A DNA stretch of 64,000 nt, taken from NCBI GenBank assembly GCA_027488845.1, contig JAIYBC010000046.1:62001-126000 (forward strand), written 5' to 3'. Source of the DNA: Verrucomicrobiales bacterium. Lineage in GTDB: Bacteria; Verrucomicrobiota; Verrucomicrobiia; Limisphaerales; UBA9464. Shown here piece by piece: positions 1-64,000 of the stretch. A model generated the notes under the pieces. It was given only the letters and a program-made list of their open reading frames with translations. It was not told the origin of the DNA and ran no database searches. Position numbers and translations under genes: made by a program. Within the stretch, counting starts at the first letter, position 1. Every line of letters starts with the position of its first letter.

Positions 1-171
1 TCCTCAAATACAGCCTCTGATGACCCAGGACCGCATCCAAGTCCAAGTCCGAGGGGACCATCGCAGCCAGGAACCGGGGCACGGTGCCCAGGTCCGGCCC
101 GCCGGCCCGGGTGGGAGGCCACCCTTCCCCTTCCGGAATGATCCGGTGGGCACGCCGGGAGATCGCGTCCC
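1..171. other. left edge, no firm gene
   Basis: No complete gene is visible. On the minus strand an ATG at 59-61 opens a frame that stays open to base 1 (starting MVPSDLDLDAVLGH), so this could be the first 20 codons of a divergent gene running off the window. The stretch is too short to assign. The rest should hold the promoter of the glycosyltransferase gene to the right. Confidence 0.25.
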
Positions 172-1365
172 TTGAAGCCCAAGGTCGAATCGGAGACGGA
201 CGGCCCCGGCGTTCCCGAGGTGAGCGTGGTCATGCCGTGCCTGAACGAGGCGGACACGGTGGCCGCCTGCGTGGAGAAGGCGGTGCGCTGCCTGCGGGAG
301 AACGGGGTCCACGGCGAGGTGGTCCTGGCCGACAACGGCAGCACGGACGGCTCCCGCGAACTGGCCGCGGCCGCCGGAGCCCGGGTGGTGCCGGTGACCG
401 ACCGCGGCTACGGCGCGGCACTCATGGGCGGCATCGCGGCCGCCAAGGGTCGGTACGTCATCATGGGTGACGCCGACGACAGCTACGATTTCCTCGACCT
501 GGCCAAGTTCATCGACCGGCTCCGGAAGGGCGCCGACCTGGTCCAGGGATGCCGCCTGCCCGCGGGCGGCGGAACCGTGATGCCGGGCGCCATGCCCTTC
601 CTGCACCGCTGGTGGGGGAACCCGATGTTCACCTTCATGGCCCGGTGGATGTTCCGGGCGCCGATCCATGACATCTACTGCGGGCTCCGCGGATTCCGCC
701 GCGAATGGCAGCAGGGCCTGCGTCAGCGCTGCACCGGCATGGAGTTCGCGACGGAGATGCTCATCAAGGGCAGCCTCTCCGGCGCCCGCATCGAGGAGGT
801 GCCCATCACGTTGCATCCGGACGGACGCAAGGCGCACGCGCCGCACCTGAAGACCTTCCGGGACGGCTGGCGGACCCTGAGGTTCTTCTTCCTCTGCAGC
901 CCGCGGTGGCTGTTCCTGATCCCGGGCGGCTGTTCGGTCGTCGTCGGACTCGTGATCGGCGCACTCGCCTGGGCGGGCGTGTCCATCGGAAACGCACGTC
1001 TCGACGCCCACACCCTCCTGGCCGCGTCCGTGATGGCCGTCAGCGGATGGCAGGCGATGCTCTTCGGCATCTTCGCCAACACCTTGGCCGTGCAGATCGG
1101 CCTCTTTCCCGAGAACGCCACCTTCCACAGGTTCTACCATTTCGCGAGGCTGGAACGGGGGATCATCCTCTCCGTGGCCGCCTTCGCCGTCGGCATCGCC
1201 CTGTGGGCCGGTGCGTTCTCGGAGTGGAGCGCCGTCGGTTTCGGCAGACTGGACTATTCCCGCACCCTCCGCCTGGTGATTCCCGGCGCAACCCTGGTCA
1301 CGCTCGCCTCCCAGACCTTCTTCGGGAGCTTCATCGTCAGCCTGCTCAGCCTCAAACGGAACTGA
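172..1365 (+). CDS. family 2 glycosyltransferase, membrane-anchored
   Basis: A 397-aa inverting GT-A glycosyltransferase of the dolichol-phosphate-mannose synthase type, expected to move a sugar from a nucleotide donor to a polyprenyl phosphate or a surface glycan. The N-terminus has VSVVMPCLNEADTV, and GDADDSYDF near residues 98-107 supplies the acidic metal/nucleotide-binding motif. Four hydrophobic segments fill the C-terminal third (about residues 245-395), as in membrane-bound members of the family. The chosen start is TTG at 172. No ATG lies close by in frame, and the family core begins about 20 residues later, so the exact start is uncertain. A methyltransferase gene follows after 7 nt, suggesting an operon in glycan or lipid-carrier modification. 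The substrate cannot be told from sequence. Confidence 0.88.
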   Translation: MKPKVESETDGPGVPEVSVVMPCLNEADTVAACVEKAVRCLRENGVHGEVVLADNGSTDGSRELAAAAGARVVPVTDRGYGAALMGGIAAAKGRYVIMGDADDSYDFLDLAKFIDRLRKGADLVQGCRLPAGGGTVMPGAMPFLHRWWGNPMFTFMARWMFRAPIHDIYCGLRGFRREWQQGLRQRCTGMEFATEMLIKGSLSGARIEEVPITLHPDGRKAHAPHLKTFRDGWRTLRFFFLCSPRWLFLIPGGCSVVVGLVIGALAWAGVSIGNARLDAHTLLAASVMAVSGWQAMLFGIFANTLAVQIGLFPENATFHRFYHFARLERGIILSVAAFAVGIALWAGAFSEWSAVGFGRLDYSRTLRLVIPGATLVTLASQTFFGSFIVSLLSLKRN

Positions 1366-1372
1366 AGTTCTC

Positions 1373-2056
1373 ATGGACACCACGCCTCCGCCCACCGTTC
1401 CCGGTTCCCAAAGTCGTTGGGAGGAGGCGTTCCTGCGCTTCGAAAGCCCCGAGGAGGAACAGGAGAAGTTCCGGAAACGCCTCCGGCGGCTGGGCTGCGA
1501 CTCCTGGCCGCGGGACGCCCGGGTCGTCGACATCTTCTGCGGCCGCGGCCAGAACCTCGTGGTCCTTGAGCAGCTCGGCTTCCGGAACCTCGAGGGGGTG
1601 GATCTCTCCGCGAACCTGCTCAACCGCTACCGCGGGCCGGCCCGGATGATCGAGGCCGACTGCCGCGACCTTCCGTTCCCGCCCTCCAGCAGGGACGTCA
1701 TCGTCGTCCAAGGTGGCCTGCACCACCTGCCGAACCTCGGCCAGGACCTTCCCCGAACCCTCGACAGCGTCGCCGCCACCCTCAAGCCCGGCGGACTCTT
1801 CGTGATGGTCGAGCCCTGGAGGACCCCGTTCCTGACCTTCGTCCACGCGATCAGCCGCCAGAAGGCCGCCCGACGCCTGTGGTCGAAGCTGGACGCCTTC
1901 GAGATCCTCTACGAGGAGGAGCACCAGACCTACGACGCCTGGCTCGACGCCTCCGCGGACATCCTGCGGCTGCTGGACCAACGCTTCGAAAGCCGGATGC
2001 GCGACATCGGCTGGGGGAAGATCCATTTCGTCGGCTCCCCGCGGAAGACCTCCTGA
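1373..2056 (+). CDS. SAM-dependent class I methyltransferase
   Basis: A 227-aa protein with a Rossmann-type methyltransferase core. Motif I is VVDIFCGRGQNLVVLE (about residues 45-60), followed by an acidic strand end (EGVDLSANLL) and a later VIVVQGGLHHLPNL segment typical of methyltransferase family 11/25. The C-terminal part (FVMVEPWRTPFL) also fits this group. It starts 7 nt after the glycosyltransferase stop, so the two are probably co-transcribed and may act on the same glycan or lipid product. That link is inferred from position only. The substrate is unknown. Confidence 0.85.
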   Translation: MDTTPPPTVPGSQSRWEEAFLRFESPEEEQEKFRKRLRRLGCDSWPRDARVVDIFCGRGQNLVVLEQLGFRNLEGVDLSANLLNRYRGPARMIEADCRDLPFPPSSRDVIVVQGGLHHLPNLGQDLPRTLDSVAATLKPGGLFVMVEPWRTPFLTFVHAISRQKAARRLWSKLDAFEILYEEEHQTYDAWLDASADILRLLDQRFESRMRDIGWGKIHFVGSPRKTS

Positions 2057-2183
2057 CGGCTTCCGTCGCCCCGAAACCGGGCTCCCGAAACCCACCCGAA
2101 ACACCCGGCATTCCGCCCCGCGGACAAAAGAACTCCTTGCCGGGGTCCAGATTGGACGGTTACACGTCCGCCCCACCCGTCCC

Positions 2184-5003
2184 ATGGGAAAGACTCTCGT
2201 CATCGCGGAAAAACCGTCCGTCGCCGCGGACATCGCCAAGGCCCTTGGGGGCTTCAAGCGTGTGGACGACTACTTTGAGCGGGACGAGTTCGTGGTGGCG
2301 TCGGCGGTCGGCCACCTCCTCGAGATCCGGGCTCCGGAGGAGTTCGAGGCGAAGAAGGGCAAGTGGAGCTTCAACGCGCTCCCGGTCATCCCTCCGCACT
2401 TCGCCCTCGAGCCCCGGGAGAAGTCCGTCGCCAAGCTCAAGACCCTGCAGAAGCTGATCAAGCGCAAGGACGTCGACGCGCTGGTGAACGCCTGCGACGC
2501 CGGCCGCGAAGGGGAGCTGATCTTCCGCTACATCACCCAGTACGCGCAGGCCAGGCAGCCGGTGAAGCGCCTCTGGCTGCAGTCGATGACGGCCACGGCG
2601 ATCCGCGACGGCTTCCAGAACCTGCGGTCGGATTCGGAGATGCAGCCGCTCGCCGCCGCGGCCACCTGCCGGTCGGAATCCGACTGGCTGGTCGGCATCA
2701 ACGGCACGCGGGCCATGACCGCCTTCAACTCGAAGGGCGGCGGCTTCAACAAGACGACCGTCGGCCGGGTGCAGACGCCCACGTTGGCGATCCTGGTCGA
2801 CCGCGAGGAGCGCATCCGGCGCTTCGTCCCGCGCAACTACTGGGAGCTGCACGCCACCTTCGAATGCCAGTCCGGCTCGTATGTCGGGCGCTGGTTCGAC
2901 GAGAAGTTCGTGCGGGCGGCGACGACGAAGGAGAACGCCGACGACGGGCTCAAGGCGGAGCGCCTCTGGGACGCCGCGAAGGCCGCGGAGATCAAGGCCC
3001 GCTGCCTGGCCAAGCCCGGTGTCGTCACCGAGGAGAGCAAGCCCAGCACCCAGCTTTCGCCGCCGCTGTTCGACCTCACCACGCTCCAGCGCGAGGCCAA
3101 CCGACGGTTCGGCTTCTCCGCGAGCCGGACCCTCCAGGTCGCCCAGGCGCTGTATGAGCGCCACAAGGTGCTCACCTATCCGCGTACCGATTCCCGGGCG
3201 CTGCCGGAGGACTACATCGGCACCGTCCGCGGCGTGCTGGACACCATGGCGGGCGGCGCCTATGCGAGGTTCGCGGGCACCATCCTCGAACAGGGCTGGG
3301 TCCGCCCCAACAAGCGCATCTTCAACAACGCGAAGGTCAGCGACCACTTCGCCATCGTCCCCACCAACGTCGAGCCGAAGGGCCTCAGCGACGTCGAGCT
3401 GCGCCTGTACGACCTCGTCGCCAAGCGCTTCCTCGCCGTCTTCTTCCCGGCGGCCGAACACCTCGTCACCACCCGCATCACCCGCGTCGAGGGCGAGCCC
3501 TTCAAGACCGAGGGCAAGGTGCTGGTGAAGGCCGGCTGGCTCGAGATCTACGGACGCGAGGCCCAGACGGAGAACGAGGACGGCTCGGCGGGTGGCGCCA
3601 ACCTCGTGCCGGTGGCCCCCGGCGAGCGTCCCCTCACCCGGGAGATCGAAATCAAGGCGGCCCAGACCAAGGCCCCGCCGCGCTACAACGAGGCCACCCT
3701 CCTCGGCGCCATGGAAGGCGCGGGCAAGCTGGTCGACGACGACGAGCTGCGCGAGGCGATGGCCGAACGCGGCCTCGGAACCCCGGCCACGCGCGCCGCG
3801 GTCATCGAGGGTCTCGTCGACGAGGAATACCTCCACCGCAACGGCAACGAACTGCAGCCCACGGGCAAGGCGTTCATGCTGATCGCCCTCCTGCGCGGGC
3901 TCGGCATCGAGGAGCTCAGCAAGCCCGAGCTGACCGGCGAGTGGGAGTACAAGCTCAAGCAGATGGAGGCCGGCCGCTACACACGGCCGCAGTTCATGCA
4001 GGACATCGCCGAGATGACCCGCCGCATCGTGGAACGCACCAAGGCGTTCCAGGGTGACGAGGTCCCGGGCGACTTCGGCGACCTCGCGACCCCCTGCCCC
4101 AAGTGCGGCGCGAAGGTGAAGGAGAACTACCGCCGGTTCCAATGCGCCCAGTGCGACTTCAGCCTGCCCAAGTTCCTCGCGAGCCGGCTCATGGAGTCGA
4201 AGGAGATGGAACAGCTGGTCCGCGAAGGCACGCTCGGCCCGCTCCAGGGATTCCGGTCCCGCCAGGGCTTCCCCTTCGCCGCGGTCATCAAGCTCGATGC
4301 GGAGAAGAAGCTGGTCTTCGACTTCGGCGAGGACAAGTCCGCCGACGGCACCTCGGCCGAGGTCGACTTCACCGGCAAGGAACCGGTCGGCAAGTGTCCC
4401 AAGTGCGGCGGACGCGTGTTCGAGAACGGGATGAACTACGTGTGCGAAAGCTCCGTGGGCGCCGCCAAGAAGTGCGACTTCCGCACCGGCACCGTCATCC
4501 TCCAGCAGGCCATCGACCGCATCCAGGCCGGAAAGCTCCTCGCCGACGGAAAGACCGACCTGCTCAAGGAGTTCGTCTCCAAGAAGACCGGCCGGAAGTT
4601 CGAGGCCTTCCTGACCCTCAAGGAGGGCAAGGTCTCGTTCGAGTTCGCGCCGCGCGAGAAGAAGTTCCCGTCCAAGGACCGCAAGGCCGCCGAGCCCGAA
4701 CCGATCGTGGACTTCACCGGACAGGAACCGGTCGGCGCCTGCCCCAAGTGCAAGGGAAGGGTCTTCGAAGGACCCACCTACTGGATCTGCGAGAAGACCC
4801 AGGCCGAGACCCGGAAGTGCACCTTCAAGGTCGGCAAGAAGATCCTCGAGCAGACCGTCGAGCGCCCCGAGATCGAGAAGCTGCTCAAGGACGGCCGCAC
4901 ACCCCTCCTGGACAAGTTCGTGTCCAAGTCCGGCAAGGCCTTCGCGGCACACCTGGTCCTCGGCCAGAAGGGCAAGGTCGAGTTCGAGTTCCCGGAGCGG
5001 TGA
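2184..5003 (+). CDS. topB: DNA topoisomerase III (type IA)
   Basis: A 939-aa type IA topoisomerase that relaxes and decatenates DNA by passing single strands through a covalent 5'-phosphotyrosine nick. The TOPRIM domain starts at once (KTLVIAEKPSVAADIAKALG), the DAGREGELIFRY acidic motif is near residues 100-111, and the catalytic tyrosine lies in VLTYPRTDSR (Y332). After the core come three Cys4-like zinc ribbons, each opening CPKC (about residues 638, 738 and 853) and alternating with copies of the topoisomerase C-terminal repeat. This tail makes it longer than E. coli TopB (about 650 aa) and is common in bacterial TopB-like proteins outside the gammaproteobacteria. The start is the ATG at 2184. 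It stands alone, 127 nt after the methyltransferase gene. Confidence 0.96.
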   Translation: MGKTLVIAEKPSVAADIAKALGGFKRVDDYFERDEFVVASAVGHLLEIRAPEEFEAKKGKWSFNALPVIPPHFALEPREKSVAKLKTLQKLIKRKDVDALVNACDAGREGELIFRYITQYAQARQPVKRLWLQSMTATAIRDGFQNLRSDSEMQPLAAAATCRSESDWLVGINGTRAMTAFNSKGGGFNKTTVGRVQTPTLAILVDREERIRRFVPRNYWELHATFECQSGSYVGRWFDEKFVRAATTKENADDGLKAERLWDAAKAAEIKARCLAKPGVVTEESKPSTQLSPPLFDLTTLQREANRRFGFSASRTLQVAQALYERHKVLTYPRTDSRALPEDYIGTVRGVLDTMAGGAYARFAGTILEQGWVRPNKRIFNNAKVSDHFAIVPTNVEPKGLSDVELRLYDLVAKRFLAVFFPAAEHLVTTRITRVEGEPFKTEGKVLVKAGWLEIYGREAQTENEDGSAGGANLVPVAPGERPLTREIEIKAAQTKAPPRYNEATLLGAMEGAGKLVDDDELREAMAERGLGTPATRAAVIEGLVDEEYLHRNGNELQPTGKAFMLIALLRGLGIEELSKPELTGEWEYKLKQMEAGRYTRPQFMQDIAEMTRRIVERTKAFQGDEVPGDFGDLATPCPKCGAKVKENYRRFQCAQCDFSLPKFLASRLMESKEMEQLVREGTLGPLQGFRSRQGFPFAAVIKLDAEKKLVFDFGEDKSADGTSAEVDFTGKEPVGKCPKCGGRVFENGMNYVCESSVGAAKKCDFRTGTVILQQAIDRIQAGKLLADGKTDLLKEFVSKKTGRKFEAFLTLKEGKVSFEFAPREKKFPSKDRKAAEPEPIVDFTGQEPVGACPKCKGRVFEGPTYWICEKTQAETRKCTFKVGKKILEQTVERPEIEKLLKDGRTPLLDKFVSKSGKAFAAHLVLGQKGKVEFEFPER

Positions 5004-5016
5004 GTTGTCCGTCCCG

Positions 5017-5037
5017 TAGGACCCATAGGTCCTATGG
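5017..5037. repeat. overlapping palindromes downstream of topB
   Basis: TAGGACC (5017-5023) pairs with GGTCCTA (5028-5034), and CCATAGG (5023-5029) pairs with CCTATGG (5031-5037), so two alternative hairpins share bases. The element lies between two converging genes, topB ending at 5003 and the minus-strand gene ending at 5050, and could act as a two-way terminator. No T-tract follows, so it may instead be a dispersed intergenic repeat. Confidence 0.5.
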
Positions 5038-5049
5038 AACTACTGGGAG

Positions 5050-7188
5050 CTATGGGCCACCCATCTCGTGCCATCGGCCTGCCTCGACCGGCAGCCTCAC
5101 CCTCCTGCCTCCCGGCCAGACCCACTCCGCCCGGAGCACCTTTGCGGTCCCCAGGCCGAAATGGACCGCCTCGGTCTCCTGGCTGCGGTAACCCGCGCCG
5201 GTGACCCTCCAGACCCGACGCACTCCCGCGGTCGTCTCCAGCTCGACCCACGATCCCGGCACGTGCACCGGCAACCGGTACCCGATCCAACCGCCCTTCC
5301 CTTCCGAGACGTTCCGCAGGATCACCAAACGCTGGCGCGCCACCGGCCATTGCTCGTAGGTGGTCACCGCCAGGTCGACCCGTCCGTCCCGGTCGAAGTC
5401 GCCGGCGACCGCGTTCCGGCAGTCCTCGGTCAACGCCACGCCGCGGATCCAGCCTTCGTCCACCGCGCCGCCGCCACGCACTCCGGTGAAGAGCCGGTTG
5501 GCCTGCCATCCGCCATAGGACCTTCCGGTCTCGCGCCGCTTCTCGGCCGCCTGCGTGAAGTAGAGCAGCGCCGCCGGGTCGTTGGTGGATCCGCCCACGT
5601 GGATGTCGTGCGTCCAGAACTGCCGCTCGTAGTCCAGGCGGCTGGGGAAGGTCTCATGCCCGTTCGCCAGGTACACGTCGTCCAGCCCGTCGTTGTTCCA
5701 GTCCAGCACCGCCACCCCCCAGGCCCACCCGCCCCGCCGCAACGACTCCGCCCCCGGCCACGGCTCCATCCGGTGGCCACCGGCCGCGTTCCGGCCGACC
5801 CAGGCGCGGTTGCCGAAGGTCATCGCCGACCGCAGGCGCGTGTGGTCCGGGAATCCCGGACGCCCCAGGCCCGCGGCGTCCAACTGCGCCGCCACCGGCG
5901 AATCCATCCCCGTCGCCAAGACGTCCGGCAAGGCGTCCCCGTCGAGGTCCATCACCGCATGGGACATCCCGAAGAGGTGCCGCGAGTCCCCCAGGGACGC
6001 CGTGATGTCCCGGAACCGCCCGCCGCCCTCGTTCCGATGCAGGTCCACGCCGGCGAAGTCGCTCACGTTGACCAGGTCCAGGTCGCCATCGCCGTCGAGG
6101 TCCAACCACGAGGCGCTGTAGGTGCGCCGATTCCGTTTCGCCCCCAGTCCCGCGGACTCCGTGACGTCGGTGAACGCACCTGGGTCCTGGCGCAGCAGGT
6201 AGGACGGATTCCCGTCGTTGGCGTCGAAGTACGGCGATGGGAACTGCCCCCCGACATACGGGATCCTGTATTGGGTCAGCCACACGTCGATGTCGCCGTC
6301 GCCGTCCATGTCCCCGAGGGTCAGGGACTGCGGCAGCCGGAGCTTCGCCGGGGCATTCCAGACGCGCTTCCAAACTCCCCCGTCCCGGCGACGCAAACCC
6401 TCGCCGTCGGCCGCCCAAAGGACGGATGGCCCTCCGGTGTGGACCGGGCCGAACGCCATCGCCACGACCCGTTCCGGCGCTCCCAGCCCGGCGGGAGCCC
6501 AGCCCCAGCGGCCGCCTTCCAGCCGCGCCTCCACTCCCGCTCCTCCCAGGATCAGGCCCGTTCCGGAGCCCTCCGCGTCGACCAGCAACGGATCGGTGAA
6601 GAGCCCCACGCCGTTCGTGGGGATGACCAGGTCGGCCCAGACCTCGAACGAGGGCCTCGCCGCCTCGTTCCATGTGCGGATCCTGGGTTTCCAGGACAGG
6701 AGCCGCGGCGGCGTCCCGTCGGACCAAAGCGCGGTGGCCTCCCACTCCAGGGACCGGGTCGACCCCTTCCCTGGGGTTTCCATCTCGGTCCGGAAGACCG
6801 CTTCACCCCGGAGTTCCGACTCCAGGACCCCGTCGGATTCCAGGCGCCGGACCGACAGCAGATCGGCCCGCAGCCAGATCAACGGAGTGCGGTCGGGAAC
6901 GGGCAGTCCGCCGGACGTCGGCGCGAAGGCGGACCAATCCCGTCGTGCGGAAGCCTCCTCCACGCGGGCCGCCAGCGCGGACTCCACGCGGACATGGGGC
7001 TCGGTCGCCGACCAGACCGTGCGATCCGCCTCCGCCTCGGCGTCGCGCAAGCGCAGGAAGCGACGGGCGGACTGTTCGGCCTGGAGCTCGCGGACGGCCG
7101 TCGGACGGGCCTTGGAAGATCGACGCCAATGGGCCGCGATGCCGGCCAGCAGCAGCAGCGACAGCAGGACGAGGAGGCGCACGTTCAT
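5050..7188 (-). CDS. secreted FG-GAP/VCBS protein with ASPIC/UnbV C-terminus
   Basis: A 712-aa protein. The start is taken as the ATG at 7188 (MNVRLLVLLSLLLLAG), which gives a clear signal peptide or membrane anchor; a longer in-frame extension upstream would run through the terminator hairpin at 7204-7227 and is not believed. Calcium-binding-type FG-GAP/VCBS repeats are visible as DMDGDGDIDV, DLDGDGDLDL, DLDGDALPDV, DWNNDGLDDV and DFDRDGRVDL, which together form a predicted beta-propeller. The last ~90 residues (WVELETTAGVRRVWRV, then HFGLGTAKV) match the ASPIC/UnbV domain. Such proteins are exported and numerous in Verrucomicrobiota and Planctomycetes; their function is mostly unknown. An individual role cannot be given. 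Confidence 0.88.
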   Translation of the reverse strand: MNVRLLVLLSLLLLAGIAAHWRRSSKARPTAVRELQAEQSARRFLRLRDAEAEADRTVWSATEPHVRVESALAARVEEASARRDWSAFAPTSGGLPVPDRTPLIWLRADLLSVRRLESDGVLESELRGEAVFRTEMETPGKGSTRSLEWEATALWSDGTPPRLLSWKPRIRTWNEAARPSFEVWADLVIPTNGVGLFTDPLLVDAEGSGTGLILGGAGVEARLEGGRWGWAPAGLGAPERVVAMAFGPVHTGGPSVLWAADGEGLRRRDGGVWKRVWNAPAKLRLPQSLTLGDMDGDGDIDVWLTQYRIPYVGGQFPSPYFDANDGNPSYLLRQDPGAFTDVTESAGLGAKRNRRTYSASWLDLDGDGDLDLVNVSDFAGVDLHRNEGGGRFRDITASLGDSRHLFGMSHAVMDLDGDALPDVLATGMDSPVAAQLDAAGLGRPGFPDHTRLRSAMTFGNRAWVGRNAAGGHRMEPWPGAESLRRGGWAWGVAVLDWNNDGLDDVYLANGHETFPSRLDYERQFWTHDIHVGGSTNDPAALLYFTQAAEKRRETGRSYGGWQANRLFTGVRGGGAVDEGWIRGVALTEDCRNAVAGDFDRDGRVDLAVTTYEQWPVARQRLVILRNVSEGKGGWIGYRLPVHVPGSWVELETTAGVRRVWRVTGAGYRSQETEAVHFGLGTAKVLRAEWVWPGGRRVRLPVEAGRWHEMGGP

Positions 7189-7199
7189 CTTCGGAAAAC

Positions 7200-7227
7200 G
7201 AAAAAGCGCCCGGCGAACCGGGCGCTT
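7200..7227 (-). terminator. Rho-independent terminator for the 7247-9880 gene cluster
   Basis: A perfect 10-bp stem (AAGCGCCCGG at 7204-7213 and CCGGGCGCTT at 7218-7227) closes on a CGAA tetraloop. Read on the minus strand it is followed by a T-run (TTTTTCGTTTT). It lies 20 nt downstream of the stop of the gene at 7247-8587 and just upstream of the start at 7188, so it separates that transcript from the UnbV gene. Confidence 0.9.
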
Positions 7228-7246
7228 CGAACAACCTTTAATTGAC

Positions 7247-8587
7247 CTAAGGAACGAGCAAAGAAGAAATAAAGGGAGCCCCATTTGACTTTCCAGCGAA
7301 AAAAATCCTACTAGTCGTCTTAGCCACGGAAGCTACTCCAAACCCCTGAATCGAGCCCGGAACGCCAAGCTTTTCCCAAGTATTTGAAGCTGGATTAACC
7401 CTCCACAGATTTACACCACTGTTGTCCCCAGGGGATTCACAATTAGAATTCCTCAAAAGATAGACAAAACTCCCATGAGAAACTTTAGGTGCAACGACAT
7501 CGGAATAGCGATCACAGGCTACTGGAAACGCTCCCCAATTGGAAAACGAACTATTAATTCCACCAGAACTGGTACCAGCTACCGCACCCGCGATATCTCT
7601 AGGAAAGAAGCTACTCAAACAACCACATCCCGGCACAGAATAACCGGCACTAACCCCACCGGTTTGAACAGAGTTGAACCCACCAGTCGCATAGACGCTC
7701 GAACCGTGAGTCAACACATCAGCAACATAAGAAATATAGTCACCATCCCCATATATACACGGAGCAGAACAACCAGAAGGAGTATCTCCGATCAGCCTCA
7801 ATCCATACCCAAAGCCAGACCATCCGCCGGAAACACCTTGCTGTGTCGGAATCTTATACCTAGCAATATCGCGACTGAGGCCGAGGAGAAAATTCCCTGC
7901 AACCACGACATCATAACTCGAGGAGCCAACTACAATTGAAATCGATTTAACACCAGGGTTAACATAGGAGACCGGAGTCGTCGGAGGCTGAGGGATTCCA
8001 GACATTGAAACAAAAGTATTTCCGCTAAGACGAATTACATATCTACTACTAACGCCAGCTATGGAAGTAAAGTCTCCACCAATAAATACACTTCCAGAGT
8101 AAGGAACCATTACGGAAACCGCCCCTTGAACACCATTAACCCCTGTCGGAATCGAAGAGTATTGATTCAAGGCCGGATTGAATCGAACAAGATGTTTACT
8201 CCCTAAAACCACCGTTGAGCCTGGTTGACGCACAGTCTCAAAATCTCCGGAAATTACTAAATTATTTCCGTCAGCACACATAGCAGAGACGGCACCCTTA
8301 ATTTCCCATACTCCAGATGTGCAGGTTGCTCCTCGATAATCCCAACCTGCCGATGGCGTCCATTTTACCAATCTTGTTTCGGTAACCCCCCCAGTGTAGT
8401 CAGTCGATTTAGAGTGAGCCACCCATAGTGTACCATCCGGCGTGGTCGCAATAGCGCTAACTTGGTTTATTGGCCAGCCAACCCCGCACGATTGAAAGGA
8501 GTCAAGCTCAGCACTCCAATTAGCTCCTAACACCTTATAACCAAGAAGAGATATGAAGGCAACAACGATTATTCTAGCTTTATTCAT
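7247..8587 (-). CDS. secreted beta-propeller-like repeat protein, atypically AT-rich
   Basis: A 446-aa protein of unknown function. It opens with MNKARIIVVAFISLLGYKVLGA, a signal peptide. Repeats such as NNLVISGDFETV, GSVFIGGDFTSI and DVVVAGNFLLG, each followed by a K/VRFNP- or RYKIP-like strand, suggest kelch/delta-60-type blades of a beta-propeller. Base composition and codon use (many AGA, ATA and AAT codons) are far more AT-rich than in every neighbour, which points to recent acquisition or unusual selection. The ATG comes one base after the stop of the lipoprotein gene upstream, so it is probably translated from the same message, which ends at the hairpin at 7200-7227. No catalytic motif was recognised. 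Confidence 0.82.
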   Translation of the reverse strand: MNKARIIVVAFISLLGYKVLGANWSAELDSFQSCGVGWPINQVSAIATTPDGTLWVAHSKSTDYTGGVTETRLVKWTPSAGWDYRGATCTSGVWEIKGAVSAMCADGNNLVISGDFETVRQPGSTVVLGSKHLVRFNPALNQYSSIPTGVNGVQGAVSVMVPYSGSVFIGGDFTSIAGVSSRYVIRLSGNTFVSMSGIPQPPTTPVSYVNPGVKSISIVVGSSSYDVVVAGNFLLGLSRDIARYKIPTQQGVSGGWSGFGYGLRLIGDTPSGCSAPCIYGDGDYISYVADVLTHGSSVYATGGFNSVQTGGVSAGYSVPGCGCLSSFFPRDIAGAVAGTSSGGINSSFSNWGAFPVACDRYSDVVAPKVSHGSFVYLLRNSNCESPGDNSGVNLWRVNPASNTWEKLGVPGSIQGFGVASVAKTTSRIFFAGKSNGAPFISSLLVP

Positions 8588-8588
8588 T

Positions 8589-8960
8589 TTATCTTTGGTT
8601 GATTATCCGAGATAGATTGTTCCTGGCCTCACGGGCGGCTGGATCGTTCACGGCAGCATCCGAGAGCTCATCCTGAAGGGACAACATCCGGAGACGCTGC
8701 TCATCCGTGATTCCTCCTCGCCGCAATTGAAGAATCTCGGTCACGACCTTGTCCCAGTCCCGAGCCGCGGGCTGAGCCTCTGCGGGCGTTGGCGCAGCTG
8801 CAGGACTCTCGACGGGTGCCGCAGCGGCTTCCGGGGCGGCCGCCGGAGGCGCAGCTGCCGGGGCCTCTTCCTCCGCCTTCTTGGAGCATCCAGAAATGGC
8901 CAAGCCAGCAACCAGCGACGCGGAGAGAATCGAACGATTGAAATGATTCATGGAAGTCAT
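8589..8960 (-). CDS. small lipoprotein, pseudopilin-linked
   Basis: A 123-aa lipoprotein. The start is the ATG at 8960 (MTSMNHFNRS) or the next one at 8951; both give the signal sequence SILSASLVAGLAISGCSKK with a lipobox ending in Cys. An Ala/Pro/Glu-rich linker follows, then a helical tail (EILQLRRGGITDEQRLRMLSLQ). The gene follows a pseudopilin gene directly (stop at 8969) and is followed one base later by the propeller gene. A second pseudopilin-lipoprotein pair with the same order and a similar tail sits at 62358-63546, so the pairing looks conserved. The role is unknown; it may support a secretion or pilus system. Confidence 0.8.
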   Translation of the reverse strand: MTSMNHFNRSILSASLVAGLAISGCSKKAEEEAPAAAPPAAAPEAAAAPVESPAAAPTPAEAQPAARDWDKVVTEILQLRRGGITDEQRLRMLSLQDELSDAAVNDPAAREARNNLSRIINQR

Positions 8961-8968
8961 CGAACGGT

Positions 8969-9880
8969 TCAACGCCGATAGCCGGGACCGATCCAAACCT
9001 CGTTGCCGGGGTCCGTGGTGGCCATCACCCGGATGGCTCTGCCTTGGGAGGTCGGCGTTCCGTAGGTTGGCTGGAGGCCAGCCATCTCGGTGAAGCGGCG
9101 CCACAACATGAACGACGCACTACCATCCATGCGGCCAATCGCGGAGCTCCCACCGTAATCCTGGTTCAGGATTCCTCGCCGGTAGTTCGAAGCGCGATGA
9201 CGCTGCGAGACGCCTTCGCCGGGTTGGTTTCCGCCATCGTTGAACAGGAAGGGATCCGCTTCGTTCGTCTCCCAGAAGAGTATGTCGTTTGGCTGAAATG
9301 CACTTTGCTTGTGCGCCAATCCGGTTTCGAAACCGGAAAGCGCGCCGTTGTTGATGATGCAACCGTTGAAGGTGTAGCTGGTGAGCTTGCAGTCCCGATC
9401 GATCCACTCCCTCTTTTTTGCACCGCCGACTTCTCCGAGATCCTTCGGGCAGAACAGGACCTTGGGTGTGGTGAGGTAGCGGCCAAGCTGGCCGGCTCGG
9501 AAGAATGGCTCCTGCCTGAGTGCTGCCGAATTGGGTGCGCCGGGCTGTCCGGCGTTTCCGGCCGCGGAGGGGATCAGGCCATTGGTCTCTGGAGACCGGG
9601 CCGCATAAAGCCACCCGTTGGTCGCGCTTCCCTGCAATCCCCACGTGGGTCCAGGGAGCCTGTCGTCATTGTCACCCGAGAAGAGGTTCACCGAGAGCAT
9701 GATCTGCTTGCAGCCGCTGAGATCTACGGTTGCCAAAGCACGATCCTTCGCCTTGCCCAGCGCCGGCAGGAGCATGCCGGCCAGGATGGCGATGATGGCG
9801 ATGACGACCAGCAACTCGATCAGCGTGAAGCCTTGGCGTTGGATCCGTCGGGATCCGGATGGGATTTGGAGACAAGTCAT
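8969..9880 (-). CDS. type II secretion pseudopilin-like protein (DUF1559-type)
   Basis: A 303-aa protein with the prepilin leader [20 protein letters not shown], cut after Gly by a prepilin peptidase; Glu5 of the mature form is present. The start is the ATG at 9880, which puts a short basic leader in front of the cleavage site. The remainder is an exported globular domain ([30 protein letters not shown] near the end, a loose form of the usual H-x(n)-DG motif). Large families of these proteins are typical of Verrucomicrobiota, Lentisphaerae and Planctomycetes. It heads a cluster with a lipoprotein and a propeller protein. The individual function is not known. Confidence 0.88.
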
Positions 9881-10293
9881 GGTTGGGTATGGAGCTTCGT
9901 GGGCTCGTGTACGGTGGGCAGGCATTGGGATTACGGATCTGTTGCCCAAGCGTCAATCGCCGAGTTGGAAGCTGGCTGCGGTCATCCGCTTCCGACCGTC
10001 CTTCAGGGTGAACTCCACTCCCGGTTTGGCAGGAAACCGTGGGCTTCAGCGCACCCGCCACAGCCACACGACACAACCCGCCGTTGCGGCCAGACCGGAG
10101 CGATCCGGAGGAAGCCAACGCCGATCTCACCCAACCACGCGAAGGAGTCACGGGAAGGTGAATCCGGTCGCGAACCTGCGACCACCATCCGGGGTACGGC
10201 GACATCGCGGCAAACCGAACCGTCCTCCCCTCCTCAGCAGCTTGGTGTGCCGATCCCTTTCGAACGAGAACGGTCAGGCCGGTGGTGATTCCG
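9881..10293. other. intergenic region without a recognised gene
   Basis: About 410 bases lie between the pseudopilin start and the end of the next minus-strand lipoprotein gene. No frame here shows a recognisable domain. It must hold the promoter of the pseudopilin cluster. No clear -35/-10 pair or hairpin was found by eye. Confidence 0.4.
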
Positions 10294-10761
10294 TCACTGA
10301 CCGCCGAACCGCGTGCTGTCCCCGGGCCGCGGCAGGGTCCGCCAGCTGTCGAGTCGACCGTTCTTGAAGACCAACTCCGCGCTGACGTAGCTCCGGAAGT
10401 CGTAGGTGCGGTCGAGGAACCGTTCCATGTAGACCGAGCCGTCCTTGCGCGGATATTCGCGGTAGTTCCAGAACAGGTATTCGTCGGTCGTGTTGCCGTG
10501 GTACAGCCAGGTGGTGGTCCGGCCCGAGGCGTTCTCGCTCTCCAACACCTGCGCCGGCTTGCCCCAGGCGATGTACACGGCGTCCGGAACCAGCCCGACG
10601 CGGATCTGCCCCTGGTCCACCAACGCGCGGTCCTCGGCGGGCAGCGCCGCATAGACCGTCGAACGCTCCACCTTCCGCGTCTCCACGGTGGAGGTCGTGG
10701 AGCATCCGGCCAAGGCCAGCGCCGCGACCCCGGACAGGATGGCGCGAATCAGCATCTTCAT
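10294..10761 (-). CDS. lipoprotein of unknown function
   Basis: A 155-aa lipoprotein. The start is taken as the ATG at 10761 (MKMLIRAILSGVAALALAGC), which places a good lipobox Cys at residue 20; an upstream ATG at 10794 would add 11 residues and is possible. The mature part contains GLVPDAVYIAWGKPAQV and later TTWLYHGN, resembling the SmpA/OmlA or BamE-like fold in which a VxxxxWGxP segment recurs, but that similarity is weak. It is transcribed alone, downstream of the photolyase gene by 170 nt. Confidence 0.75.
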   Translation of the reverse strand: MKMLIRAILSGVAALALAGCSTTSTVETRKVERSTVYAALPAEDRALVDQGQIRVGLVPDAVYIAWGKPAQVLESENASGRTTTWLYHGNTTDEYLFWNYREYPRKDGSVYMERFLDRTYDFRSYVSAELVFKNGRLDSWRTLPRPGDSTRFGGQ

Positions 10762-10934
10762 CGGAAAGCGGTGCGGGGACTCCACGGTTTTCATCGAGGA
10801 CACGGTGCGTTCAAGTCGGAACAGGAGCGAAGGATGCCCCGAATGCGCGCCGTTGGCGAGGCGCGAGCCGCCCCGGAGAATCCCGATGCCCTTCGCGGCG
10901 GGGCGTGCCGATCGCCTTCCACCGGGTCCTGCGT

Positions 10935-12488
10935 TCAACCGGGGACGCCACCTCGCCGCCTCAACTCCGCCGCCTGCGCGCGGATGAGGCCCAACTCGTC
11001 CGCACCCAACCGGTCGAGGTTCTTCACCTGAAGGAACATCCTCTGGTTCCGGGAAAGCAGTTCGCGGTGTCTCGCGAGGAAGTCCCAGTACAGCGTGGTG
11101 AACGGACACGCCCGCGGTCCGGTCGCCTTCGACGGATCGAAGGCGCAGCGGCCACACTGGTCCCCCATCCGCTGGAGGTACTTCCCCGTGGCGACGTACG
11201 GTTTCGAGGCCATCACCCCGCCGTCCGCGTGCTGCGACATCCCGAGCGTGTTCGGCAATTCCACCCACTCGACGGCGTCGACATAGACCGCGAGATACCA
11301 CCGGTGCACCTCGGACGGATCCACGGCCAGGAGCTGGGCGAAGAGGCCGGTCACCATCAGGCGCTGGATGTGGTGGGCGTAGCCGTGGCACAGCGTCTGG
11401 CGGAGCGCATCGGAGAGGCAACGCATCGGGACGTCGCCGGTCCAGTACCACGACGGCAACGGTTCCTGCGCCCCGAGCGCGTTGGCGGAGGCGTAGCCGG
11501 GCATGCGGGTCCAGTAGATCCCGCGCACGTACTCGCGCCATCCGAGGATCTGCCGGATGAACCCCTCCGCCGAGGCCAACGGCACCTGTCCCCGACGGAA
11601 CGCCGCCTCGGCCGCAGCCAACACTTCCGTCGGATTCAGCAGCTTGAGGTTCAAGGCCGCCGACAGCCGCGAGTGGTACAGCCACGGCTCGCCCTCCCAC
11701 AACGCATCCTGGTAGCGGCCGAATTCCGGGAGGCGGTTCCGGACGAAGTCCTCCAGGGCCGACAGCGCATCCGCACGCGTCACCGGCCAGTCAAACGCCT
11801 CCAACGAACCCGGATGCCCGCCGAAATGCCGCTCGACGTCGGCGAACACCTCCCGCGTCACGGCGTCCGGATCGAAACGGACCGGCTTCGGCAGCAGTCC
11901 CGGTCCGTTGCGGCCGAAGCTCTCCCGGTTCTCCGCGTCGAAGTTCCACGCGCCACCGACCGGCTCCCCGCCGTCCATCAGGAGGCCCGTCTTCCGTCGC
12001 ATGTCGCGGTAGAAGTACTCCATGCGGAGCTGCTTCTTCCCGCGGGCATGGCGGGCGAACTCCTCGACGGAACACAGGAAGTGGCGGTCGACGCGGATCT
12101 CCAGCCCGACGCCTGCCGACGCCGAGGCCTTCCCCAACTCCTCGCGCACCCGCCAGTCGCCGGGCTCCACCACGCACCATTCCGTCGCGGGCCGCTCCGC
12201 CTGGGCCCGGGCCAGTGCCTCCGTGAAGTCCCGACACGGATCCGGGTCGCCGAGGGAGAAGTACCGGACGGGCAGTCCCGCGTCCCGCAGCTCCGCGGCG
12301 AAGTGGCGCATGGCGGAGAGGAACAGCGCCGTGCGCGGCTTCGAGCTCCAGACATGGGTCGACTCGCCGAGCACCTCGGCCATCCAGACTTCGTCCTTCG
12401 CGGGATCGAGGCCGTCGAAGGCGGCGGACATGCGGTCGAGCTGGTCGCCCAGGACCAGGACCCGCCGCCGCAACGGTGCGGGCTTCAT
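10935..12488 (-). CDS. iron-sulfur photolyase (FeS-BCP / PhrB-type)
   Basis: A 517-aa cryptochrome/photolyase family protein of the bacterial FeS-BCP group (DPRP family), which in characterised members repairs (6-4) photoproducts with FAD, a lumazine antenna and a 4Fe-4S cluster. The N-terminal alpha/beta domain opens RRVLVLGDQL. The four cluster ligands are in place: C357 (MRCLSDAL), C445 and C448 (CGRC) and C461 (ACPF). GYAHHIQRLMVTGLFAQLL is the conserved region next to the flavin. Length matches the family. The start is the ATG at 12488, which overlaps the stop of the upstream SDR gene by 4 nt (ATGA), so the two are translationally coupled. Repair specificity was not tested by sequence alone. 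Confidence 0.93.
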   Translation of the reverse strand: MKPAPLRRRVLVLGDQLDRMSAAFDGLDPAKDEVWMAEVLGESTHVWSSKPRTALFLSAMRHFAAELRDAGLPVRYFSLGDPDPCRDFTEALARAQAERPATEWCVVEPGDWRVREELGKASASAGVGLEIRVDRHFLCSVEEFARHARGKKQLRMEYFYRDMRRKTGLLMDGGEPVGGAWNFDAENRESFGRNGPGLLPKPVRFDPDAVTREVFADVERHFGGHPGSLEAFDWPVTRADALSALEDFVRNRLPEFGRYQDALWEGEPWLYHSRLSAALNLKLLNPTEVLAAAEAAFRRGQVPLASAEGFIRQILGWREYVRGIYWTRMPGYASANALGAQEPLPSWYWTGDVPMRCLSDALRQTLCHGYAHHIQRLMVTGLFAQLLAVDPSEVHRWYLAVYVDAVEWVELPNTLGMSQHADGGVMASKPYVATGKYLQRMGDQCGRCAFDPSKATGPRACPFTTLYWDFLARHRELLSRNQRMFLQVKNLDRLGADELGLIRAQAAELRRRGGVPG

Positions 12489-13213
12489 CGCGGCTGCACC
12501 GAGCCCATGCCGCCGTCGACGCCGAGCACCTGTCCGGTGACCCAGGACGCCTCCGTCGAAAGCAGCCAGGCGAGCGCGGCGGCGACGTCGTCGGGTTCGC
12601 CGATGCGGCCGAGCGGATGGAGCGCCGTGGAATACTTGAGCGACGCCTCGTTGCCGGTGATGGCGGCCGCGAGGGGCGTCCGGACGAGGCCCGGCGCGAC
12701 GCAGTTCACGCGCACCTTCTGGCGGGCGTAGGAGGCGGCCGCGGACTGGGCGAGGCCGATGAGCCCGGCCTTGGCCGCGGCGATGGCCTCGTGGTTGGCG
12801 AGGCCGCGTTGGGCCGCCACCGAGGAGACGAGGGCGATGGAGCCGCCGGACTTCATGGCCTTCACCGCCGCGCGCACGACATGGAAGGCGCTGGTGAGGT
12901 TGAGCGAAAGCGTCTGCGCCCACTCGGCGTCGGTCGTGAGGTGGGCCGGCTTGAGCAGGATCGAGCCGACGCAATGGGCCACGCCGTCGAGCCGGCCGTG
13001 GCGTGCGACGACGTCCGTGACGACGGCATCCACGGCGGAAGACACCGTGACGTCGCACACGGCCGATTCCGCGCCGATGGGATCGGCCACGGCGGCGAGC
13101 CGTTCCGCGGAACGTCCCGCGAGGACCACGATGTCGCCGCGTTGGCGAAGGCGTGCCGCCAATGCCGAGCCGATGCCGCCGCCACCGCCGAAGATCAGGA
13201 CCACAGAAGACAT
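12485..13213 (-). CDS. short-chain dehydrogenase/reductase lacking the catalytic Tyr
   Basis: A 242-aa SDR-fold protein. The NAD(P) motif is VVLIFGGGGGIGSALA at the N-terminus, followed by HCVGSI in place of NNAG and an active-site Ser in ALVSSVAAQRG. Where the YxxxK pair is expected the sequence is NHEAIAAAKAG: Lys is present but Ile stands four residues before it instead of Tyr. A classical hydride transfer is therefore doubtful. The start is the ATG at 13213. Its stop overlaps the photolyase start (ATGA), so it probably works with the photolyase. The role is unknown; a redox or flavin-related function is only a guess. Confidence 0.87.
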   Translation of the reverse strand: MSSVVLIFGGGGGIGSALAARLRQRGDIVVLAGRSAERLAAVADPIGAESAVCDVTVSSAVDAVVTDVVARHGRLDGVAHCVGSILLKPAHLTTDAEWAQTLSLNLTSAFHVVRAAVKAMKSGGSIALVSSVAAQRGLANHEAIAAAKAGLIGLAQSAAASYARQKVRVNCVAPGLVRTPLAAAITGNEASLKYSTALHPLGRIGEPDDVAAALAWLLSTEASWVTGQVLGVDGGMGSVQPR

Positions 13214-13257
13214 GGAGTCCACCGTGTCATGGAAAGCCCGCGGGACAAGGGAGGGAA

Positions 13258-13370
13258 GATTCGTGATTCCCGATTCGTGATTTCCCGATTTTCCGATGCC
13301 CGACGCCCGATGCCCGACGCCTGACGCCTGACGCCTGACGCCTGATGCCCGACGCCCGACGCCCGACGCC
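13258..13370. repeat. heptanucleotide tandem repeat array
   Basis: Eleven consecutive 7-mers of the form YGAYGCC (CGATGCC, CGACGCC, TGACGCC, TGATGCC) fill 13294-13370 with no phase break. Just before them, GATTCGT, GATTCCC, GATTCGT, GATTTCC and CGATTTT repeat, also with 7-nt period. The array lies between the SDR gene start (13213) and the end of argS (13415). The reverse complement of TGACGCC recurs at 23942-23962. Confidence 0.93.
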
Positions 13371-13381
13371 CAACCACCAAT

Positions 13382-13401
13382 CCGCACCCGGGCGGGTGCG
13401 G
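13382..13401 (-). terminator. probable argS terminator hairpin
   Basis: An 8-bp perfect stem (CCGCACCC at 13382-13389, GGGTGCGG at 13394-13401) with a 4-nt loop starts 14 nt past the argS stop. There is no T-run on the minus strand, so termination efficiency is uncertain. Confidence 0.45.
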
Positions 13402-13414
13402 CTACAGGGTGCGG

Positions 13415-15172
13415 CTACATGCGGTCGGTGGTCTCGATGCCGAGGGTGTTCAGGCCCAGCTTCAGGACGCGGGCGGAGAGGTCGCAGAGGCCGACGCGCG
13501 TCGAGCGGGACGGCTCCTCGGCCTTCAGCACGGGGCAGGCCTCGTAGAAGCGGCTGTAGTGGCTCGCCAGCTCGAAGAGGTAGTTGCAGAGGTAGTTCGG
13601 ACGGCACTCCTCGGCCGCCGCCTGCAGCGTGAAGCCGAAGTTCATCAGGTGCTTCGCCAACGCCAGCTCGGCCGGTTCGGACAGGGTCACCGGCTGCGCG
13701 GCGTCACGGGTTCCGGCGTCGCGGACGACCTTCGCGGCGCGGGTGTACTGGTACTGGACGTACGGCGCGGTGTTGCCCTGCAGCGCGAGCATCTTGTCCC
13801 AGGAGAACACGTAGTCGCTCTGGCGGTTCGGCAGCAGGTCCTGCCACTTCACGGCCCCGATGCCCACGATCCGCGCGATCTCCTTCCACTCCTCGGCGGT
13901 GAGGTCCGGACGCTTCTCCGCGACCACCTTCTGCGCACGCTCCTCCGCCTCGTCGAGCAGGTCGGCCAGCTTCACCGTGTCGCCGGACCGGGTTTTGAAC
14001 GGCTTGCCGTCCTCGCCCAGGATCTTCCCGAAGCCGATGTGCCGCAGCTGCGACTTGCCGAAGTCGTCCGGCCGCCACCGGGAGAAGACGTGGAACAGGC
14101 CGCGGAAATGGCCCGACTGGCGGTCGTCGACGACGTACAGGATCTCGTCCGGCGCCCACGTCGCGAGACGATGGGCGATGGTGGCGAGGTCGGTGGTCAT
14201 GTAGTTGAACCCGCCGTCGCTCTTGCGGATGAGGGCTGGGATGTCCACCCACTCGCCGTCCTTGCTGACCAGGAGCGGATCCTCCTTCGGCGGCAGCGTG
14301 TGGTCGCTGAACACGGCGACGGCGCCTTCGCTCTCGCGGGCCACGCCGGCGGCGACGAGCGACTCCACGACGCCGGGCAGCTCCGGGTTGTAGAAGCTCT
14401 CGCCGAGGGTGACGTCGAACCGGACGCCGAGGCGGCCGTAGAGGGAGTCGAACTGGAACTGGGAGAGGCGGATCATCTCCTTCCAGATGCCGAGGTTCTC
14501 GGGGTCTCCGGCCTGGAGCTGGACGAGTTCGCGGCGGGCGCGGTCGAGGGTGGCCGGATCGGCGTCGCACCGGGCGTTCACCTCCTTGTAGAGCCGTTCC
14601 ATCTCGGCGATGGGATCACGGTCGAGCGCGTCGCGGTCGAGCAGGGTCTTCCAGCCGACGAGCAGCTTTCCGAACTGGGTGCCCCAGTCGCCGATGTGGT
14701 TGTCGGAGACGACGCGGTGGCCCAGCAGGCGCCAGATGCGCTGGAGGGCGTCGCCGATGCCGGTGGAGCGGATGTGGCCCACGTGCATCGGCTTCGCGAC
14801 GTTGGGCGAGGAGAAGTCGATGACCACCGACCGCGGCGAGGCCGCCGGACGGAAGAACAGGTGGCCTCCACGGAGCGCCTCCCCGAGCAGCCGCGCCAAC
14901 GCGCCGGGCAGGAGGCGGAAGTTCAGGAAGCCGGGTCCGGCGATCTCCACCGGCTCGCAGAGGTCGGCGATGTCGAGCCGGGCGAGGACGTCGGCGGCGA
15001 GCTGGCGCGGGTTCAGGCGGAGCGCCTTGGCCACCGCCATCAGGGAGTTGCTCTGGAAGTCGCCGAAGCGGGCCTCGGCGGCCGGACGGACCTGCACCGT
15101 GGCCAGGTCGGCGGAGGGGGCGACGGCGGAGACGGCGGCACGGAGCCGCGTTTCGATTTCCAGGTGGAACAT
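13415..15172 (-). CDS. argS: arginyl-tRNA synthetase
   Basis: A 585-aa class I synthetase that charges tRNA-Arg. The N-terminal additional domain is present (residues 1-110). The HIGH signature appears as NVAKPMHVGH and the KMSK-loop equivalent as KTRSGDTVKLADLLDEA. The C-terminal DALR anticodon-binding domain ends GLNTLGIETTDRM, the usual ArgS ending. The length is normal. The start is the ATG at 15172. It is followed downstream by a hairpin and preceded by an EIIA-like gene on the same strand with a 52-nt gap. Confidence 0.97.
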   Translation of the reverse strand: MFHLEIETRLRAAVSAVAPSADLATVQVRPAAEARFGDFQSNSLMAVAKALRLNPRQLAADVLARLDIADLCEPVEIAGPGFLNFRLLPGALARLLGEALRGGHLFFRPAASPRSVVIDFSSPNVAKPMHVGHIRSTGIGDALQRIWRLLGHRVVSDNHIGDWGTQFGKLLVGWKTLLDRDALDRDPIAEMERLYKEVNARCDADPATLDRARRELVQLQAGDPENLGIWKEMIRLSQFQFDSLYGRLGVRFDVTLGESFYNPELPGVVESLVAAGVARESEGAVAVFSDHTLPPKEDPLLVSKDGEWVDIPALIRKSDGGFNYMTTDLATIAHRLATWAPDEILYVVDDRQSGHFRGLFHVFSRWRPDDFGKSQLRHIGFGKILGEDGKPFKTRSGDTVKLADLLDEAEERAQKVVAEKRPDLTAEEWKEIARIVGIGAVKWQDLLPNRQSDYVFSWDKMLALQGNTAPYVQYQYTRAAKVVRDAGTRDAAQPVTLSEPAELALAKHLMNFGFTLQAAAEECRPNYLCNYLFELASHYSRFYEACPVLKAEEPSRSTRVGLCDLSARVLKLGLNTLGIETTDRM

Positions 15173-15224
15173 GGGATGGGATGCGCGCCGGGAGGGTTCG
15201 GCCCGGCACCGTGCGGAAGCCCGC

Positions 15225-15722
15225 TCAGCGGGAGCCCGCGGAGAAGTCCCGGATGATCTTCATCATCGCGGCCTCGTCGGGAGCCGCCTCGAGCGCCTTC
15301 AGGAAGGCCTCGCTGCGGAGCACCTTGGCGATGCCCGCCAACGTGTGGAGATGCTTCTGGAACTGGCCCGCCGGAACCAGGAAGAGGGTCACCAGGTGGA
15401 CCGGCTGGTTGTCCAGCGAGTCGAACTGCACCCCGGACTTCGAACGCCCGAACGCCGCCACCACCTCGGTGATGAGTTCCGTGGAGGCGTGGGGAATGCC
15501 GATGCCGAACCCGATCCCCGTGCTCATCGAGGTCTCGCGCTTCTTCACCACCTGGGTGATGGCCTCACGGTTCTCCGGGAGGACCTTGCCCGCATCGACG
15601 AGGCAGGAGATCAGCTCGTCGATGGCTTCCCAACGATTCTTCGCCTTCAGTTCGGGGACGATCTGCCGGGGGGTGAGGATGTCGCCGAGGTTCATGCGGT
15701 TGGGCTCAAATGTGAGAGACAT
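15225..15722 (-). CDS. PTS EIIA domain protein (PtsN/FruA type)
   Basis: A 165-aa stand-alone EIIA domain of the fructose/nitrogen type. The phosphorylatable histidine is H78 in GFGIGIPHAS, within the usual context KRETSMSTGIGFGIGIPHA. The C-terminal part (PVHLVTLFLVPAGQFQKHLHTLAGIAKVL) also fits the family. Such proteins accept phosphate from NPr/HPr and mostly act in regulation rather than sugar uptake. No permease (EIIB/EIIC) gene is near, favouring a regulatory role. The start is the ATG at 15722; an internal ATG at 15696 is an alternative. Confidence 0.88.
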   Translation of the reverse strand: MSLTFEPNRMNLGDILTPRQIVPELKAKNRWEAIDELISCLVDAGKVLPENREAITQVVKKRETSMSTGIGFGIGIPHASTELITEVVAAFGRSKSGVQFDSLDNQPVHLVTLFLVPAGQFQKHLHTLAGIAKVLRSEAFLKALEAAPDEAAMMKIIRDFSAGSR

Positions 15723-15789
15723 TCTGTCCCCGCTGCTCCCCTTCGATTCAAGTGCCATTTGGACCGCAATCCGGAAGCCTTGGAAACCC

Positions 15790-16461
15790 CTACCAGGCGC
15801 GGCCAAGGAACCGGAACACGTCGATCGTCTTCCACGCGGCCAGGCGCAGGGCCTCGGGGACATCGCCGACCGCCCCCAACGCGGGAAGGGCGATCAACGG
15901 GACCAGGACGTTCCCGAACCAGATCACCACCGCCGAGAACAGGAACCCCTCGCCCACCAGGTCCGGCTGTCGCACCCGGAGGATCACCGCCGTCATGGTC
16001 ACGTGGAACGCGTAGGTGAACCCGAGCCCGACATGGAACACCGGCAGCAGCCAGTCGGGGCGCCCCAGCCAGATCCGGACGCCCAGCGAGGCCAGCGTCC
16101 AGAGGATCGCGTAGATCGGCAGGAAATACGGGCCGAGCGCGATGAGGGTGTTCGACTTCGAGACCCGCACCTCACCGCCGCCGCGGCCCACGCGGAATCC
16201 CTGCACCTTCGCCCCAAAACACCAGGCACACAGCGCATGGGTCAGCTCGTGGCCGAACACGTAGAGCCACATCGGACGCGGCATCGTGTTGTACACCAGC
16301 AGCCACAGCGCGATGCCCAGCGACAACGGCACCCAGAAATGGAGGGCTCCCACGGAATCCCGCACCACCAGGGCGAGCGCCCAGGTCATCCCCACGTCCA
16401 CCGGCAACAGCGCCAAGGCCGCCAGCCAACGCAGGATCCGTTGTCCCCATCCCATCGACAT
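15790..16461 (-). CDS. integral-membrane M50-like metallopeptidase
   Basis: A 223-aa protein with several hydrophobic segments. The zinc motif HELTH (H71-H75) lies in YVFGHELTHALCAWCFGAKV, as in site-2-protease/M50 enzymes. GPYFLPIYAILWTL (about residues 110-125) is a plausible counterpart of the second conserved segment, but the LDG/NPDG aspartate motif is not obvious, so catalytic activity is uncertain. The start is the ATG at 16461. A 7-nt-phased repeat separates it from the ABC transporter gene upstream. Confidence 0.72.
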   Translation of the reverse strand: MSMGWGQRILRWLAALALLPVDVGMTWALALVVRDSVGALHFWVPLSLGIALWLLVYNTMPRPMWLYVFGHELTHALCAWCFGAKVQGFRVGRGGGEVRVSKSNTLIALGPYFLPIYAILWTLASLGVRIWLGRPDWLLPVFHVGLGFTYAFHVTMTAVILRVRQPDLVGEGFLFSAVVIWFGNVLVPLIALPALGAVGDVPEALRLAAWKTIDVFRFLGRAW

Positions 16462-16520
16462 CCGGACCGGAGCCTGCGACGGAACCCGCCGCCGTTGAAG
16501 CGCGGGGATTCGGGAAGGGC

Positions 16521-16590
16521 GATTATTGATTCCTGATTCGCGATTCCTGATTCGCGATTGGCTCCCCGCTCCCCGCTCCCTGCTCCCCGC
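16521..16590. repeat. heptanucleotide repeat with a unit switch
   Basis: Ten successive 7-mers in strict phase: GATTATT, GATTCCT, GATTCGC, GATTCCT, GATTCGC, GATTGGC, then TCCCCGC, TCCCCGC, TCCCTGC, TCCCCGC. The unit changes halfway without losing the 7-nt register. The array ends 2 nt before the stop of the ABC transporter gene. Confidence 0.9.
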
Positions 16591-16592
16591 TC

Positions 16593-18404
16593 CTACTCCC
16601 GGACGAATTCCGCGTGCAGGCGGGCATAGGTGCCGCCGAGGGCGATGAGCTGGTCGTGGGTGCCGCGTTCGACGACGCGGCCGTGGTCGAGCACGAGGAT
16701 CAGGTCGGCGTGACGGACCGTGCTCAGGCGGTGCGCGATGACGAAGCTCGTCCGCCGTGTGAACAAGGTCTCCAACGCCCGCTGGATCACCCGCTCGGTC
16801 CGCGGGTCCACCGCGCTCGTGGCCTCGTCCAGGATCAGGATCCGCGGGTCGGCCACCATCGCACGGGTGATCGTGACCAACTGGCGTTCGCCGGCGCTCA
16901 GGTTCCCGCCGCGTTCCCGGATCGCCGTCGAATAGCCCTCCGGCAGGCGCGCGATGACCTCGTCGGTCCCGAGCGCCTTCGCCGCCGCGACGACCTCCTC
17001 GTCCGTGGCGTCCGGCCGGCCGAACTTCAGGTTCTCCATCAGCGTGCCGGTGAAGAGGAAGTTCTCCTGGGTCACGATGCCGATCTGTCGGTGCAACGAC
17101 TCCAGCGTGTGGACCGCGATGTCGCGTCCGTCGACGAGGATCCGGCCCGACTGCGGCTCATAGAACCGCGCCAGGAGGCTGATGACGCTCGTCTTGCCCG
17201 AGCCCGTGTGGCCGACCAGGGCCACGGTCGATCCGGCCGGCACCTCGAAGTCGACGCCGTCCAGCACCCAGGTGTCCGCCGGCGTGGTGTCGTACCGGAA
17301 TCGAACCGCCTCGAACCGCACCGCGCCGGCGCCCTTCGGCAGCTCCGCCGCGTCGGGCCGGTTCCGCACCTGGGGCTCGGTGTCGAGCAGGGCGAAGATC
17401 CGTTCCGCGCTCGCCGCCGCCGACAGCACGGCGTTGTAGAGATCGCCCATCGTCTGCACCGGGCCGAAGAACATGCCGAGGTAGAGGACGAACGCCGCCA
17501 GCTCGCCGACGGTCAGGTGTCCTTCCCGGACCCGCCATCCGCCGTAGCCGAGCACGACCGCCGTGGCGGTGCCGGCGACGAGGTTCACCAGCGGCATGTA
17601 GGTGTGGAAGATCCGCGCCGAGGCCACCCAGCGGGCGGTGAAGTCGTCGTGCAGCCCGCGGAACCGCCGCAGGTTCTCGTCCTCGCGCACGAACGCCTGC
17701 ACCACGCGGACGCCCGAGATGTTCTCCGCCATCGCCGCGGTCACCCGGGACATCGTGCCGCGCAGGCTCCGGTACGCTTCCCGTCCCCGGCGGTGGAACC
17801 AGAAGGTCAGCCACGCCAACGGCGGCAGCACCGCGCTCACCGCAAGGCACAGCCGCCAGTCGTACCGGACCATCAACGCCACCACGCCGACCAGGGTCAC
17901 CAGGCTCGACAACGCCTGCGCCGCGCCCCAGGTCAGCACCCGGTCCAGCGAGTCCACGTCGGAGTCGGCCCGCGCGATGATGCGTCCCTGGTGGGTGCGG
18001 TCGAAGTAGTTCAGCGAAAGCCGCTGGATGTGCTCGAACACCGCCAGCCGCAAGTCGTTCATCGCCCCCTGCCCGATGGCGATCGAGGAACGCACCTGCC
18101 ACACGGAAAGGCCCCAGCCCAGCAGCAGGTTCCCGAGGTACAGCACGCTGACCCACGCCACGCCGCCGAGCGCGGCCTCCGCCGTGCCGCCCGCCAGCCC
18201 GGGCGCCAGGAAGGCGTCGATGCCGTGCTGGATCATCTTCGGCCCCAGGAGCCCGGACGCCGTCGCGAACACCGTGAGGAACAGGTTCAGAACGAACTTC
18301 CGCCGATACGGCCGCACGTACGAGAACAGCCGACGCATCAGCGATCCCCGCATGGGCGCCTGCGCGAACTCCTCGTCCAACGCGATGTCGTCGTGTGTGG
18401 CCAT
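16593..18404 (-). CDS. ABC exporter half-transporter (MsbA/LmrA type)
   Basis: A 603-aa fused permease-ATPase. The N-terminal membrane domain has six hydrophobic segments, starting around SYVRPYRRKFVLNLFLTVFA. In the ATPase domain, Walker A is GHTGSGKTS, the Q-loop is GIVTQENFLFTG, the signature is LSAGERQ (Ala in place of the second Gly), and Walker B is ILILDEATSAVD, with a switch histidine in IAHRLSTV. The neighbouring half-transporter on the same strand suggests a heterodimeric exporter for lipids, drugs or peptides. The two are separated by a 291-nt region holding an inverted repeat element, so co-transcription is not certain. Confidence 0.93.
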   Translation of the reverse strand: MATHDDIALDEEFAQAPMRGSLMRRLFSYVRPYRRKFVLNLFLTVFATASGLLGPKMIQHGIDAFLAPGLAGGTAEAALGGVAWVSVLYLGNLLLGWGLSVWQVRSSIAIGQGAMNDLRLAVFEHIQRLSLNYFDRTHQGRIIARADSDVDSLDRVLTWGAAQALSSLVTLVGVVALMVRYDWRLCLAVSAVLPPLAWLTFWFHRRGREAYRSLRGTMSRVTAAMAENISGVRVVQAFVREDENLRRFRGLHDDFTARWVASARIFHTYMPLVNLVAGTATAVVLGYGGWRVREGHLTVGELAAFVLYLGMFFGPVQTMGDLYNAVLSAAASAERIFALLDTEPQVRNRPDAAELPKGAGAVRFEAVRFRYDTTPADTWVLDGVDFEVPAGSTVALVGHTGSGKTSVISLLARFYEPQSGRILVDGRDIAVHTLESLHRQIGIVTQENFLFTGTLMENLKFGRPDATDEEVVAAAKALGTDEVIARLPEGYSTAIRERGGNLSAGERQLVTITRAMVADPRILILDEATSAVDPRTERVIQRALETLFTRRTSFVIAHRLSTVRHADLILVLDHGRVVERGTHDQLIALGGTYARLHAEFVRE

Positions 18405-18420
18405 GTCAGTCGGGGAAGGA

Positions 18421-18673
18421 CCTCACGCGAAGACGCAAAGGCGCCAACGGGAAGCCGGAACCGATCGATTGGGATGATTCGTTGGAAAGGACCACCTGGG
18501 TCCTCAGCGTCCTGCCGTTGTACCTGGGAAGGGGCACGCGGAGGCGCGGAGTCCGCGGAGACAGGAACGAGGGTTCGCTCGAACCACTCGGAGCCGCCGC
18601 CCCTCTCCTCCGCGCCTCCGCGCCTCCGCGTGCCGTTCCCCGTCCCTTCGCGGCTTGGCGGCTTGGCGTGAGG
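18421..18673. repeat. nested inverted-repeat intergenic element
   Basis: Outer arms at 18421-18453 and 18644-18673 are imperfect inverse copies, built from 7-nt units such as CGCGAAG, ACGCAAA and GGCGCCA. Inner arms at 18531-18562 and 18602-18641 (GCACGCGGAGGCGCGGA-like) form a second inverted pair. The element sits between the two ABC half-transporter genes. Elements with related outer arms occur at 31521-31796 and 62096-62237. No open frame in it has coding character. Confidence 0.75.
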
Positions 18674-18695
18674 CTTCCCATCGGCGGGTTCCAGC

Positions 18696-20549
18696 TCATG
18701 CCGCCTCCCCTTCCACGGTCTGCGACGCGAAGAGCGTCCGGTACAAGGCGCTCTCCAACATCAGCGAGGCGTGGGTCCCCGACGCCACCAGGCGGCCGCC
18801 GTCCAGCAGGAGGATGCGGTCGGCGCGGCGGACGGTGCTGAGTCGGTGGGCGACGACGAAGGTCGTGCGTCCCCGGCACAGCTCGGCCACCGCCTCCTGG
18901 ATCTCGTGTTCCGTCCGCGGGTCGATCGCGCTGGTGGCGTCGTCCAACAGCACGATCCGCGGCTCCGTCAGCAGGGCGCGCGCGATGGCGATGCGCTGAC
19001 GCTGGCCGCCGCTCAGCGAGACGCCGCGTTCGCCGATGACGGTGTCGTAGCCCTTCGCCAGTTCCCGGATGAACCCGTCCGCACGCGCCGCACGCGCCAC
19101 GCGCTCGACGTCTTCCCGCGGCGCGTCCGGACGTCCGAAGGCGATGTTCTCGGCGACGGTCGCGCTGAACAGGAAGGTCTCCTGGAACACCACCGCCACG
19201 CCACGCCGCAACGCCGTGCGGTCCCAGGCCCGGACGTCCACGCCGTCCACGGACACCGTGCCGGCGGTCGCCTCCTGATAGCGGGCCACCATCGAGAGCA
19301 ACGTCGACTTCCCGGCGCCGGTCGGTCCCACGACCGCGACCGTCTCGCCGGCGCACACCTCGAAGGACACGCCGTCCAAGGCCACGGTCCGGGCCGGCTT
19401 CTTCGCCTCCCCGGCCGGCGCGGACGGCGGCGTCTCGCTCTCCACGCGCAACGACGGCTCGGACGCGTGCACGAAGCCCACGGCGTCGAAACGGACCGCT
19501 CCGGCGACCGGGCCCCGGTGACCGCCGGGAGCCGAGGCCATCCGAGGGTCGTCCCGCAGGACCTCGCAGACCCGTTGGGCCGCGGAGCTGGCGTTCTGGA
19601 GGATGTTGGTGACCTGGCCGATGACGCCGATGCGGCCGCCGAGGGCGAGCAGGTAGAACACGGCCTTGGCGAGGTCGCCGAGCGGCATCTCGCCGCGGAC
19701 CACCTGGCGTCCGCCGAGCCACAGCACCAGCGGAAGGCCGAGTCCGAAGAGGAACTGCGCGAACGGCACGCGGGCGGCCCAGTAGTTCACCGTGTCGGAG
19801 ACCTCGCGGAGGAAGTCCTCGCGCTTCGCCCGGAACTTCGCCACCTCGGCCGCCTCGCGGGCGAACGCCTTCACCACGCGGACGCCGGCGATGTTCTCCT
19901 GGATCACCGTGCTCATGGCGCCGTGGCGTTCGTGGACCCTGCGCCAGCGCGGCTGGAGACGGACGGCGAAGAAGGCCATCGCCGCCACCGTGGGAACCAT
20001 CGAGGCGAGGGCGATCGAGCCCAGCAGCGGGCTCAGCAGGAAGATCAGGACCAGCGTGCCGACGAGCCCCGCGGTGACGTCGACGCTGAACAGGAGGCAG
20101 ACGAACATCAGGTCCTGGAGGCGTCCGACGTCGGTGCCGGACCGGGAGATCAGCTCGCCGGTCCGGGCGTTGTCGTGCCAGGCGAAGGACTTCCGCTGGA
20201 GCGCGTCGTACACCGCGGCCCGGATGTCGCCGAGCGTGAGCACCGCGGTCCGGTTGCGGATCGGCCCCAGCACGAGCCCGACGAGCGTCCGCAGGACGAC
20301 CAGCCCGAAGACCACGGCCACCATGCGACCGAGCGGGAACGTGGCCGCGGTCTCCGGCGAGCGGAGCGCCGTGATGGCGTCGCCGAGGAACTGGGGCAGC
20401 GAGAGCTCGACGGCGATGTTGAAGGAGAGCAGCCCGACCGACAGCGCCGCCCAGCCCGGCCGTCGGCCGAGGAAGCGCACGACCGTCCACAGCGCCCGTG
20501 CGGGGCGGATGGACGGCGGCGGCGTGGGCTCGGCGGGGACTTCGGACAT
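18696..20549 (-). CDS. ABC exporter half-transporter, partner subunit
   Basis: A 617-aa fused permease-ATPase. It has six predicted membrane segments in the first ~320 residues, Walker A GPTGAGKST, signature LSGGQRQRIAIARAL, Walker B IVLLDDATSAID (Asp where most exporters have catalytic Glu) and switch region VAHRLSTVRRAD. A linker of about 50 residues with a Pro/Ser-rich insert precedes the ATPase domain. The degenerate Glu-to-Asp at Walker B, next to a canonical DE in the neighbouring half-transporter, suits a heterodimer with one consensus and one degenerate ATP site. The start is the ATG at 20549. Confidence 0.93.
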   Translation of the reverse strand: MSEVPAEPTPPPSIRPARALWTVVRFLGRRPGWAALSVGLLSFNIAVELSLPQFLGDAITALRSPETAATFPLGRMVAVVFGLVVLRTLVGLVLGPIRNRTAVLTLGDIRAAVYDALQRKSFAWHDNARTGELISRSGTDVGRLQDLMFVCLLFSVDVTAGLVGTLVLIFLLSPLLGSIALASMVPTVAAMAFFAVRLQPRWRRVHERHGAMSTVIQENIAGVRVVKAFAREAAEVAKFRAKREDFLREVSDTVNYWAARVPFAQFLFGLGLPLVLWLGGRQVVRGEMPLGDLAKAVFYLLALGGRIGVIGQVTNILQNASSAAQRVCEVLRDDPRMASAPGGHRGPVAGAVRFDAVGFVHASEPSLRVESETPPSAPAGEAKKPARTVALDGVSFEVCAGETVAVVGPTGAGKSTLLSMVARYQEATAGTVSVDGVDVRAWDRTALRRGVAVVFQETFLFSATVAENIAFGRPDAPREDVERVARAARADGFIRELAKGYDTVIGERGVSLSGGQRQRIAIARALLTEPRIVLLDDATSAIDPRTEHEIQEAVAELCRGRTTFVVAHRLSTVRRADRILLLDGGRLVASGTHASLMLESALYRTLFASQTVEGEAA

Positions 20550-20634
20550 CGAGGCGTCGGCTTCGGCCCCGGGGAAACCAGGGCCGAAGCCGGGCCGCGG
20601 AGATTGGCAGGAGGTTCGGGGTCCGCAAGGGGCC

Positions 20635-23600
20635 CTAGCGGGGCTGCTCGCGATCCTCCGGATACGGGGTGTCGCCTTTCGGAATCACAATGACGTCGCC
20701 ATCCCGAAGGAAGAGATCCGTCTGTGAAGGCTGATTCCGGGACAGATCGAAGGTCCGCTCCCAGGCCGGTTGGTTGCGGAAGGCCCGACGGCGGACGACG
20801 ACCCGGGAGAGGTCCACGCGGGTCGGGACTCCGATCTGGACGAGCCAATCGCAGAGGCCGGAGGGCCGCGCCACCGCGTTCAACCCGTTCGACATGGACT
20901 CGTAGCCGCCACCGACCACGTTCGTACGCCCCGCCACGACGAAGGTGTATCGGGCCGAGTAGAGGCAGTTCGTGACCACGGGCCAAAGGGCGCGGGCCTT
21001 GAATGTGTCCGCGACGCCGGCCGCATGGACCACCTCGGGGATCTCGATCTCGTCGTACCGCTCCAAAAACGGGACCCGATCACAGGCGTTGTCGCCGCTG
21101 AAATCCGAGAGTCTCAGGGGGATCTCCTCGACCCGGTTGGTGGTCGTCGACCACCGCCGGAGGAGCATGTGTTCCCAGTCGGGGAAATCGAATCCCAGCG
21201 ACGACAGCCCCATGGGTACCCGCGGCGGCGCGGGCCGCGGGTTGGAAGGGCGGGCGGCCGGTCGCAGGTCCCGGATCCGACCCAGCGGTTCCAGCCAACC
21301 GTAGAACATGGCCAACGCTTCGATCGCCGTGACTCGATTGGTCCCATCGAGGAGGAAGAGCGAACGGCCGGCCTCCTTGGATGGACGGGAAATCCTGACG
21401 CCACCGCTGAAGGGTGCGGGGAAGCCCGGAGCCATCGTTAGGTGCAAGACGGCTCTCACCTCCTCCTTGGAAGCCATGGAGCCGCTCCCGGACTGGCGGG
21501 GACCGACAGACCCGCTCCCACCCAGGACCAGGTCGCGGTTGAGCCACTGGAGCGGCGTGAAGCCCAGGCCGTTGGGAACGCTGGTATAGGCATCGTGCCG
21601 AAGAAGCAGCTCGATCTTGGAGAGGGCCCGCATGTCCACAGCCAAGTCGATCGGTCGAGGCCCATCGGCACCTAGCAGGAATGGCTGGAGAACCGGATCC
21701 GCCTTCGCCTCCTTCTTCAACAGGGCCGCCAGGATGCCATCCTCCCGATCCAAGGCCGCGACGATGGGAAACGCCCCTTTGGGTGGACGGAGATTGGGAT
21801 CGGCCTTGGCTTCGAGGAGGAGTTCGACGAGATCGAGCCTGCCGGACTCGATCGCGGCGATCAGCGGCGTGGCGGTCTCGGTTCCGAGATTCGGGTTCGC
21901 TCCGAGCTTGAGAAGACTCGTGACCAACTCCTTCCGGGAATCGTCCCTCGGACCGTTCCTCTGGATGGCCCAAAGCAGCGGCGTCTCTCCGCCCGAGGTC
22001 CGGGCGTCGATCAGTCCTCCCTTGGCGACGATCATCGGCACGGCCTTCTCGCGGATCTCCGCGAGGACCGCCTCATGGAGCACAGTTCGATCCTCGAACA
22101 CCTCCCGCGGGTCGGCGTAGGCCTCGAGCACAGCCTCCAAGGTCGCAAGGGACTTGGACTTCACGGCTCGGAAAGGTAGGGGCTCAACACCGGGGGGCTG
22201 TTTGACCTTGGCTTCGGCAGCCACCAGGCGCTTCACCATGGCCGGTTGCCCCATCGACGTAGCGAGTCCCAAAACGGTGGCCTTCCCGGACATCTCCGCA
22301 GAGGAGCACACGGCCTCCAGATCGGGCTTGGCTTTGAGGAGCCTTTCGACGACCGCCTCGTAGCGGCGCGACACCGCGACAAACAGCGCCGTGTAGCCCC
22401 GCCGTTCCTGCTCGTTCACGTCGGCCCCGCGCCTGAGGAGGAAGTCGACCATTCCGACATGGCCGTTCATTGCAGCCACCTGCAACAGCGGCCTCGCACG
22501 GATGGGATCCGAAAGAGGCACCTTCCGGTCCAGGAGATGTCCAACCACCCGAACCTGCCCCTTCGAAACGGCTTCTTCGATTGGCGAAACGCCTCCCGCC
22601 GGTCCACGGAACACCAGGTCCGGCGAGTCCTTCTCCAGGGCCTTCAGCCGATCGATCTCGACGTCCTCCGGATCCCGCGCCGTGGTCGCGGTCGCCGCGC
22701 CGACGCCCAACGCCCTGATCTGCGCCTCCGCGCCCCGACGCAGCAATTCGGCCTCGACCTTCTTCCTTTGCCCGAGCTGATCGAGCTCCCAGGCGTAGTC
22801 CTTCTCGGACACCTTCACCTGCATCTCGAGCCGTCGGTACTCCTCGGAGTCCGTCTTGAGCCCTCGGCCGACGGCATCCTGGAGCTGATGGCTCAGGTCG
22901 AGGATCCGTCGCTTCTGTTGGATCAGCTCCGGGGTTGGAAGACCCGCTTCCAGGATGTCCCTGACGGAGCGGCTCCCTGGATCCCTAGCCGTCTCGAGCA
23001 CGGCCTCGATCCGCGCCGCCTCGGCGAGGTCGGCCTGGGCCTTCGCCAGCGCTGGGTTCGCCTCCGCACCGGCGCCGTTTCCAGCCGCTGAAGCCGGTCC
23101 GGATCCCGTGTCGGTTCCAAGTCGGCCCAACGCCTGGAGCTGCGCCTCCGCGCCCCGCCGGAGCACCTCGACCTCGACCTTCTTCTGCTTCAGGTGCCGC
23201 TGATACTCCGCCTCCAACAGATCGCGGAGTTCGTTGACGGCCTTGATGGCCCGGTCACGGGCATTGGCGTCGGTGAGCTTCCCGAGGTCGAACTGGGCGT
23301 CCCGGATGCTCGCCTTCAGCGAGGCGAGGTTCGCCGAAGGCAACCCGGCGTCCACCACCGCCGAGACCGATTGCTGCTTCTGGTTGGCCTCGTCGACCAT
23401 CGCAAGGACCTGCTCGATCCGCGCCGCCTCGGCGAGGTCGGCCTGGGCCTTCCGGACCGCGGGGTTCGATTCGGCGACGGCCGAAGCCCCCATGTCCGAG
23501 GACGGAAGGACACCGGATGCCGGCTCACCCTTTCCAAGGGCGACGAGATTCTGTCGCGCCAACCGGACCAGGTTTGTCTGGCCGGGGAACTCGCGGGCCA

Positions 23601-23880
23601 GCCGCCCGAACGCCGCAGCAGCCTCGTTGGTCCGCCCCAGCTTCCGGTGGCATTCGCCCAACCGGTACAACGCGGTCACCGCGGTCCGGAGCGGCGTCTC
23701 CGCCCCTTCCAGCACCGCCTCGTAACCGCGCACGGCCTCTGCCAGGTCCTGGTCGGACTCCTCCGCGAACAACGCCTTGCGGAACCGCTCCTGCACGACG
23801 TCCTCGGCCATCACACCGCACGACACGACGGCCAGCAATCCGGCCGACACCATTCCTTTCCAACTGTTGTTTGTCTTCAT
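20635..23880 (-). CDS. exported ankyrin-repeat protein with duplicated coiled-coil and SLBB-like tail
   Basis: A 1081-aa protein of unknown function. A signal peptide (GMVSAGLLAVVSCGVMA) is followed by TPR-like helices (AVTALYRLGECHRKLGRTNEAAAAFGRL). Two copies of a ~120-aa helical module then occur, each beginning NPAxxKAQADLAEAARIE and ending ELLRRGAEAQxxALG. Ankyrin repeats cover roughly residues 430-760 (for example LLQVAAMNGHVGMVDFLLRRGADVNEQ). The final ~80 residues, ending SQTDLFLRDGDVIVIPKGD, look like a SLBB/soluble-ligand-binding segment of polysaccharide-export proteins. The combination suggests an envelope scaffold; this is inference. It lies downstream of the two-component pair on the same strand. 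Confidence 0.85.
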   Translation of the reverse strand: MKTNNSWKGMVSAGLLAVVSCGVMAEDVVQERFRKALFAEESDQDLAEAVRGYEAVLEGAETPLRTAVTALYRLGECHRKLGRTNEAAAAFGRLAREFPGQTNLVRLARQNLVALGKGEPASGVLPSSDMGASAVAESNPAVRKAQADLAEAARIEQVLAMVDEANQKQQSVSAVVDAGLPSANLASLKASIRDAQFDLGKLTDANARDRAIKAVNELRDLLEAEYQRHLKQKKVEVEVLRRGAEAQLQALGRLGTDTGSGPASAAGNGAGAEANPALAKAQADLAEAARIEAVLETARDPGSRSVRDILEAGLPTPELIQQKRRILDLSHQLQDAVGRGLKTDSEEYRRLEMQVKVSEKDYAWELDQLGQRKKVEAELLRRGAEAQIRALGVGAATATTARDPEDVEIDRLKALEKDSPDLVFRGPAGGVSPIEEAVSKGQVRVVGHLLDRKVPLSDPIRARPLLQVAAMNGHVGMVDFLLRRGADVNEQERRGYTALFVAVSRRYEAVVERLLKAKPDLEAVCSSAEMSGKATVLGLATSMGQPAMVKRLVAAEAKVKQPPGVEPLPFRAVKSKSLATLEAVLEAYADPREVFEDRTVLHEAVLAEIREKAVPMIVAKGGLIDARTSGGETPLLWAIQRNGPRDDSRKELVTSLLKLGANPNLGTETATPLIAAIESGRLDLVELLLEAKADPNLRPPKGAFPIVAALDREDGILAALLKKEAKADPVLQPFLLGADGPRPIDLAVDMRALSKIELLLRHDAYTSVPNGLGFTPLQWLNRDLVLGGSGSVGPRQSGSGSMASKEEVRAVLHLTMAPGFPAPFSGGVRISRPSKEAGRSLFLLDGTNRVTAIEALAMFYGWLEPLGRIRDLRPAARPSNPRPAPPRVPMGLSSLGFDFPDWEHMLLRRWSTTTNRVEEIPLRLSDFSGDNACDRVPFLERYDEIEIPEVVHAAGVADTFKARALWPVVTNCLYSARYTFVVAGRTNVVGGGYESMSNGLNAVARPSGLCDWLVQIGVPTRVDLSRVVVRRRAFRNQPAWERTFDLSRNQPSQTDLFLRDGDVIVIPKGDTPYPEDREQPR

Positions 23881-23941
23881 CGGGTTCCTTCCTAGCGGTT
23901 CCGTCCGGTCGTCGTGTCAGGGAATTGAAAATGAGGTTTCG

Positions 23942-24004
23942 GGCGTCAGGCGTCAGGCGTCAGGCGATCTCCGGAAGCCCGACGCCCGGTACCCGACGCC
24001 TGCT
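23942..24004. repeat. heptanucleotide repeat running into a coding 3' end
   Basis: GGCGTCA occurs three times in a row at 23942-23962, then GGCGATC, a non-matching unit, and GCCCGAC, GCCCGGT, ACCCGAC and GCCTGCT, all in 7-nt phase. It is the reverse complement of the TGACGCC units at 13294-13370. The repeat covers the last ~20 codons of the response regulator gene. Confidence 0.85.
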
Positions 24005-24689
24005 CCCCCATCTCCAACCGATAGCCGACGCCGTGGACGGTCTTGAGGAAGCGCGGGTTCTCGGGGTCCAGCTCGACCTTCGCGCGCAGCGACGCCATGT
24101 GGGTGTCCACGGTCCGCGTTGTCGGGAACGCGTTCACGCCCCACACCACGTCGAGGAACCGCTCCCGGCTCACCACCGCGCCATCGGCCTCGGCGAGCAG
24201 TTGGAGCATGGCGAATTCCTTCGGCGAGAGGCGCACGGGTTCGCCGGCCCGAGTGGCCTCCCGACGCGCGAAGTCCACCTCGACCTCGCCGAGGCGGAGC
24301 GACGTCGGCGCCGCGTTCTCCGCGCGTTCGACCCGGCGCAGCAACGCCCTCACCCGCGCCAGCAGCTCGTCGACGCCGAACGGCTTCACCAGGTAGTCGT
24401 CGCCGCCGAAGTCGAGGCCGCGGACGCGGTCTTCCAGACGGCCGCGGGCGGTGAGGAACAGCACCGGTGAACGGAACCCAAGCCGCCGCAGCTCGCGGCA
24501 GAGCGCGAAGCCGTCCAGACGCGGCATCATCACGTCGAGCACCACGAGGTCGGGCTTCTCCTCGAGGATCCGCGCGAGGCCGACCTCGCCGTCGGCGGCC
24601 GACAGCACGCGGTAGCCGGCCGACGTGAGGGCGTCCTCGAGTCCGCGACGCATGGCGAGTTCGTCTTCGACGACCAGGATCCGGTTCAT
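23946..24689 (-). CDS. OmpR/PhoB-family response regulator
   Basis: A 247-aa transcription regulator. The receiver domain (1-120) has the acidic pocket VVEDE, phospho-acceptor D52 in LVVLDVMMP and K102 in YLVKPFG. The winged-helix DNA-binding domain (about 130-225) ends FLKTVHGVGYRLEM, as in PhoB/OmpR. Beyond that, ~20 residues (GEQASGTGRRASGDRLTPDA) are not part of the family fold and are encoded by a heptanucleotide repeat. The start is the ATG at 24689, overlapping the kinase stop by 4 nt (ATGA), so kinase and regulator are coupled. Target genes are unknown; the ankyrin-repeat gene downstream is one candidate. Confidence 0.95.
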   Translation of the reverse strand: MNRILVVEDELAMRRGLEDALTSAGYRVLSAADGEVGLARILEEKPDLVVLDVMMPRLDGFALCRELRRLGFRSPVLFLTARGRLEDRVRGLDFGGDDYLVKPFGVDELLARVRALLRRVERAENAAPTSLRLGEVEVDFARREATRAGEPVRLSPKEFAMLQLLAEADGAVVSRERFLDVVWGVNAFPTTRTVDTHMASLRAKVELDPENPRFLKTVHGVGYRLEMGEQASGTGRRASGDRLTPDA

Positions 24690-26929
24690 GGCGTTCCTCC
24701 GATGGTGTTCCCCTTCCGGGCGACAGGCAGGGTCACGACGAACCGTGCGCCCCGTCCGGGATGGCTTTCGACGCGGACCGTTCCGCGGTGTCCCTCGACG
24801 ATGTGCTTCACGATGCTGAGGCCGATGCCGATGCCTTCCGTCTCCCGCCGCAGCTCGGAGCCCAGCCGGTGGAAACGGTCGAAGATGCGACGATGTTCCG
24901 ACTCGGGGATGCCCGGGCCCGAATCGGCGACCGAGAGGGCCCATGCGTCGGCACCGCGTTCCAACGCGAGGACCACCTCGGAATCCTCCGGCGCGTGCTT
25001 GAGGGCGTTGTCGAGCAGGTTGACCAGGCATTGCTGGACCGCGTCGGGGTCGGCATCGACGCGGTCCGACGCGGAATCGGGCGCGGGTTCCGGGAGCCGA
25101 AGCACGAGCCGGACGCGGCGGGGAGCGAATTGCGGTTCGAGAATCCGCGCGGTTTCGGAGACCAGCGCCGGGAGGTCGGTCGGACGGGGCTCGTATTCCC
25201 GGCGTCCGCGCTCGATCCGGGACCAGTCGAGGACGTTCTGGACCAGCGTGCCGAGCCGACGGCATTCGCGGACGATGAGGTCGTAGTATTCCCGCCGCCG
25301 TTCCGCAGAGGCGTCGCCGCCCCGCTGGAGGTTCTCCGCCAACAGACGGACCGAGGCCAACGGGGCCCGCAACTCGTGGGTGACGCCGGCCACGAAGTTG
25401 GTCTGGGCCTCGGTGAGGTCCTGAAGACGGAGGAAGGCCCGACGCCCGAGGAAGAGCGCCGCGATCACCGCGACCGCGGCTGCCGCCCCAAGGCTCCCGG
25501 ACCAGGCGACCTGCCGTCGCACCGAGGCGAAGTACGCGGCCGGCTCCGCGAGTCCGACCTCCACCCTGGAGCCGTCCTCGGCGCCCGGAAACAGCGGCGC
25601 CGACGCGAGTGACTTCCAGTCGGACGAGTCGGAAGCGCCGACGGCGTTCCAGGTCTCGTCGCCGATCCGGAAGCGGATCCCCCAGCCCGATCCGGCACGG
25701 AGTCCCGGCAGTTCGGAAGCCGCACGGAAAGCGGACCGGACCGTCTGCTCGGGGAAAAGCGTGCCGACCGCCTCGCCGACCGCGCCACTGGGGCGAAGGG
25801 CCCCGCCCGTGGCGGATGAACTCCAGAAGAGGCGTCGTCCGTCCGGCCCGCCGACCCAGAACGCCCCGGACTTTGGATTGCGGGCGAGTCCGCGGGCGAC
25901 GGCTTCGCGCCACGGCGTCTCGGATTCGAGGCGGCGCAGCGTCTCGACGACCTTCTCCCAGTCGGCGTCGCCGACGGCCCAGCCGGATTGGAGGGACTCC
26001 CGCACGGACGGCCAGAGGACCGCCGGACGATGGCGGAAATCCTGAAGGAAGGCGCCGCGAAGCGCCGAGCCATGGCGTGCGTCGGCGGGCTTCGGAAGAC
26101 GGAAAAGCTCCCTCCACGCGAGCATCGAGACCGGAAGCCCGGCCGGCGTCCGGACGTTGGGTGCGGCCTCGCGGACGCGTTCCAGCTCCGTGACCGGATC
26201 CGGGAACGATCCGGAGCGGATTCCGTGGCGGACCTCGAGGAAATGGGCGACCGCCGAGGCCTCGGGACCGGCCTCGGTCGCGGGGAAACCCACCCACGGA
26301 TTCGTGGACGAAGACAGCGGCACCGCGGCCGCCTGTTCCCACCGGAGACGGAGTCCGGGTGCGGCGGCGAGCCACCATTCCGGCGGTTCCATGCGGTTCG
26401 CTCCGGAATCCCGCCATTCCTCCAACGGCAGCGACAACCGGGCCGGGGACGCGCTGGCGGCGGGTTCCAGGAAGGGCCTTTGAAATGTCGCCGCCGCGGC
26501 CGGCGCGATGGAGGCGGCCTCCTCGGCGGCGCGGGTCTCGGCCCGGCGGAGATCGGCATGGAGCAGGTCGAGGAGCGTCGCGAGCCCCATGAGCACCGGC
26601 CACGCGCCGGCGAGCACCCAGGTCCAGAGACGTCGGTCGGGCACCTCGGCTTCCGGTGGCTTCCGCGGAAGCCGAAGACGCAGGGCGGCGAAGGCGACGG
26701 CCAGGAGGCCCAACAGCAGGAGCGTGGACCGGTTGCCGACGGCGCCGCTGCGGATTCCGAATCCCGTCAGGGAAACGCCGTAGAACACGAGAATCAGGGC
26801 GTCCCGAAGAAGCCAGGGAAGCCGGCCCAGGAATCCGGGCACGCCGGCGGAGACGAGGAAGCCGAGATAGGCCGCCCACGGGGCCGCGTCGCGCAGGAAG
26901 GACTCCGGGATGGAGGACGGGAGCGGCAC
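24686..26929 (-). CDS. sensor histidine kinase
   Basis: A 747-aa membrane sensor kinase, partner of the downstream response regulator. The start is taken as GTG at 26929 (VPLPSSIPESFL), preceded by GGGGAAG; frames upstream of it would overlap the neighbouring gene and lack coding character. Hydrophobic segments lie in the first ~130 residues and again near residue 480. Between them is a large, probably extracytoplasmic domain of no recognised family. The HisKA box is FVAGVTHELRAPLASVR (His near residue 518). The HATPase has N-box CLVNLLDNALKHAP, G1 DSGPGIPESEH and G2 EGIGIGLSIVKHIVEGH. The stimulus is unknown. Confidence 0.92.
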   Translation of the reverse strand: MPLPSSIPESFLRDAAPWAAYLGFLVSAGVPGFLGRLPWLLRDALILVFYGVSLTGFGIRSGAVGNRSTLLLLGLLAVAFAALRLRLPRKPPEAEVPDRRLWTWVLAGAWPVLMGLATLLDLLHADLRRAETRAAEEAASIAPAAAATFQRPFLEPAASASPARLSLPLEEWRDSGANRMEPPEWWLAAAPGLRLRWEQAAAVPLSSSTNPWVGFPATEAGPEASAVAHFLEVRHGIRSGSFPDPVTELERVREAAPNVRTPAGLPVSMLAWRELFRLPKPADARHGSALRGAFLQDFRHRPAVLWPSVRESLQSGWAVGDADWEKVVETLRRLESETPWREAVARGLARNPKSGAFWVGGPDGRRLFWSSSATGGALRPSGAVGEAVGTLFPEQTVRSAFRAASELPGLRAGSGWGIRFRIGDETWNAVGASDSSDWKSLASAPLFPGAEDGSRVEVGLAEPAAYFASVRRQVAWSGSLGAAAAVAVIAALFLGRRAFLRLQDLTEAQTNFVAGVTHELRAPLASVRLLAENLQRGGDASAERRREYYDLIVRECRRLGTLVQNVLDWSRIERGRREYEPRPTDLPALVSETARILEPQFAPRRVRLVLRLPEPAPDSASDRVDADPDAVQQCLVNLLDNALKHAPEDSEVVLALERGADAWALSVADSGPGIPESEHRRIFDRFHRLGSELRRETEGIGIGLSIVKHIVEGHRGTVRVESHPGRGARFVVTLPVARKGNTIGGTP

Positions 26930-27032
26930 AGGACTTCCCCAAATTGCCGAAGACCGCCGGGGAAGTGTCAGGAAAATGTCAGGAGTCGGGCGAAGGGGCT
27001 GGATTCCGGCAGGAACGGGTGATGCCGGGTGA

Positions 27033-29522
27033 TCAGTTCCCGCGGAGCAATCTTTGGACGACGTCGGCGGGGAGGCCGCTGTTCTGGATGGTGGTGCGGG
27101 CATCCGCGGCACCCGATCTCAGGAGGTTCCCCGCGGCCTGTTCCAATGCGTCGCCCCGCCGGGTCGGGTCCTGGATGGACATCGCCCAAGTCCATCCGAG
27201 CCCCGGGTCCGAGCTGCCCACGGAGCCGACGAACGCCGCCACCGCCTTGTCGCGTCCCTCGCCGGCCGTGAGCGAGTTCAGCCATTGCGCCGCCTGCTGA
27301 GGTTCGCTCCGGGGCCAGTTCTGCATGAGCGTCTGCGCCGCGTCGTCCCTCACCTGGCCTGCCGGGAACCGGCCGACCCACTCCGCCGTGTAGGCCGGGT
27401 CCGCCCCGGCCATGTTGCCGATCACCGAGCGGATCCCGCGCTCCAGCTCCGGGCCTGTCAGAGTGCCCACGTAGTGTGCGGCCTCCTGCGGCGAGGTCGA
27501 AGCCCATTGGCCCAGCACGCTCGCCATCGCACCCGCGCGGCCGTCCCCGGCCGGCAACCCCTGGGCCCAACCCAGGGCCGAAGCCGGATCGGCCGAGGCC
27601 CAGGAACCCGCGATGCGCCTCAACGCCTCGTCCCTTCCGGGACCCTCCGGCATCGCCATCGCACCGGCCCCGGCCGCCTGCGGATCGCGCGACGCCCAGT
27701 TCCCGAGCAGTTCGCCGAGGAACCGATCCCGCGTGCCGTCGTCCGGCAGCTTCGACGCGAACGCCATGCCCTCCTCCGGGTTCCGCCAGGACCAGGTGTT
27801 GGCGACCGTGGACATCATCTGGTTCCGCTGATCCCCGGCGGGAAGGGTCTGGAGGAACTCGGCCGCCTCGCCGACGTTTTCGCGGGCCCACTGCCAGGAC
27901 ATCCGTTCGATGGCGGCGTTGCGTTCGGGACCCTCCGGGAGCTGCTTCATCCAGGCGACCGCCGCCTCGGGGTCCGATCCCATCCAGCCGTCCGCCAACT
28001 GGCCGATCATCTGGATCCGCTGCTGGCCCACGGGAAGGTCGTTGAGGTGTTGGGCGGCCAGAGCCGGCTCCTGCTGCGAGAGCGACCACATGAGGTTCTG
28101 CATGGCGCCGGCGCGGAGCGTGGGGCTGTCCAGGCTGCCCACCCATTCGAGCGCGGCCCGCGGATCCTGTTCCATCCACGCCTGGGCGAGGGACTGGACG
28201 GCACCGACCTTTCCCAGTCCGCCCGGAAGGGCCGCGGCGGCGGCGGCGGCGGCCTGGGGATCGGTCCGGGCCCAACCCGCGAGGGACTGTGCCACGGCGG
28301 CGTTGCGGGCCTCGACACCGGGAAACTCCCTGGCGGCGGCCAGCGCGGCGGCCGGATCCCGTTCGGCGTAGTCGGCGAAGATCTGGCCCAACCGATGGGT
28401 GTCCTGGGTGCTGAACCGCAGGCCCCGGAGCGAGGCGATCGCACCGGCGGGATCCTCCTCCAGCCGGGTGGAGGCCAAGGCGAGGAGACCGCGCGTGCGC
28501 TGGGCGGAGTCCGTCCGTCCGGCCAGCCATTGCTTCAACGCCTCCGGATCCCGCTCGACGAGGTTGCCGAGGAGGTTCCTCTCCATCTCCTCGCGGTTCT
28601 GGGATGCCGGCAGCAGGTCGAGGATCTTCAACCCCTTCGCCGGGTCGCTCCAGGTCATGCCCTCCAGCGACTGGACCGTCCGGCTCTTGCGGCGGGTCTC
28701 CTCCGGAAGCGACTTGAACCACTCCAGGGCCGCGTCGGCGTCGGTCTCCATCCATTTGGACAGGACGGAGCCGAACGCCTGGTTGCCGCCGCCCCACCGG
28801 TTGCCACGCCCCGCCTTGAGGGCCTCCTCCGCGGCCAGCTTCGGATCGCTGTCCACCATGGACTGGAGGACCTCCCCACGGATCCATTCCCTTTGAGGCG
28901 TCGGCAGCTTGTCGACCATCGCGAGAGCCCCCTTGGCGTCCTTCTCCGCCATGCCCGACAGGACCCCGGACAGCACCTGGCGCCGACGGGAGGCCGGCTG
29001 GATCGCGTCGACGAGCGCAAGGGCCTCCGCAGGCTCGGTGCGCGCCAGGGTGCGGAGGCCCAAGGTCGTCATCATGTCGCGGATCCCGCGGACCTTCTGC
29101 CCCTTGGCCGCCTCGAGCACGCCCCGCGGATCCTTTTCCGACCAGACTTCGACGAGGAGCCAACGCAGGTTCAGCTGCGCCTCGTTGCCGACAGAACGTT
29201 CGAGGATGCCGTAGGCCTCACGCAGCTGCGCCAGCTCAAGTCCGTCGCAGAACCGCTGGAACTCCTTCCATCGGCGCTGCATCGGCATCCTGGAGATCTC
29301 CCGGATCCGCTCCTCGAGGTTCCCCGGGGACTCCGCCGTCGTCCGCCCCGCCCGGAGCGGATTGCCGGAGACGCCACGGACCTCCCCCGTCGACGCCTTC
29401 GAGGCCGAGGCCGGCGGGGAGGACGTCCCGGAGCCGGAGCCGGCGGAGCGGCCGAGGGAAAGTCCGACGGCGATGCCGACGGCGGCGGAGACGGCGGACA
29501 GGACGGCGGGGGAGGTCTTCAT
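27033..29522 (-). CDS. signal-peptide protein with tandem ~30-35-aa helical repeats
   Basis: An 829-aa protein. It starts at the ATG at 29522 with a hydrophobic anchor (AVLSAVSAAVGIAVGLSLG). From about residue 100 to the end it is built of 20 or more repeats of roughly 30-35 residues with the pattern W(A/S)xxDPxAALxWxxxLPxGxxRxxAxxxL (for example SWASADPASALGWAQGLPAG and QWASTSPQEAAHYVGTL). The pattern predicts paired helices and an alpha-solenoid like HEAT/SEL1-type repeats. Such proteins are frequent in Verrucomicrobiota; their function is not established. The short region at 26930-27032 separates it from the kinase gene. Divergent from the oxidoreductase gene at 29719. Confidence 0.85.
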   Translation of the reverse strand: MKTSPAVLSAVSAAVGIAVGLSLGRSAGSGSGTSSPPASASKASTGEVRGVSGNPLRAGRTTAESPGNLEERIREISRMPMQRRWKEFQRFCDGLELAQLREAYGILERSVGNEAQLNLRWLLVEVWSEKDPRGVLEAAKGQKVRGIRDMMTTLGLRTLARTEPAEALALVDAIQPASRRRQVLSGVLSGMAEKDAKGALAMVDKLPTPQREWIRGEVLQSMVDSDPKLAAEEALKAGRGNRWGGGNQAFGSVLSKWMETDADAALEWFKSLPEETRRKSRTVQSLEGMTWSDPAKGLKILDLLPASQNREEMERNLLGNLVERDPEALKQWLAGRTDSAQRTRGLLALASTRLEEDPAGAIASLRGLRFSTQDTHRLGQIFADYAERDPAAALAAAREFPGVEARNAAVAQSLAGWARTDPQAAAAAAAALPGGLGKVGAVQSLAQAWMEQDPRAALEWVGSLDSPTLRAGAMQNLMWSLSQQEPALAAQHLNDLPVGQQRIQMIGQLADGWMGSDPEAAVAWMKQLPEGPERNAAIERMSWQWARENVGEAAEFLQTLPAGDQRNQMMSTVANTWSWRNPEEGMAFASKLPDDGTRDRFLGELLGNWASRDPQAAGAGAMAMPEGPGRDEALRRIAGSWASADPASALGWAQGLPAGDGRAGAMASVLGQWASTSPQEAAHYVGTLTGPELERGIRSVIGNMAGADPAYTAEWVGRFPAGQVRDDAAQTLMQNWPRSEPQQAAQWLNSLTAGEGRDKAVAAFVGSVGSSDPGLGWTWAMSIQDPTRRGDALEQAAGNLLRSGAADARTTIQNSGLPADVVQRLLRGN

Positions 29523-29632
29523 GGGGGAAGGTCTTCGGGTCCGGCGGCAGTGATGACAGGAGGCCCGGACGAAAAGTTCAAGAGCACCGACGGAAGCACG
29601 CCCCATCGCAAACCGGAACCGATCCGGACCCC

Positions 29633-29667
29633 AGAATCCGGAATCCCACGTCACGAATCCCCAATGC
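29633..29667. repeat. short heptad-phased repeat in a divergent promoter region
   Basis: AGAATCC, GGAATCC, CACGTCA, CGAATCC and CCAATGC follow each other in 7-nt register in the 196-nt gap between the divergent genes at 29522 and 29719. It is degenerate, but shares the period of the longer arrays in this window. Confidence 0.5.
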
Positions 29668-29718
29668 CGTGGGTCCTTCGGCGTTGATCGGGAGCGGTCG
29701 AACGAAGAGCGTTGCGCC

Positions 29719-30747
29719 ATGCATTCCCCCCTGCGCATCGGGATCGTCGGCACCGGCTTCATCGCCGATGTCATCGCCACCGCCATGAAGGAGACCTCGG
29801 CCGTCCGGCTGTCCGCCGTGGCGAGCCGGCGTGTGGAGACGGCGTCGGCCTTCGCGGCCCGACACGACTGCGTGCCGGTGCACGGGACGTGGGAGGAGCT
29901 GCTGGCGAGCGGGGACGTCGACGCCGTGTACGTCGCCACGCCGACGGTGGCGCGCGAGGCGATCTGCGTGGAGGCGGCGAAGCGGGGCAAGCACGTGCTC
30001 GGCGACAAGCCGTTCCGCGACCTCGCCTCGCTCCGGAACATCACCGCGGCCTGCCGCGAGGCGGGCGTGGCGTTCATGGACGCCACCCATTTCACGCACC
30101 ACCCCCGCACCCGGCAGATCCGGGCGGAACTGCCCGAACGCACCGGGCGGCTCGAGTCGATCCGCACCTCCTTCTTCTTCCCCAACGCGGACAAGGCGAA
30201 CATCCGCCTCCAGCCAGACAAGGAGCCGACGGGCGCCATCGGAGACATGGCGTGGTACTCGATGCGCGCCGTGGCCGAGTACGCGCCGCACCATCCGGCG
30301 GTGGTCTGCAGCCGCGGCGTGGCCCGCCGTGACGCGTCCAACGGCGCGTTCCTGCGCGGCGCCGGCGTGATCGGGTTCGCCGACGGCCTCACCACCACCT
30401 GGGATGCCGGCTACACCGTCGGCGCATGCCTGATGGACCTCGACCTGATGGGCGAGAAGGGCGTGATCCAGGTCGACGACTTCGTCCTGGACTGGGCCGG
30501 CGGATACTTCCTCCCGGACCACTCGCGCGTGGTCGGCTTCACCCAACGCAACGGCCCGGTCTCACCCTCGGGCTACGTCCGCGTGGAATCGCCGAGCCCG
30601 GTGCGGCAGGCGGCGTTGATGATGGAGGAGTTCGCCCGTCTCGCGCGCGACCCGCGCAGCCCCGACGTCGAGGCCAGCATCCGGCGCACCGAGTACACCC
30701 AGCACCTGGTCGACACGATCTTCGCCTCCCTCGAGGTCGGCGCCTGA
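29719..30747 (+). CDS. Gfo/Idh/MocA-family oxidoreductase
   Basis: A 342-aa NAD(P)-dependent dehydrogenase-like protein. The Rossmann motif is RIGIVGTGFIADVIATAM at the N-terminus, followed by DVDAVYVATPTVAREAICVEAAKRGKHVLGDKPF, the EKP-like catalytic segment of the family (here DKP). The C-terminal alpha/beta domain includes GDMAWYSMRAVAEYAPH. Family members act on sugars, inositols or similar polyols; the substrate is not predictable here. The start is the ATG at 29719. The gene stands alone, divergent from the solenoid-protein gene. Confidence 0.92.
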   Translation: MHSPLRIGIVGTGFIADVIATAMKETSAVRLSAVASRRVETASAFAARHDCVPVHGTWEELLASGDVDAVYVATPTVAREAICVEAAKRGKHVLGDKPFRDLASLRNITAACREAGVAFMDATHFTHHPRTRQIRAELPERTGRLESIRTSFFFPNADKANIRLQPDKEPTGAIGDMAWYSMRAVAEYAPHHPAVVCSRGVARRDASNGAFLRGAGVIGFADGLTTTWDAGYTVGACLMDLDLMGEKGVIQVDDFVLDWAGGYFLPDHSRVVGFTQRNGPVSPSGYVRVESPSPVRQAALMMEEFARLARDPRSPDVEASIRRTEYTQHLVDTIFASLEVGA

Positions 30748-30850
30748 ATCCCACAAGACCCAAGGGATCGGCATGCAAAACCGCAAAGCCGCGATGCAGA
30801 GGGGGCACGCAAGTGAATCCGCAGCCCGGCGGCCGCGGCTACCTCCGAGA

Positions 30851-30885
30851 AATCGGAGATCACGAATCGCGAATCTGGAATCACT
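30851..30885. repeat. short heptad-phased repeat
   Basis: AATCGGA, GATCACG, AATCGCG, AATCTGG and AATCACT follow in strict 7-nt phase in the 220-nt gap between the oxidoreductase and cupin genes. Confidence 0.55.
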
Positions 30886-30967
30886 TGGCGGCCTTGCGTA
30901 TCTGCGTGAGCTCCGTCTTCGCTTCCATCGAGTCGCAACGCCTGAACCCCCAGACCGTTTTCCCGCC

Positions 30968-31489
30968 ATGCACCCCGTCGTCCAGAAGCTGATCGAACAG
31001 TACCGGCTCCAACCGCTGCCGGTGGAGGGCACCCTTTTCGCCCAGACCTACCGCTCGGCCGCGGAACTCGCGCCGGGACAGCCGGCCGGAACCGTGATGG
31101 TCGGCCTCTACTGCGAGGAACCCCGCAGCGAATCGCTGTTCCACCGGCTCACGCTCGACGAGGTCTGGCACTTCTACGGCGGGGATCCGTTCCGCCTGAT
31201 CCTCCTGCGGCCCGACGGCACCGGCGAGGACGTGGTGCTCGGGCCGGATCCGATGGCCGGTCACCGGGCGCAGTACATCGTGCCGGCCGGCGTCTGGCAG
31301 GCGGCGCACCTGATCCAAGGTGGGGCATGGTCGCTGTACGGATGCACCATGTCCCCGGGCTGGATTCCCGGATGCTTCGAGGGCGGAACCCGCGCGGCCC
31401 TGCTCGCCAGCCATCCGTCGCGGGCCGCGGACATCGAGCGCTACGCCTGTCCGGACGGCGAGATCCACATGCCGTCCTCGATGGCCTGA
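30968..31489 (+). CDS. DUF985 cupin-fold protein
   Basis: A 173-aa protein of the cupin_5/DUF985 family. Typical segments are present: SESLFHRLTLDEVWHFYGGDPF, VVLGPDPMAGHRAQYIVPAGVWQAAHL and GGAWSLYGCTMSPGWIPGCFEGG, in the expected order and length. The start is the ATG at 30968, directly before the conserved HPVVQKLIEQYRLQPLPVEG. Structural members are double-stranded beta-helix proteins; a sugar-related or thioesterase-like role has been proposed for some, but none is firm. Confidence 0.92.
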   Translation: MHPVVQKLIEQYRLQPLPVEGTLFAQTYRSAAELAPGQPAGTVMVGLYCEEPRSESLFHRLTLDEVWHFYGGDPFRLILLRPDGTGEDVVLGPDPMAGHRAQYIVPAGVWQAAHLIQGGAWSLYGCTMSPGWIPGCFEGGTRAALLASHPSRAADIERYACPDGEIHMPSSMA

Positions 31490-31520
31490 GCAGGAAGGAT
31501 TCGGAAGGAACGAAGACGGG

Positions 31521-31796
31521 CCTCACGCGAGGCCGCCAAGACGCCAAGGGATCCGTGGGTCCTATTCGGGATCTTCGATTTCCAGCGGCCGCGGTCGCCC
31601 GGCTGCGGATCCTCTCCGATCCTTGGTCGGAACGACGCAGAAGGGATTGGTACTCCAAGCCGCAAAGCCGCGGAAGACGGAGGAAGAAGTGGGCAACGAA
31701 GGATTGTCCGACACGGAATCGGACACCGAAGGGTGGGTGCCGCGGTCCGTCCGGTATCCCAGGCTTCCCTTCGCGTCTTGGCGCCTTCGCGTGAGG
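31521..31796. repeat. inverted-repeat-flanked intergenic element
   Basis: The 30-nt left arm (31521-31550) and the inverse of the right arm (31767-31796) agree at 27 of 30 positions; both contain CCTCACGCGA and CGCCAAGACGC. The enclosed ~215 nt have no believable gene but include a further GCCGCAAAGCCGCGGAAGAC-like run. The element lies in the 399-nt gap between the cupin and M20 genes. Confidence 0.85.
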
Positions 31797-31888
31797 CCGA
31801 TCCCGGTCCCCACTGCATCGTTCCGGCTTCGGGTGAACCCAGCCTGAAGGCTCGACACGGGGCCGAGATTGGGGAATGGGAGAGCCGC

Positions 31889-33238
31889 ATGACCGCCCAA
31901 GCCCTCCGTCGTCTCCCGCTGAAGGTCCTCCTTGGAACGGGCCTTGCCCTCGCCACCGCCCTGCCCTGCGCCGCCCTGGACCGGGATTCGGTGCGCCGGC
32001 GGATCGAGGCGGAGCAGCCATCGCTCGAGGCCCTGTACCTCGACCTGCACCGGGCGCCGGAGCTGTCGTTCCAGGAGGTGGCGACGGGGAACCGGATCGC
32101 GGATGAATTGGAGAAGGCGGGTCTTGTCGTGACGCGGAAGGTCGGCGGGACCGGCGTGGTCGGCGTGTTCACCAACGGTCCGGGGCCGGTGGTCCTGCTG
32201 CGCGCCGACCTCGACGGGTTGCCGGTGAAGGAACAGACCGGCCTGCCCTACGCGAGCACCGCCAAGGCGACGAACGAACTCGGCGAGGTCGTCTCCACGA
32301 TGCACGCCTGCGGCCATGACATCCACATGACCGGCCTCGTCGGCGCGGCCCGTGTCCTCGTGGCCTTGAAGTCGGAATGGCAGGGCACGCTGGTCTGCAT
32401 CGGGCAACCCGCGGAGGAACGCGGAGGCGGCGCGCGTGCGATGCTGAAGGACGGCCTGTTCACCCGCTTCCCCAAGCCGACGGCCTGCGTCTCCCTGCAT
32501 TGCAACGCCACGCTGCTGGCCGGCCAGCTCGGCTTCGTCGAGGGATTCACCTTCGCCAACGTCGACTCGGTGGACATCACCGTGCGCGGCGTCGGCGGCC
32601 ACGGGGCCTACCCGCACCAGGCCAAGGACCCGGTCGTGCTCGCCTCGCAGATCGTCCTCGCGCTCCAGACGATCGTGAGCCGGGAGATCCGTCCCGGTGA
32701 CCCGGCGGTGGTCACGGTCGGATCCATCCACGGCGGCTCGAAGCACAACATCATCCCGGACGAGGTCCGCCTGCAGCTGACCCTGCGGAGCTACACCGAC
32801 GAGGTGCGGAAGCAGACCGTCGAGGCGATCCGGCGCATCTGCCGGGGACAGGCCGAGGCGGCGGGGCTCCCGCCCGAGCTGCATCCGGTGGTGAAGGTGG
32901 CCGACGAGTTCACGCCGGCGCTCTACAACGACCCCGCCTTGACGCGGAAGATCGCCGAGACCGGCCGCGGGTGGTTCGGCACCGAACGGGTCCAGACGCT
33001 CCTGCCGACCATGGGCGGCGAGGACTTCAGCGAATACGGCCGGACCGAGGACAAGATCCCCATCTGCCAGTTCTGGCTGGGAATCGTTTCCCCGGAACAG
33101 AACGCGGAGGCGCTGAAGGCCGGGAAGCCGTTGCCGAGCCTGCATTCGCCGTTCTTCCGTCCCCTGCCCGGCCCAAGCCTTCGGACCGCGGTCACGTCCC
33201 TGACGGCCGCCGTGCTCGAGTTGGCTCCGCCGCGCTGA
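31889..33238 (+). CDS. secreted M20-family amidohydrolase
   Basis: A 449-aa metallo-amidohydrolase of the M20D group (IAA-amino acid hydrolase/hippuricase type). It begins with a signal sequence (LKVLLGTGLALATALPCAAL). Metal-binding motifs are MHACGHDIHMT (His and Asp ligands), QPAEERGGGARAM (the EE pair), and a late HSPFF with the final His. The dimerisation domain is around GVGGHGAYPHQAKDPVVLAS. The likely reaction is release of an acyl group from N-acyl amino acids or similar amides, outside the cytoplasm. The start is the ATG at 31889 with GGGAG about 7 nt upstream. Confidence 0.93.
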   Translation: MTAQALRRLPLKVLLGTGLALATALPCAALDRDSVRRRIEAEQPSLEALYLDLHRAPELSFQEVATGNRIADELEKAGLVVTRKVGGTGVVGVFTNGPGPVVLLRADLDGLPVKEQTGLPYASTAKATNELGEVVSTMHACGHDIHMTGLVGAARVLVALKSEWQGTLVCIGQPAEERGGGARAMLKDGLFTRFPKPTACVSLHCNATLLAGQLGFVEGFTFANVDSVDITVRGVGGHGAYPHQAKDPVVLASQIVLALQTIVSREIRPGDPAVVTVGSIHGGSKHNIIPDEVRLQLTLRSYTDEVRKQTVEAIRRICRGQAEAAGLPPELHPVVKVADEFTPALYNDPALTRKIAETGRGWFGTERVQTLLPTMGGEDFSEYGRTEDKIPICQFWLGIVSPEQNAEALKAGKPLPSLHSPFFRPLPGPSLRTAVTSLTAAVLELAPPR

Positions 33239-33451
33239 GACGGAATCGTTGGACGTGGGCGGAGACGGGACCCACGCCAAGACGCGAATCCGCCAAACGG
33301 GAACGGGGAACCGCTCGTTCCTCGCGCCGGGACCGTCCACCGTGTCCCATCCCGGATCCGGCAGCCCGCATGCGTCTTCGCGTATCCCGCGTATCGGCGT
33401 CAGGCCGGTCTTCGCTCCGTTCGGACCGTTCCGGCCGGGCAGGCGCCCACC
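33239..33451. other. intergenic region with degenerate repeat arms
   Basis: No gene. Left-arm-like sequence at 33273-33301 (ACGCCAA, GACGCGA, ATCCGCC, AAACGGG in 7-nt units) and a weak inverse counterpart at 33371-33403 resemble the better preserved inverted elements at 18.4, 31.5 and 62.1 kb. It lies between converging genes. Confidence 0.4.
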
Positions 33452-34972
33452 TCAGGCGAGGCAGCGCCGGAAGCCGGCGTTCAGCGCCTCGCGGTCGAGG
33501 TTGCGGCCGATGAACACGAGCTGGCTCTTCCGCTCGGCCTCGTCCTTCCAGGCCCGCTCGGGCTTGCCCTCGAAGAGCATGTGGACGCCCTGGAAGACGA
33601 AGCGGTTCGCCTGGCCGCGGAGGTTCAGGATGCCCTTCATCCGGAAGATGTCCTGGCCCTTCGTCTGCAGCAGCTCGCTCAGCCAGGCGTTCAGCTTCTT
33701 GGCATCCAGCTCCCGACGCTCCTCGATGCCGACACTGGTGACGGTTTCGTCGTGGGTGTGCTCGTGGTGGTGTCCGCCGTGCTCGTGGACGTGGCCCGGC
33801 TCGATGGCCTTGCCGTCCTTCTCGATCCGGCCCTTGAACTCGTCGAGGCCATGCTGCGTGAACAGCGCGTAGTTCCCGTGGGCCGGGATGCGCACCGTCG
33901 CCGTGAGGCCGTCCTCGCCCAGGATCAGCTTGTGCAGGATCCGACCCGGCTTGATCACCCCGCCCTGCCGGACCGCCGTCCCAATGCCGCCGAACACCAC
34001 CTCCGCGACGTCCTCCGCCGCATGCAACGCATCATGGAGTCCGCCATGGCAGTGCTCCCCGTCCCCATGGTCATGGTCGTGGTCGTGGTCGTGATCATGC
34101 TCGTGTCCGTGGTCATGGTCGTGGTCGTGGTCGTGCGCCTTCTCCCCGTGAGCCTCACCGTGATCATGGCCGTGGTCATGATCGCAGGTTTCGTGGGAAT
34201 GGGTGTCCAACTGGAGCAGGACGACGCCCATCACCGGGTCGGGACCGGCCTCGAGCCGCAACTGGTGGTCGCCGCCGTCGAGGTGGTAGGTGCCGCTCCA
34301 TTCGAACGGGAGCGACTTCTCGAGGAAATCACCGTCGAGGGTCAGCTTGTGGTCGAGGTCGAACGCGTGGATGTCGATGACCTCCTCCACCGACAGGTTC
34401 GACTGCTGGGTCCGGTGGAAGCGGGCCACGGCGTTCACGGCCCGGAGCTGCTTCTCGAGGTGGGCCAGCTCGTCGGGCGTCACCAGGTCGGTCTTGTTCA
34501 GGACGATCCGGTCCGCGAAGGCCACCTGCTGCTTGGCCTCCGGTGCGTCGTGCAGGTGCAGCGGAAGATGCTTCGCGTCGACCAGCGTCACGATGCCGTC
34601 GAGTCGGAAGTGCTCCTTGATCTCCTCGTCGCTGAAGAAGGTCTGGGCGACCGGGCCGGGATCGGCGAGGCCGGTGGTCTCGACCAGCACGTAGTCGAAG
34701 CGGTCCTTGCGCTTGAGCAGCTGGCCGAGGATGCGGATCAGGTCTCCGCGGACGGTGCAGCACAGGCAGCCGTTGTTCATCTCGAAGATCTCCTCGTCCG
34801 CCTGGATGACCAGCTCGTTGTCGATGCCGATCTCGCCGAATTCGTTCTCGATCACGGCGATCCGCTTGCCGTGTTTGGCGGTGAGGATGCGGTTGAGCAG
34901 GGTGGTCTTGCCCGATCCGAGGAATCCGGTGAGGACGGTGACCGGGATGCGCGTGTCGTTCTTGGCGGCCAT
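33452..34972 (-). CDS. CobW/COG0523 GTPase with long His-Asp-rich metal-binding loop
   Basis: A 506-aa G3E GTPase of the metal-chaperone type. The P-loop is GFLGSGKTT (16-24), the metal site CxCC is MNNGCLCC (C69, C71, C72), and the base-recognition motif is VLNKTD. A loop near residues 260-310 is almost pure His/Asp/Gly/Glu ([20 protein letters not shown]), with a further His cluster ([16 protein letters not shown]) before the C-terminal CobW domain, which makes it longer than common members (~320-400 aa). COG0523 proteins with such stretches usually handle zinc. The start is the ATG at 34972. No Zur box was identified. Confidence 0.93.
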
Positions 34973-35220
34973 AGCAGTGTCCGCGGAGCGTGCGCGAAGC
35001 CCGTCGGGATGGCAAATGCCGCCGCCGGAGCCCAAGGGGGCGAAGAACGACCCCACGCCCATTCGCCAACGGCGCCAACGGGGCACCGGTTCCGGGTTCG
35101 GAACCGCGATCGCCACTGGGTGGTTCGGTTCAGCGACGGGAATTCGGCGGCTTCCTTCCCCTCCCGTGGGGCGTTGGGACATTGCGGCATTGGGTGCCGA
35201 TCCCTTCTGCCCCGTTCCTC
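34973..35220. other. intergenic region, no gene seen
   Basis: About 250 nt between the photolyase stop (35221) and the CobW start. It holds the CobW promoter and short GC-rich repeats of the CGCCAACGGCGCCAACGGGG kind. No hairpin with a T-run was found. Confidence 0.35.
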
Positions 35221-36834
35221 TCAGAGGCCCAGGTCCAACTGACGGGAGGAGCCGACTTCATCCGGGCGATCCGACGCGACGTCGAGGCCCCGTTCCCCGA
35301 GTTCCCGATGCACCGCGGCGTCGCCCCGCCCCTTCCGGCTTCCGTGCCGAAGGAACACCCTTCGGGCCTCGACACGGGTCCCAGCGGCCCGACGGATCAC
35401 GGCCAGCCTCTCCCGGGCCTCCCGGTACGCACGGGTGAACTCCACCACCGGCTCCGGATAGTCCCGTCCGATCCGGCATCCGACGCGCGCCTGGATCGCC
35501 TCCGGCATGGATTCCGGCCGCGCCAGGTAGGCGTCGGGGACGCCGGCCAGCTCCGGAATCCAGCGCCGGATGAAGATCCCCTGCGGATCCTGGTCGATCG
35601 CCTGCTTGGCCGGGGAATAGATCCTCACCGCGTTGATCCCGGTGGTCCCGCTCTGCATCTGGAACTGGCTGAAGTGGATGCCCGGCTCGAAGTCGAGGAA
35701 GTGCCGCGCCAGGAAGACCGCGGTGGGCCTCCAGTGGAGCCAAAGCAGGTGGCTGGCGACGCTCACCAGCATGGCCCGCATCCGGAAGTTCAGCCAACCG
35801 GTCGCCTGCACGCACCGCATGCAGGCGTCCACCATCGGGAACCCGGTCCGGCCCGCGCTCCACGCCGCCAGCCGGCGACGCCCCTCCTCGGATTCGGTGT
35901 GCTCCTCGCGCAATCCGTCGTAGGCCCGCACGAAGTTGGCGAACTCGATCCGCGGTTCGTCCTCCAGCTTCTGCATGAAATGGCAGTGCCAACGGAGCCG
36001 CGACTGGAAGCTCCTCAACGAATCCGACCAGCGCCGGTCCACCTCGATCCCGGCCGCCCTATCCCAACGGATCCGTTCCAACCTCTGGTCGGCGGCCTGG
36101 CTCACGGTGCGCATCGAGATGCATCCCCAGGCGAGATGCGGGCTCAGCCGCGAACAGGAGTCCCAGCCGTCCACCGGCGACGACATCGCCCGCCGGTAGT
36201 CCACGCCCCGGACTTCCAGGAAGGTCTCCAGGGTCCGACGGGCCTCGGCCTCCCCGCCCCGTTGCGCGTCGGGCTTCCCGGAAGGCCCCAAGCCCAGCGC
36301 CTCCGGCCCCAGGATCCCCTCCGACTCGATCCCCACGACGGACACGAACCGCGACGGTGCCGCCACGGGCGCGGTGGACATCCGGTCGTTCCAGCGGGCC
36401 GCCCAACCGTCGCGGGAACGCAGCCGCCGGACCACCCCGTCCTGCCGGAACTCCCGCCATCGCACGCCGCGGTCCCGACACCACGCGGCCACCGCGCGGT
36501 CGCGGCGGAAGGTCAGGTCGTTCCCGGTCTCCTCATGCGACCACAGCCCCTCGAACCGTGTCCGTCGCCACAGGTCCTCCAGCGCCTCCACCGCTTCGCG
36601 ACGGAGTGTGACAAGCGCCGAGCCCCGGCGGCGCAACGAGGCGTCCAGCTCCGAGAGGGACTCCGCGATGTACCGCGAGTGGGAGGCGTCCCATTCCGGC
36701 GAGCGCAGCAACGACGGCTCGAACAGGTAGAGCGGGACGACCGGCCCACGAAGCGCGGCCTCGGCCAACGGCGGGTGGTCGGAAACCCGCAGGTCCCGCT
36801 TGAACCACACGACCTGCACACGGCCCACGCTCAT
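35221..36834 (-). CDS. cryptochrome/DNA photolyase
   Basis: A 537-aa flavoprotein of the cryptochrome/photolyase family. The N-terminal alpha/beta antenna domain opens [18 protein letters not shown]; the FAD-binding helical domain contains [51 protein letters not shown] and [14 protein letters not shown], all in order. These segments resemble the cyanobacterial/proteobacterial photolyase-like clade rather than class I CPD photolyase (which reads NNGGWQW at the flavin). The start is the ATG at 36834, overlapping the DUF3253 stop by 4 nt. It is the last gene of a coupled four-gene operon with another photolyase-like protein. Whether it repairs DNA or senses light cannot be decided here. Confidence 0.93.
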
Positions 36835-37109
36835 GCCGCCCCCCTCCCCTTCGATCCCGCCGAACCGGCGGCCAGGCGGATCGGTCCGTGCGCCAGGACG
36901 GGATCGACGCGGTCTCCGGCCTGGGTCGCTTCCAGAAGGCCTTCCGCAACCAGTCTCGCGGCAACGGCGCGGACGTCCTCCATGTGGCGTCGCCAGTCCC
37001 GCGGGTCCAGGCGGCGGGCCGCCTCGGAAGGGCAGAACGTGCGTCCCCCGGTTCTCTCCGTGGCCAACTCCAGCAGGATGGCACGCAGACGCGGCTCCAG
37101 GACGTTCAT
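36831..37109 (-). CDS. DUF3253 protein
   Basis: A 92-aa winged-helix-like protein of family DUF3253. Diagnostic segments: [34 protein letters not shown], then the typical ending [12 protein letters not shown]. The start is the ATG at 37109; both ends overlap neighbours by 4 nt (ATGA with DUF2256 upstream and with the photolyase downstream). DUF3253 is often found next to DUF2256 and cryptochrome genes, so a role in the light/photolyase module is likely, though its biochemistry is not known. Confidence 0.9.
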
Positions 37110-37258
37110 CGGTTCCGACGGGCCAGCGGATGGGCGCCACGACGACACGCGTCGGAGCAGTACTTCACGGATTCCCAATCGCGCTCCCACTTCTTGCGCC
37201 AGACGAACGGGCGTCCGCACGCGACACAGTCCTTCGAAGGCAGCCGGGACTTCTTCAT
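37106..37258 (-). CDS. DUF2256 zinc-ribbon-like small protein
   Basis: A 50-aa protein, family DUF2256. It has four cysteines in the pattern CVACGRPF ... [10 protein letters not shown], suggesting a small zinc-binding ribbon, with the conserved [16 protein letters not shown] in between. The start is the ATG at 37258, 4-nt overlap with the stop of the photolyase-like gene upstream; the stop overlaps the DUF3253 start in the same way. DUF2256 genes commonly neighbour cryptochrome/photolyase genes. The molecular role is unknown. Confidence 0.92.
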
Positions 37259-38529
37259 CGGAGGACCTCCAGGACGGAAGTCCCCTCGCAGGTCTTGCGA
37301 AGGCGTCGTCCGACGCGGTCCCAGAAGTCGAAGAAGCCCTTCCGGGCGAGCGGCCACAGCGCCGCGTCCCACGGCCTCCGGACCTCGATCCACTCGACGC
37401 CCTCGTCGGCAAGGGCCTTTCGGATCTCGTCCCTCTGATCCGCCAGCGGCCCTACCGCCAACTCGGCGCTGACCAGTCGGCGGAAGCCATGCTCGCCGGC
37501 CAAGCCGGCCAACGTCTGCGCCAGGGAGTCTCCGCCGTCGCCGGCGCAGTTCTCCCACCGATCCGGGTCGAAGTGTGCATTCGCACGACCCCAGGCGTCG
37601 CCCACGGCCCGGTCCCGCCAGACCCTCGCCACCGGCCCCGGTTCGTCGTCGGCGTCCGCGGGCGGGATCCCGATGTGCAACAGGATCGGATTCCTCAACG
37701 CGGCCAAGGACGAGAGTTCCACCGAGCCGTCCTCCTCATGGATCCACAAGCCGGTGGCGACCTCCGATTCCCCGGGGCGCTCCGGTCGTTCCGCCAGGGA
37801 GCTCGGCCGGGTGTCGGCGTGTTCCTCGACGACCACCGCGCGGACCCGGTCGTCGTCCAGGCGTCCGATCCCGGTGGCATCGGCGAGCAGTTCGGGAGCG
37901 GCGAACTTCTCCAGGTTGGAACGCCGCACGAGGTAGGTCTTGCCCGGTGTCTGCAACCCGGCGACCCAACGCCACGAAAGCGTGTTGCTGGCCGGATCGA
38001 AGTCGAGCAGGTGCCGTTGGAAGTGGTCGGCGCCGAGTTCCCAAGGAAGCCCTTCGACATGGATCCAGAACGAGGCCCACCACATCCGGGCGTGGTTGTG
38101 CAGGTAGCCGGTCCCGAGGAGTTCCCGGGCGAAACGGTCCATGACCGCGACCCCGCTTCGGCCCGCGGCGACTTCCTCGGCGCGCCGGCGGACCGGCTCC
38201 GGGGCCTCGCGACGCAGGTGCTCCACACGCCGGCGGAAAGTGGTCCACACGGCGGGCCGCAGCTGCAGCCAACCCTTCCAGTAGGAGCGCCAGAACACCT
38301 CCTGGATGAACTTCTCCACCGGGCCGAACGGATGGGTCGCGAGCACCTCCCGGACGACTTCCTCTTCCGTGACCAGCCGGGCCCGGATGGCCGCGGAAAG
38401 CCGGGACACGTCGTCATGGCCCGTCAGGACCCGGTTGCGGGTTCCGGAATAGCGGGCACAAGCCGGAAGGAAGTCCGCCAGCCTTCGCTGGGCGGATTCC
38501 CGGGTCGCGGGGAAACGTTCGACGTCCAC
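37255..38529 (-). CDS. photolyase-like FAD-binding protein with rearranged domains
   Basis: A 424-aa protein from GTG at 38529 ([17 protein letters not shown]); a TTG at 38562 is an alternative. The N-terminal ~240 residues form the FAD-binding helical domain of the cryptochrome/photolyase family: [31 protein letters not shown] and [17 protein letters not shown]. No alpha/beta antenna domain precedes it. Instead the C-terminal half ([15 protein letters not shown] ... [20 protein letters not shown] ... [12 protein letters not shown]) resembles, in strand order and in its closing KGxxxFWxR pattern, the antenna domain that normally comes first, so the protein may be circularly permuted. It is the first gene of the ATGA-coupled operon. 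Repair activity is uncertain. Confidence 0.85.
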
Positions 38530-38604
38530 CGTCGAACCTGTCCCGGCACGGCTGGGAATCAAGGCCGTCGGTCGACGGGGTCGGACAAGGTCCGACGCCG
38601 AGGC

Positions 38605-39465
38605 CTACCGTATCGGGCGGGTGGACCGCTCCATCAGCCAGTACACGTCCTTGTTGTTGGCGGAGCCCACGTTCAGCGGGATCTCCGTCCCGCGACGCAG
38701 CACCGGGACCGTCCTCGGATCGAGCCACTTCTTGATCTCGGAATGGCCGTCCGCGAAGGACAGGCCGCCGGCCCGGCTGTGGTAGCCGGCGGGGTAGTCG
38801 ACGATCTTCCAGAGCTGCGGCTGGTCGGGCCAACCGGTCATGCCGACGATCATCTCGCCGTCGTTGATGCTGTCCTCGCGTTCATCTATGAAGGCCCAGG
38901 TCATGGACGGTCCCGGGTCGGTGAGGTCGGAACCCTTCTTGTAGATCCGGCAGTTCTGCCCGAAGCCCTGCACGTCCGTGGAATCGAACCACCCGTTCAT
39001 GGCCATGCTGCGCACGCGGGGCCGCTTGACGCCGGCGACGGTGACCGTGCTGAGGTCGGCCGGGCACTTGAAGATGGCCTTGGCCGCGCCGACGTATTTC
39101 CAGAGCAGGCCGTTGGTGAGGTCACGGTCGGAGTAGTTGCTGGTGTTGCCCGGATCGAAGTTCAACGAGCCGTGCACCCATTCGTTCGGACCGTAGGACT
39201 GCGGCAACCGGTCGGCGCTGTCGTCCACGTACAACTGCCAGCCGGTCATCAGCTGCTTGCCGTTGTTCATGCACTGGATGCCGACCGCCTTGGCCTTGGC
39301 CTTGCCCAGCGCCGGCAGGAGCATGCCGGCCAGGATGGCGATGATGGCGATGACCACCAGCAGTTCGATGAGAGTGAAACCGGACCGCTGGGCGCCTCGG
39401 TTGGCAACCGCAGACCTCGGGAGGCCTGTGGAAGGGTTCGTTGGACAGAGCGGAGAAAGCGTCAT
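38605..39465 (-). CDS. type II pseudopilin-like protein with H-x(n)-DG tail
   Basis: A 286-aa exported protein with the leader [20 protein letters not shown] and cleavage after Gly. The C-terminal region contains [14 protein letters not shown], the H-x(9)-DG(H) signature of verrucomicrobial/planctomycetal DUF1559-type pseudopilins. The start is the ATG at 39465, leaving a basic leader of ~28 residues. Unlike the two other pseudopilin genes here it is not followed by a small lipoprotein gene; next downstream, 75 nt away, is the photolyase-like operon. Function unknown. Confidence 0.88.
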
Positions 39466-39723
39466 GGGAATTGCGAGGTCGAATCGGCTGGGAACCGGCC
39501 CCTCGTCGACACCACAACTAGAGGGTCCACCCGACGGTGAACAGCAACGAACCGGAGACGAAATGCGGACGTCAGACCATGCCCCATGGGAGATCGGGGA
39601 AAACCGAGGAAAACCGGGCAAACCGAAGTCCCCTGCGGCGAGCCGTCCGAAAATCGATCGCAATTTGGAAAATGCCGTTGACGGTTAAAAGCGGGCCCCG
39701 CTAATTTCCGCGCCCCTGACGGA

Positions 39724-39795
39724 TCCAGAGTAGCTCAATGGTAGAGCAATCGGCTGTTAACCGATGGGTTGTAGGTTCGAGCCCTACCTCTGGAG
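39724..39795 (+). tRNA. tRNA-Asn (anticodon GTT), CCA encoded
   Basis: A complete cloverleaf: acceptor TCCAGAG/CTCTGGA (39724-39730 and 39788-39794), D-arm GCTC/GAGC, anticodon arm with loop CTGTTAA giving anticodon GTT, T-arm GTAGG-TTCGAGC-CCTAC, discriminator G39795, then encoded CCA at 39796-39798. The 3' half of the T-loop through the acceptor is duplicated at 53556, marking this gene as the attachment site of the following island. Confidence 0.97.
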
Positions 39796-39860
39796 CCATC
39801 TTCCCAGGCTCCCCCACCGTCCGGAATCCCTTCCCTCCTGAAAGGGCACCGTCGTGCCCG
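39778..39860 (+). repeat. left island end (attachment-site repeat at tRNA-Asn 3' end)
   Basis: Bases 39778-39811 are identical to 53556-53589 (34 nt), and 39812-39860 match 53590-53640 with a few changes and small gaps. The second part holds a hairpin, GGGCAC (39844-39849) with GTGCCC (39854-39859), probably the tRNA terminator. Direct repeats at a tRNA 3' end are the standard trace of tyrosine-recombinase integration. Confidence 0.88.
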
Positions 39861-40144
39861 GTGGGGCATCGGTTTCAACCCGTGACGGAGAACCGACCCA
39901 GATCCCGCCAGATCAATCGGATTTCACGATGCCAGTATGCTCAGAAGGGGCTTGGCATGGTGAGCGATCAGGCCCGAGCAGCCGACGGGTATCGACGAAG
40001 CAATGGAAAGTCAGAGATTTCGCGTCAGCCGTCCGCCTTCAGAACCAAAGCGAGCAGCGATCTGCATGCACCGAAGGACAGTCGACCACACTGCCATCCG
40101 AACAGCCCACCTCGACTGCAACCCGCTGAATCCCCCCACGAGGT
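39861..40144. other. island entry region, no gene seen
   Basis: About 280 nt between the attachment repeat and the methyltransferase pseudogene. No frame with a recognisable domain, no tandem repeats, and no recombinase remnant was found. Confidence 0.4.
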
Positions 40145-40597
40145 TCAGAATGAGACCAGGCGAAACTCAGGCGGACGAAACACGACCACCGCTAATGGAA
40201 ACGGAGCAGCGGTGACGCTGTTACCGAACCGAAGGCGGCCTCGGATCAGCCTGACCTCACCCCGCATCACGTACTCGTGCCACCACCGGGTGTCGGTGCG
40301 CGCCGGCAAGAGGCAGACGACGACAGCTCCTTGTCGGGAGGACTCGTAGGCCTTCTTTAGCCAGTCGCCGAAGGATCGACCATAGGGCGGGTTCATGAAG
40401 ACCGTCTGACGCCCCCAATCCTGTCGGAGCCCGTCGTCTTCCCGAGTGAAGAAGAGGGCTCACTTGGCGTTCTCCTTGGACGCACACGGATCCAAGGCGA
40501 ACGAGAATTCCGCTTGGAGGGCGTCGAAAAGCCACTGCGGCGTGGGCCAATCGTCAGTGGCGGAGGAGAAGAGAGGAGACCAATCGCGATTCGACAT
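40145..40597 (-). pseudogene. phage-type DNA N6-adenine methyltransferase, interrupted by one TGA
   Basis: One continuous frame from ATG 40597 to the stop at 40145 reads as a phage Dam-like methyltransferase (PF05869 type): SSATDDWPTPQWLFDAL, LDPCASKENAK, FFTREDDGLRQDWG, the catalytic FMNPPYGRSF, CLLPARTDTRWWHEYVM and GEVRLIRGRLRFG. Codon 46 (40462-40460) is TGA, where the family has Cys after NAK; the partial copy at 45.7 kb has TGC at that position. Length (about 150 codons) is otherwise full. The simplest reading is a recent nonsense mutation. It is divergent from the large STAND gene. Confidence 0.85.
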
Positions 40598-40717
40598 GCC
40601 TTGCAGCATCCCTTTTAGCGAAAGAAGCGCGTAAAGGAGCAACAGGAGAGGATCTCCTGAGCAATCGCGATTGGAAAAGTAAAGCCCCCCGGTTCCACTG
40701 GAAACAGCGAGGAACCG
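40461..40717. repeat. island direct repeat, copy A (methyltransferase 5' end plus upstream)
   Basis: Highly similar to 45659-45918 over its entire length. It spans the first 45 codons of the methyltransferase frame and ~120 nt upstream. Each copy holds two perfect palindromes AATCGCGATT about 80 nt apart (here 40582-40591 and 40663-40672), which may be operator sites for the divergent promoters. Confidence 0.85.
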
Positions 40718-40769
40718 TTGATATGCCACAGATGCGTCTTGTGCGACTGAACCCCGGGTTCGATCCTTA

Positions 40770-43700
40770 ATGAACGAGATCACGATCAACTGGAATTCGA
40801 TCCGTCCGCTCAACGGTGGCCGAGACAAAGGCTTCGAGGAACTCTGCTCGCAACTTGCTCGCGCGGAGACACCTGGCGGAGCACGTTTCGTTCGAAAGGG
40901 AACGCCGGATGCGGGTGTCGAGTGCTACGCGGTACTTGCTGACGGGACGGAATGGGGCTGGCAGTCGAAGTACTTCGATACCCTCGGTGACTCGCAGTGG
41001 CAACAGATTGACCACTCCATCGAGACCGCGATCGATAAGCACAAACACTTGGTTCGCTACTTCGTTTGCGTTCCGCTCGATCTACCTGATGCGCGCATCG
41101 AGGGCCGCAAATCCGCGAAGGACCGCTGGGATGAGCACGTAACGAAGTGGCGCGGCTGGGTGCAGGCGAAGAATCGAACCATCGAGTTTGTTTGGTGGGG
41201 CAGCAGCGAGTTGCTCGATCGCCTCGCTCGAATTGAGAACGTTGGACGAGTTCGCTTCTGGTTCGACAAGCGCGGCTTCGACGGATCGTGGTTCTCTTTG
41301 CGTCTCGAGGAAGCCATCAAAGCAGCCGGGCCACGGTACACGCCCGAACTTCACGTCGAGCTGCCGATCGCCGAAGATCTGGATGCGTTCGGGAGAACGA
41401 AGAGGTTTTTTGATCGCGTCAAAGCATTGGCCATCCCAGTAAGGGAGGCCCTTGAGAGGGCCCACCACTCAGAGCATTCTATCGCTGACGCCGAGACTGC
41501 GGCGATGACAAAGAGCCTCTCCGAGGCGGTAAAAATGGTATTGAACGCGCTCGGCGCGATTTCGCGGGTCGCCGCCGGACCACTTCCCTTCACGGGCGTC
41601 GTCGAGAAGATCAAAGCGACCAGTGCGCCCTTACAGGCGCTTGCTGCGCATCTAGAGAAGCGTGCAGCGGAACATGACGCGCGGAAGCCCACGTACGAGG
41701 CTGGCCATGGTCGATACCGTAGGAACCCGTTTCGAGAGCGCGGCTACACCCTACGACTCCTGGACCACGAGCTACGCGATGCGTCTGAGACTTTGCGCCG
41801 CGCCGACGAGTTGGCCGCAAGGAGTACACTTTTCCTGCACGGTAACGCAGGCACTGGCAAGACGCATCTCCTCTGTGACGTGGTAAAGCGACGCGTCGAG
41901 TTACACCAGCCGACTGTCCTGCTGATGGGGCAACGCTTCGTGAGCAACGATGCTCCGTGGCCCCAGGTGTTGCAGCACCTCGACCTCTCCGGTCTCTCCG
42001 CCGAGGAATTCATTGGCGCGCTAGAGGCATCAGCACAGGCGAGTGACGAGCGGGCGCTGATCTTCATCGACGCAATCAACGAGGGCACCGGACGCACAAT
42101 TTGGCCGACTCATTTGGCCGCATTCTTGGCTCAGGTTGGGCGGTCTCCATGGCTTGGCGTTGTTCTGTCGGTGCGCAGTTCGTACGAGGACGTGGTTATC
42201 CCGACGGAGGTGCGCGAGGAAGCCTTGTTCGTGACTCATCATGGTTTTCGCGAGAACGAGTACGACGCCACGAAGACATTCTTCGTTCACTATGGATTGG
42301 AGCTTCCATCGACTCCCCTCCTCGCGCCCGAGTTCCAGAACCCCCTATTCCTGAAAACGCTTTGCCTTGGCCTTCACAAGCAGGGCGACCGGCGATTGCC
42401 TCGCGGCTTCCACGGAATTTCGGCCGTGTTCAACTTGTACCTCGACACGGTCAACGCCCGACTGGCCCAACAATTAGGCTACGACCCGCGAACGCCGCTT
42501 GTGCGCCGCGCCGTTGATGCTTTCGCGGTAGCGCTAGCAGACGCCAACGAACGTTGGCTGCAGCGTGAACGGGCGGCCCAGGTCGTTGACACGCTTCTTC
42601 CGAACCGAGACTTCGAGCGTTCGCTTTCTCGCGGCCTCGTCCTTGAAGGCGTCCTTGCCGAAGATTCCCTTCTTCGCGACGGAACGAACCATCATGACGT
42701 CGTCTACATCGGGTATGAGCGCCTTGCCGATCACCTCATTGCGAAGGCCCTCCTCGACAAAGTGCCCGCGCCACCGAACTGGGCCACCGCCTTTTCCGCA
42801 AATGGCGTCCTTTCAGCTGTGGTTGCAGACGAAGACATCCCGCCCGGACTGCTTGAGGCCCTGTTCATTCAGGTCGCCGAACGAACCAAGACTGAACTAC
42901 TTTTGTTTGCCCCGCAGATGGCGTCGCGTTGGGGAACCGGTCACGCCTTTCGCCAGAGCCTCATTTGGCGGAGCAATAATGCCTTTTCCGAGGCCACGCA
43001 GAAGGTGCTCAACGATCTCTCCAGGAACGAACACGAATTGCACGAGACGCTGGATGTCTTGATCACCGTAGCGACCGTTCCGGATCACCCGCTTAACGCG
43101 ATCTATCTGGATCGGCGGCTGCGCAGAGATGAGATGGCAGATCGTGACGCGTGGTGGAGCACCTACCTGTTCAGCGCATGGGAGAGTCAAGGTGCGGTCG
43201 ATCGAATTGTCGACTGGGCATGGGCCGTTGGGGACACGGTTCTTATTGCCGACGACACGGTGGACCTCTGTGGCACTGCGCTCGCGTGGATGCTCACGAC
43301 CTCTCAACGCTTCCTACGCGATCGGGCGACAAAGGCGCTCGTCAATCTCTACACGGGTCGACTCGATGGCATGGTCCGCTTGGTCGATCGTTTCGCGGGT
43401 GTAAATGACCCGTACGTTGCCGAGCGTATCTACGGCATCGCGTATGGAGTCGCGATGCGCAGCCAGGATACCGCCGCCGTCGATGCCCTCGCCGCTTCCG
43501 TGTATCGCCACGTGTTCGAGTCGGGGAATCCGCCTCCGCAAGTCCTTTTGCGGGACTATGCTCGAGGCGTGGTGGAGCGCGCCCTTCATCTCGGCTCGAC
43601 GATCGCAATGGACGCGGCTCTCTTTCGCCCTCCGTACAAGAGCGAGTGGCCGTCCATCCCGTCTGAGGAGGACGTCAAGCCGCTGCTTCCGGATTGGTTG

Positions 43701-45443
43701 AAGGGCTCTCACGACAGCGGTGAGCTTGAGTGGAGTCGCAATGCCATCGGAAGGTCGGTAACGGAGTTCGGTGACTTCGCGCGCTACATCATTGGCACTA
43801 ACTCGTCAGCTGGGTCTCGTGCGTATCTTTCCCTCCGACTAGACGAGCCGACGTGGACGCCGCCTCCTAGTCCTGCAGCGCAGTTGGCTGCGCTTGTCGC
43901 CGACCTCTCCAACGATGAGCTGTCAGCATGGAAGGCTTTCGAGGTGGCGGACCGCTACTATGCGGCGGCCCACGACCAGTTCGTACGCAAAGCATTCGAT
44001 CGGCTAGAGGGGACCGACGGCCAAACTGTGATCGACCTGTCGAATCACGAGGCGCCCGAAGCCGAAACTGAGAAGGATTACCCGCCCGAGCATGCCTCTC
44101 TCAGGACGGCCAGAGACTCGGCCGAGATTAGGCTAAAAACGAGCCTTTCCGCGGAACACGCGGCTCGTTTGAACGCGATCAGAGACGCCAAGGAGAATCA
44201 TCACCCCGCCAGCCTACCACCCAGCTTCGATCTCCGCCAAGTGCAGCGCTACATCCTAAAGCGCGTCTTCGATCTTGGCTGGACGGTCGATCGATTCGGG
44301 CACTTTGATCGCATCATCGTGCGCAACGACGGACGCGAGGCGAACAAGCCCGAACGCATGGGCAAGAAGTACCAGTGGATCGCCTACCACGAGATGATGG
44401 CGTTCCTCTCAGATCATTTCCAGTATCGGGAAGAGTTCCTTGAGGATGGCCGCCATAGCTATAAAGGGCCGTGGCAGGAACACCTGCGCGACATTGATCC
44501 CTCATGCACTCTGCGCGCTCTTCCTGGCGGCACTTCTTGGGACGGGCACGCGGCCGCTTGGTGGTGTCCTGCCCCCTACGCCGCATGGGGAAATGGTGCG
44601 AGCCCAAATGACTGGATTGCGAGGGTCGACGACCTACCGCGGTTCGAGGACTTGCTCGTTTGTGTGAATCCTAAGGATGGGTCGCGCTGGTTGAACGGGC
44701 ACGGTTTCTTCAATTGGAAGGAAGCAGCGCCACCGGATCAACGCCCAACCGACGTGGCGCGGGGCGAACTTTGGTTCATCGCGAACGCCTACCTTATTCG
44801 AAAGTCGGACACGGACGCCTTCCTGAAATGGGCCGAGACGGTCGACTTTATGGGGCGTTGGATGCCAGACCCGCCTCGCGTCACTAGGATGTTTCTCGGT
44901 GAGCATGGTTGGGGGCCAGCATCTCGCTACTTCCAGAACGCCTACTATGGCGATGGAGGTTGGATCCAGCCTCCGCATAGGTGTCCCGTGCGGATTCGAC
45001 AAGTCGCCGTCGAGTATATCAAGGAGGCTAACGATTTCGACTGTTCGGTAGATGCCGGCTATACGCTTCTACTTCCCGCGGAGGAGGTGATGACAAGGCT
45101 CGGCCTTCATTGGACGGGTCGCGATGCCGAGTTTACCACGTTATCGGGTCGACTTGTGGCGCAGGATCCAACGGCGAGCTCTCCAGGGCCGAGCGTTCTG
45201 CTCCTTCGAGCAGACGCTTTACAGGATCTCCAGCATAGCGAAGAAATTACTCTTTGCTGGGCAGTCGTAGGCGAGAAGCAAGTCTTGAACGCGAGCGGCA
45301 CCCGACCACACACCCCGTCGCTACGACTGTCGGGCGCTTACGTTCTTGAGGGAGAAAAGCTGAGGGGTTTCGTGAAAAGGATGCTGGATGAGTATATGCC
45401 TGATGGACTACGACTCATCGACACCTATCGGAGCGAGCGGTGA
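40770..45443 (+). CDS. giant nuclease-STAND NTPase (Avs-like anti-phage protein)
   Basis: A 1557-aa protein. The N-terminal ~190 residues look like a PD-(D/E)xK nuclease of the Mrr/Cap4 kind: D47, E51 and QSK (Q65-K67) in GTPDAGVECY ... WGWQSKYF. A helical linker leads to a STAND/NACHT-type ATPase: Walker A FLHGNAGTGKTHLL (near 354-367) and Walker B ALIFIDAINEG (near 428-438). The remaining ~1000 residues are probably helical repeats acting as sensor, with a less repetitive C-terminal part. This order matches Avs-type defence proteins, in which phage-protein binding triggers tetramerisation and DNA degradation; the specific type is not assigned. The start is the ATG at 40770. GC is lower than outside the island. 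Confidence 0.88.
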   Translation: MNEITINWNSIRPLNGGRDKGFEELCSQLARAETPGGARFVRKGTPDAGVECYAVLADGTEWGWQSKYFDTLGDSQWQQIDHSIETAIDKHKHLVRYFVCVPLDLPDARIEGRKSAKDRWDEHVTKWRGWVQAKNRTIEFVWWGSSELLDRLARIENVGRVRFWFDKRGFDGSWFSLRLEEAIKAAGPRYTPELHVELPIAEDLDAFGRTKRFFDRVKALAIPVREALERAHHSEHSIADAETAAMTKSLSEAVKMVLNALGAISRVAAGPLPFTGVVEKIKATSAPLQALAAHLEKRAAEHDARKPTYEAGHGRYRRNPFRERGYTLRLLDHELRDASETLRRADELAARSTLFLHGNAGTGKTHLLCDVVKRRVELHQPTVLLMGQRFVSNDAPWPQVLQHLDLSGLSAEEFIGALEASAQASDERALIFIDAINEGTGRTIWPTHLAAFLAQVGRSPWLGVVLSVRSSYEDVVIPTEVREEALFVTHHGFRENEYDATKTFFVHYGLELPSTPLLAPEFQNPLFLKTLCLGLHKQGDRRLPRGFHGISAVFNLYLDTVNARLAQQLGYDPRTPLVRRAVDAFAVALADANERWLQRERAAQVVDTLLPNRDFERSLSRGLVLEGVLAEDSLLRDGTNHHDVVYIGYERLADHLIAKALLDKVPAPPNWATAFSANGVLSAVVADEDIPPGLLEALFIQVAERTKTELLLFAPQMASRWGTGHAFRQSLIWRSNNAFSEATQKVLNDLSRNEHELHETLDVLITVATVPDHPLNAIYLDRRLRRDEMADRDAWWSTYLFSAWESQGAVDRIVDWAWAVGDTVLIADDTVDLCGTALAWMLTTSQRFLRDRATKALVNLYTGRLDGMVRLVDRFAGVNDPYVAERIYGIAYGVAMRSQDTAAVDALAASVYRHVFESGNPPPQVLLRDYARGVVERALHLGSTIAMDAALFRPPYKSEWPSIPSEEDVKPLLPDWLKGSHDSGELEWSRNAIGRSVTEFGDFARYIIGTNSSAGSRAYLSLRLDEPTWTPPPSPAAQLAALVADLSNDELSAWKAFEVADRYYAAAHDQFVRKAFDRLEGTDGQTVIDLSNHEAPEAETEKDYPPEHASLRTARDSAEIRLKTSLSAEHAARLNAIRDAKENHHPASLPPSFDLRQVQRYILKRVFDLGWTVDRFGHFDRIIVRNDGREANKPERMGKKYQWIAYHEMMAFLSDHFQYREEFLEDGRHSYKGPWQEHLRDIDPSCTLRALPGGTSWDGHAAAWWCPAPYAAWGNGASPNDWIARVDDLPRFEDLLVCVNPKDGSRWLNGHGFFNWKEAAPPDQRPTDVARGELWFIANAYLIRKSDTDAFLKWAETVDFMGRWMPDPPRVTRMFLGEHGWGPASRYFQNAYYGDGGWIQPPHRCPVRIRQVAVEYIKEANDFDCSVDAGYTLLLPAEEVMTRLGLHWTGRDAEFTTLSGRLVAQDPTASSPGPSVLLLRADALQDLQHSEEITLCWAVVGEKQVLNASGTRPHTPSLRLSGAYVLEGEKLRGFVKRMLDEYMPDGLRLIDTYRSER

Positions 45444-45658
45444 AGTGCACTGCACCCATCCGAGTACTCATCGCCCAAGTCAAGCCAAAGAGCCATTTGA
45501 GTTGACGAGCCGACCAGCAACCGGTTGTTGCGGATGGGCCGCAAGCTTACCGCCGCTGAACCGAAACCATTCCTAGTCCACCAGTCGAAGCGATCATCCT
45601 ACCCAGGAAGTAGAGACTGAGACCCATGGGGGGGCGGCGTACGCATACGAAACCGGCG
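45444..45658. other. gap after STAND gene, no gene seen
   Basis: About 215 nt between the STAND stop and repeat copy B. In the minus-strand frame of copy B the methyltransferase sequence diverges right after NAKCAG, so only unrelated sequence remains here. Confidence 0.4.
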
Positions 45659-45918
45659 CACTTGGCGTTCTCGGCGTACGCGCATGAATCCAAGGCGAAC
45701 GAGAATTCAGCGTGGAGGGCGTCGAAAATCCGCTGCGGCGTGGGCCAGTCGTCGGTGGCGGAGGAGAAGGGAAGAGACTAATCGCGATTCGACATGCCTT
45801 GCAGCATCCCTTTGAGCGAATGAAGCGCGTAAAGGAGCAACACGAGAGGAGGTCCAGAGCAATCGCGATTGGAGAAGTGACTAGTCTTCCAGGCGCCACC
45901 GGAAACAGCGAGGAACCG
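45659..45918. repeat. island direct repeat, copy B (decayed methyltransferase 5' end)
   Basis: Second copy of 40461-40717. On the minus strand it reads MSNRD then TAG, followed in frame by FSSATDDWPTPQRIFDALHA and NAKC, so it is a fragment of the same methyltransferase gene with its own nonsense codon and no 3' part. Palindromes AATCGCGATT lie at 45780-45789 and 45861-45870. It is divergent from the Ntn-hydrolase gene, just as copy A is divergent from the STAND gene. Confidence 0.85.
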
Positions 45919-46133
45919 CTTTTGAACCCCAACAAAGAACCCAAAAGCCTCCCACGGATTGCTCCGAAGGAGGCCGCCACCTCGACCAGCCCACAAAAAC
46001 ATTCGCCAATTTGAAACCAATGCTTTTGTGGACCGTTTGGGAGTTGCGGCATACAACCCTGCCGAGTAAGATGCCGCAACTGAGATGAGGATCCAGGGAA
46101 AGTCGATCCGAGTCAACGTCTTTTCGAATTCTT

Positions 46134-46997
46134 ATGTCGTCATTAGTCGCATGGATTGGGGTAGACCAACGCGGCCCATCTTCAGCGTATATTGCAACAG
46201 ACAGTCGAATATCGTGGTCATCCGGCGATAAAATATCAGCCAAATGGGACCATGGTCGAAAAGTATTTGGCGGAAGACATTCCCCGGAACTCTTCGGATA
46301 CGTTGGCGATGTTCTCTCCCAGTCAATGATTCTCGGACAAATTTCAGATCTGCCGACTTCCAACAGCCAATCAATCACTTTTGAATCCATCGACCAGCGA
46401 TTTGAAGATGTAGGCAAACTGATTGAAAGCTCAATCAAACCATTATCCACCCCACACACAGGCGACGCTAAAATTATTCATGTAATTAGAATTGCAGAAG
46501 GAATGGAAACACGATTCGCATGCCAGTCAATTGAATGGATGAAGAACAAATGGATTCGCACAAGAGTCAATATCCCAACCTCCTCTGAGATTATTGTTGC
46601 ATGCGGTTCTGGTGCCGAACACGTTTTGAGCTGGAAAATGCGATGGAATAGCTCAATGGGTCACCCAACCAGCCGAGCTATCTTTAGCGCATTCTGCGAC
46701 TCCATTGAGGCTGACTCCGATAAGTTTTCCGGTGGATTTCCACAGCTTTACTCCCTACACAGAAAGGGCGGCGCAAGGCCGATAGGAGTGTTCTACAATG
46801 GACAATCCAGCATATTGGGATTAAATATTTCTGAAGGCATATTACCCTCACTTGATTTGGATTGGCGAAACCCGCTCTTCGAAAGATGTGATCGACTGGG
46901 CAATCTACTGAAAGGCACCCAAAGACATTCCAAACCAATGGAGCTAAGGAATTCAGGTCAAGCTTCCGAACCGAGCAGACCGTTTTTCGAGTCTTAG
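46134..46997 (+). CDS. proteasome-fold (Ntn-hydrolase-like) protein
   Basis: A 287-aa protein. The N-terminus, MSSLVAWIGVDQRG then AYIATDSRISW and later KVFGGRHSPELFGYVGDVLSQSMILGQ, follows the proteasome beta/HslV pattern: two beta-strands after a small N-terminal nucleophile (Ser2 or Ser3 after Met removal), the D-SR strand end, a K/RK strand and the GDV/GxxxD helix start. Length fits one Ntn subunit with a ~60-aa tail. No ATPase unfoldase gene is adjacent, unlike HslVU. The composition is clearly AT-rich. It lies in a defence island between two nuclease-NTPase genes, so a role in anti-phage action is a reasonable guess. The start is the ATG at 46134. Confidence 0.75.
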   Translation: MSSLVAWIGVDQRGPSSAYIATDSRISWSSGDKISAKWDHGRKVFGGRHSPELFGYVGDVLSQSMILGQISDLPTSNSQSITFESIDQRFEDVGKLIESSIKPLSTPHTGDAKIIHVIRIAEGMETRFACQSIEWMKNKWIRTRVNIPTSSEIIVACGSGAEHVLSWKMRWNSSMGHPTSRAIFSAFCDSIEADSDKFSGGFPQLYSLHRKGGARPIGVFYNGQSSILGLNISEGILPSLDLDWRNPLFERCDRLGNLLKGTQRHSKPMELRNSGQASEPSRPFFES

Positions 46998-47219
46998 GAG
47001 CCCTTCGATGATATTGGCTGCGCGCGAGCGAACTTCCATGGCGTGTAGAGCAGCGAGCCGAACCTAGTTCTACTTTGTTATGAACAGTGTGGACAAGGCT
47101 TTGAGCGTTGAGCTAGAAGACTTGAGTGTCTGGCGGACATAGAAACGCCAACACGAGATTCGAAGAAGCAACTTCTGCAAGGCGCGGACAACACCGCGCC
47201 AAATAAAAATGCCCTCCAA

Positions 47220-47402
47220 TCGTTCCGAGGGATCGGCCGACGCCTGACCCAGTTCATGTCCGGGTACTCGGATTACTTCGTGGTTCGCGGCAATGACGTG
47301 GGCAAATCGGCCCGTGACTACATGTCTGGGCTCCTGGGCACGGCCCTGAGGCAAGCCAGATCCTATACAACGTTTGTTTCAGACGGCGGAAGGATTACGT
47401 GT
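47220..47402 (+). pseudogene. possible transposase remnant (IS701-like)
   Basis: A plus-strand frame reads LQSFRGIGRRLTQFMSGY, then SDYFVVRGNDVGKSARDYMSGLLGTALRQARSYTTFVSDGG. The order F..F, a DYxxGLL motif and a following basic helix with a final FVS resembles the N-terminus of IS701-family transposases. No further part of a transposase, no DDE region and no terminal inverted repeats were seen. Assignment is weak. Confidence 0.3.
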
Positions 47403-48018
47403 CAAGCGGAACTTCGTCCCACGCTTCCTTGCTCAACGACCAGTCCAAAGCTCGCCGCCGTTCAATGACAACGTAAGGCCTCAGGTTTCCTGGCGGACGT
47501 TTGCCGGCGAGTTCTGATTGCCGGATTGCCCAATGAAGGCAGTACGCCAGGTCACAAGTTGCGACAACTCGCTCTTGGGCGCGCGGATTCGCCTTCTTGC
47601 GGAAGTCGGCGCTGCTCTGGTTCTGTTTCAGATTAGGAAGCATCATCACGAAGCGGCTGTCGCAGTCCTTGGCGAAGTCCAGTTCGTTGGCAATTCCCAT
47701 CGCCCAAGCAAGCGCCCACATTCCTTCTACTTGCACCTTGAAGCGGTCAGGGTGTCCCGTGGATTCAAAGATAAAACACCTCTCTTTCTCGCTGAGGGAG
47801 TCGGTCAAATCTTCTTGATTCAACCAAGCGATAGCCTTTGCTTTGTCGAATCCGTAAGCAGTCGCCGCAACAGCATTCATCACCAAGATTCGCGTAATTG
47901 CCTTATCGGCGCTTCGCATTTCAAGTCCAGTGTCCAGCAGCGGCAGCGACGCTGACACGTCCACCCCAAGCCGTTTCGCCGCTTGGATTGATTGGTCGCG
48001 GATTAGTTTAAGGTCCAT
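47395..48018 (-). CDS. DUF4272 domain protein
   Basis: A 207-aa protein with the DUF4272 pattern: repeated helices beginning RSADKAITRILVMNAVAATAYG, LTDSLSEKERCFIFES, the WALAWAMGIANELDF segment and the C-terminal TCDLAYCLHWAIRQSEL and VVIERRRALDWSL ending. The start is the ATG at 48018 before DLKLIRDQSIQAAKRLGV. DUF4272 proteins are scattered among bacteria, often on mobile DNA, with no known function. It is on the same strand as the large NTPase gene upstream but separated by a hairpin. Confidence 0.85.
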   Translation of the reverse strand: MDLKLIRDQSIQAAKRLGVDVSASLPLLDTGLEMRSADKAITRILVMNAVAATAYGFDKAKAIAWLNQEDLTDSLSEKERCFIFESTGHPDRFKVQVEGMWALAWAMGIANELDFAKDCDSRFVMMLPNLKQNQSSADFRKKANPRAQERVVATCDLAYCLHWAIRQSELAGKRPPGNLRPYVVIERRRALDWSLSKEAWDEVPLDT

Positions 48019-48126
48019 AGTTTGCTCCAAACCCTCCGATGGTTCCGGGCAATCGATGCAAGATCGGCTGTAGTGCCTGCGCGCGGTGCTCACTTCTCGC
48101 CGATCCATCTGACGTGTCCCTTGTGG

Positions 48127-48143
48127 CGCCCCCCTAGGGGGCG
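48127..48143 (-). terminator. hairpin downstream of the second nuclease-NTPase gene
   Basis: CGCCCCC (48127-48133) pairs perfectly with GGGGGCG (48137-48143) over a 3-nt loop, 9 nt past the stop of the gene at 48152-52108 on the minus strand. No T-run follows, so its strength is uncertain. Confidence 0.5.
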
Positions 48144-48151
48144 TAGGAGAT

Positions 48152-51100
48152 TCAAAGGTCGTCTACGTTCGCTGGGAACATGTTCCGATTCATCTCCGCA
48201 TCTCGAATTTCATAGCGAACAATAGCATTGTAGAATGGTTCCAAAATGACGTCACCTGCGAAACAATGCGCTAGCCTTTCAGCTTCTTCTCGAATATATC
48301 TATATTGAGGGTCAAGCTGGTTGTTCGAGTAGCTTCTCCCAGCCCCACATGCGGAGTGCAAAAGCACATGAAACAATTCTGTATGAACCCCAAGAGCGTG
48401 AGAGCGAGTTAGAATCTCCCTCACTAGATCATGATATTGAAATACAAACCGCGAACCACTTGTGGCAGGAATCTTGGCTGCAAGAACAAGTTCCGAGCCA
48501 GTGAAGCACTGAGACACAATGCCTCCGATTCGGATAGTCCGTGTTTTGGAATCAGAATCGATCAGGGCCCTGACCAGCGCAAGGTAGGCATCGGAATACT
48601 GTCCGGCGTTGGTTGCATTTTTCCATTGCACAGCAATCTCCTGATCGAGAAATGATGGATCACCAAAATCCCCCACGCCAGGAAGCGTTCCGGAACCGAG
48701 TCGGAAGAGTACATTGGAATCACTCGACGCCGATGACTGAGTCAAATCCCGGAATAGATTATAGGTTTGCCTCGGGTAAAGCTTTGCTATTTTATCAAGA
48801 CTATTTTCAACTTCCGCGGTTAAAGAAAGGCAAAAGGCCCCAACATTTTTAAGCGACTTTTCAATCAAATCCCAATTCAGCCGACCCATGTGATTCTTGC
48901 AAAACTGCTCTAATGACAGAATGACCTCTTTAGCCCCTTTCTCTGTCTCCGGGACTAGGCGGCTGAGCAACTCCAAGCCCCAGCTTGACTCACTAACCAG
49001 GTAGTGTCCTAGCACCCATGCAACGGTACAAAGAACATCCTCTTCGTCTCGATCAGCGCAAAGATCCATTGATGTGCGATCCACCGCGCTAAGTCCGCCA
49101 CCATGAAATCCTTTCAATCCGAGATGTTTGATCAGCGAACACACCTGTCCAATTCGTCCTACTTCAGGCAATCGATAGAGGACTTGTGTGTAGATGTCCG
49201 AAGCCGCTTGACTGACCGGCCCAAGAACGGCCCCAAGATCGTAGTCGAAGTCGGTTGCTTCGCTGGAGCATAGTTCACGCAAGAGCGCTTCCCCCCAAGC
49301 GTGCGACTTCAACGCAAGAAGGTTCAACGCTACGTCTGGCTGAACTGAGAGTCCGGCTTGCCGAAGTACTTTATTTTCCTGTCGCAAGAAACTCAGGAAA
49401 GCGTTAGCAGTTGTAAAGCGAGCGGCCGCGTCTTCGACTACTTCGCGGCAAAACTTTCTCCAAACCTGTTCGCAATTCTTATAATCATCTAGCCCAATAT
49501 CAGAACGCCCATCTTGAATTTCATCATGGGCTGCAGATGCAATTACCCTCGCAAACCTGAGTTCAAAAGTGTCAGGAATACTCGAGAGCACTTTCGCGCA
49601 GGCATCGACGAACGCGGAGTCTTTGTCATATTTTATAATATCACGGAGCTGCTGCCGAATCACGAACTGGATGGTGTGTGAGCTTTGGTTGGCTAGAATT
49701 GTTGTTTTGAGTGCATCAAGCGCTTCAAGCCGCGCGGGGCGCCACTCGTCCCAGTTTGCTTGTCCGGCTTCTAGGCGATAACGAGGGAAAAACCGTTCGA
49801 TCCCTGCTCTTAAGACACGCAGGGCCGGAATCACCAATTGAAGGTCGCCAGAGTAGGCGAATTGTTTGGCAATAGTCAGGGCCCTGTCTCGAAACGGTTT
49901 AGTTCGTTCAGCCGAAAGCGGAATTGATTGGAAATGAACGGTTTTTCCGGTATGCCAACTGCGCTCGGCGACGCGGGCGAAATACGAATCAAGGAGTGCT
50001 GGTAGAAGCCACGGTTCCTTCCTAAGCCGGTTGATCGAGCTTTCATTGGAAAGTTCCTTTTCCAACCAGGCAATCACTGAACTTGGACCGTGATGTGGCT
50101 CAACCGAGAACTTTGCGACACTTGAGATTATCCCAATTGGCGAATGGTCCAAACTGTGGTTGGGATGCGGTTGCTTCGAATCAAGCTGCCACAGGAGGTC
50201 CAACGCATTGCGAGCTAGATTGGGGTGCCACATGACGATCGGCTTCATCATCGAAGGCAAGGAATCCAACATTGCTTTTCGATGGCCCAAGTATTTGGAT
50301 TCTTCGGCGGCAGAGCTTGGATCCAGCGTTGATCTCAAAGCAAGCTCTGCAAGTTCAAGCGTTCTTTCGGGCTGAAATACGCCGAATGCGCTCCATTCGT
50401 TTATTAACTCTCGTCTACCCCACCAAGTTGAGGATTGGAACCGACAGATGAACTCCGACCAGACTGGATCGAAGAAGGAGTTTTTGGCTTTGCGCTTTGA
50501 ACGGCTCTCCCAATCGGCTTGGGCGAGATTGCGGAGAAGCGCTGGGAAATCTTTGCCCGGCAGTTTGGCTATAATTGAGCTGAGAAGCGGTGAAGTACGC
50601 CCATTTCCATCGAGGCAGAAATTAAGAGCAACGGCATCGGCGAAGAGGTCGGGATACAACCGAATTCCTTCGGCGTTTTCCGCTAGAAGGCCAGAAGCCA
50701 GAAGTAAATCCATGTCCTCCGCTACATCGAGCGCAGAGCATTCAACGATTTCGCCAGCTTTCTGGAGTAGCTCGTTAGTTCGAGGTGTCGGGGAGATCAG
50801 TGCAATAAAGCGGATTAGACGTCGAAGTCTATCCCGTTTTACTTCCGCTTGAAGGCGAAGAAACTCATCCTGAAACCCTTTAAAGACCAGTTCACGAAAG
50901 GTCTCTTCGTTCGTCATCGCCTCGGGAATGGATCCAGAGTTGATGAGTGCTCCACCCAAAACCACTAGAAGGGGACAGCGATCAGCTAGAGCAGCCAATC
51001 GCGGGACGTGAAGTTGCTTGGAACTGTTGAGAACATTATGAGCTAATGACTCGATTTCGCCTCTACTCCAACGGGGAAGCTCAAGAGGTTTCAGAATACG

Positions 51101-52108
51101 TTCTGCGTATCCATTTTGAAAGAGCTGACTATTGACTGCTTCACGAGCTTGTGGACGAGTAGCCACCAGTAATCGGATGCTTTTCGATTTAGAGGCTGCT
51201 GACGCAACTTGTCCTAATACTTGATCTAGTCGATGAGCATCTTCAACCACCAGGACGAGATCGCTTTCGCGGCCCAGTAGATCGATTGTCTCCGCTTCGA
51301 TCTGTCTTCCGCCAACTTGCAGAAATCGCACGCGGGGCATCCCAGCCGCTGAATCCAGCCTCTTCGCGAGCTCTAGTAGAAGTCGGCTTTTCCCCTGTCC
51401 GCCGCTGGAGGACAAGATCAGAGCTTTCCCCGCTTCGTCTTTCGCGAAAGCTTCGAGCAACGAAAGCGTTTCCCCTGAGACAAAGGCTGTCTTGTGGTGA
51501 AACAGCCTCCGATCGTCTGCTAAGTCATGGGCATAGAATTCCTTCCAACTGAGCAGAATATTCGGTCCCCAGGGAAAGAGCCGTCTGACCCACTCAGTCC
51601 CAAACTGCTCAAATGACTGAACAAGCTTCATTCCGTTTTCTACCGGAAGAAGTTTTTGAACTTCGGTTGTCAGGCGAGATGCGTCCCACCACATCCACCG
51701 ACTACGAGAATGAATCTCGATCTGTGCTTTGTCGGATAGGCTACAGGTAGTCACTAGCACGTACTGCCGAATGTCTGGTCGATCTTTTTCGGCACGATTA
51801 ATTGTTTCACGGACCTTGGCCGGACTGAAAGACTTCACCTTTTTGCATTGTACAAGCCACACTTCATTTGACTCCAACTCTACCTGAATATCTCCGCCAC
51901 GTTGATCTGTCCCGCCCCCAAGTCTTGAAGCGCTAATAACACGTAGTTCGGAAACTTTGCCTTCACGTTGGCAGATTATCTTCGGGTGATAGTTGAGCCA
52001 ATCGGTGCAGAACTGCTCGAAAGCACTGTAATCCAGTTTCCAGAAGGGAAGTGCGGATGCCTCAGATCCGGTTGGCTGTGCATTTGTGCCACGCATTTTA
52101 GATCTCAT
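48152..52108 (-). CDS. second nuclease-NTPase, probable defence protein
   Basis: A 1318-aa protein. The N-terminal ~150 residues carry an Mrr-like restriction endonuclease fold: YSAFEQFCTDWLNYHPK, then RGGDIQVELESNEVWLVQCKK with D73, Q88 and K90 as the D-QxK catalytic set. A P-loop NTPase follows: Walker A SSSGGQGKSRLLLE (233-246) and Walker B DLVLVVEDAHRL (283-294), with a sensor-like RLLVATRP at the next strand. The other ~900 residues are predicted helical repeats. The layout parallels the STAND protein at 40770 but the sequences are not closely similar. The start is the ATG at 52108, inside the 3' remnant of the AbiEii-like gene. AT-rich for this genome. Confidence 0.85.
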   Translation of the reverse strand: MRSKMRGTNAQPTGSEASALPFWKLDYSAFEQFCTDWLNYHPKIICQREGKVSELRVISASRLGGGTDQRGGDIQVELESNEVWLVQCKKVKSFSPAKVRETINRAEKDRPDIRQYVLVTTCSLSDKAQIEIHSRSRWMWWDASRLTTEVQKLLPVENGMKLVQSFEQFGTEWVRRLFPWGPNILLSWKEFYAHDLADDRRLFHHKTAFVSGETLSLLEAFAKDEAGKALILSSSGGQGKSRLLLELAKRLDSAAGMPRVRFLQVGGRQIEAETIDLLGRESDLVLVVEDAHRLDQVLGQVASAASKSKSIRLLVATRPQAREAVNSQLFQNGYAERILKPLELPRWSRGEIESLAHNVLNSSKQLHVPRLAALADRCPLLVVLGGALINSGSIPEAMTNEETFRELVFKGFQDEFLRLQAEVKRDRLRRLIRFIALISPTPRTNELLQKAGEIVECSALDVAEDMDLLLASGLLAENAEGIRLYPDLFADAVALNFCLDGNGRTSPLLSSIIAKLPGKDFPALLRNLAQADWESRSKRKAKNSFFDPVWSEFICRFQSSTWWGRRELINEWSAFGVFQPERTLELAELALRSTLDPSSAAEESKYLGHRKAMLDSLPSMMKPIVMWHPNLARNALDLLWQLDSKQPHPNHSLDHSPIGIISSVAKFSVEPHHGPSSVIAWLEKELSNESSINRLRKEPWLLPALLDSYFARVAERSWHTGKTVHFQSIPLSAERTKPFRDRALTIAKQFAYSGDLQLVIPALRVLRAGIERFFPRYRLEAGQANWDEWRPARLEALDALKTTILANQSSHTIQFVIRQQLRDIIKYDKDSAFVDACAKVLSSIPDTFELRFARVIASAAHDEIQDGRSDIGLDDYKNCEQVWRKFCREVVEDAAARFTTANAFLSFLRQENKVLRQAGLSVQPDVALNLLALKSHAWGEALLRELCSSEATDFDYDLGAVLGPVSQAASDIYTQVLYRLPEVGRIGQVCSLIKHLGLKGFHGGGLSAVDRTSMDLCADRDEEDVLCTVAWVLGHYLVSESSWGLELLSRLVPETEKGAKEVILSLEQFCKNHMGRLNWDLIEKSLKNVGAFCLSLTAEVENSLDKIAKLYPRQTYNLFRDLTQSSASSDSNVLFRLGSGTLPGVGDFGDPSFLDQEIAVQWKNATNAGQYSDAYLALVRALIDSDSKTRTIRIGGIVSQCFTGSELVLAAKIPATSGSRFVFQYHDLVREILTRSHALGVHTELFHVLLHSACGAGRSYSNNQLDPQYRYIREEAERLAHCFAGDVILEPFYNAIVRYEIRDAEMNRNMFPANVDDL

Positions 52109-52515
52109 GGAGTCATTGGGTTGAAACTTCCTTTTGAGCCTTGGGCTGAAACCAATTTGCCGACACGAAGTTGGGACGACCGAAGAGTCGGGGCAGGCTG
52201 AGAACCTGTTCGAAGTCGCTGTGGAGATCCAAGGACCTCGGGCTCGTTCGGTCCGCCGAAGCCGAGGAAGGCCCGGTCGATGGAAACGTCGATGTCCTCG
52301 GAGAATCGCTGGATGACCTTGAACACCTTCGAAAGCGATGTCCCGCCCTTGAAGACCAGGTGCTCTCCGATCTGCGGCAGGCGGAACAGCTCCTGCAACG
52401 TCCAGCACACCCAGAAATCCTTCTCGACGACGATGGAATCGATGCCGGTCTGCCGCGCCGTCTCGGAAAAGAGTTCCGAGCGCTGCCGTGGCCCGAGTTG
52501 GAGCACTTCATTCAT
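52105..52515 (-). pseudogene. AbiEii-like nucleotidyltransferase toxin, 3' truncated
   Basis: The first ~90 residues are a normal AbiEii/MNT-like toxin N-terminus: EKDFWVCWTLQELF, the motif LVFKGGTSLSKVF and FSEDIDVSIDRAFLGFGG. The family usually runs to about 300 residues, but here homology stops after GGPNEPE and the remaining ~45 residues are unrelated, ending at the start of the large NTPase gene. Most of the catalytic C-terminal half is missing, so activity is unlikely. The start is the ATG at 52515, overlapping the antitoxin gene by 8 nt, the usual AbiE operon order. Confidence 0.85.
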
Positions 52516-53116
52516 GTCCGTCCTGTGAGATCTTCTGTGCCAGCGGTTTCATCCAAGCGGGCACCCCGGGCGTGAGCGCCGCCAGATCCTTCTTCGTTCC
52601 CGGGTCCAAGTCGCGGCGAAGCCGGGCAACGTGCCTTTCCATTTCGGTGCTCCCCTTCAGATGACGCAGCGCCTGGATCACCAATCCGGCGCGTCGGCCA
52701 GCGCCCAGCAGGTTGCGGGGTGCGGCCCGACGAAAGACCAGCGTCAGTTTGCCCAGAGGCACCTTCCGGGCGAGTCCGTCGGTCAGGATGATGATCTTCG
52801 CCGGAACCTGGTCCGACAATCCCAGCGCGTTCGCGGCGTAGGCTCCCGTGAACTGCCACTGGGCATGGCTGCCTTCCATCAACGCCCGCACCGTCGCCAC
52901 GATGTCCGGTCCCGTCTGGCCGAGGATCGGATGCGGACGCGGCAGGTGGTAAAGCCCGCGCCGGACCCGCTGGAGCTTTCCGACCTTCACCAACCGGTGC
53001 AAGGCCACCCCCACCGCCGACCGACTCCCCAAGTCGAGGAACTGCTTCGGCAAGAACACGCCCCCGGGCTCGCCTCGGCGAATGCGGCTCAAGATGCTCT
53101 TTTCAATGGGCTGCAC
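52508..53116 (-). CDS. AbiEi/DUF6088-family antitoxin
   Basis: A 202-aa transcriptional antitoxin of the AbiEi-like DUF6088 group. The N-terminal winged helix is SILSRIRRGEPGGVFLPKQFLDLGSRSAVGVALHRLVKVGKLQRVRRGLYHLP; the middle has AYAANALGLSDQVPAKIIILTDG, and the C-terminal KDLAALTPGVPAWMKPLAQKI is typical. The start is GTG at 53116. An inverted repeat 20 nt upstream is a likely binding site for autorepression. It remains intact although its toxin partner is truncated. Confidence 0.9.
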   Translation of the reverse strand: MQPIEKSILSRIRRGEPGGVFLPKQFLDLGSRSAVGVALHRLVKVGKLQRVRRGLYHLPRPHPILGQTGPDIVATVRALMEGSHAQWQFTGAYAANALGLSDQVPAKIIILTDGLARKVPLGKLTLVFRRAAPRNLLGAGRRAGLVIQALRHLKGSTEMERHVARLRRDLDPGTKKDLAALTPGVPAWMKPLAQKISQDGHE

Positions 53117-53136
53117 GGCAATGAGTCACTCGATTC

Positions 53137-53166
53137 TGTAACAAATACTCGCCTGTTTTTGTTACA
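53137..53166. promoter_or_regulatory. predicted AbiEi operator (inverted repeat)
   Basis: TGTAACAAA (53137-53145) and TTTGTTACA (53158-53166) form a perfect 9-bp inverted repeat with a 12-nt spacer, immediately upstream of the antitoxin start. AbiEi-type antitoxins are known to bind inverted repeats in their own promoters. Confidence 0.7.
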
Positions 53167-53555
53167 AGATTCCTGCCGCAACCGCAAGCCCTTCATCCGG
53201 GGTTTGTTCGGCTTCAGCCGACGATGACTCCCGGCGGCTCGCTGTCACTGGACCGCTCCGCGAGAACTGCCGGTTCCTCGCTGATTCCAAGGGAACCTGG
53301 TAGGGGCTTGACGGGTGCGGGGTGACGGCGGGCGATGCCACCTGAGACGCTCGGACACCTGTTCGGACTGGCAAAGAGGTGGCGCCTGATGGACGCACAG
53401 TCCGCAAATCGAGAAACTGACACCAAAACTGACACCAACCGAGCAAGGGCTGGGAAACCGGAGTTCACGCGGGTTATGCGGATTAGATTTGCAGGGCGGA
53501 CGATGGGATCGGAGTATACGCAAGTCGTTAACGATACCAGCAGGTCAAGCCTGAC

Positions 53556-53640
53556 CGAGCCCTACCTCTGGAGCCATCTTCCCAGGCTCTCCCCTAACGT
53601 CCGGAATCCCTTCCCTCCTGAGCGGGTACCGTCGTGCCCG
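53556..53640 (+). repeat. right island end (partial tRNA-Asn 3' copy)
   Basis: Bases 53556-53589 repeat the last 21 nt of the tRNA-Asn gene with CCA and the next 13 nt exactly; 53590-53640 continue to match 39812-39860 imperfectly, including the GGGTAC/GTGCCC hairpin. The tRNA 5' part is absent, so this is the reconstituted attachment site and not a second tRNA. Confidence 0.88.
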
Positions 53641-54510
53641 AAGCCGGCCCTGAGCCACATTGGGAACGCCGGAACCTCCCATCCCCGACGGCAGAGGCCC
53701 GCTTCCGTCCCCTTCCCCAAACTCCGCGTCTCCGCGTCTCCGCGTGACCCTTCCGGCGTCGCCCTGGTAGGCCGTCTCCCCCGAGCCGGCCCTCCTTGGG
53801 GCACGGAGCAGCTACGGGAGTCCGGAGGCATGGAGTCCCGGCTTCAGCCGGCGAACACCAACCCAATCCGGCGACGCTGGTCCACCGCCGGACCGCAGAG
53901 GGTGGTTGCCGTTTCCGATGGGTCCCTCGATGAATCTTGGGCGTCTGAGATGCAATGCAGGTCCACCTGTAGGAATGCCGTTCAACGAACTGCCGAAGGC
54001 GTCGACCCCATCGAACCAGACCAAGGGTTTCCCTCGATCTCCCACCACTTCCATATCTGTGTCCCTCTGCGAGATCTGTGGATGAAACTCCCAAACTCCG
54101 AATCCACAGACGCTTGCATCCGCAGATTTCACAGATCGGCGCAGATGGAATTCAGGAAATCGACCTCGGACGTGTCCCCATTGCGGGCGTAATGCCCGGA
54201 AATGCCGCATTTCTCCTGGATGCAGAAATCGGATCGGGTGAGTGGAGACGAACCCGCCAGGATCCGGCGTTGGCCACTTGATGCAAACGGCGACTTCTCG
54301 AATCCAGCGGTTCCGACTCCCTGCGTGCCCTCTTCCACGGAGGGATCCGCACCCACTGATTGCTGCGGCGAATACACAGCCTCGCGCTCGGTCTCGGCCG
54401 GATCGCGGCTGCCATCCTGCCGTCCACGTCGCGGTGCCGAGCGGTGGCGTCCCACCCGCAGCCGAATATTTGTTTGAACCCGACGGCCTCGGCCGCTATG
54501 CCGCCCCACG
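53641..54510. other. long gap without a gene
   Basis: About 870 nt right of the island. It contains GTCTCCGCGTCTCCGCG-type short repeats near 53730 and repeated CACAGAT/CGCAGAT words near 54070-54150, similar to other intergenic repeats of this genome. No coding frame was recognised. The efflux operon promoter should lie at its right end. Confidence 0.4.
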
Positions 54511-54906
54511 TTGATCGCTTGGCGTTGGTTCTTGTCCGTCGTGCTCGCACTCCTCTGGGTGCCGCTGGCGGCGCATTGCGAGATCGAGAGGCTGATCGAC
54601 GTGGAGCTCTGCCATCACGCCGACACGGACCACGCATCGGATTCGGACGACGCCGGTTGCGACGATTGCTCCCTGTGCCAGTCGGCCAAGGTCGGTCCGC
54701 AGTTCAGGATCAAGCTGGGCGACCTCAAGCCGGCGTTCGTGGCCGTCTTGTCCCCGTGGCCACCATCGTGCGATCACAGCTTCGCTCCGATTGCATCACC
54801 GCAGATCACCCCTTCGCCACACGCAGGTGACTCCGTCGTGCCACACGTCTTCCTGCTGACTTCGCGCACGTCGCTTCCGGTGCGCGCGCCTTCCCTCGCT
54901 TCGTAG
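54511..54906 (+). CDS. small secreted protein with Cys/His cluster, efflux-operon linked
   Basis: A 131-aa protein beginning at TTG 54511 (IAWRWFLSVVLALLWVPLAAHC), a signal peptide. The mature part has ELCHHADTDHASDSDDAGCDDCSLCQS, a His/Asp/Cys cluster (CHH ... C..C..C) fit for metal binding, followed by a Pro/Ser-rich tail. It lies 103 nt upstream of the outer-membrane efflux gene on the same strand. Comparable short exported proteins precede CzcC-like genes in related bacteria, so a periplasmic metal-binding role is likely but not shown. The start codon is uncertain. Confidence 0.65.
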   Translation: MIAWRWFLSVVLALLWVPLAAHCEIERLIDVELCHHADTDHASDSDDAGCDDCSLCQSAKVGPQFRIKLGDLKPAFVAVLSPWPPSCDHSFAPIASPQITPSPHAGDSVVPHVFLLTSRTSLPVRAPSLAS

Positions 54907-55009
54907 GCGGCCCCTGTCCAAACGGGTCGCATTCCTTCACGGGCCTCCTTTGCCTGCCTGTTTCGGTTCATCCCGGGATCCGTCCCGTCTCCCCGTCCGA
55001 AGTCCGTCC

Positions 55010-56263
55010 ATGAAGCGTGTTTCTCCATCCCTGATTCTCGTCCTGACACTGGCCGGTTGGATCTTCCAACCGGCCATGGCCGCCGTCTTTTCCTGTGATC
55101 AGGCGGTGGCGCAGGCGCTCACGCACAACGCCGATCTGGACGCGGCACGCATCACCGTGGCCGAAGCGCGGGGACGGCTGGTGCAGGCGGGCCGACTTTC
55201 GAATCCCGAGGTCGAGGCGGCGATACGGCCGCACGCGAACGGCCGCGAGCGTGTCGGCGAGTTCGGTGTCACCCAACGCTTTCCGCTGACCGCCCGGCTT
55301 CGCCTGGCCAAGGACGTCTCGAGGCTGGAACTCGCCGCCGCCGAGGCCGAGGTCGCGGACGCGGAGCGCCGGCTGGCCGGCGAGGTTCGCACGGCCGTGA
55401 CGCAGATGCTGGTGCTGGCCGCCCGGATGGACCTCCGTCGGCGCCAGCAGTCCAACAGCGTTGAACTGGCGGAGTTCGCCCGAAGGACCGCGGCCGCCGG
55501 CGAGGGTCCCGGGATCGATGCGCTGCAATTCGACCTGGAGACCTCCCAACACGCGATCCGGCTGAAGGCCCTGGAGGCCGAGTCCAACGTGTTGCGGGCC
55601 CAGTTGCGTCCGCTGCTGGGAATGGCCGACGCGGAGGAACTGTCGTTCTCCGGCTCGCTCGCGGAACCCCAAGCCGCTCCGCCGGTGCCGCATCCCCCGG
55701 AGAACCGCCGTCCGGATCAGGTCGCGGCCGCAGCCCGAACCGGCGCGGCCCAGGAGGCCGTCCGGCTTGCCGGCGCAGGAAAGTGGGAGGACGCGGGCCT
55801 CGGTTTCTTCGGCGAGATCGACCGCAACGAGGATGGTCCCTTCGGCCTGCAGACCGACCACCGCGTGGGAATCCGGCTCAGCGTGCCACTGCCGTTGTGG
55901 AACCGGAACCGCGGCCGGATCGACGAGGCCTCGGCCACCGTCCGGCGGGTCGCCATGGAGGCGGAGGCGCTGGACCGACGGGTGAGGTCCGAGATCGCGG
56001 CCGCGGACTCCGAGATGCGCGGCGCCTTCGCGACCCTGCGCGGGATCACCGACTCCCTGTTGCCGCAGGCACGGGCGATCGAGGATCGGATCAAGAACGC
56101 ACGGGCCGTGGGCCAGGCGTCGTTCACCGACCTTCTCCGTGCCCGTGATCGACGCCTGGAGCTGGAGTCGTCCCGCATCGACGCACTGGCGGGATATCAT
56201 CTCGCCGCAGTGCGCCTCCAGACCGCGGTCGGAGGCGTCGGACAACCCCCGAAGACCCGATGA
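55010..56263 (+). CDS. outer-membrane efflux protein, TolC/CzcC family
   Basis: A 417-aa protein with signal peptide LILVLTLAGWIFQPAMA. Two outer-membrane-efflux repeats are visible, the first with NADLDAARITVAEARGRLVQAGRLSNPEVEA, the second with GIRLSVPLPLWNRNRGRIDEASATV, which is the usual P-L-PLxNRNxG motif of CzcC-type channels. It would form the exit duct for the RND pump encoded downstream. The start is the ATG at 55010. The adaptor gene follows after 179 nt. Confidence 0.92.
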   Translation: MKRVSPSLILVLTLAGWIFQPAMAAVFSCDQAVAQALTHNADLDAARITVAEARGRLVQAGRLSNPEVEAAIRPHANGRERVGEFGVTQRFPLTARLRLAKDVSRLELAAAEAEVADAERRLAGEVRTAVTQMLVLAARMDLRRRQQSNSVELAEFARRTAAAGEGPGIDALQFDLETSQHAIRLKALEAESNVLRAQLRPLLGMADAEELSFSGSLAEPQAAPPVPHPPENRRPDQVAAAARTGAAQEAVRLAGAGKWEDAGLGFFGEIDRNEDGPFGLQTDHRVGIRLSVPLPLWNRNRGRIDEASATVRRVAMEAEALDRRVRSEIAAADSEMRGAFATLRGITDSLLPQARAIEDRIKNARAVGQASFTDLLRARDRRLELESSRIDALAGYHLAAVRLQTAVGGVGQPPKTR

Positions 56264-56442
56264 ACCATCCGATTCACCCGCCGGCCATGCGCTTCTTCCT
56301 TCGGCTGCCGATGTTTCTCAAGTGGGCTGGCGTATCGGGTTGGCGTTCGAGGCCGGCATTGCCGTCACCGCCCTGCCCCGCTTCCTCACACTGCGGCTTT
56401 CCAAGACGGCCGGAGTTCCACTCCGAGTTTCCCCCTTCCAAC

Positions 56443-57627
56443 ATGATCCGACTTCTCACCCGGTGTCTGCTGTTGGCCGCCGCAATCGGCACCGTCCAGG
56501 CGGCCGACTCGGCCAAGGCGGCGCGCCTCGCCAACACCGTCTTCCTCGACGAGATCGGCGTCAAAAACCTGCGTCTGGAGACCGTCGAAGCGGAGGAACA
56601 GGTCTTCGAGGAGACCGTTTTCGCGCTCGGACGCATCGAGGTGCTCCCGGGCAGGAAGTCCGTCGTCAGCAGCCGCATTCCCGGAAGGGCGGTGCAGGTC
56701 AAGGCCCGCCCGGACCATGCCGTCAAGGCGGGGGACCCGCTGGTCGTGGTCGAGAGCCGCCAGGCGGGAGACCCACCGCCCCAAGTCGTCCTGACGTCGC
56801 CCATGGACGGCTTGATCGCGGAATTGGACGTCGTCGAGGGAGACCCGGTCAGCCCGGACAAGGCGCTGCTCGCCGTCGTCGACCTTTCCACGGTGTACGC
56901 ACTCGCACGGGTGCCCGTGCATCTGGCCAGCCGGATGAGGCCGGGACTGCGTGTCCGCGTGACCTCCTCCGGTTGGCCTGGGGAAACCTGGGAGACGAAG
57001 GTCGAGCACTTGGGGGCGCTGGCCGATCCGGTTTCCGGGACCTTGGAGGTGGCCTGCCATCTCGACAACCAAGGCGTCTGGCTGCGTCCGGGCATGCCGG
57101 TCGAGTTCCACCTGATCACGGGGAGGCGGACCGAAGTCATGGCGGTTCCGCGGACCGCGGTCCAAGGCGATGGCGCCGACCGTTTCCTCTTCGTCGCGCA
57201 CGACAGCATTCCAAACGCGTTCGTCCGCGTGCCGGTCGTGGTCGGCGCGGTGAACGACCGCCTGGCCGAGATCACCGTGGGTCTGTTTCCGGGGGACAAG
57301 GTGGTGACGACCGGTGCCTATTCCCTGGCCTTCGCTGGCAAGGGCAGCGTCTCGCTCAAGGAGGCGCTGGATGCCGCGCATGGCCACGAGCACAACGAGG
57401 ACGGCAGCGAGAGGGTCCAGGGCCAGAAGGCGGCCGGCCACGCGGAGGACGATGGACACGACCACGGCACCCCAGGCGGAGCGGGGCTTTACGGGCTGAC
57501 GCTCTTCTCGCTCCTGGGGAACGGCGTCCTGCTGGTGCTGCTGGTGGTCGCCACCGTGCGCGGCGGACCGAAGTCGGAGGCGCCTCCGCAGATCCCCACG
57601 ACGGGAGGCTCCGACCATGCTCAATAG
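56443..57627 (+). CDS. RND efflux periplasmic adaptor, CzcB-like
   Basis: A 394-aa membrane-fusion protein. It begins with signal peptide LLTRCLLLAAAIGTVQA; the lipoyl/barrel-sandwich parts include GRIEVLPGRKSVVSSRIPGRAVQV, LTSPMDGLIAELDVVEGDPVSPDKALLAVVDLSTVY. A His-rich stretch (HGHEHNEDG, HAEDDGHDHG) and a C-terminal hydrophobic segment (LLGNGVLLVLLVVATV) follow, the latter unusual for adaptors. The His-rich part hints at divalent metals. The start is the ATG at 56443. Its last 11 nt overlap the start of the pump gene. Confidence 0.9.
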   Translation: MIRLLTRCLLLAAAIGTVQAADSAKAARLANTVFLDEIGVKNLRLETVEAEEQVFEETVFALGRIEVLPGRKSVVSSRIPGRAVQVKARPDHAVKAGDPLVVVESRQAGDPPPQVVLTSPMDGLIAELDVVEGDPVSPDKALLAVVDLSTVYALARVPVHLASRMRPGLRVRVTSSGWPGETWETKVEHLGALADPVSGTLEVACHLDNQGVWLRPGMPVEFHLITGRRTEVMAVPRTAVQGDGADRFLFVAHDSIPNAFVRVPVVVGAVNDRLAEITVGLFPGDKVVTTGAYSLAFAGKGSVSLKEALDAAHGHEHNEDGSERVQGQKAAGHAEDDGHDHGTPGGAGLYGLTLFSLLGNGVLLVLLVVATVRGGPKSEAPPQIPTTGGSDHAQ

Positions 57628-60600
57628 GCTGATCCGCCTCGCCCTGGGCAACCGGGCCATCGTGCTCGGGTTGTCCCTGCTCCTGATCCTGGCCGGCGCC
57701 CAGGCCGTGCGGGAACTGCCCGTGGAGGTGCTCCCCGACCTGACCAAGCCGACGGTCATCATCCTGACCGAATCACCGGGACTCGCCCCCGAAGAGGTGG
57801 AGGTCAACGTCACCCAGCCGATCGAGCGATCCCTCATGGGAGTCGCGGGTCTCACCCGGCTGCGTTCGAACTCCGACGTGAGCCTGTCGCTGGTCTACGC
57901 GGAGTTCGGCTGGGGCACCGACATCTACCGCGCGCGCCAACTGGTTCAGGAGCGGCTGCAGGGCGTTCGCGGCGGCCTGCCCGATGGCGTCGAGCCGTTC
58001 CTCACCCCGGTGGCGTCGCTCATGGGCGAGATCCTCCTGGTGGGCCTTCGCAGCACCAACGCCGCGGTTCCGCCCCGCGAAGTCCGCTCGCTTGCCGACT
58101 GGGTGGTCCGGCCCCGCCTGCAAGGCATCCCCGGCATCGCCGAGATCCTGAACATGGGCGGCGGCATCAAGCAGGTGCAGATCCAGCCCGACCCGATGCG
58201 GATGCAGGCCCACGGCGTGACCTACGAGCAGCTGGAGGGCGCCGCCAAGGAGGCCTCCGGCAACAGCACCGGCGGCTTCCTGGACTCCGGCTCGACCGAG
58301 GTCATGGTCCGCAACCTGGCCATGACCGTGCAGCTCGACGACATCGCCCGCACCGTCGTGAAGCGCGTCCAGGACCGGGCCATCCGCATCTCGGACGTGG
58401 CCAAGGTGGAATGGGGCATCGAGCCGATGCGCGGCGACGGCAGCGTCAACGGCGTGCGCGGCGTCATCATGAGCATCACCAAGGCCCCGGGGTTCGATTC
58501 GCTGGCCCTGACCGGGAAGATCGAGACCGCGCTGCGGGAGCTGCAGCCCACGCTGCCGGCGGGAGTCGAGACGGTGGTCCTCTTCCGGCAGGCCGACTTC
58601 ATCACCAACGCCATCGACAACCTCAAGGGCGCCATCGTCGAGGGCGCGGCCATGGTCACCCTCGTGATCTTCCTCTTCCTCCTGAACTTCCGCACCACGT
58701 TCATCACGCTGATGGCCATGCCGATGTCGTTCGCCATCACGCTGCTCACCTTCCGGTGGTGCGGCATCTCGGTGAACTCGATGACGCTCGGCGGCCTGGC
58801 CGTGGCCATCGGCATGGTCGTGGACGACGCGATCGTGGACGTGGAGAACGTCTTCCGGCGGCTGCGGGAGAACGCCGTCCTGCCGAAGCCGCGCCCTCGC
58901 CTGGAAGTCATTGCCCGTGCCTCGGGCGAGGTCCGGAATTCGATCCTCTACGCCACGCTGTTGATCATCCTGGTCTTCCTGCCGCTGCTCGGCCTGAGCG
59001 GGGTCGAGGGCCGGCTCTTCTCTCCCATCGCCGTCGCCACGATCATCAGCATGGTCGCCTCGTTCGTCGTTTCGCTCACGGTGATACCCGTGCTGTGTTC
59101 CCTGCTGCTTCGCCCCCGGGAAGGCGGCGAACACCGGGATGGCCGTCTGGTCCGCGGCCTCCAGTGGCTTCTCGAGCACACGCTCCTGCGCTTCGGACTG
59201 AGCCAGCCCTATCTCCTGCTGGGACTGGCGGCCCTTTCGGTCGTGGGCGCGTTTTCGCTCTACCCGCAGATGGGGAAGGATTTCCTCCCCGCCTTCCGCG
59301 AGGAGACGGCGTTGATCTCCTCGACCTCCGCGCCGGGCACCTCGCTTGAGGAGATGAACCGGATTTCCGACGTGATCGAACAGGAACTCCTGAAGATCCC
59401 CGAGGTCCGCAAGGTGGGCCGTCGCCTGGGGCGCGCCGAGCGGGGCGACCATGTCGTGCCCGTCTCGACCGCCGAGTTCGACGTGGACTTCCGCGAGACC
59501 GGAGGCAGTGGGAACACGCGGTCCCGGTCGGAGATCCTGGAGGCCATCCGCCAGAAGATCCGCGCCGTGCCGGGCACGTTCAGCGTGGTGACCGGCCCGC
59601 TGGCCGACCGCATCGGCCACATGCTCAGCGGCGTGTCCGCGCCCGTTGCGGTCAAGGTCTTCGGCCCGGACCTCGACCGGCTCCGCGCACTCGGAATGGA
59701 GATCCAGGCGGTCGCCAAGACGATTCCCGGCTTCGAGAACTGCAGGCTGGACCAGCAGTCGAGCATCCCGCAGCTCCGCATCGAAGCGGACCGGGACCGA
59801 GCCGCGGCCTATGGCGTCACGCCCGGCAAGCTCAACGAGACGCTTTCGATGCTCGTCGGCGGCAAGGTCGTGGCCGAGTTGCGCGAAGGTCAGCGGTCCG
59901 TGGACCTGGTCATCCGCCTGCCGCCGGAGTGGCGCGATTCACCTGGGGTCATCGGACAGATCCCCATCGAGGTCCATGACGGCGAAACGGCAGCCCAGCG
60001 GGTTCCGCTGGGGCTGATCGCGGAGGTGCGCGAGGCGAAGGGACCGAACGTCATCTTCCGCGAAGGCAGCCAGCGTCGCTTCGCCCTCGCCATCAAGCCC
60101 ACCGTGCGCGACGTCTCGTCGCTCGTCCCGAGGCTCCAGCAGGAGGTCGCCGCCAAGGTGAAGCTGCCCGAGGGCTACTTCATCCGCTACGAAGGCGAGT
60201 TCGAGGCCCAGAAGAAGGCCGCCCGGCGCATCGGCATCCTTAGCGCGGTGGTCTTCGTGGTCATCGCGTTCCTCCTCTACGGCCACTTCCGCACGCCGTT
60301 CTTCGCCTTCCAGGTGCTGTTCGACATCCCGCTGGCACTGGTGGGCGGACTGACCCTGACCTGGTTCATGCTGGACAACATCAGCATCGCCACCCTCGTC
60401 GGCTTCATCGCCGTGGCCGGCGTGGCGGCGCGCAACAGCATCATGCTGATCTCGCACTACCTGCACCTCATGCAGCACGAGGGCGAAGGCTTCACCCAGG
60501 CGATGGTCATCCGCGGGACCAAGGAGCGTTTGGTGCCGGTCCTCATGACCGCGCTGGCCGCCGGGATCGGCCTCATCCCGCTCGTCTTGGCCGCGGATCA

Positions 60601-60760
60601 GCCCGGCAAGGAGATCCTCCACCCGGTCGCCGTGGTCATCGTCGGCGGCCTCATCACCTCCACGTTGCTGGGCCTCGGGGTCACACCGACCGTGTTCTAC
60701 ACCTTCGGCCGGAAGGCCGCCGCCCGGGCCATCGAAAGCGAAGCCGGAGCGTCCCACTGA
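57617..60760 (+). CDS. czcA: heavy-metal efflux RND pump, CzcA family
   Basis: A 1047-aa inner-membrane proton-driven transporter with 12 predicted membrane helices and two large periplasmic loops. Features: N-terminal IVLGLSLLLILAGAQAVRELPVEVLPDLTKPTV, TM4 LGGLAVAIGMVVDDAIVDVENVFRR with the essential acidic pair, and the late GVAARNSIMLISHYL. The overall sequence fits the HME (CzcA/CusA) branch; the metal (Zn/Co/Cd or Cu/Ag) is not decided. The start at 57617 overlaps the adaptor gene by 11 nt, so translation is coupled. With the two genes upstream it should make a tripartite envelope efflux complex. Confidence 0.94.
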   Translation: MLNRLIRLALGNRAIVLGLSLLLILAGAQAVRELPVEVLPDLTKPTVIILTESPGLAPEEVEVNVTQPIERSLMGVAGLTRLRSNSDVSLSLVYAEFGWGTDIYRARQLVQERLQGVRGGLPDGVEPFLTPVASLMGEILLVGLRSTNAAVPPREVRSLADWVVRPRLQGIPGIAEILNMGGGIKQVQIQPDPMRMQAHGVTYEQLEGAAKEASGNSTGGFLDSGSTEVMVRNLAMTVQLDDIARTVVKRVQDRAIRISDVAKVEWGIEPMRGDGSVNGVRGVIMSITKAPGFDSLALTGKIETALRELQPTLPAGVETVVLFRQADFITNAIDNLKGAIVEGAAMVTLVIFLFLLNFRTTFITLMAMPMSFAITLLTFRWCGISVNSMTLGGLAVAIGMVVDDAIVDVENVFRRLRENAVLPKPRPRLEVIARASGEVRNSILYATLLIILVFLPLLGLSGVEGRLFSPIAVATIISMVASFVVSLTVIPVLCSLLLRPREGGEHRDGRLVRGLQWLLEHTLLRFGLSQPYLLLGLAALSVVGAFSLYPQMGKDFLPAFREETALISSTSAPGTSLEEMNRISDVIEQELLKIPEVRKVGRRLGRAERGDHVVPVSTAEFDVDFRETGGSGNTRSRSEILEAIRQKIRAVPGTFSVVTGPLADRIGHMLSGVSAPVAVKVFGPDLDRLRALGMEIQAVAKTIPGFENCRLDQQSSIPQLRIEADRDRAAAYGVTPGKLNETLSMLVGGKVVAELREGQRSVDLVIRLPPEWRDSPGVIGQIPIEVHDGETAAQRVPLGLIAEVREAKGPNVIFREGSQRRFALAIKPTVRDVSSLVPRLQQEVAAKVKLPEGYFIRYEGEFEAQKKAARRIGILSAVVFVVIAFLLYGHFRTPFFAFQVLFDIPLALVGGLTLTWFMLDNISIATLVGFIAVAGVAARNSIMLISHYLHLMQHEGEGFTQAMVIRGTKERLVPVLMTALAAGIGLIPLVLAADQPGKEILHPVAVVIVGGLITSTLLGLGVTPTVFYTFGRKAAARAIESEAGASH

Positions 60761-60821
60761 AAATCTCTCCGCCGCGATGGCGGGCTCGGCCACAGAAGCC
60801 ACTGCAAACGAAAGGAACACC

Positions 60822-61331
60822 ATGAAGAAATCACTCCTCACCCTCGCCGCCATGCTGTTGCTCGGCATCACCCGCACCCTTGGGCATGGGGGCGTCGAAC
60901 TCGGGCCGAACGGCGGGCGTATCGTTGAGTTCAGCAAAAACGAAACGGTCCACGGCGAAGTCACGCTGACGAACGGCCAATTCCACGTCTCGATCCTGGA
61001 CAAGGACATGAAGCCCGTGGCTGTGACGGAGCAATCGCTGGTTGTCACCGGTGGCGACCGCGCCAAGCCGGAGAAGCCCAAGGTGGAGGTCCAGGGCGGG
61101 CGGTTCGTCTTCTCCGCCCTCAAGGGCGACGACTACCTGTTGGTCCTGCAGTTCCGGGAGAATCCGGCGTCCAAGGCGATCACGGCCCGCATCGAATTCG
61201 ACGCGGCCATCTGTTCCGCCTGCAAGAACCCCGAATGGCTCTGCAAGTGTTCCTCCGAGAAAGAGGGAAAGAAGAGCGACCAGCACGACCACAAGGACGC
61301 CGAGAAGCACGACCACGAAAAGAAGAAGTAG
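60822..61331 (+). CDS. small exported His-rich protein of the efflux operon
   Basis: A 169-aa protein with a signal peptide (LLTLAAMLLLGITRTLG) and RBS AAAGGA upstream of the ATG at 60822. The mature N-terminus HGGVELGPNGGRIVEFS resembles small metal-resistance proteins linked to CzcA genes. It has a CSACKNPEWLCKC cysteine set and a C-terminal Lys/His/Asp-rich tail (DQHDHKDAEKHDHEKKK). It begins 61 nt after the pump gene. A role as periplasmic metal buffer or sensor is inferred. Confidence 0.78.
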   Translation: MKKSLLTLAAMLLLGITRTLGHGGVELGPNGGRIVEFSKNETVHGEVTLTNGQFHVSILDKDMKPVAVTEQSLVVTGGDRAKPEKPKVEVQGGRFVFSALKGDDYLLVLQFRENPASKAITARIEFDAAICSACKNPEWLCKCSSEKEGKKSDQHDHKDAEKHDHEKKK

Positions 61332-61503
61332 CAGGCCGTGGTCCGGCTGGTTTTCCGGCAACGAAACCAGAGGGCCCACGCCGGCTTGGGCCAACTCGGG
61401 AGCCTTCGATCTCGTGCCAGTCCGGGTAGCGGATGCAATCGGGTCGTGAAGGGGATGTCCCCGGAGGAGGCAAACGGCTAGGCTTCACTTCGAAAGTCCA
61501 CCC

Positions 61504-62067
61504 ATGGCCCTCAAAGCGACGATCCACAAAGCCCGCATCCAGCTCGCCGACATGGATCGCAACGTCTACCGGGACCACTCGGCCACCATCGCGAGGCATC
61601 CCTCGGAGACCGACGACCGACTTCTGGTCCGACTTCTGGTCCTGGCCCTGCAGGCCCCCGAGGATCCGGAGGCGGGGCCGCTGGAGTTGGGCAAGGATCT
61701 GTGGGAACCGGACGAACCCAGCCTGTTCCAGAAGGACCTCACCGGACGCATCGTCCATTGGATCGACATCGGCCAACCGGACGAACGGCGGCTGCTGCGG
61801 ACCTCGTCCCGCGTGGAACGGCTCACGGTCTACGCCTACCACGCCACGACCGCCGTCTGGTGGCAGGAACTGGCCCACCGCGTCACCCGCCTCTCGAACC
61901 TCACGGTCTGGCAGATTCCGTCGGAGCAGGCCCGGGCCCTCGGGGAACTGGCGCAGCGGACGATGGAATTGCAGATGACCGTCCAGGACGGCGTGATCTG
62001 GCTGAGCGACGACCGGCGTTCGGTGGAGGTGACTCCGCAGCGGCTTCGCGGCGAACTTCCACGCTGA
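61504..62067 (+). CDS. yaeQ: YaeQ family protein
   Basis: A 187-aa protein matching the YaeQ family along its whole length: MALKATIHKARIQLADMDRNVYRDH, ARHPSETDDRLLVRLLVLALQA, GKDLWEPDEPSLFQKDLTGRIVHWIDIGQPDERRL and the ending TVQDGVIWLSDD. YaeQ has a PD-(D/E)xK-like fold; E. coli YaeQ was reported to suppress RfaH loss, but its mechanism is unknown. The start is the ATG at 61504. It is followed by an inverted-repeat intergenic element. Confidence 0.94.
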   Translation: MALKATIHKARIQLADMDRNVYRDHSATIARHPSETDDRLLVRLLVLALQAPEDPEAGPLELGKDLWEPDEPSLFQKDLTGRIVHWIDIGQPDERRLLRTSSRVERLTVYAYHATTAVWWQELAHRVTRLSNLTVWQIPSEQARALGELAQRTMELQMTVQDGVIWLSDDRRSVEVTPQRLRGELPR

Positions 62068-62095
62068 ACCGGCCGCGTTGATGAAGGGATAGGGA

Positions 62096-62237
62096 CCTCA
62101 GGCAAAAGCGCCAAGCCGCCAAGTGGGGGGAGCGGATTCGGATTGGGAATGGCCGCAACTGGAAGCCTTCCCAATATGACACCTCGAGTCCGCAGTTCCG
62201 TGTCCGGTGCTTCGCGGCTTGGCGTTTTAGCGTGAGG
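62096..62237. repeat. inverted-repeat-flanked intergenic element
   Basis: The 28-nt left arm at 62096-62123 and the inverse of the right arm at 62210-62237 agree at 24 of 28 positions, both with AAA..CGCCAAGCCGC. It starts 29 nt after the yaeQ stop. It is the shortest and simplest of the three related elements (see 18421 and 31521). Confidence 0.8.
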
Positions 62238-62357
62238 GTTCCCTTCCGGGTGGATTCGCCGGGCTCGACACGAGAAACGCCTTGCCCCTGCAGGGGGCTG
62301 CGCGGACGATTTACTTCCAGCCGGTCCGCCCACCTCCGGCCTGAGCCCGACCCGCGC

Positions 62358-63122
62358 ATGAGCCCACTATCCCCGATCTCCCCACATTCCCAGGCCCGTG
62401 GATCCGTCTTCCGGAACGCGGCCTTCACCCTCATCGAGCTGCTGGTGGTGATCGCGATCATCGCGATCCTGGCCGGCATGCTCCTGCCGGCGTTGGCCAA
62501 GTCGAAGGAGAAGGCCGTGACCATCCAGTGCCAGAACAACGTGAAGCAGATCACGCTGGCGATGCACATGTACATCGGCGACTCGGCCGACTTCCTCCCG
62601 GAGCCGAACTGGAACGCGCCGTGGACGCGCAAGGGCTGGCTGTATGACGGCGCCTTGGGCACCCCTCCCGACATCACCCGCAATCCTTGGGCGACCAACC
62701 TGGCCGGGGCGTACGGATCGGGACTGCTCTACCAGTACATCGGAAGCCCGGCCGTCTTCCGCTGCCCCGTCGACCGCACGAACAAGCCCGTCTGGCGCAG
62801 CCGGTCTCAGAAGATGTCGAGCTACCTGATGAACGGGGCGGTCTGCGGGTTCGGCGGCGTCTCGCCGGGTTCCTACAAGTCCACCCAGTTCCAGGCCGAC
62901 GCCATCATCTTCTGGCAGGCCCTGGAGACGAATCCGGGCGACTTCAACGACGGCTCGAGCAGCCCCGCGGAAGGCATCACCAAGGTCCACACCGTCGGCA
63001 CCACCGTGGGCGTGGTCGACGGACACACCGAGTACCTGAAGACGGTGCGCTTCTACGCCGAGGGGAACATCCCGACCAAGAACCGGCTGTGGTGCAACCC
63101 CGGCTCCGCCAACGGCCGCTGA
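62358..63122 (+). CDS. type II pseudopilin-like protein
   Basis: A 254-aa exported protein with the leader [20 protein letters not shown]; here Ala stands before the Phe where Gly is usual, so cleavage by the prepilin peptidase may be less efficient. The start is the ATG at 62358, preferred over an upstream frame without coding character. The C-terminal segment [17 protein letters not shown] carries the H-x(n)-DGH signature. It is followed after 28 nt by a small lipoprotein gene, as at 8.6-9.9 kb. Confidence 0.88.
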
Positions 63123-63150
63123 TCGCACGGAAACGTCCAAACCAACCCGG

Positions 63151-63546
63151 ATGAACTCCCCCCTGCGCACCCTCGTCCTGCCCGTATTGGCGGCGACGTT
63201 CCTGACCGCCTGCTCCAAGCAAGACCCCGCCGCCGAACTGGAGAAGGCGGCGGCCGCGATGGAGAAGGCGGCTCCTCCGGCCGAGGCGGCCCCTGCGGAG
63301 GCCGGGATGACCCCGGTGCAGCAGGTGAAGGAAGCGATCACCGAATTGAAGTCCGGCAAGATGGAGGATGCGGTGACGCGGCTCCAGCTGCTGCGGTCGC
63401 AGACGGCGCTGACCCCGGAGCAGCGGATGGCGCTCCAGGACAGCATCGCGGCGGTGGTGGCCGAGATCTACGCCCTGGCCGAGCAGGGCGACCCCAAGGC
63501 CAAGGCGGCCGTGGCCCAGTACGAGAAGATGCAGACAGCGCGCTGA
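63151..63546 (+). CDS. small lipoprotein, pseudopilin-linked
   Basis: A 131-aa lipoprotein with signal sequence TLVLPVLAATFLTACSKQ (lipobox Cys). An Ala/Glu/Pro-rich region precedes a helical domain (VQQVKEAITELKSGKMEDAV ... LTPEQRMALQDSIAAVVAEIY). Layout and tail resemble the lipoprotein at 8589-8960, which also follows a pseudopilin gene. The role is unknown. Confidence 0.83.
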   Translation: MNSPLRTLVLPVLAATFLTACSKQDPAAELEKAAAAMEKAAPPAEAAPAEAGMTPVQQVKEAITELKSGKMEDAVTRLQLLRSQTALTPEQRMALQDSIAAVVAEIYALAEQGDPKAKAAVAQYEKMQTAR

Positions 63547-63618
63547 GCCGCGCGCCACGGCTTCTGCGGACCCGGCCGGAGCCCGGGATCCGCGGGGAAG
63601 CCCCATCGGGAATCCGAG

Positions 63619-64000
63619 ATGCGCCCCCTGCTCCGCAACGTCGCCTGCCTGTTCCTTCTGGCGGGAACGCTGGCTCTGCTCACCGGCGCGGTGGATCCGA
63701 GGAAGGTTCCTCCCAAGGCCCGCCCGAACCCGATTCCGAAGAGCGCCACGGCGGTTCCCGAACCCCGGATCGAGGTCTACTTCTCGCCGGACGGCGGATG
63801 CACCGACGCCGTGGTGCGGGAGGTCGGCAAGGCGCGGAAGACGGTCCGGATGCAGGCCTACTCGTTCACCTCGGCGCCGATCGCCAAGGCCCTGGTGGAG
63901 GCCCATCGGCGCGGGGTGAAGGTCGAGGTGCTGCTCGACAAGAGCCAGCGGCGTGAAAAGTACACCGTCGCCGACTTCCTGACCCATGCGGGAATCCCCA
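63619..64000 (+). CDS. secreted phospholipase D-like nuclease, 5' part
   Basis: The first 127 residues of a protein cut by the window end. A signal peptide (NVACLFLLAGTLALLTGAV) is followed by EPRIEVYFSPDGGCTDAVVREVGKA, QAYSFTSAPIAKALVEAHRRGVKVEVLLDKS, the beginning of a PLD/Nuc-type domain; the HxK(x)4D motif lies beyond the window. Members cleave phosphodiester bonds in DNA or lipids. The start is the ATG at 63619. Confidence 0.88.
   Translation, partial: MRPLLRNVACLFLLAGTLALLTGAVDPRKVPPKARPNPIPKSATAVPEPRIEVYFSPDGGCTDAVVREVGKARKTVRMQAYSFTSAPIAKALVEAHRRGVKVEVLLDKSQRREKYTVADFLTHAGIP

Follow-up and report, generated by a model that had tools for sequence, protein, structure and literature searches.

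In E. coli, the mapping of defence hotspots places 18 of them in tRNA loci (PMC10121019). The locus described in this study lies in a 64-kb stretch of DNA (hereafter the window) from an uncultured Verrucomicrobiota-type genus. It shares with the E. coli hotspots the grouping of defence genes at a tRNA gene and the occurrence of different cargo at one site, but differs in its Verrucomicrobiota-type host, in having no recombinase left and in the damage to its internal modules. The island at tRNA-Asn proposed in a preliminary description of this DNA is real: 13,778 bp of lower-GC DNA lie between an intact tRNA-Asn and a repeat of the tRNA 3' end. The features of the locus, in order, are as follows.

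39724..39798, plus strand: intact tRNA-Asn (GTT), detected by ARAGORN; its 3' end forms the left repeat copy
39778..39860, plus strand: left copy of an imperfect repeat of about 85 bp (tRNA 3' end and terminator-like hairpin)
40145..40574, minus strand: Dam-type phage DNA N6-adenine methyltransferase, copy A, a pseudogene with an in-frame stop
40457..40717, minus strand: repeated block, copy A, with an ISL3-type insertion-sequence end (outer terminus 40716) and the 5' part of Dam
40770..45443, plus strand: Avs2 (AVAST type 2 STAND nuclease), 1557 aa, full length
45655..45918, minus strand: repeated block, copy B, with the same insertion-sequence end (outer terminus 45917) and a 5' fragment of Dam
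46134..46997, plus strand: 287-aa protein, no family assigned
47395..48108, minus strand: DUF4272 protein, 237 aa (PF14094, 133.3 bits)
48152..52108, minus strand: putative Mrr-type nuclease, STAND NTPase and helical repeat, 1318 aa, of predicted Avs4-like architecture (hereafter Mrr-STAND)
52238..52515, minus strand: AbiEii toxin gene, truncated, 5' part of about 90 residues (PADLOC AbiEii, 126 bits, residues 1-90)
52508..53116, minus strand: AbiEi antitoxin (DUF6088), 202 aa, complete (PADLOC AbiEi, 189.1 bits over residues 4-199; PF19570, 113 bits)
53272..53400, plus strand: left-end remnant of an ISL3-family insertion sequence
53556..53640, plus strand: right repeat copy, matching the tRNA-Asn 3' end
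53641..53893, strand not assigned: right flank adjoining the repeat, in gapped alignment to the DNA directly behind tRNA-Asn of the empty-site genome G013

The two repeat copies match over a first part of 38 nt (39778-39815 and 53556-53593, 97%, the first 34 identical) and a second part of 52 nt (39809-39860 and 53589-53640, 90%), with a start-to-start spacing of 13,778-13,780. The 25-nt core of the repeat was found in only two places in the 64 kb at up to 3 mismatches, the mean for 100 shuffles being 0.00, and each copy includes the hairpin located 3' of the tRNA, at -13.4 and -11.5 kcal/mol with z near -2 for both. The whole island is contained in one 148,699-base contig (C26) of a 69-contig draft genome.

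Among relatives, the same site was detected in other states. In G013, a genome of the same genus, one contig carries tRNA-Asn together with both flanks and lacks the island, the left flank with tRNA-Asn being 96.4% identical over 2,751 columns and the right flank 96.4% over 5,100; this is the empty locus predicted in the preliminary description, and the one case of an orthologous empty site. At the point that corresponds to 53893-53900, G013 has about 1.9 kb of its own DNA, mainly one gene for a 513-aa repeat-rich protein. In G005, the same tRNA is followed by a PF00589 tyrosine recombinase and conjugation-type genes including a TrwB/TraG-type coupling protein. In G012, of which the tRNA itself lies off the contigs examined, a 26-nt copy of the repeat at the matching right end adjoins an integrase-like open frame. 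With a recombinase in G005 and an integrase-like fragment in G012 at this position, the tRNA-Asn site is used repeatedly.

The compositional break expected for imported DNA in the preliminary description is also present. The GC content of the flanks averages 0.678 (n=46 two-kb windows), while that of the island, in windows of the same size, falls to 0.58-0.60 over the stretch 40-46 kb and to 0.50-0.52 in the part from 45 to 52 kb, and the tetranucleotide deviation reaches z of 5.4. With the repeat, the empty site and this break, the island belongs to a known kind, the tRNA-integrated defence island; it has no integrase of its own, which is needed for autonomy but not for island status. The composition varies by module, with GC3 of 0.68 for Avs2, 0.44 for the 287-aa gene, 0.62 for DUF4272, 0.48 for Mrr-STAND and 0.80-0.85 for AbiE, the flanking genes showing 0.82-0.88, and therefore accretion is favoured over the single integrated element assumed at the outset. 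The repeated 0.26-kb block around Avs2, the insertion-sequence end and the truncated AbiEii likewise favour stepwise assembly, and the island looks like a patchwork, apparently built in several steps. Apart from its large immune-receptor-like gene it is mostly ordinary, being such a patchwork at a site that mobile DNA also uses in relatives.

Both of the large genes labelled nuclease-NTPase at first are present and can now be named more precisely, that at 40770-45443 as full-length Avs2 and that at 48152-52108 as a STAND NTPase with a putative Mrr-type nuclease. Avs2 matched the PADLOC model with 1617.8 bits over residues 4-1536, the NCBIfam model NF041813 with 1381.2 bits (curated cut-off 1000) and PDB 9o4e with an E value of 3e-189; the match to the described Avs2 is thus full-length and well over the curated cut-off. 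The methyltransferase pseudogene was correctly recognized, but there are two methyltransferase fragments rather than one, flanking Avs2. Copy A matches Pfam PF05869 in two pieces (34.3 and 28.4 bits) and also phrog_111; block copy B is 89% and 87% identical to copy A, and the Dam reading frame is incomplete in both, copy A being split by a stop and copy B retaining only the 5' part. A search for the Dam block in 59 relatives and the genome itself matched, besides both island copies, a single further place in the same genome, as well as G013 (74% over 119 nt) and G008 (27 nt).

The insertion-sequence remnant at 53272..53400 is 78-79% identical to five other places in the genome, each at a contig end. 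The end sequence is shared with a copy in G013 (L101) that carries a DDE_Tnp_ISL3 gene (168.8 bits); unlike this ISL3-family element, the island keeps the ends only. The right-hand end was missing from the initial gene list.

AbiE, described as a type IV toxin-antitoxin system, is represented by a complete AbiEi and the start of AbiEii. Of the pair reported earlier, the antitoxin stands, but the AbiEii nucleotidyltransferase is truncated at 52237, and because of this cut AbiE is not a working pair. The DNA homology of AbiEii to four relatives ends at 52236-52238, and longer AbiEii frames exist elsewhere, as a 340-aa gene in G004 and as stop-to-stop frames of 341-351 aa in three relatives. The AbiE DNA is 87% identical to that of a same-genus genome.

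The label of Ntn-hydrolase, given at first to the 287-aa protein, received no support from any search. The protein matched nothing in Pfam, PADLOC, NCBIfam or PHROG, and PDB sequence searches, together with Pfam on five homologues, did not support an Ntn-hydrolase. Comparison with proteasome-type proteins from genomes of the phylum by hhalign gave E values of 0.05 to 0.5 (probability <1%), and a single-sequence model had a low pLDDT of 32.4. By eye, the protein starts with M-S/T-S/T, followed by SDSR and RKVF, a start that might be compatible with the N-terminal nucleophile, Asp and Lys of a proteasome-type protein. Homologues exist on plasmids, their neighbours on three plasmids being mutually dissimilar in a search for partner genes, and a scan of the genome contigs with a two-sequence alignment detected no relative.

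The most interesting part of the island is Mrr-STAND, a large immune-receptor-like gene of a little-known family. Its protein matches nSTAND_NTPase5 with 27.1 bits and Mrr_cat with 17.7 bits (cut-off 21), both below the Pfam cut-offs, and an invariant G-x6-D and QCK residues are found across five aligned sequences. The predicted structure covers residues 130-1318 (pLDDT 79.0), the putative N-terminal nuclease part lying outside the model. Foldseek with this model ranked Avs4 (8dgf) first (E 2.1e-8, TM 0.17/0.14, rmsd 26.4) and Avs5 third, matches that indicate shape only, as other solenoid proteins reach E 1e-5. VIA-align gave Z 14.7 for Avs5 and Z 12.4 for Avs4 over 505 residues (rmsd 23.1), in a list of mostly AAA+ and NLR NTPase domains from which the absence of other families is uninformative. 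The model thus predicts a STAND NTPase followed by a long helical sensor, as in Avs4. With Avs4 and Avs5 (PDB 9jap) the protein shares the STAND NTPase, the long helical repeat and putative Mrr-type nuclease motifs. In contrast to them, it matched no NCBIfam model at E 0.05 and no PADLOC Avs model, PADLOC giving only PDC-M58A (17.3 bits), and its relatives usually neighbour an AAA_14-DUF4143 gene.

This divergently transcribed gene, for an AAA_14-DUF4143 ATPase, stands beside Mrr-STAND relatives in 9 of the 12 loci tested, as a raw count; for 2 of these 9 partners the domains were confirmed with profiles, for the others by tblastn. The count leaves out three of 15 loci, L136-L138, which gave short matches, and also L072 and L073, because their STAND proteins start like those of L132 and L127 and equal them in length. 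The copy in the window has no such neighbour, and in the tree of Mrr-STAND proteins it sits on a long branch (1.94), its placement having failed. A literature search on DUF4143, STAND and defense found no paper. We tentatively propose, as a possibility short of an even chance, that Mrr-STAND belongs to a mostly Verrucomicrobiota immune-receptor family, Avs4-like in build but not in sequence and normally encoded with the divergently transcribed AAA_14-DUF4143 gene as a two-gene system; the copy in the window would be a partnerless offshoot that came in at the cost of the end of AbiEii and now either functions by itself or, lacking its partner, is inactive.

Taken together, the locus is very probably a genomic island adjoining the tRNA-Asn 3' end, with cargo exchanged stepwise and a likely role in anti-phage defence, a reading to which the empty site in G013 and the compositional break lend support. 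The tRNA-Asn 3' end would have been used more than once in the genus by recombinase-bearing elements. A founding element, which we infer only, as no recombinase is recognized inside, may have brought or created the second tRNA 3' end before its recombinase was lost. The cargo would then have changed in steps: an AbiE pair resembling the host in composition; a low-GC segment, carrying the STAND nuclease, in place of the 3' part of AbiEii; Avs2, set between duplicate Dam fragments that begin with an insertion-sequence end; and insertion-sequence debris. Avs2, and by its architecture Mrr-STAND, would bind a phage protein via the C-terminal repeats, assemble via the NTPase and then cleave DNA, so that phage production ends at the expense of the cell.

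We consider it unlikely that all genes came as cargo in a single integration event, the mosaic being already on the element. One pair of end repeats does enclose everything, and a third copy between the modules, expected under tandem integration, was not found across the 64-kb window; against this stand the Dam/insertion-sequence blocks round Avs2, the truncated AbiEii and the internal insertion-sequence ends, even though these could predate arrival, and AbiE is unlike its neighbours in its host-like GC3 and its identity to same-genus DNA. The right end bears on another reading, that the block came by homologous recombination from a related species with the island at its own tRNA-Asn; the right repeat and the adjoining DNA would then be foreign, and no recombinase would have acted in this lineage. 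The left repeat copy differs from the empty site of G013 by 5 mismatches in 87 columns, the right copy by 8 mismatches and a 2-nt gap in 85; the repeat extends past the tRNA and its left copy is the closer one to G013, contrary to the simplest integration model. Furthermore, 53556-53893 is 71.7% identical to G013 over 343 columns, gapped, as against 96.4% from 53900 on, and the island holds no recombinase. The proposal that the tRNA end came from another host fits the greater divergence of the right copy and of the adjacent 250 bp (about 72%), but the right side would look the same if an unused copy and non-coding DNA had simply drifted. Any foreign flank must be short and one-sided, because on the left the 96% identity to G013 continues as far as the repeat. 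We regard such a transfer as unlikely; it is compatible with stepwise assembly in the donor.

As to present mobility, the early statement that no integrase lies inside the island was borne out. The eight PF00589 matches in the genome are all off the contig holding the window, tblastn of ten recombinases (one a fragment) against the island gave nothing better than E 0.032, and reading the gaps in six frames revealed no integrase remnants. A 'TDTKTDTN' stretch at 53416, considered as the tail of a lost integrase, gained no support from a scan of the retrieved loci. Literature searches on Verrucomicrobi, tRNA-Asn and integrase, and on integrase-less islands, found no paper. The eight recombinases encoded elsewhere could in principle excise the island in trans, one of them sharing 71.6% identity over 67 aa with the fragment next to the repeat in G012. 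On the other hand, two resemble the G005 enzyme at 45-48% identity, one of the two being located close to tRNA-Cys, so that in this genome the family may target other tRNAs, and the repeat copies diverge outside the core; that the island is still mobile in this way is very improbable.

The pattern of tRNA hotspots mapped in E. coli (PMC10121019) now extends to an uncultured Verrucomicrobiota-type genus, in which the same site is seen empty, differently occupied and defence-bearing. The cut toxin gene, the absent recombinase and the insertion-sequence ends inside illustrate how an island decays and is rebuilt. As a candidate immune system, the Mrr-STAND family and the ATPase gene often found next to it are open to direct testing.

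The lower-GC island of 13.8 kb lies between an intact tRNA-Asn and a repeat of the 3' end of that tRNA gene. The features assigned were as follows.

39724-39798, tRNA-Asn (GTT), intact; ARAGORN
40770-45443, Avs2; PADLOC 1617.8 bits over residues 4-1536, NCBIfam NF041813 1381.2 bits (cut-off 1000)
47395-48108, DUF4272 protein; Pfam
48152-52108 (-), Mrr-STAND gene (1318 aa); Mrr_cat and nSTAND5 signals, both under the Pfam cut-offs
52238-52515, AbiEii, start of the gene only; Pfam and PADLOC
52508-53116, AbiEi, complete; Pfam and PADLOC

The 3' end of tRNA-Asn recurs at 53556, as 38 nt at 97% identity, with no mismatch in the first 34, and then 52 nt at 90%, the two copies being 13,778-13,780 nt apart and both retaining the hairpin downstream of the tRNA. 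With up to 3 mismatches the 25-nt repeat core occurs just twice in the window (mean in shuffled sequences 0.00, n=100). The compositional break and the empty-site relative expected in the preliminary description were both found. Flank GC averages 0.678, against 0.58-0.60 at 40-46 kb and 0.50-0.52 at 45-52 kb, and the tetranucleotide z reaches 5.4. In G013, a genome of the same genus, a single contig carries tRNA-Asn and both flanks (window 37113-39860 and 53900-58998, 96.4% each) without the island. Defence islands at tRNA genes are already well known, 18 E. coli defence hotspots being described as tRNA loci in PMC10121019, and the present island belongs among them. Since it has no recombinase of its own, self-excision is unlikely.

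Immediately past its tRNA-Asn, G013 has DNA that can be aligned with the two repeat copies and, further on, with the right flank of the window; for window 53556-53893, similarity across the 343 columns is only 71.7%. G013 also has some 1.9 kb of extra DNA between its counterparts of 53893 and 53900, mainly a gene for a repeat-rich protein of 513 aa (L054:5222-6763) that lies between tRNA-Asn and the right flank and is absent from the window. Simple integration would put the native repeat copy on the right. Compared with G013, the left copy shows 5 mismatches in 87 columns and the right copy 8 mismatches plus a 2-nt gap in 85 columns. Either the right copy, with some of the DNA beyond it, has an outside source, as proposed in the preliminary description, or both have drifted.

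Other genomes of the genus show the site in different states, and tRNA-Asn sites were resolved in at least 10 of 18 (G005, G012 and G013 included). G005 resembles the window at 91% through the left flank and the tRNA as far as 39803; past that point the sequence differs, and next comes a tyrosine recombinase gene (PF00589 at 28.9 bits against a cut-off of 27.1; phrog_1 at E 6.9e-18), beyond which ParA-type and TrwB/TraG-type proteins are encoded. On the G012 contig with the right flank (94%), 26 nt of the tRNA end recur at 587-612, and an open frame to their left includes 67 aa with 71.6% identity to one of the recombinases encoded in the genome of the window; a Pfam search of this frame found no domain. 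The left-flank contig of G012 stops at window 39357, short of the tRNA. Seven further tRNA-Asn loci (G001, G004, G006, G010, G014, G015 and G017) were read for 0.6-11 kb past the tRNA, and frames of at least 130 aa were listed for up to 6 kb; by eye, no recombinase was seen among them. The same gene begins about 60 bp past the tRNA in six loci; G015 is the exception, with an open frame that continues on from the tRNA. The surroundings of these seven have no match to the window beyond the tRNA, and the loci are therefore evidence on tRNA-Asn, not on the locus of the window. Left of the tRNA, a prepilin-type N-methylation segment (about 39250-39380) makes up the majority of the matches listed for the region in 22 relatives, so that other matches of the region are hidden.

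Near other tRNA genes of the window's genome (tRNA-Cys, tRNA-Val and tRNA-Thr/tRNA-Gly) tyrosine recombinases were observed at L061 (C25), L063 (C5) and L065 (C61), and more tRNA-integrated elements are therefore likely in this genome. A second low-GC stretch lies at 7001-9000 of the window (GC 0.52, tetranucleotide z 4.7), with a 446-aa frame at 7247-8587 (-). A tRNA-Arg called by ARAGORN at 4707-4799 is antisense within a 939-aa frame (2184-5003) and could be spurious.

Avs2 also matches PDB 9o4e (E 3e-189). Avs1-Avs4 are described in PMC12931631 as recognising phage packaging proteins and then cleaving phage and host DNA, and as a family member the island's Avs2 may act likewise. On either side of it (40457-40717 and 45655-45918) stands a copy of a duplicated block, with 89% identity between copies over 224 nt and 87% over a further 30 nt; each copy has an insertion-sequence end first and then the start of a Dam-type methyltransferase gene. 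A third insertion-sequence end, 53272-53400, is 78-79% identical to five genome places, every one at a contig end, and the G013 copy of the insertion sequence encodes DDE_Tnp_ISL3 (168.8 bits). GC3 is 0.677 for Avs2, 0.438 for a 287-aa gene (46134-46997), 0.618 for DUF4272, 0.484 for the STAND gene and 0.80-0.85 for AbiE, the genes flanking the island having 0.82-0.88. The duplicated blocks, the insertion-sequence ends, this spread and the closeness of the AbiE stretch to G004 (below) are signs that the island was probably assembled in steps.

The 287-aa product matched no profile in Pfam, PADLOC, NCBIfam or PHROG. Its homologues are in five plasmid records (29-33% identity; at least 80% query coverage in four), and a search of 386 other genomes of the phylum at E 1e-5 gave none. 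Over the AbiE stretch, identity to G004 is 87%; the match of the DNA to four relatives ends at 52236-52238, within AbiEii, whose frames in three of them are 341-351 aa from stop to stop (340 aa from ATG in G004). The AbiE pair proposed earlier thus reduces to a complete AbiEi and the 5' start of AbiEii, and its action here as a toxin-antitoxin pair is unlikely.

At E 1e-20 the Mrr-STAND protein has matches in 3 of the 387 genomes searched in the phylum, its own included. Fifteen loci came from a scan of genome contigs, and 11 lie in Verrucomicrobia, Verrucomicrobiaceae, Opitutia, Opitutaceae, Opitutus or Akkermansia records. The STAND protein of G350, listed in the same class, agrees in start and length with that of L132, a Verrucomicrobia record, which suggests a Verrucomicrobiota-type host. 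Nuclease-like and NTPase motifs are conserved across five aligned sequences, the window's among them. A divergent AAA_14-DUF4143-type gene lies within about 120 bp upstream at 9 of 12 loci tested, a raw count of loci not all independent, since L124-L126 are close relatives. It is absent at L128, L130 and L134, in both plasmid relatives tested and in the island. Profile search of two of the nine partner genes gave AAA_14 and DUF4143, and PADLOC PDC-S01, a candidate defence gene. At L128 a convergent AbiEii gene (12473-13120; PF08843, 93.3 bits) adjoins the Mrr-STAND relative, by chance or as a second association.

The structure model of residues 130-1318 (pLDDT 79.0, pTM 0.61) matched Avs4 (8dgf) best in Foldseek, at E 2.1e-8 with low TM-scores (0.17, 0.14) and an rmsd of 26.4, followed by the helical-repeat protein CAND1 (E 1.1e-5) and Avs5 (E 2.4e-5). 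VIA-align placed Avs5 at the top (Z 14.7, rmsd 23.6), closely followed by NLR and Clp NTPase domains, with Avs4 at rank 35 (Z 12.4 over 505 residues). The predicted fold is evidence for a STAND-like NTPase and hints at Avs4. From its build, we infer that the Mrr-STAND protein may recognise a phage packaging protein and then cleave DNA, and its family is the component of the island that merits follow-up.
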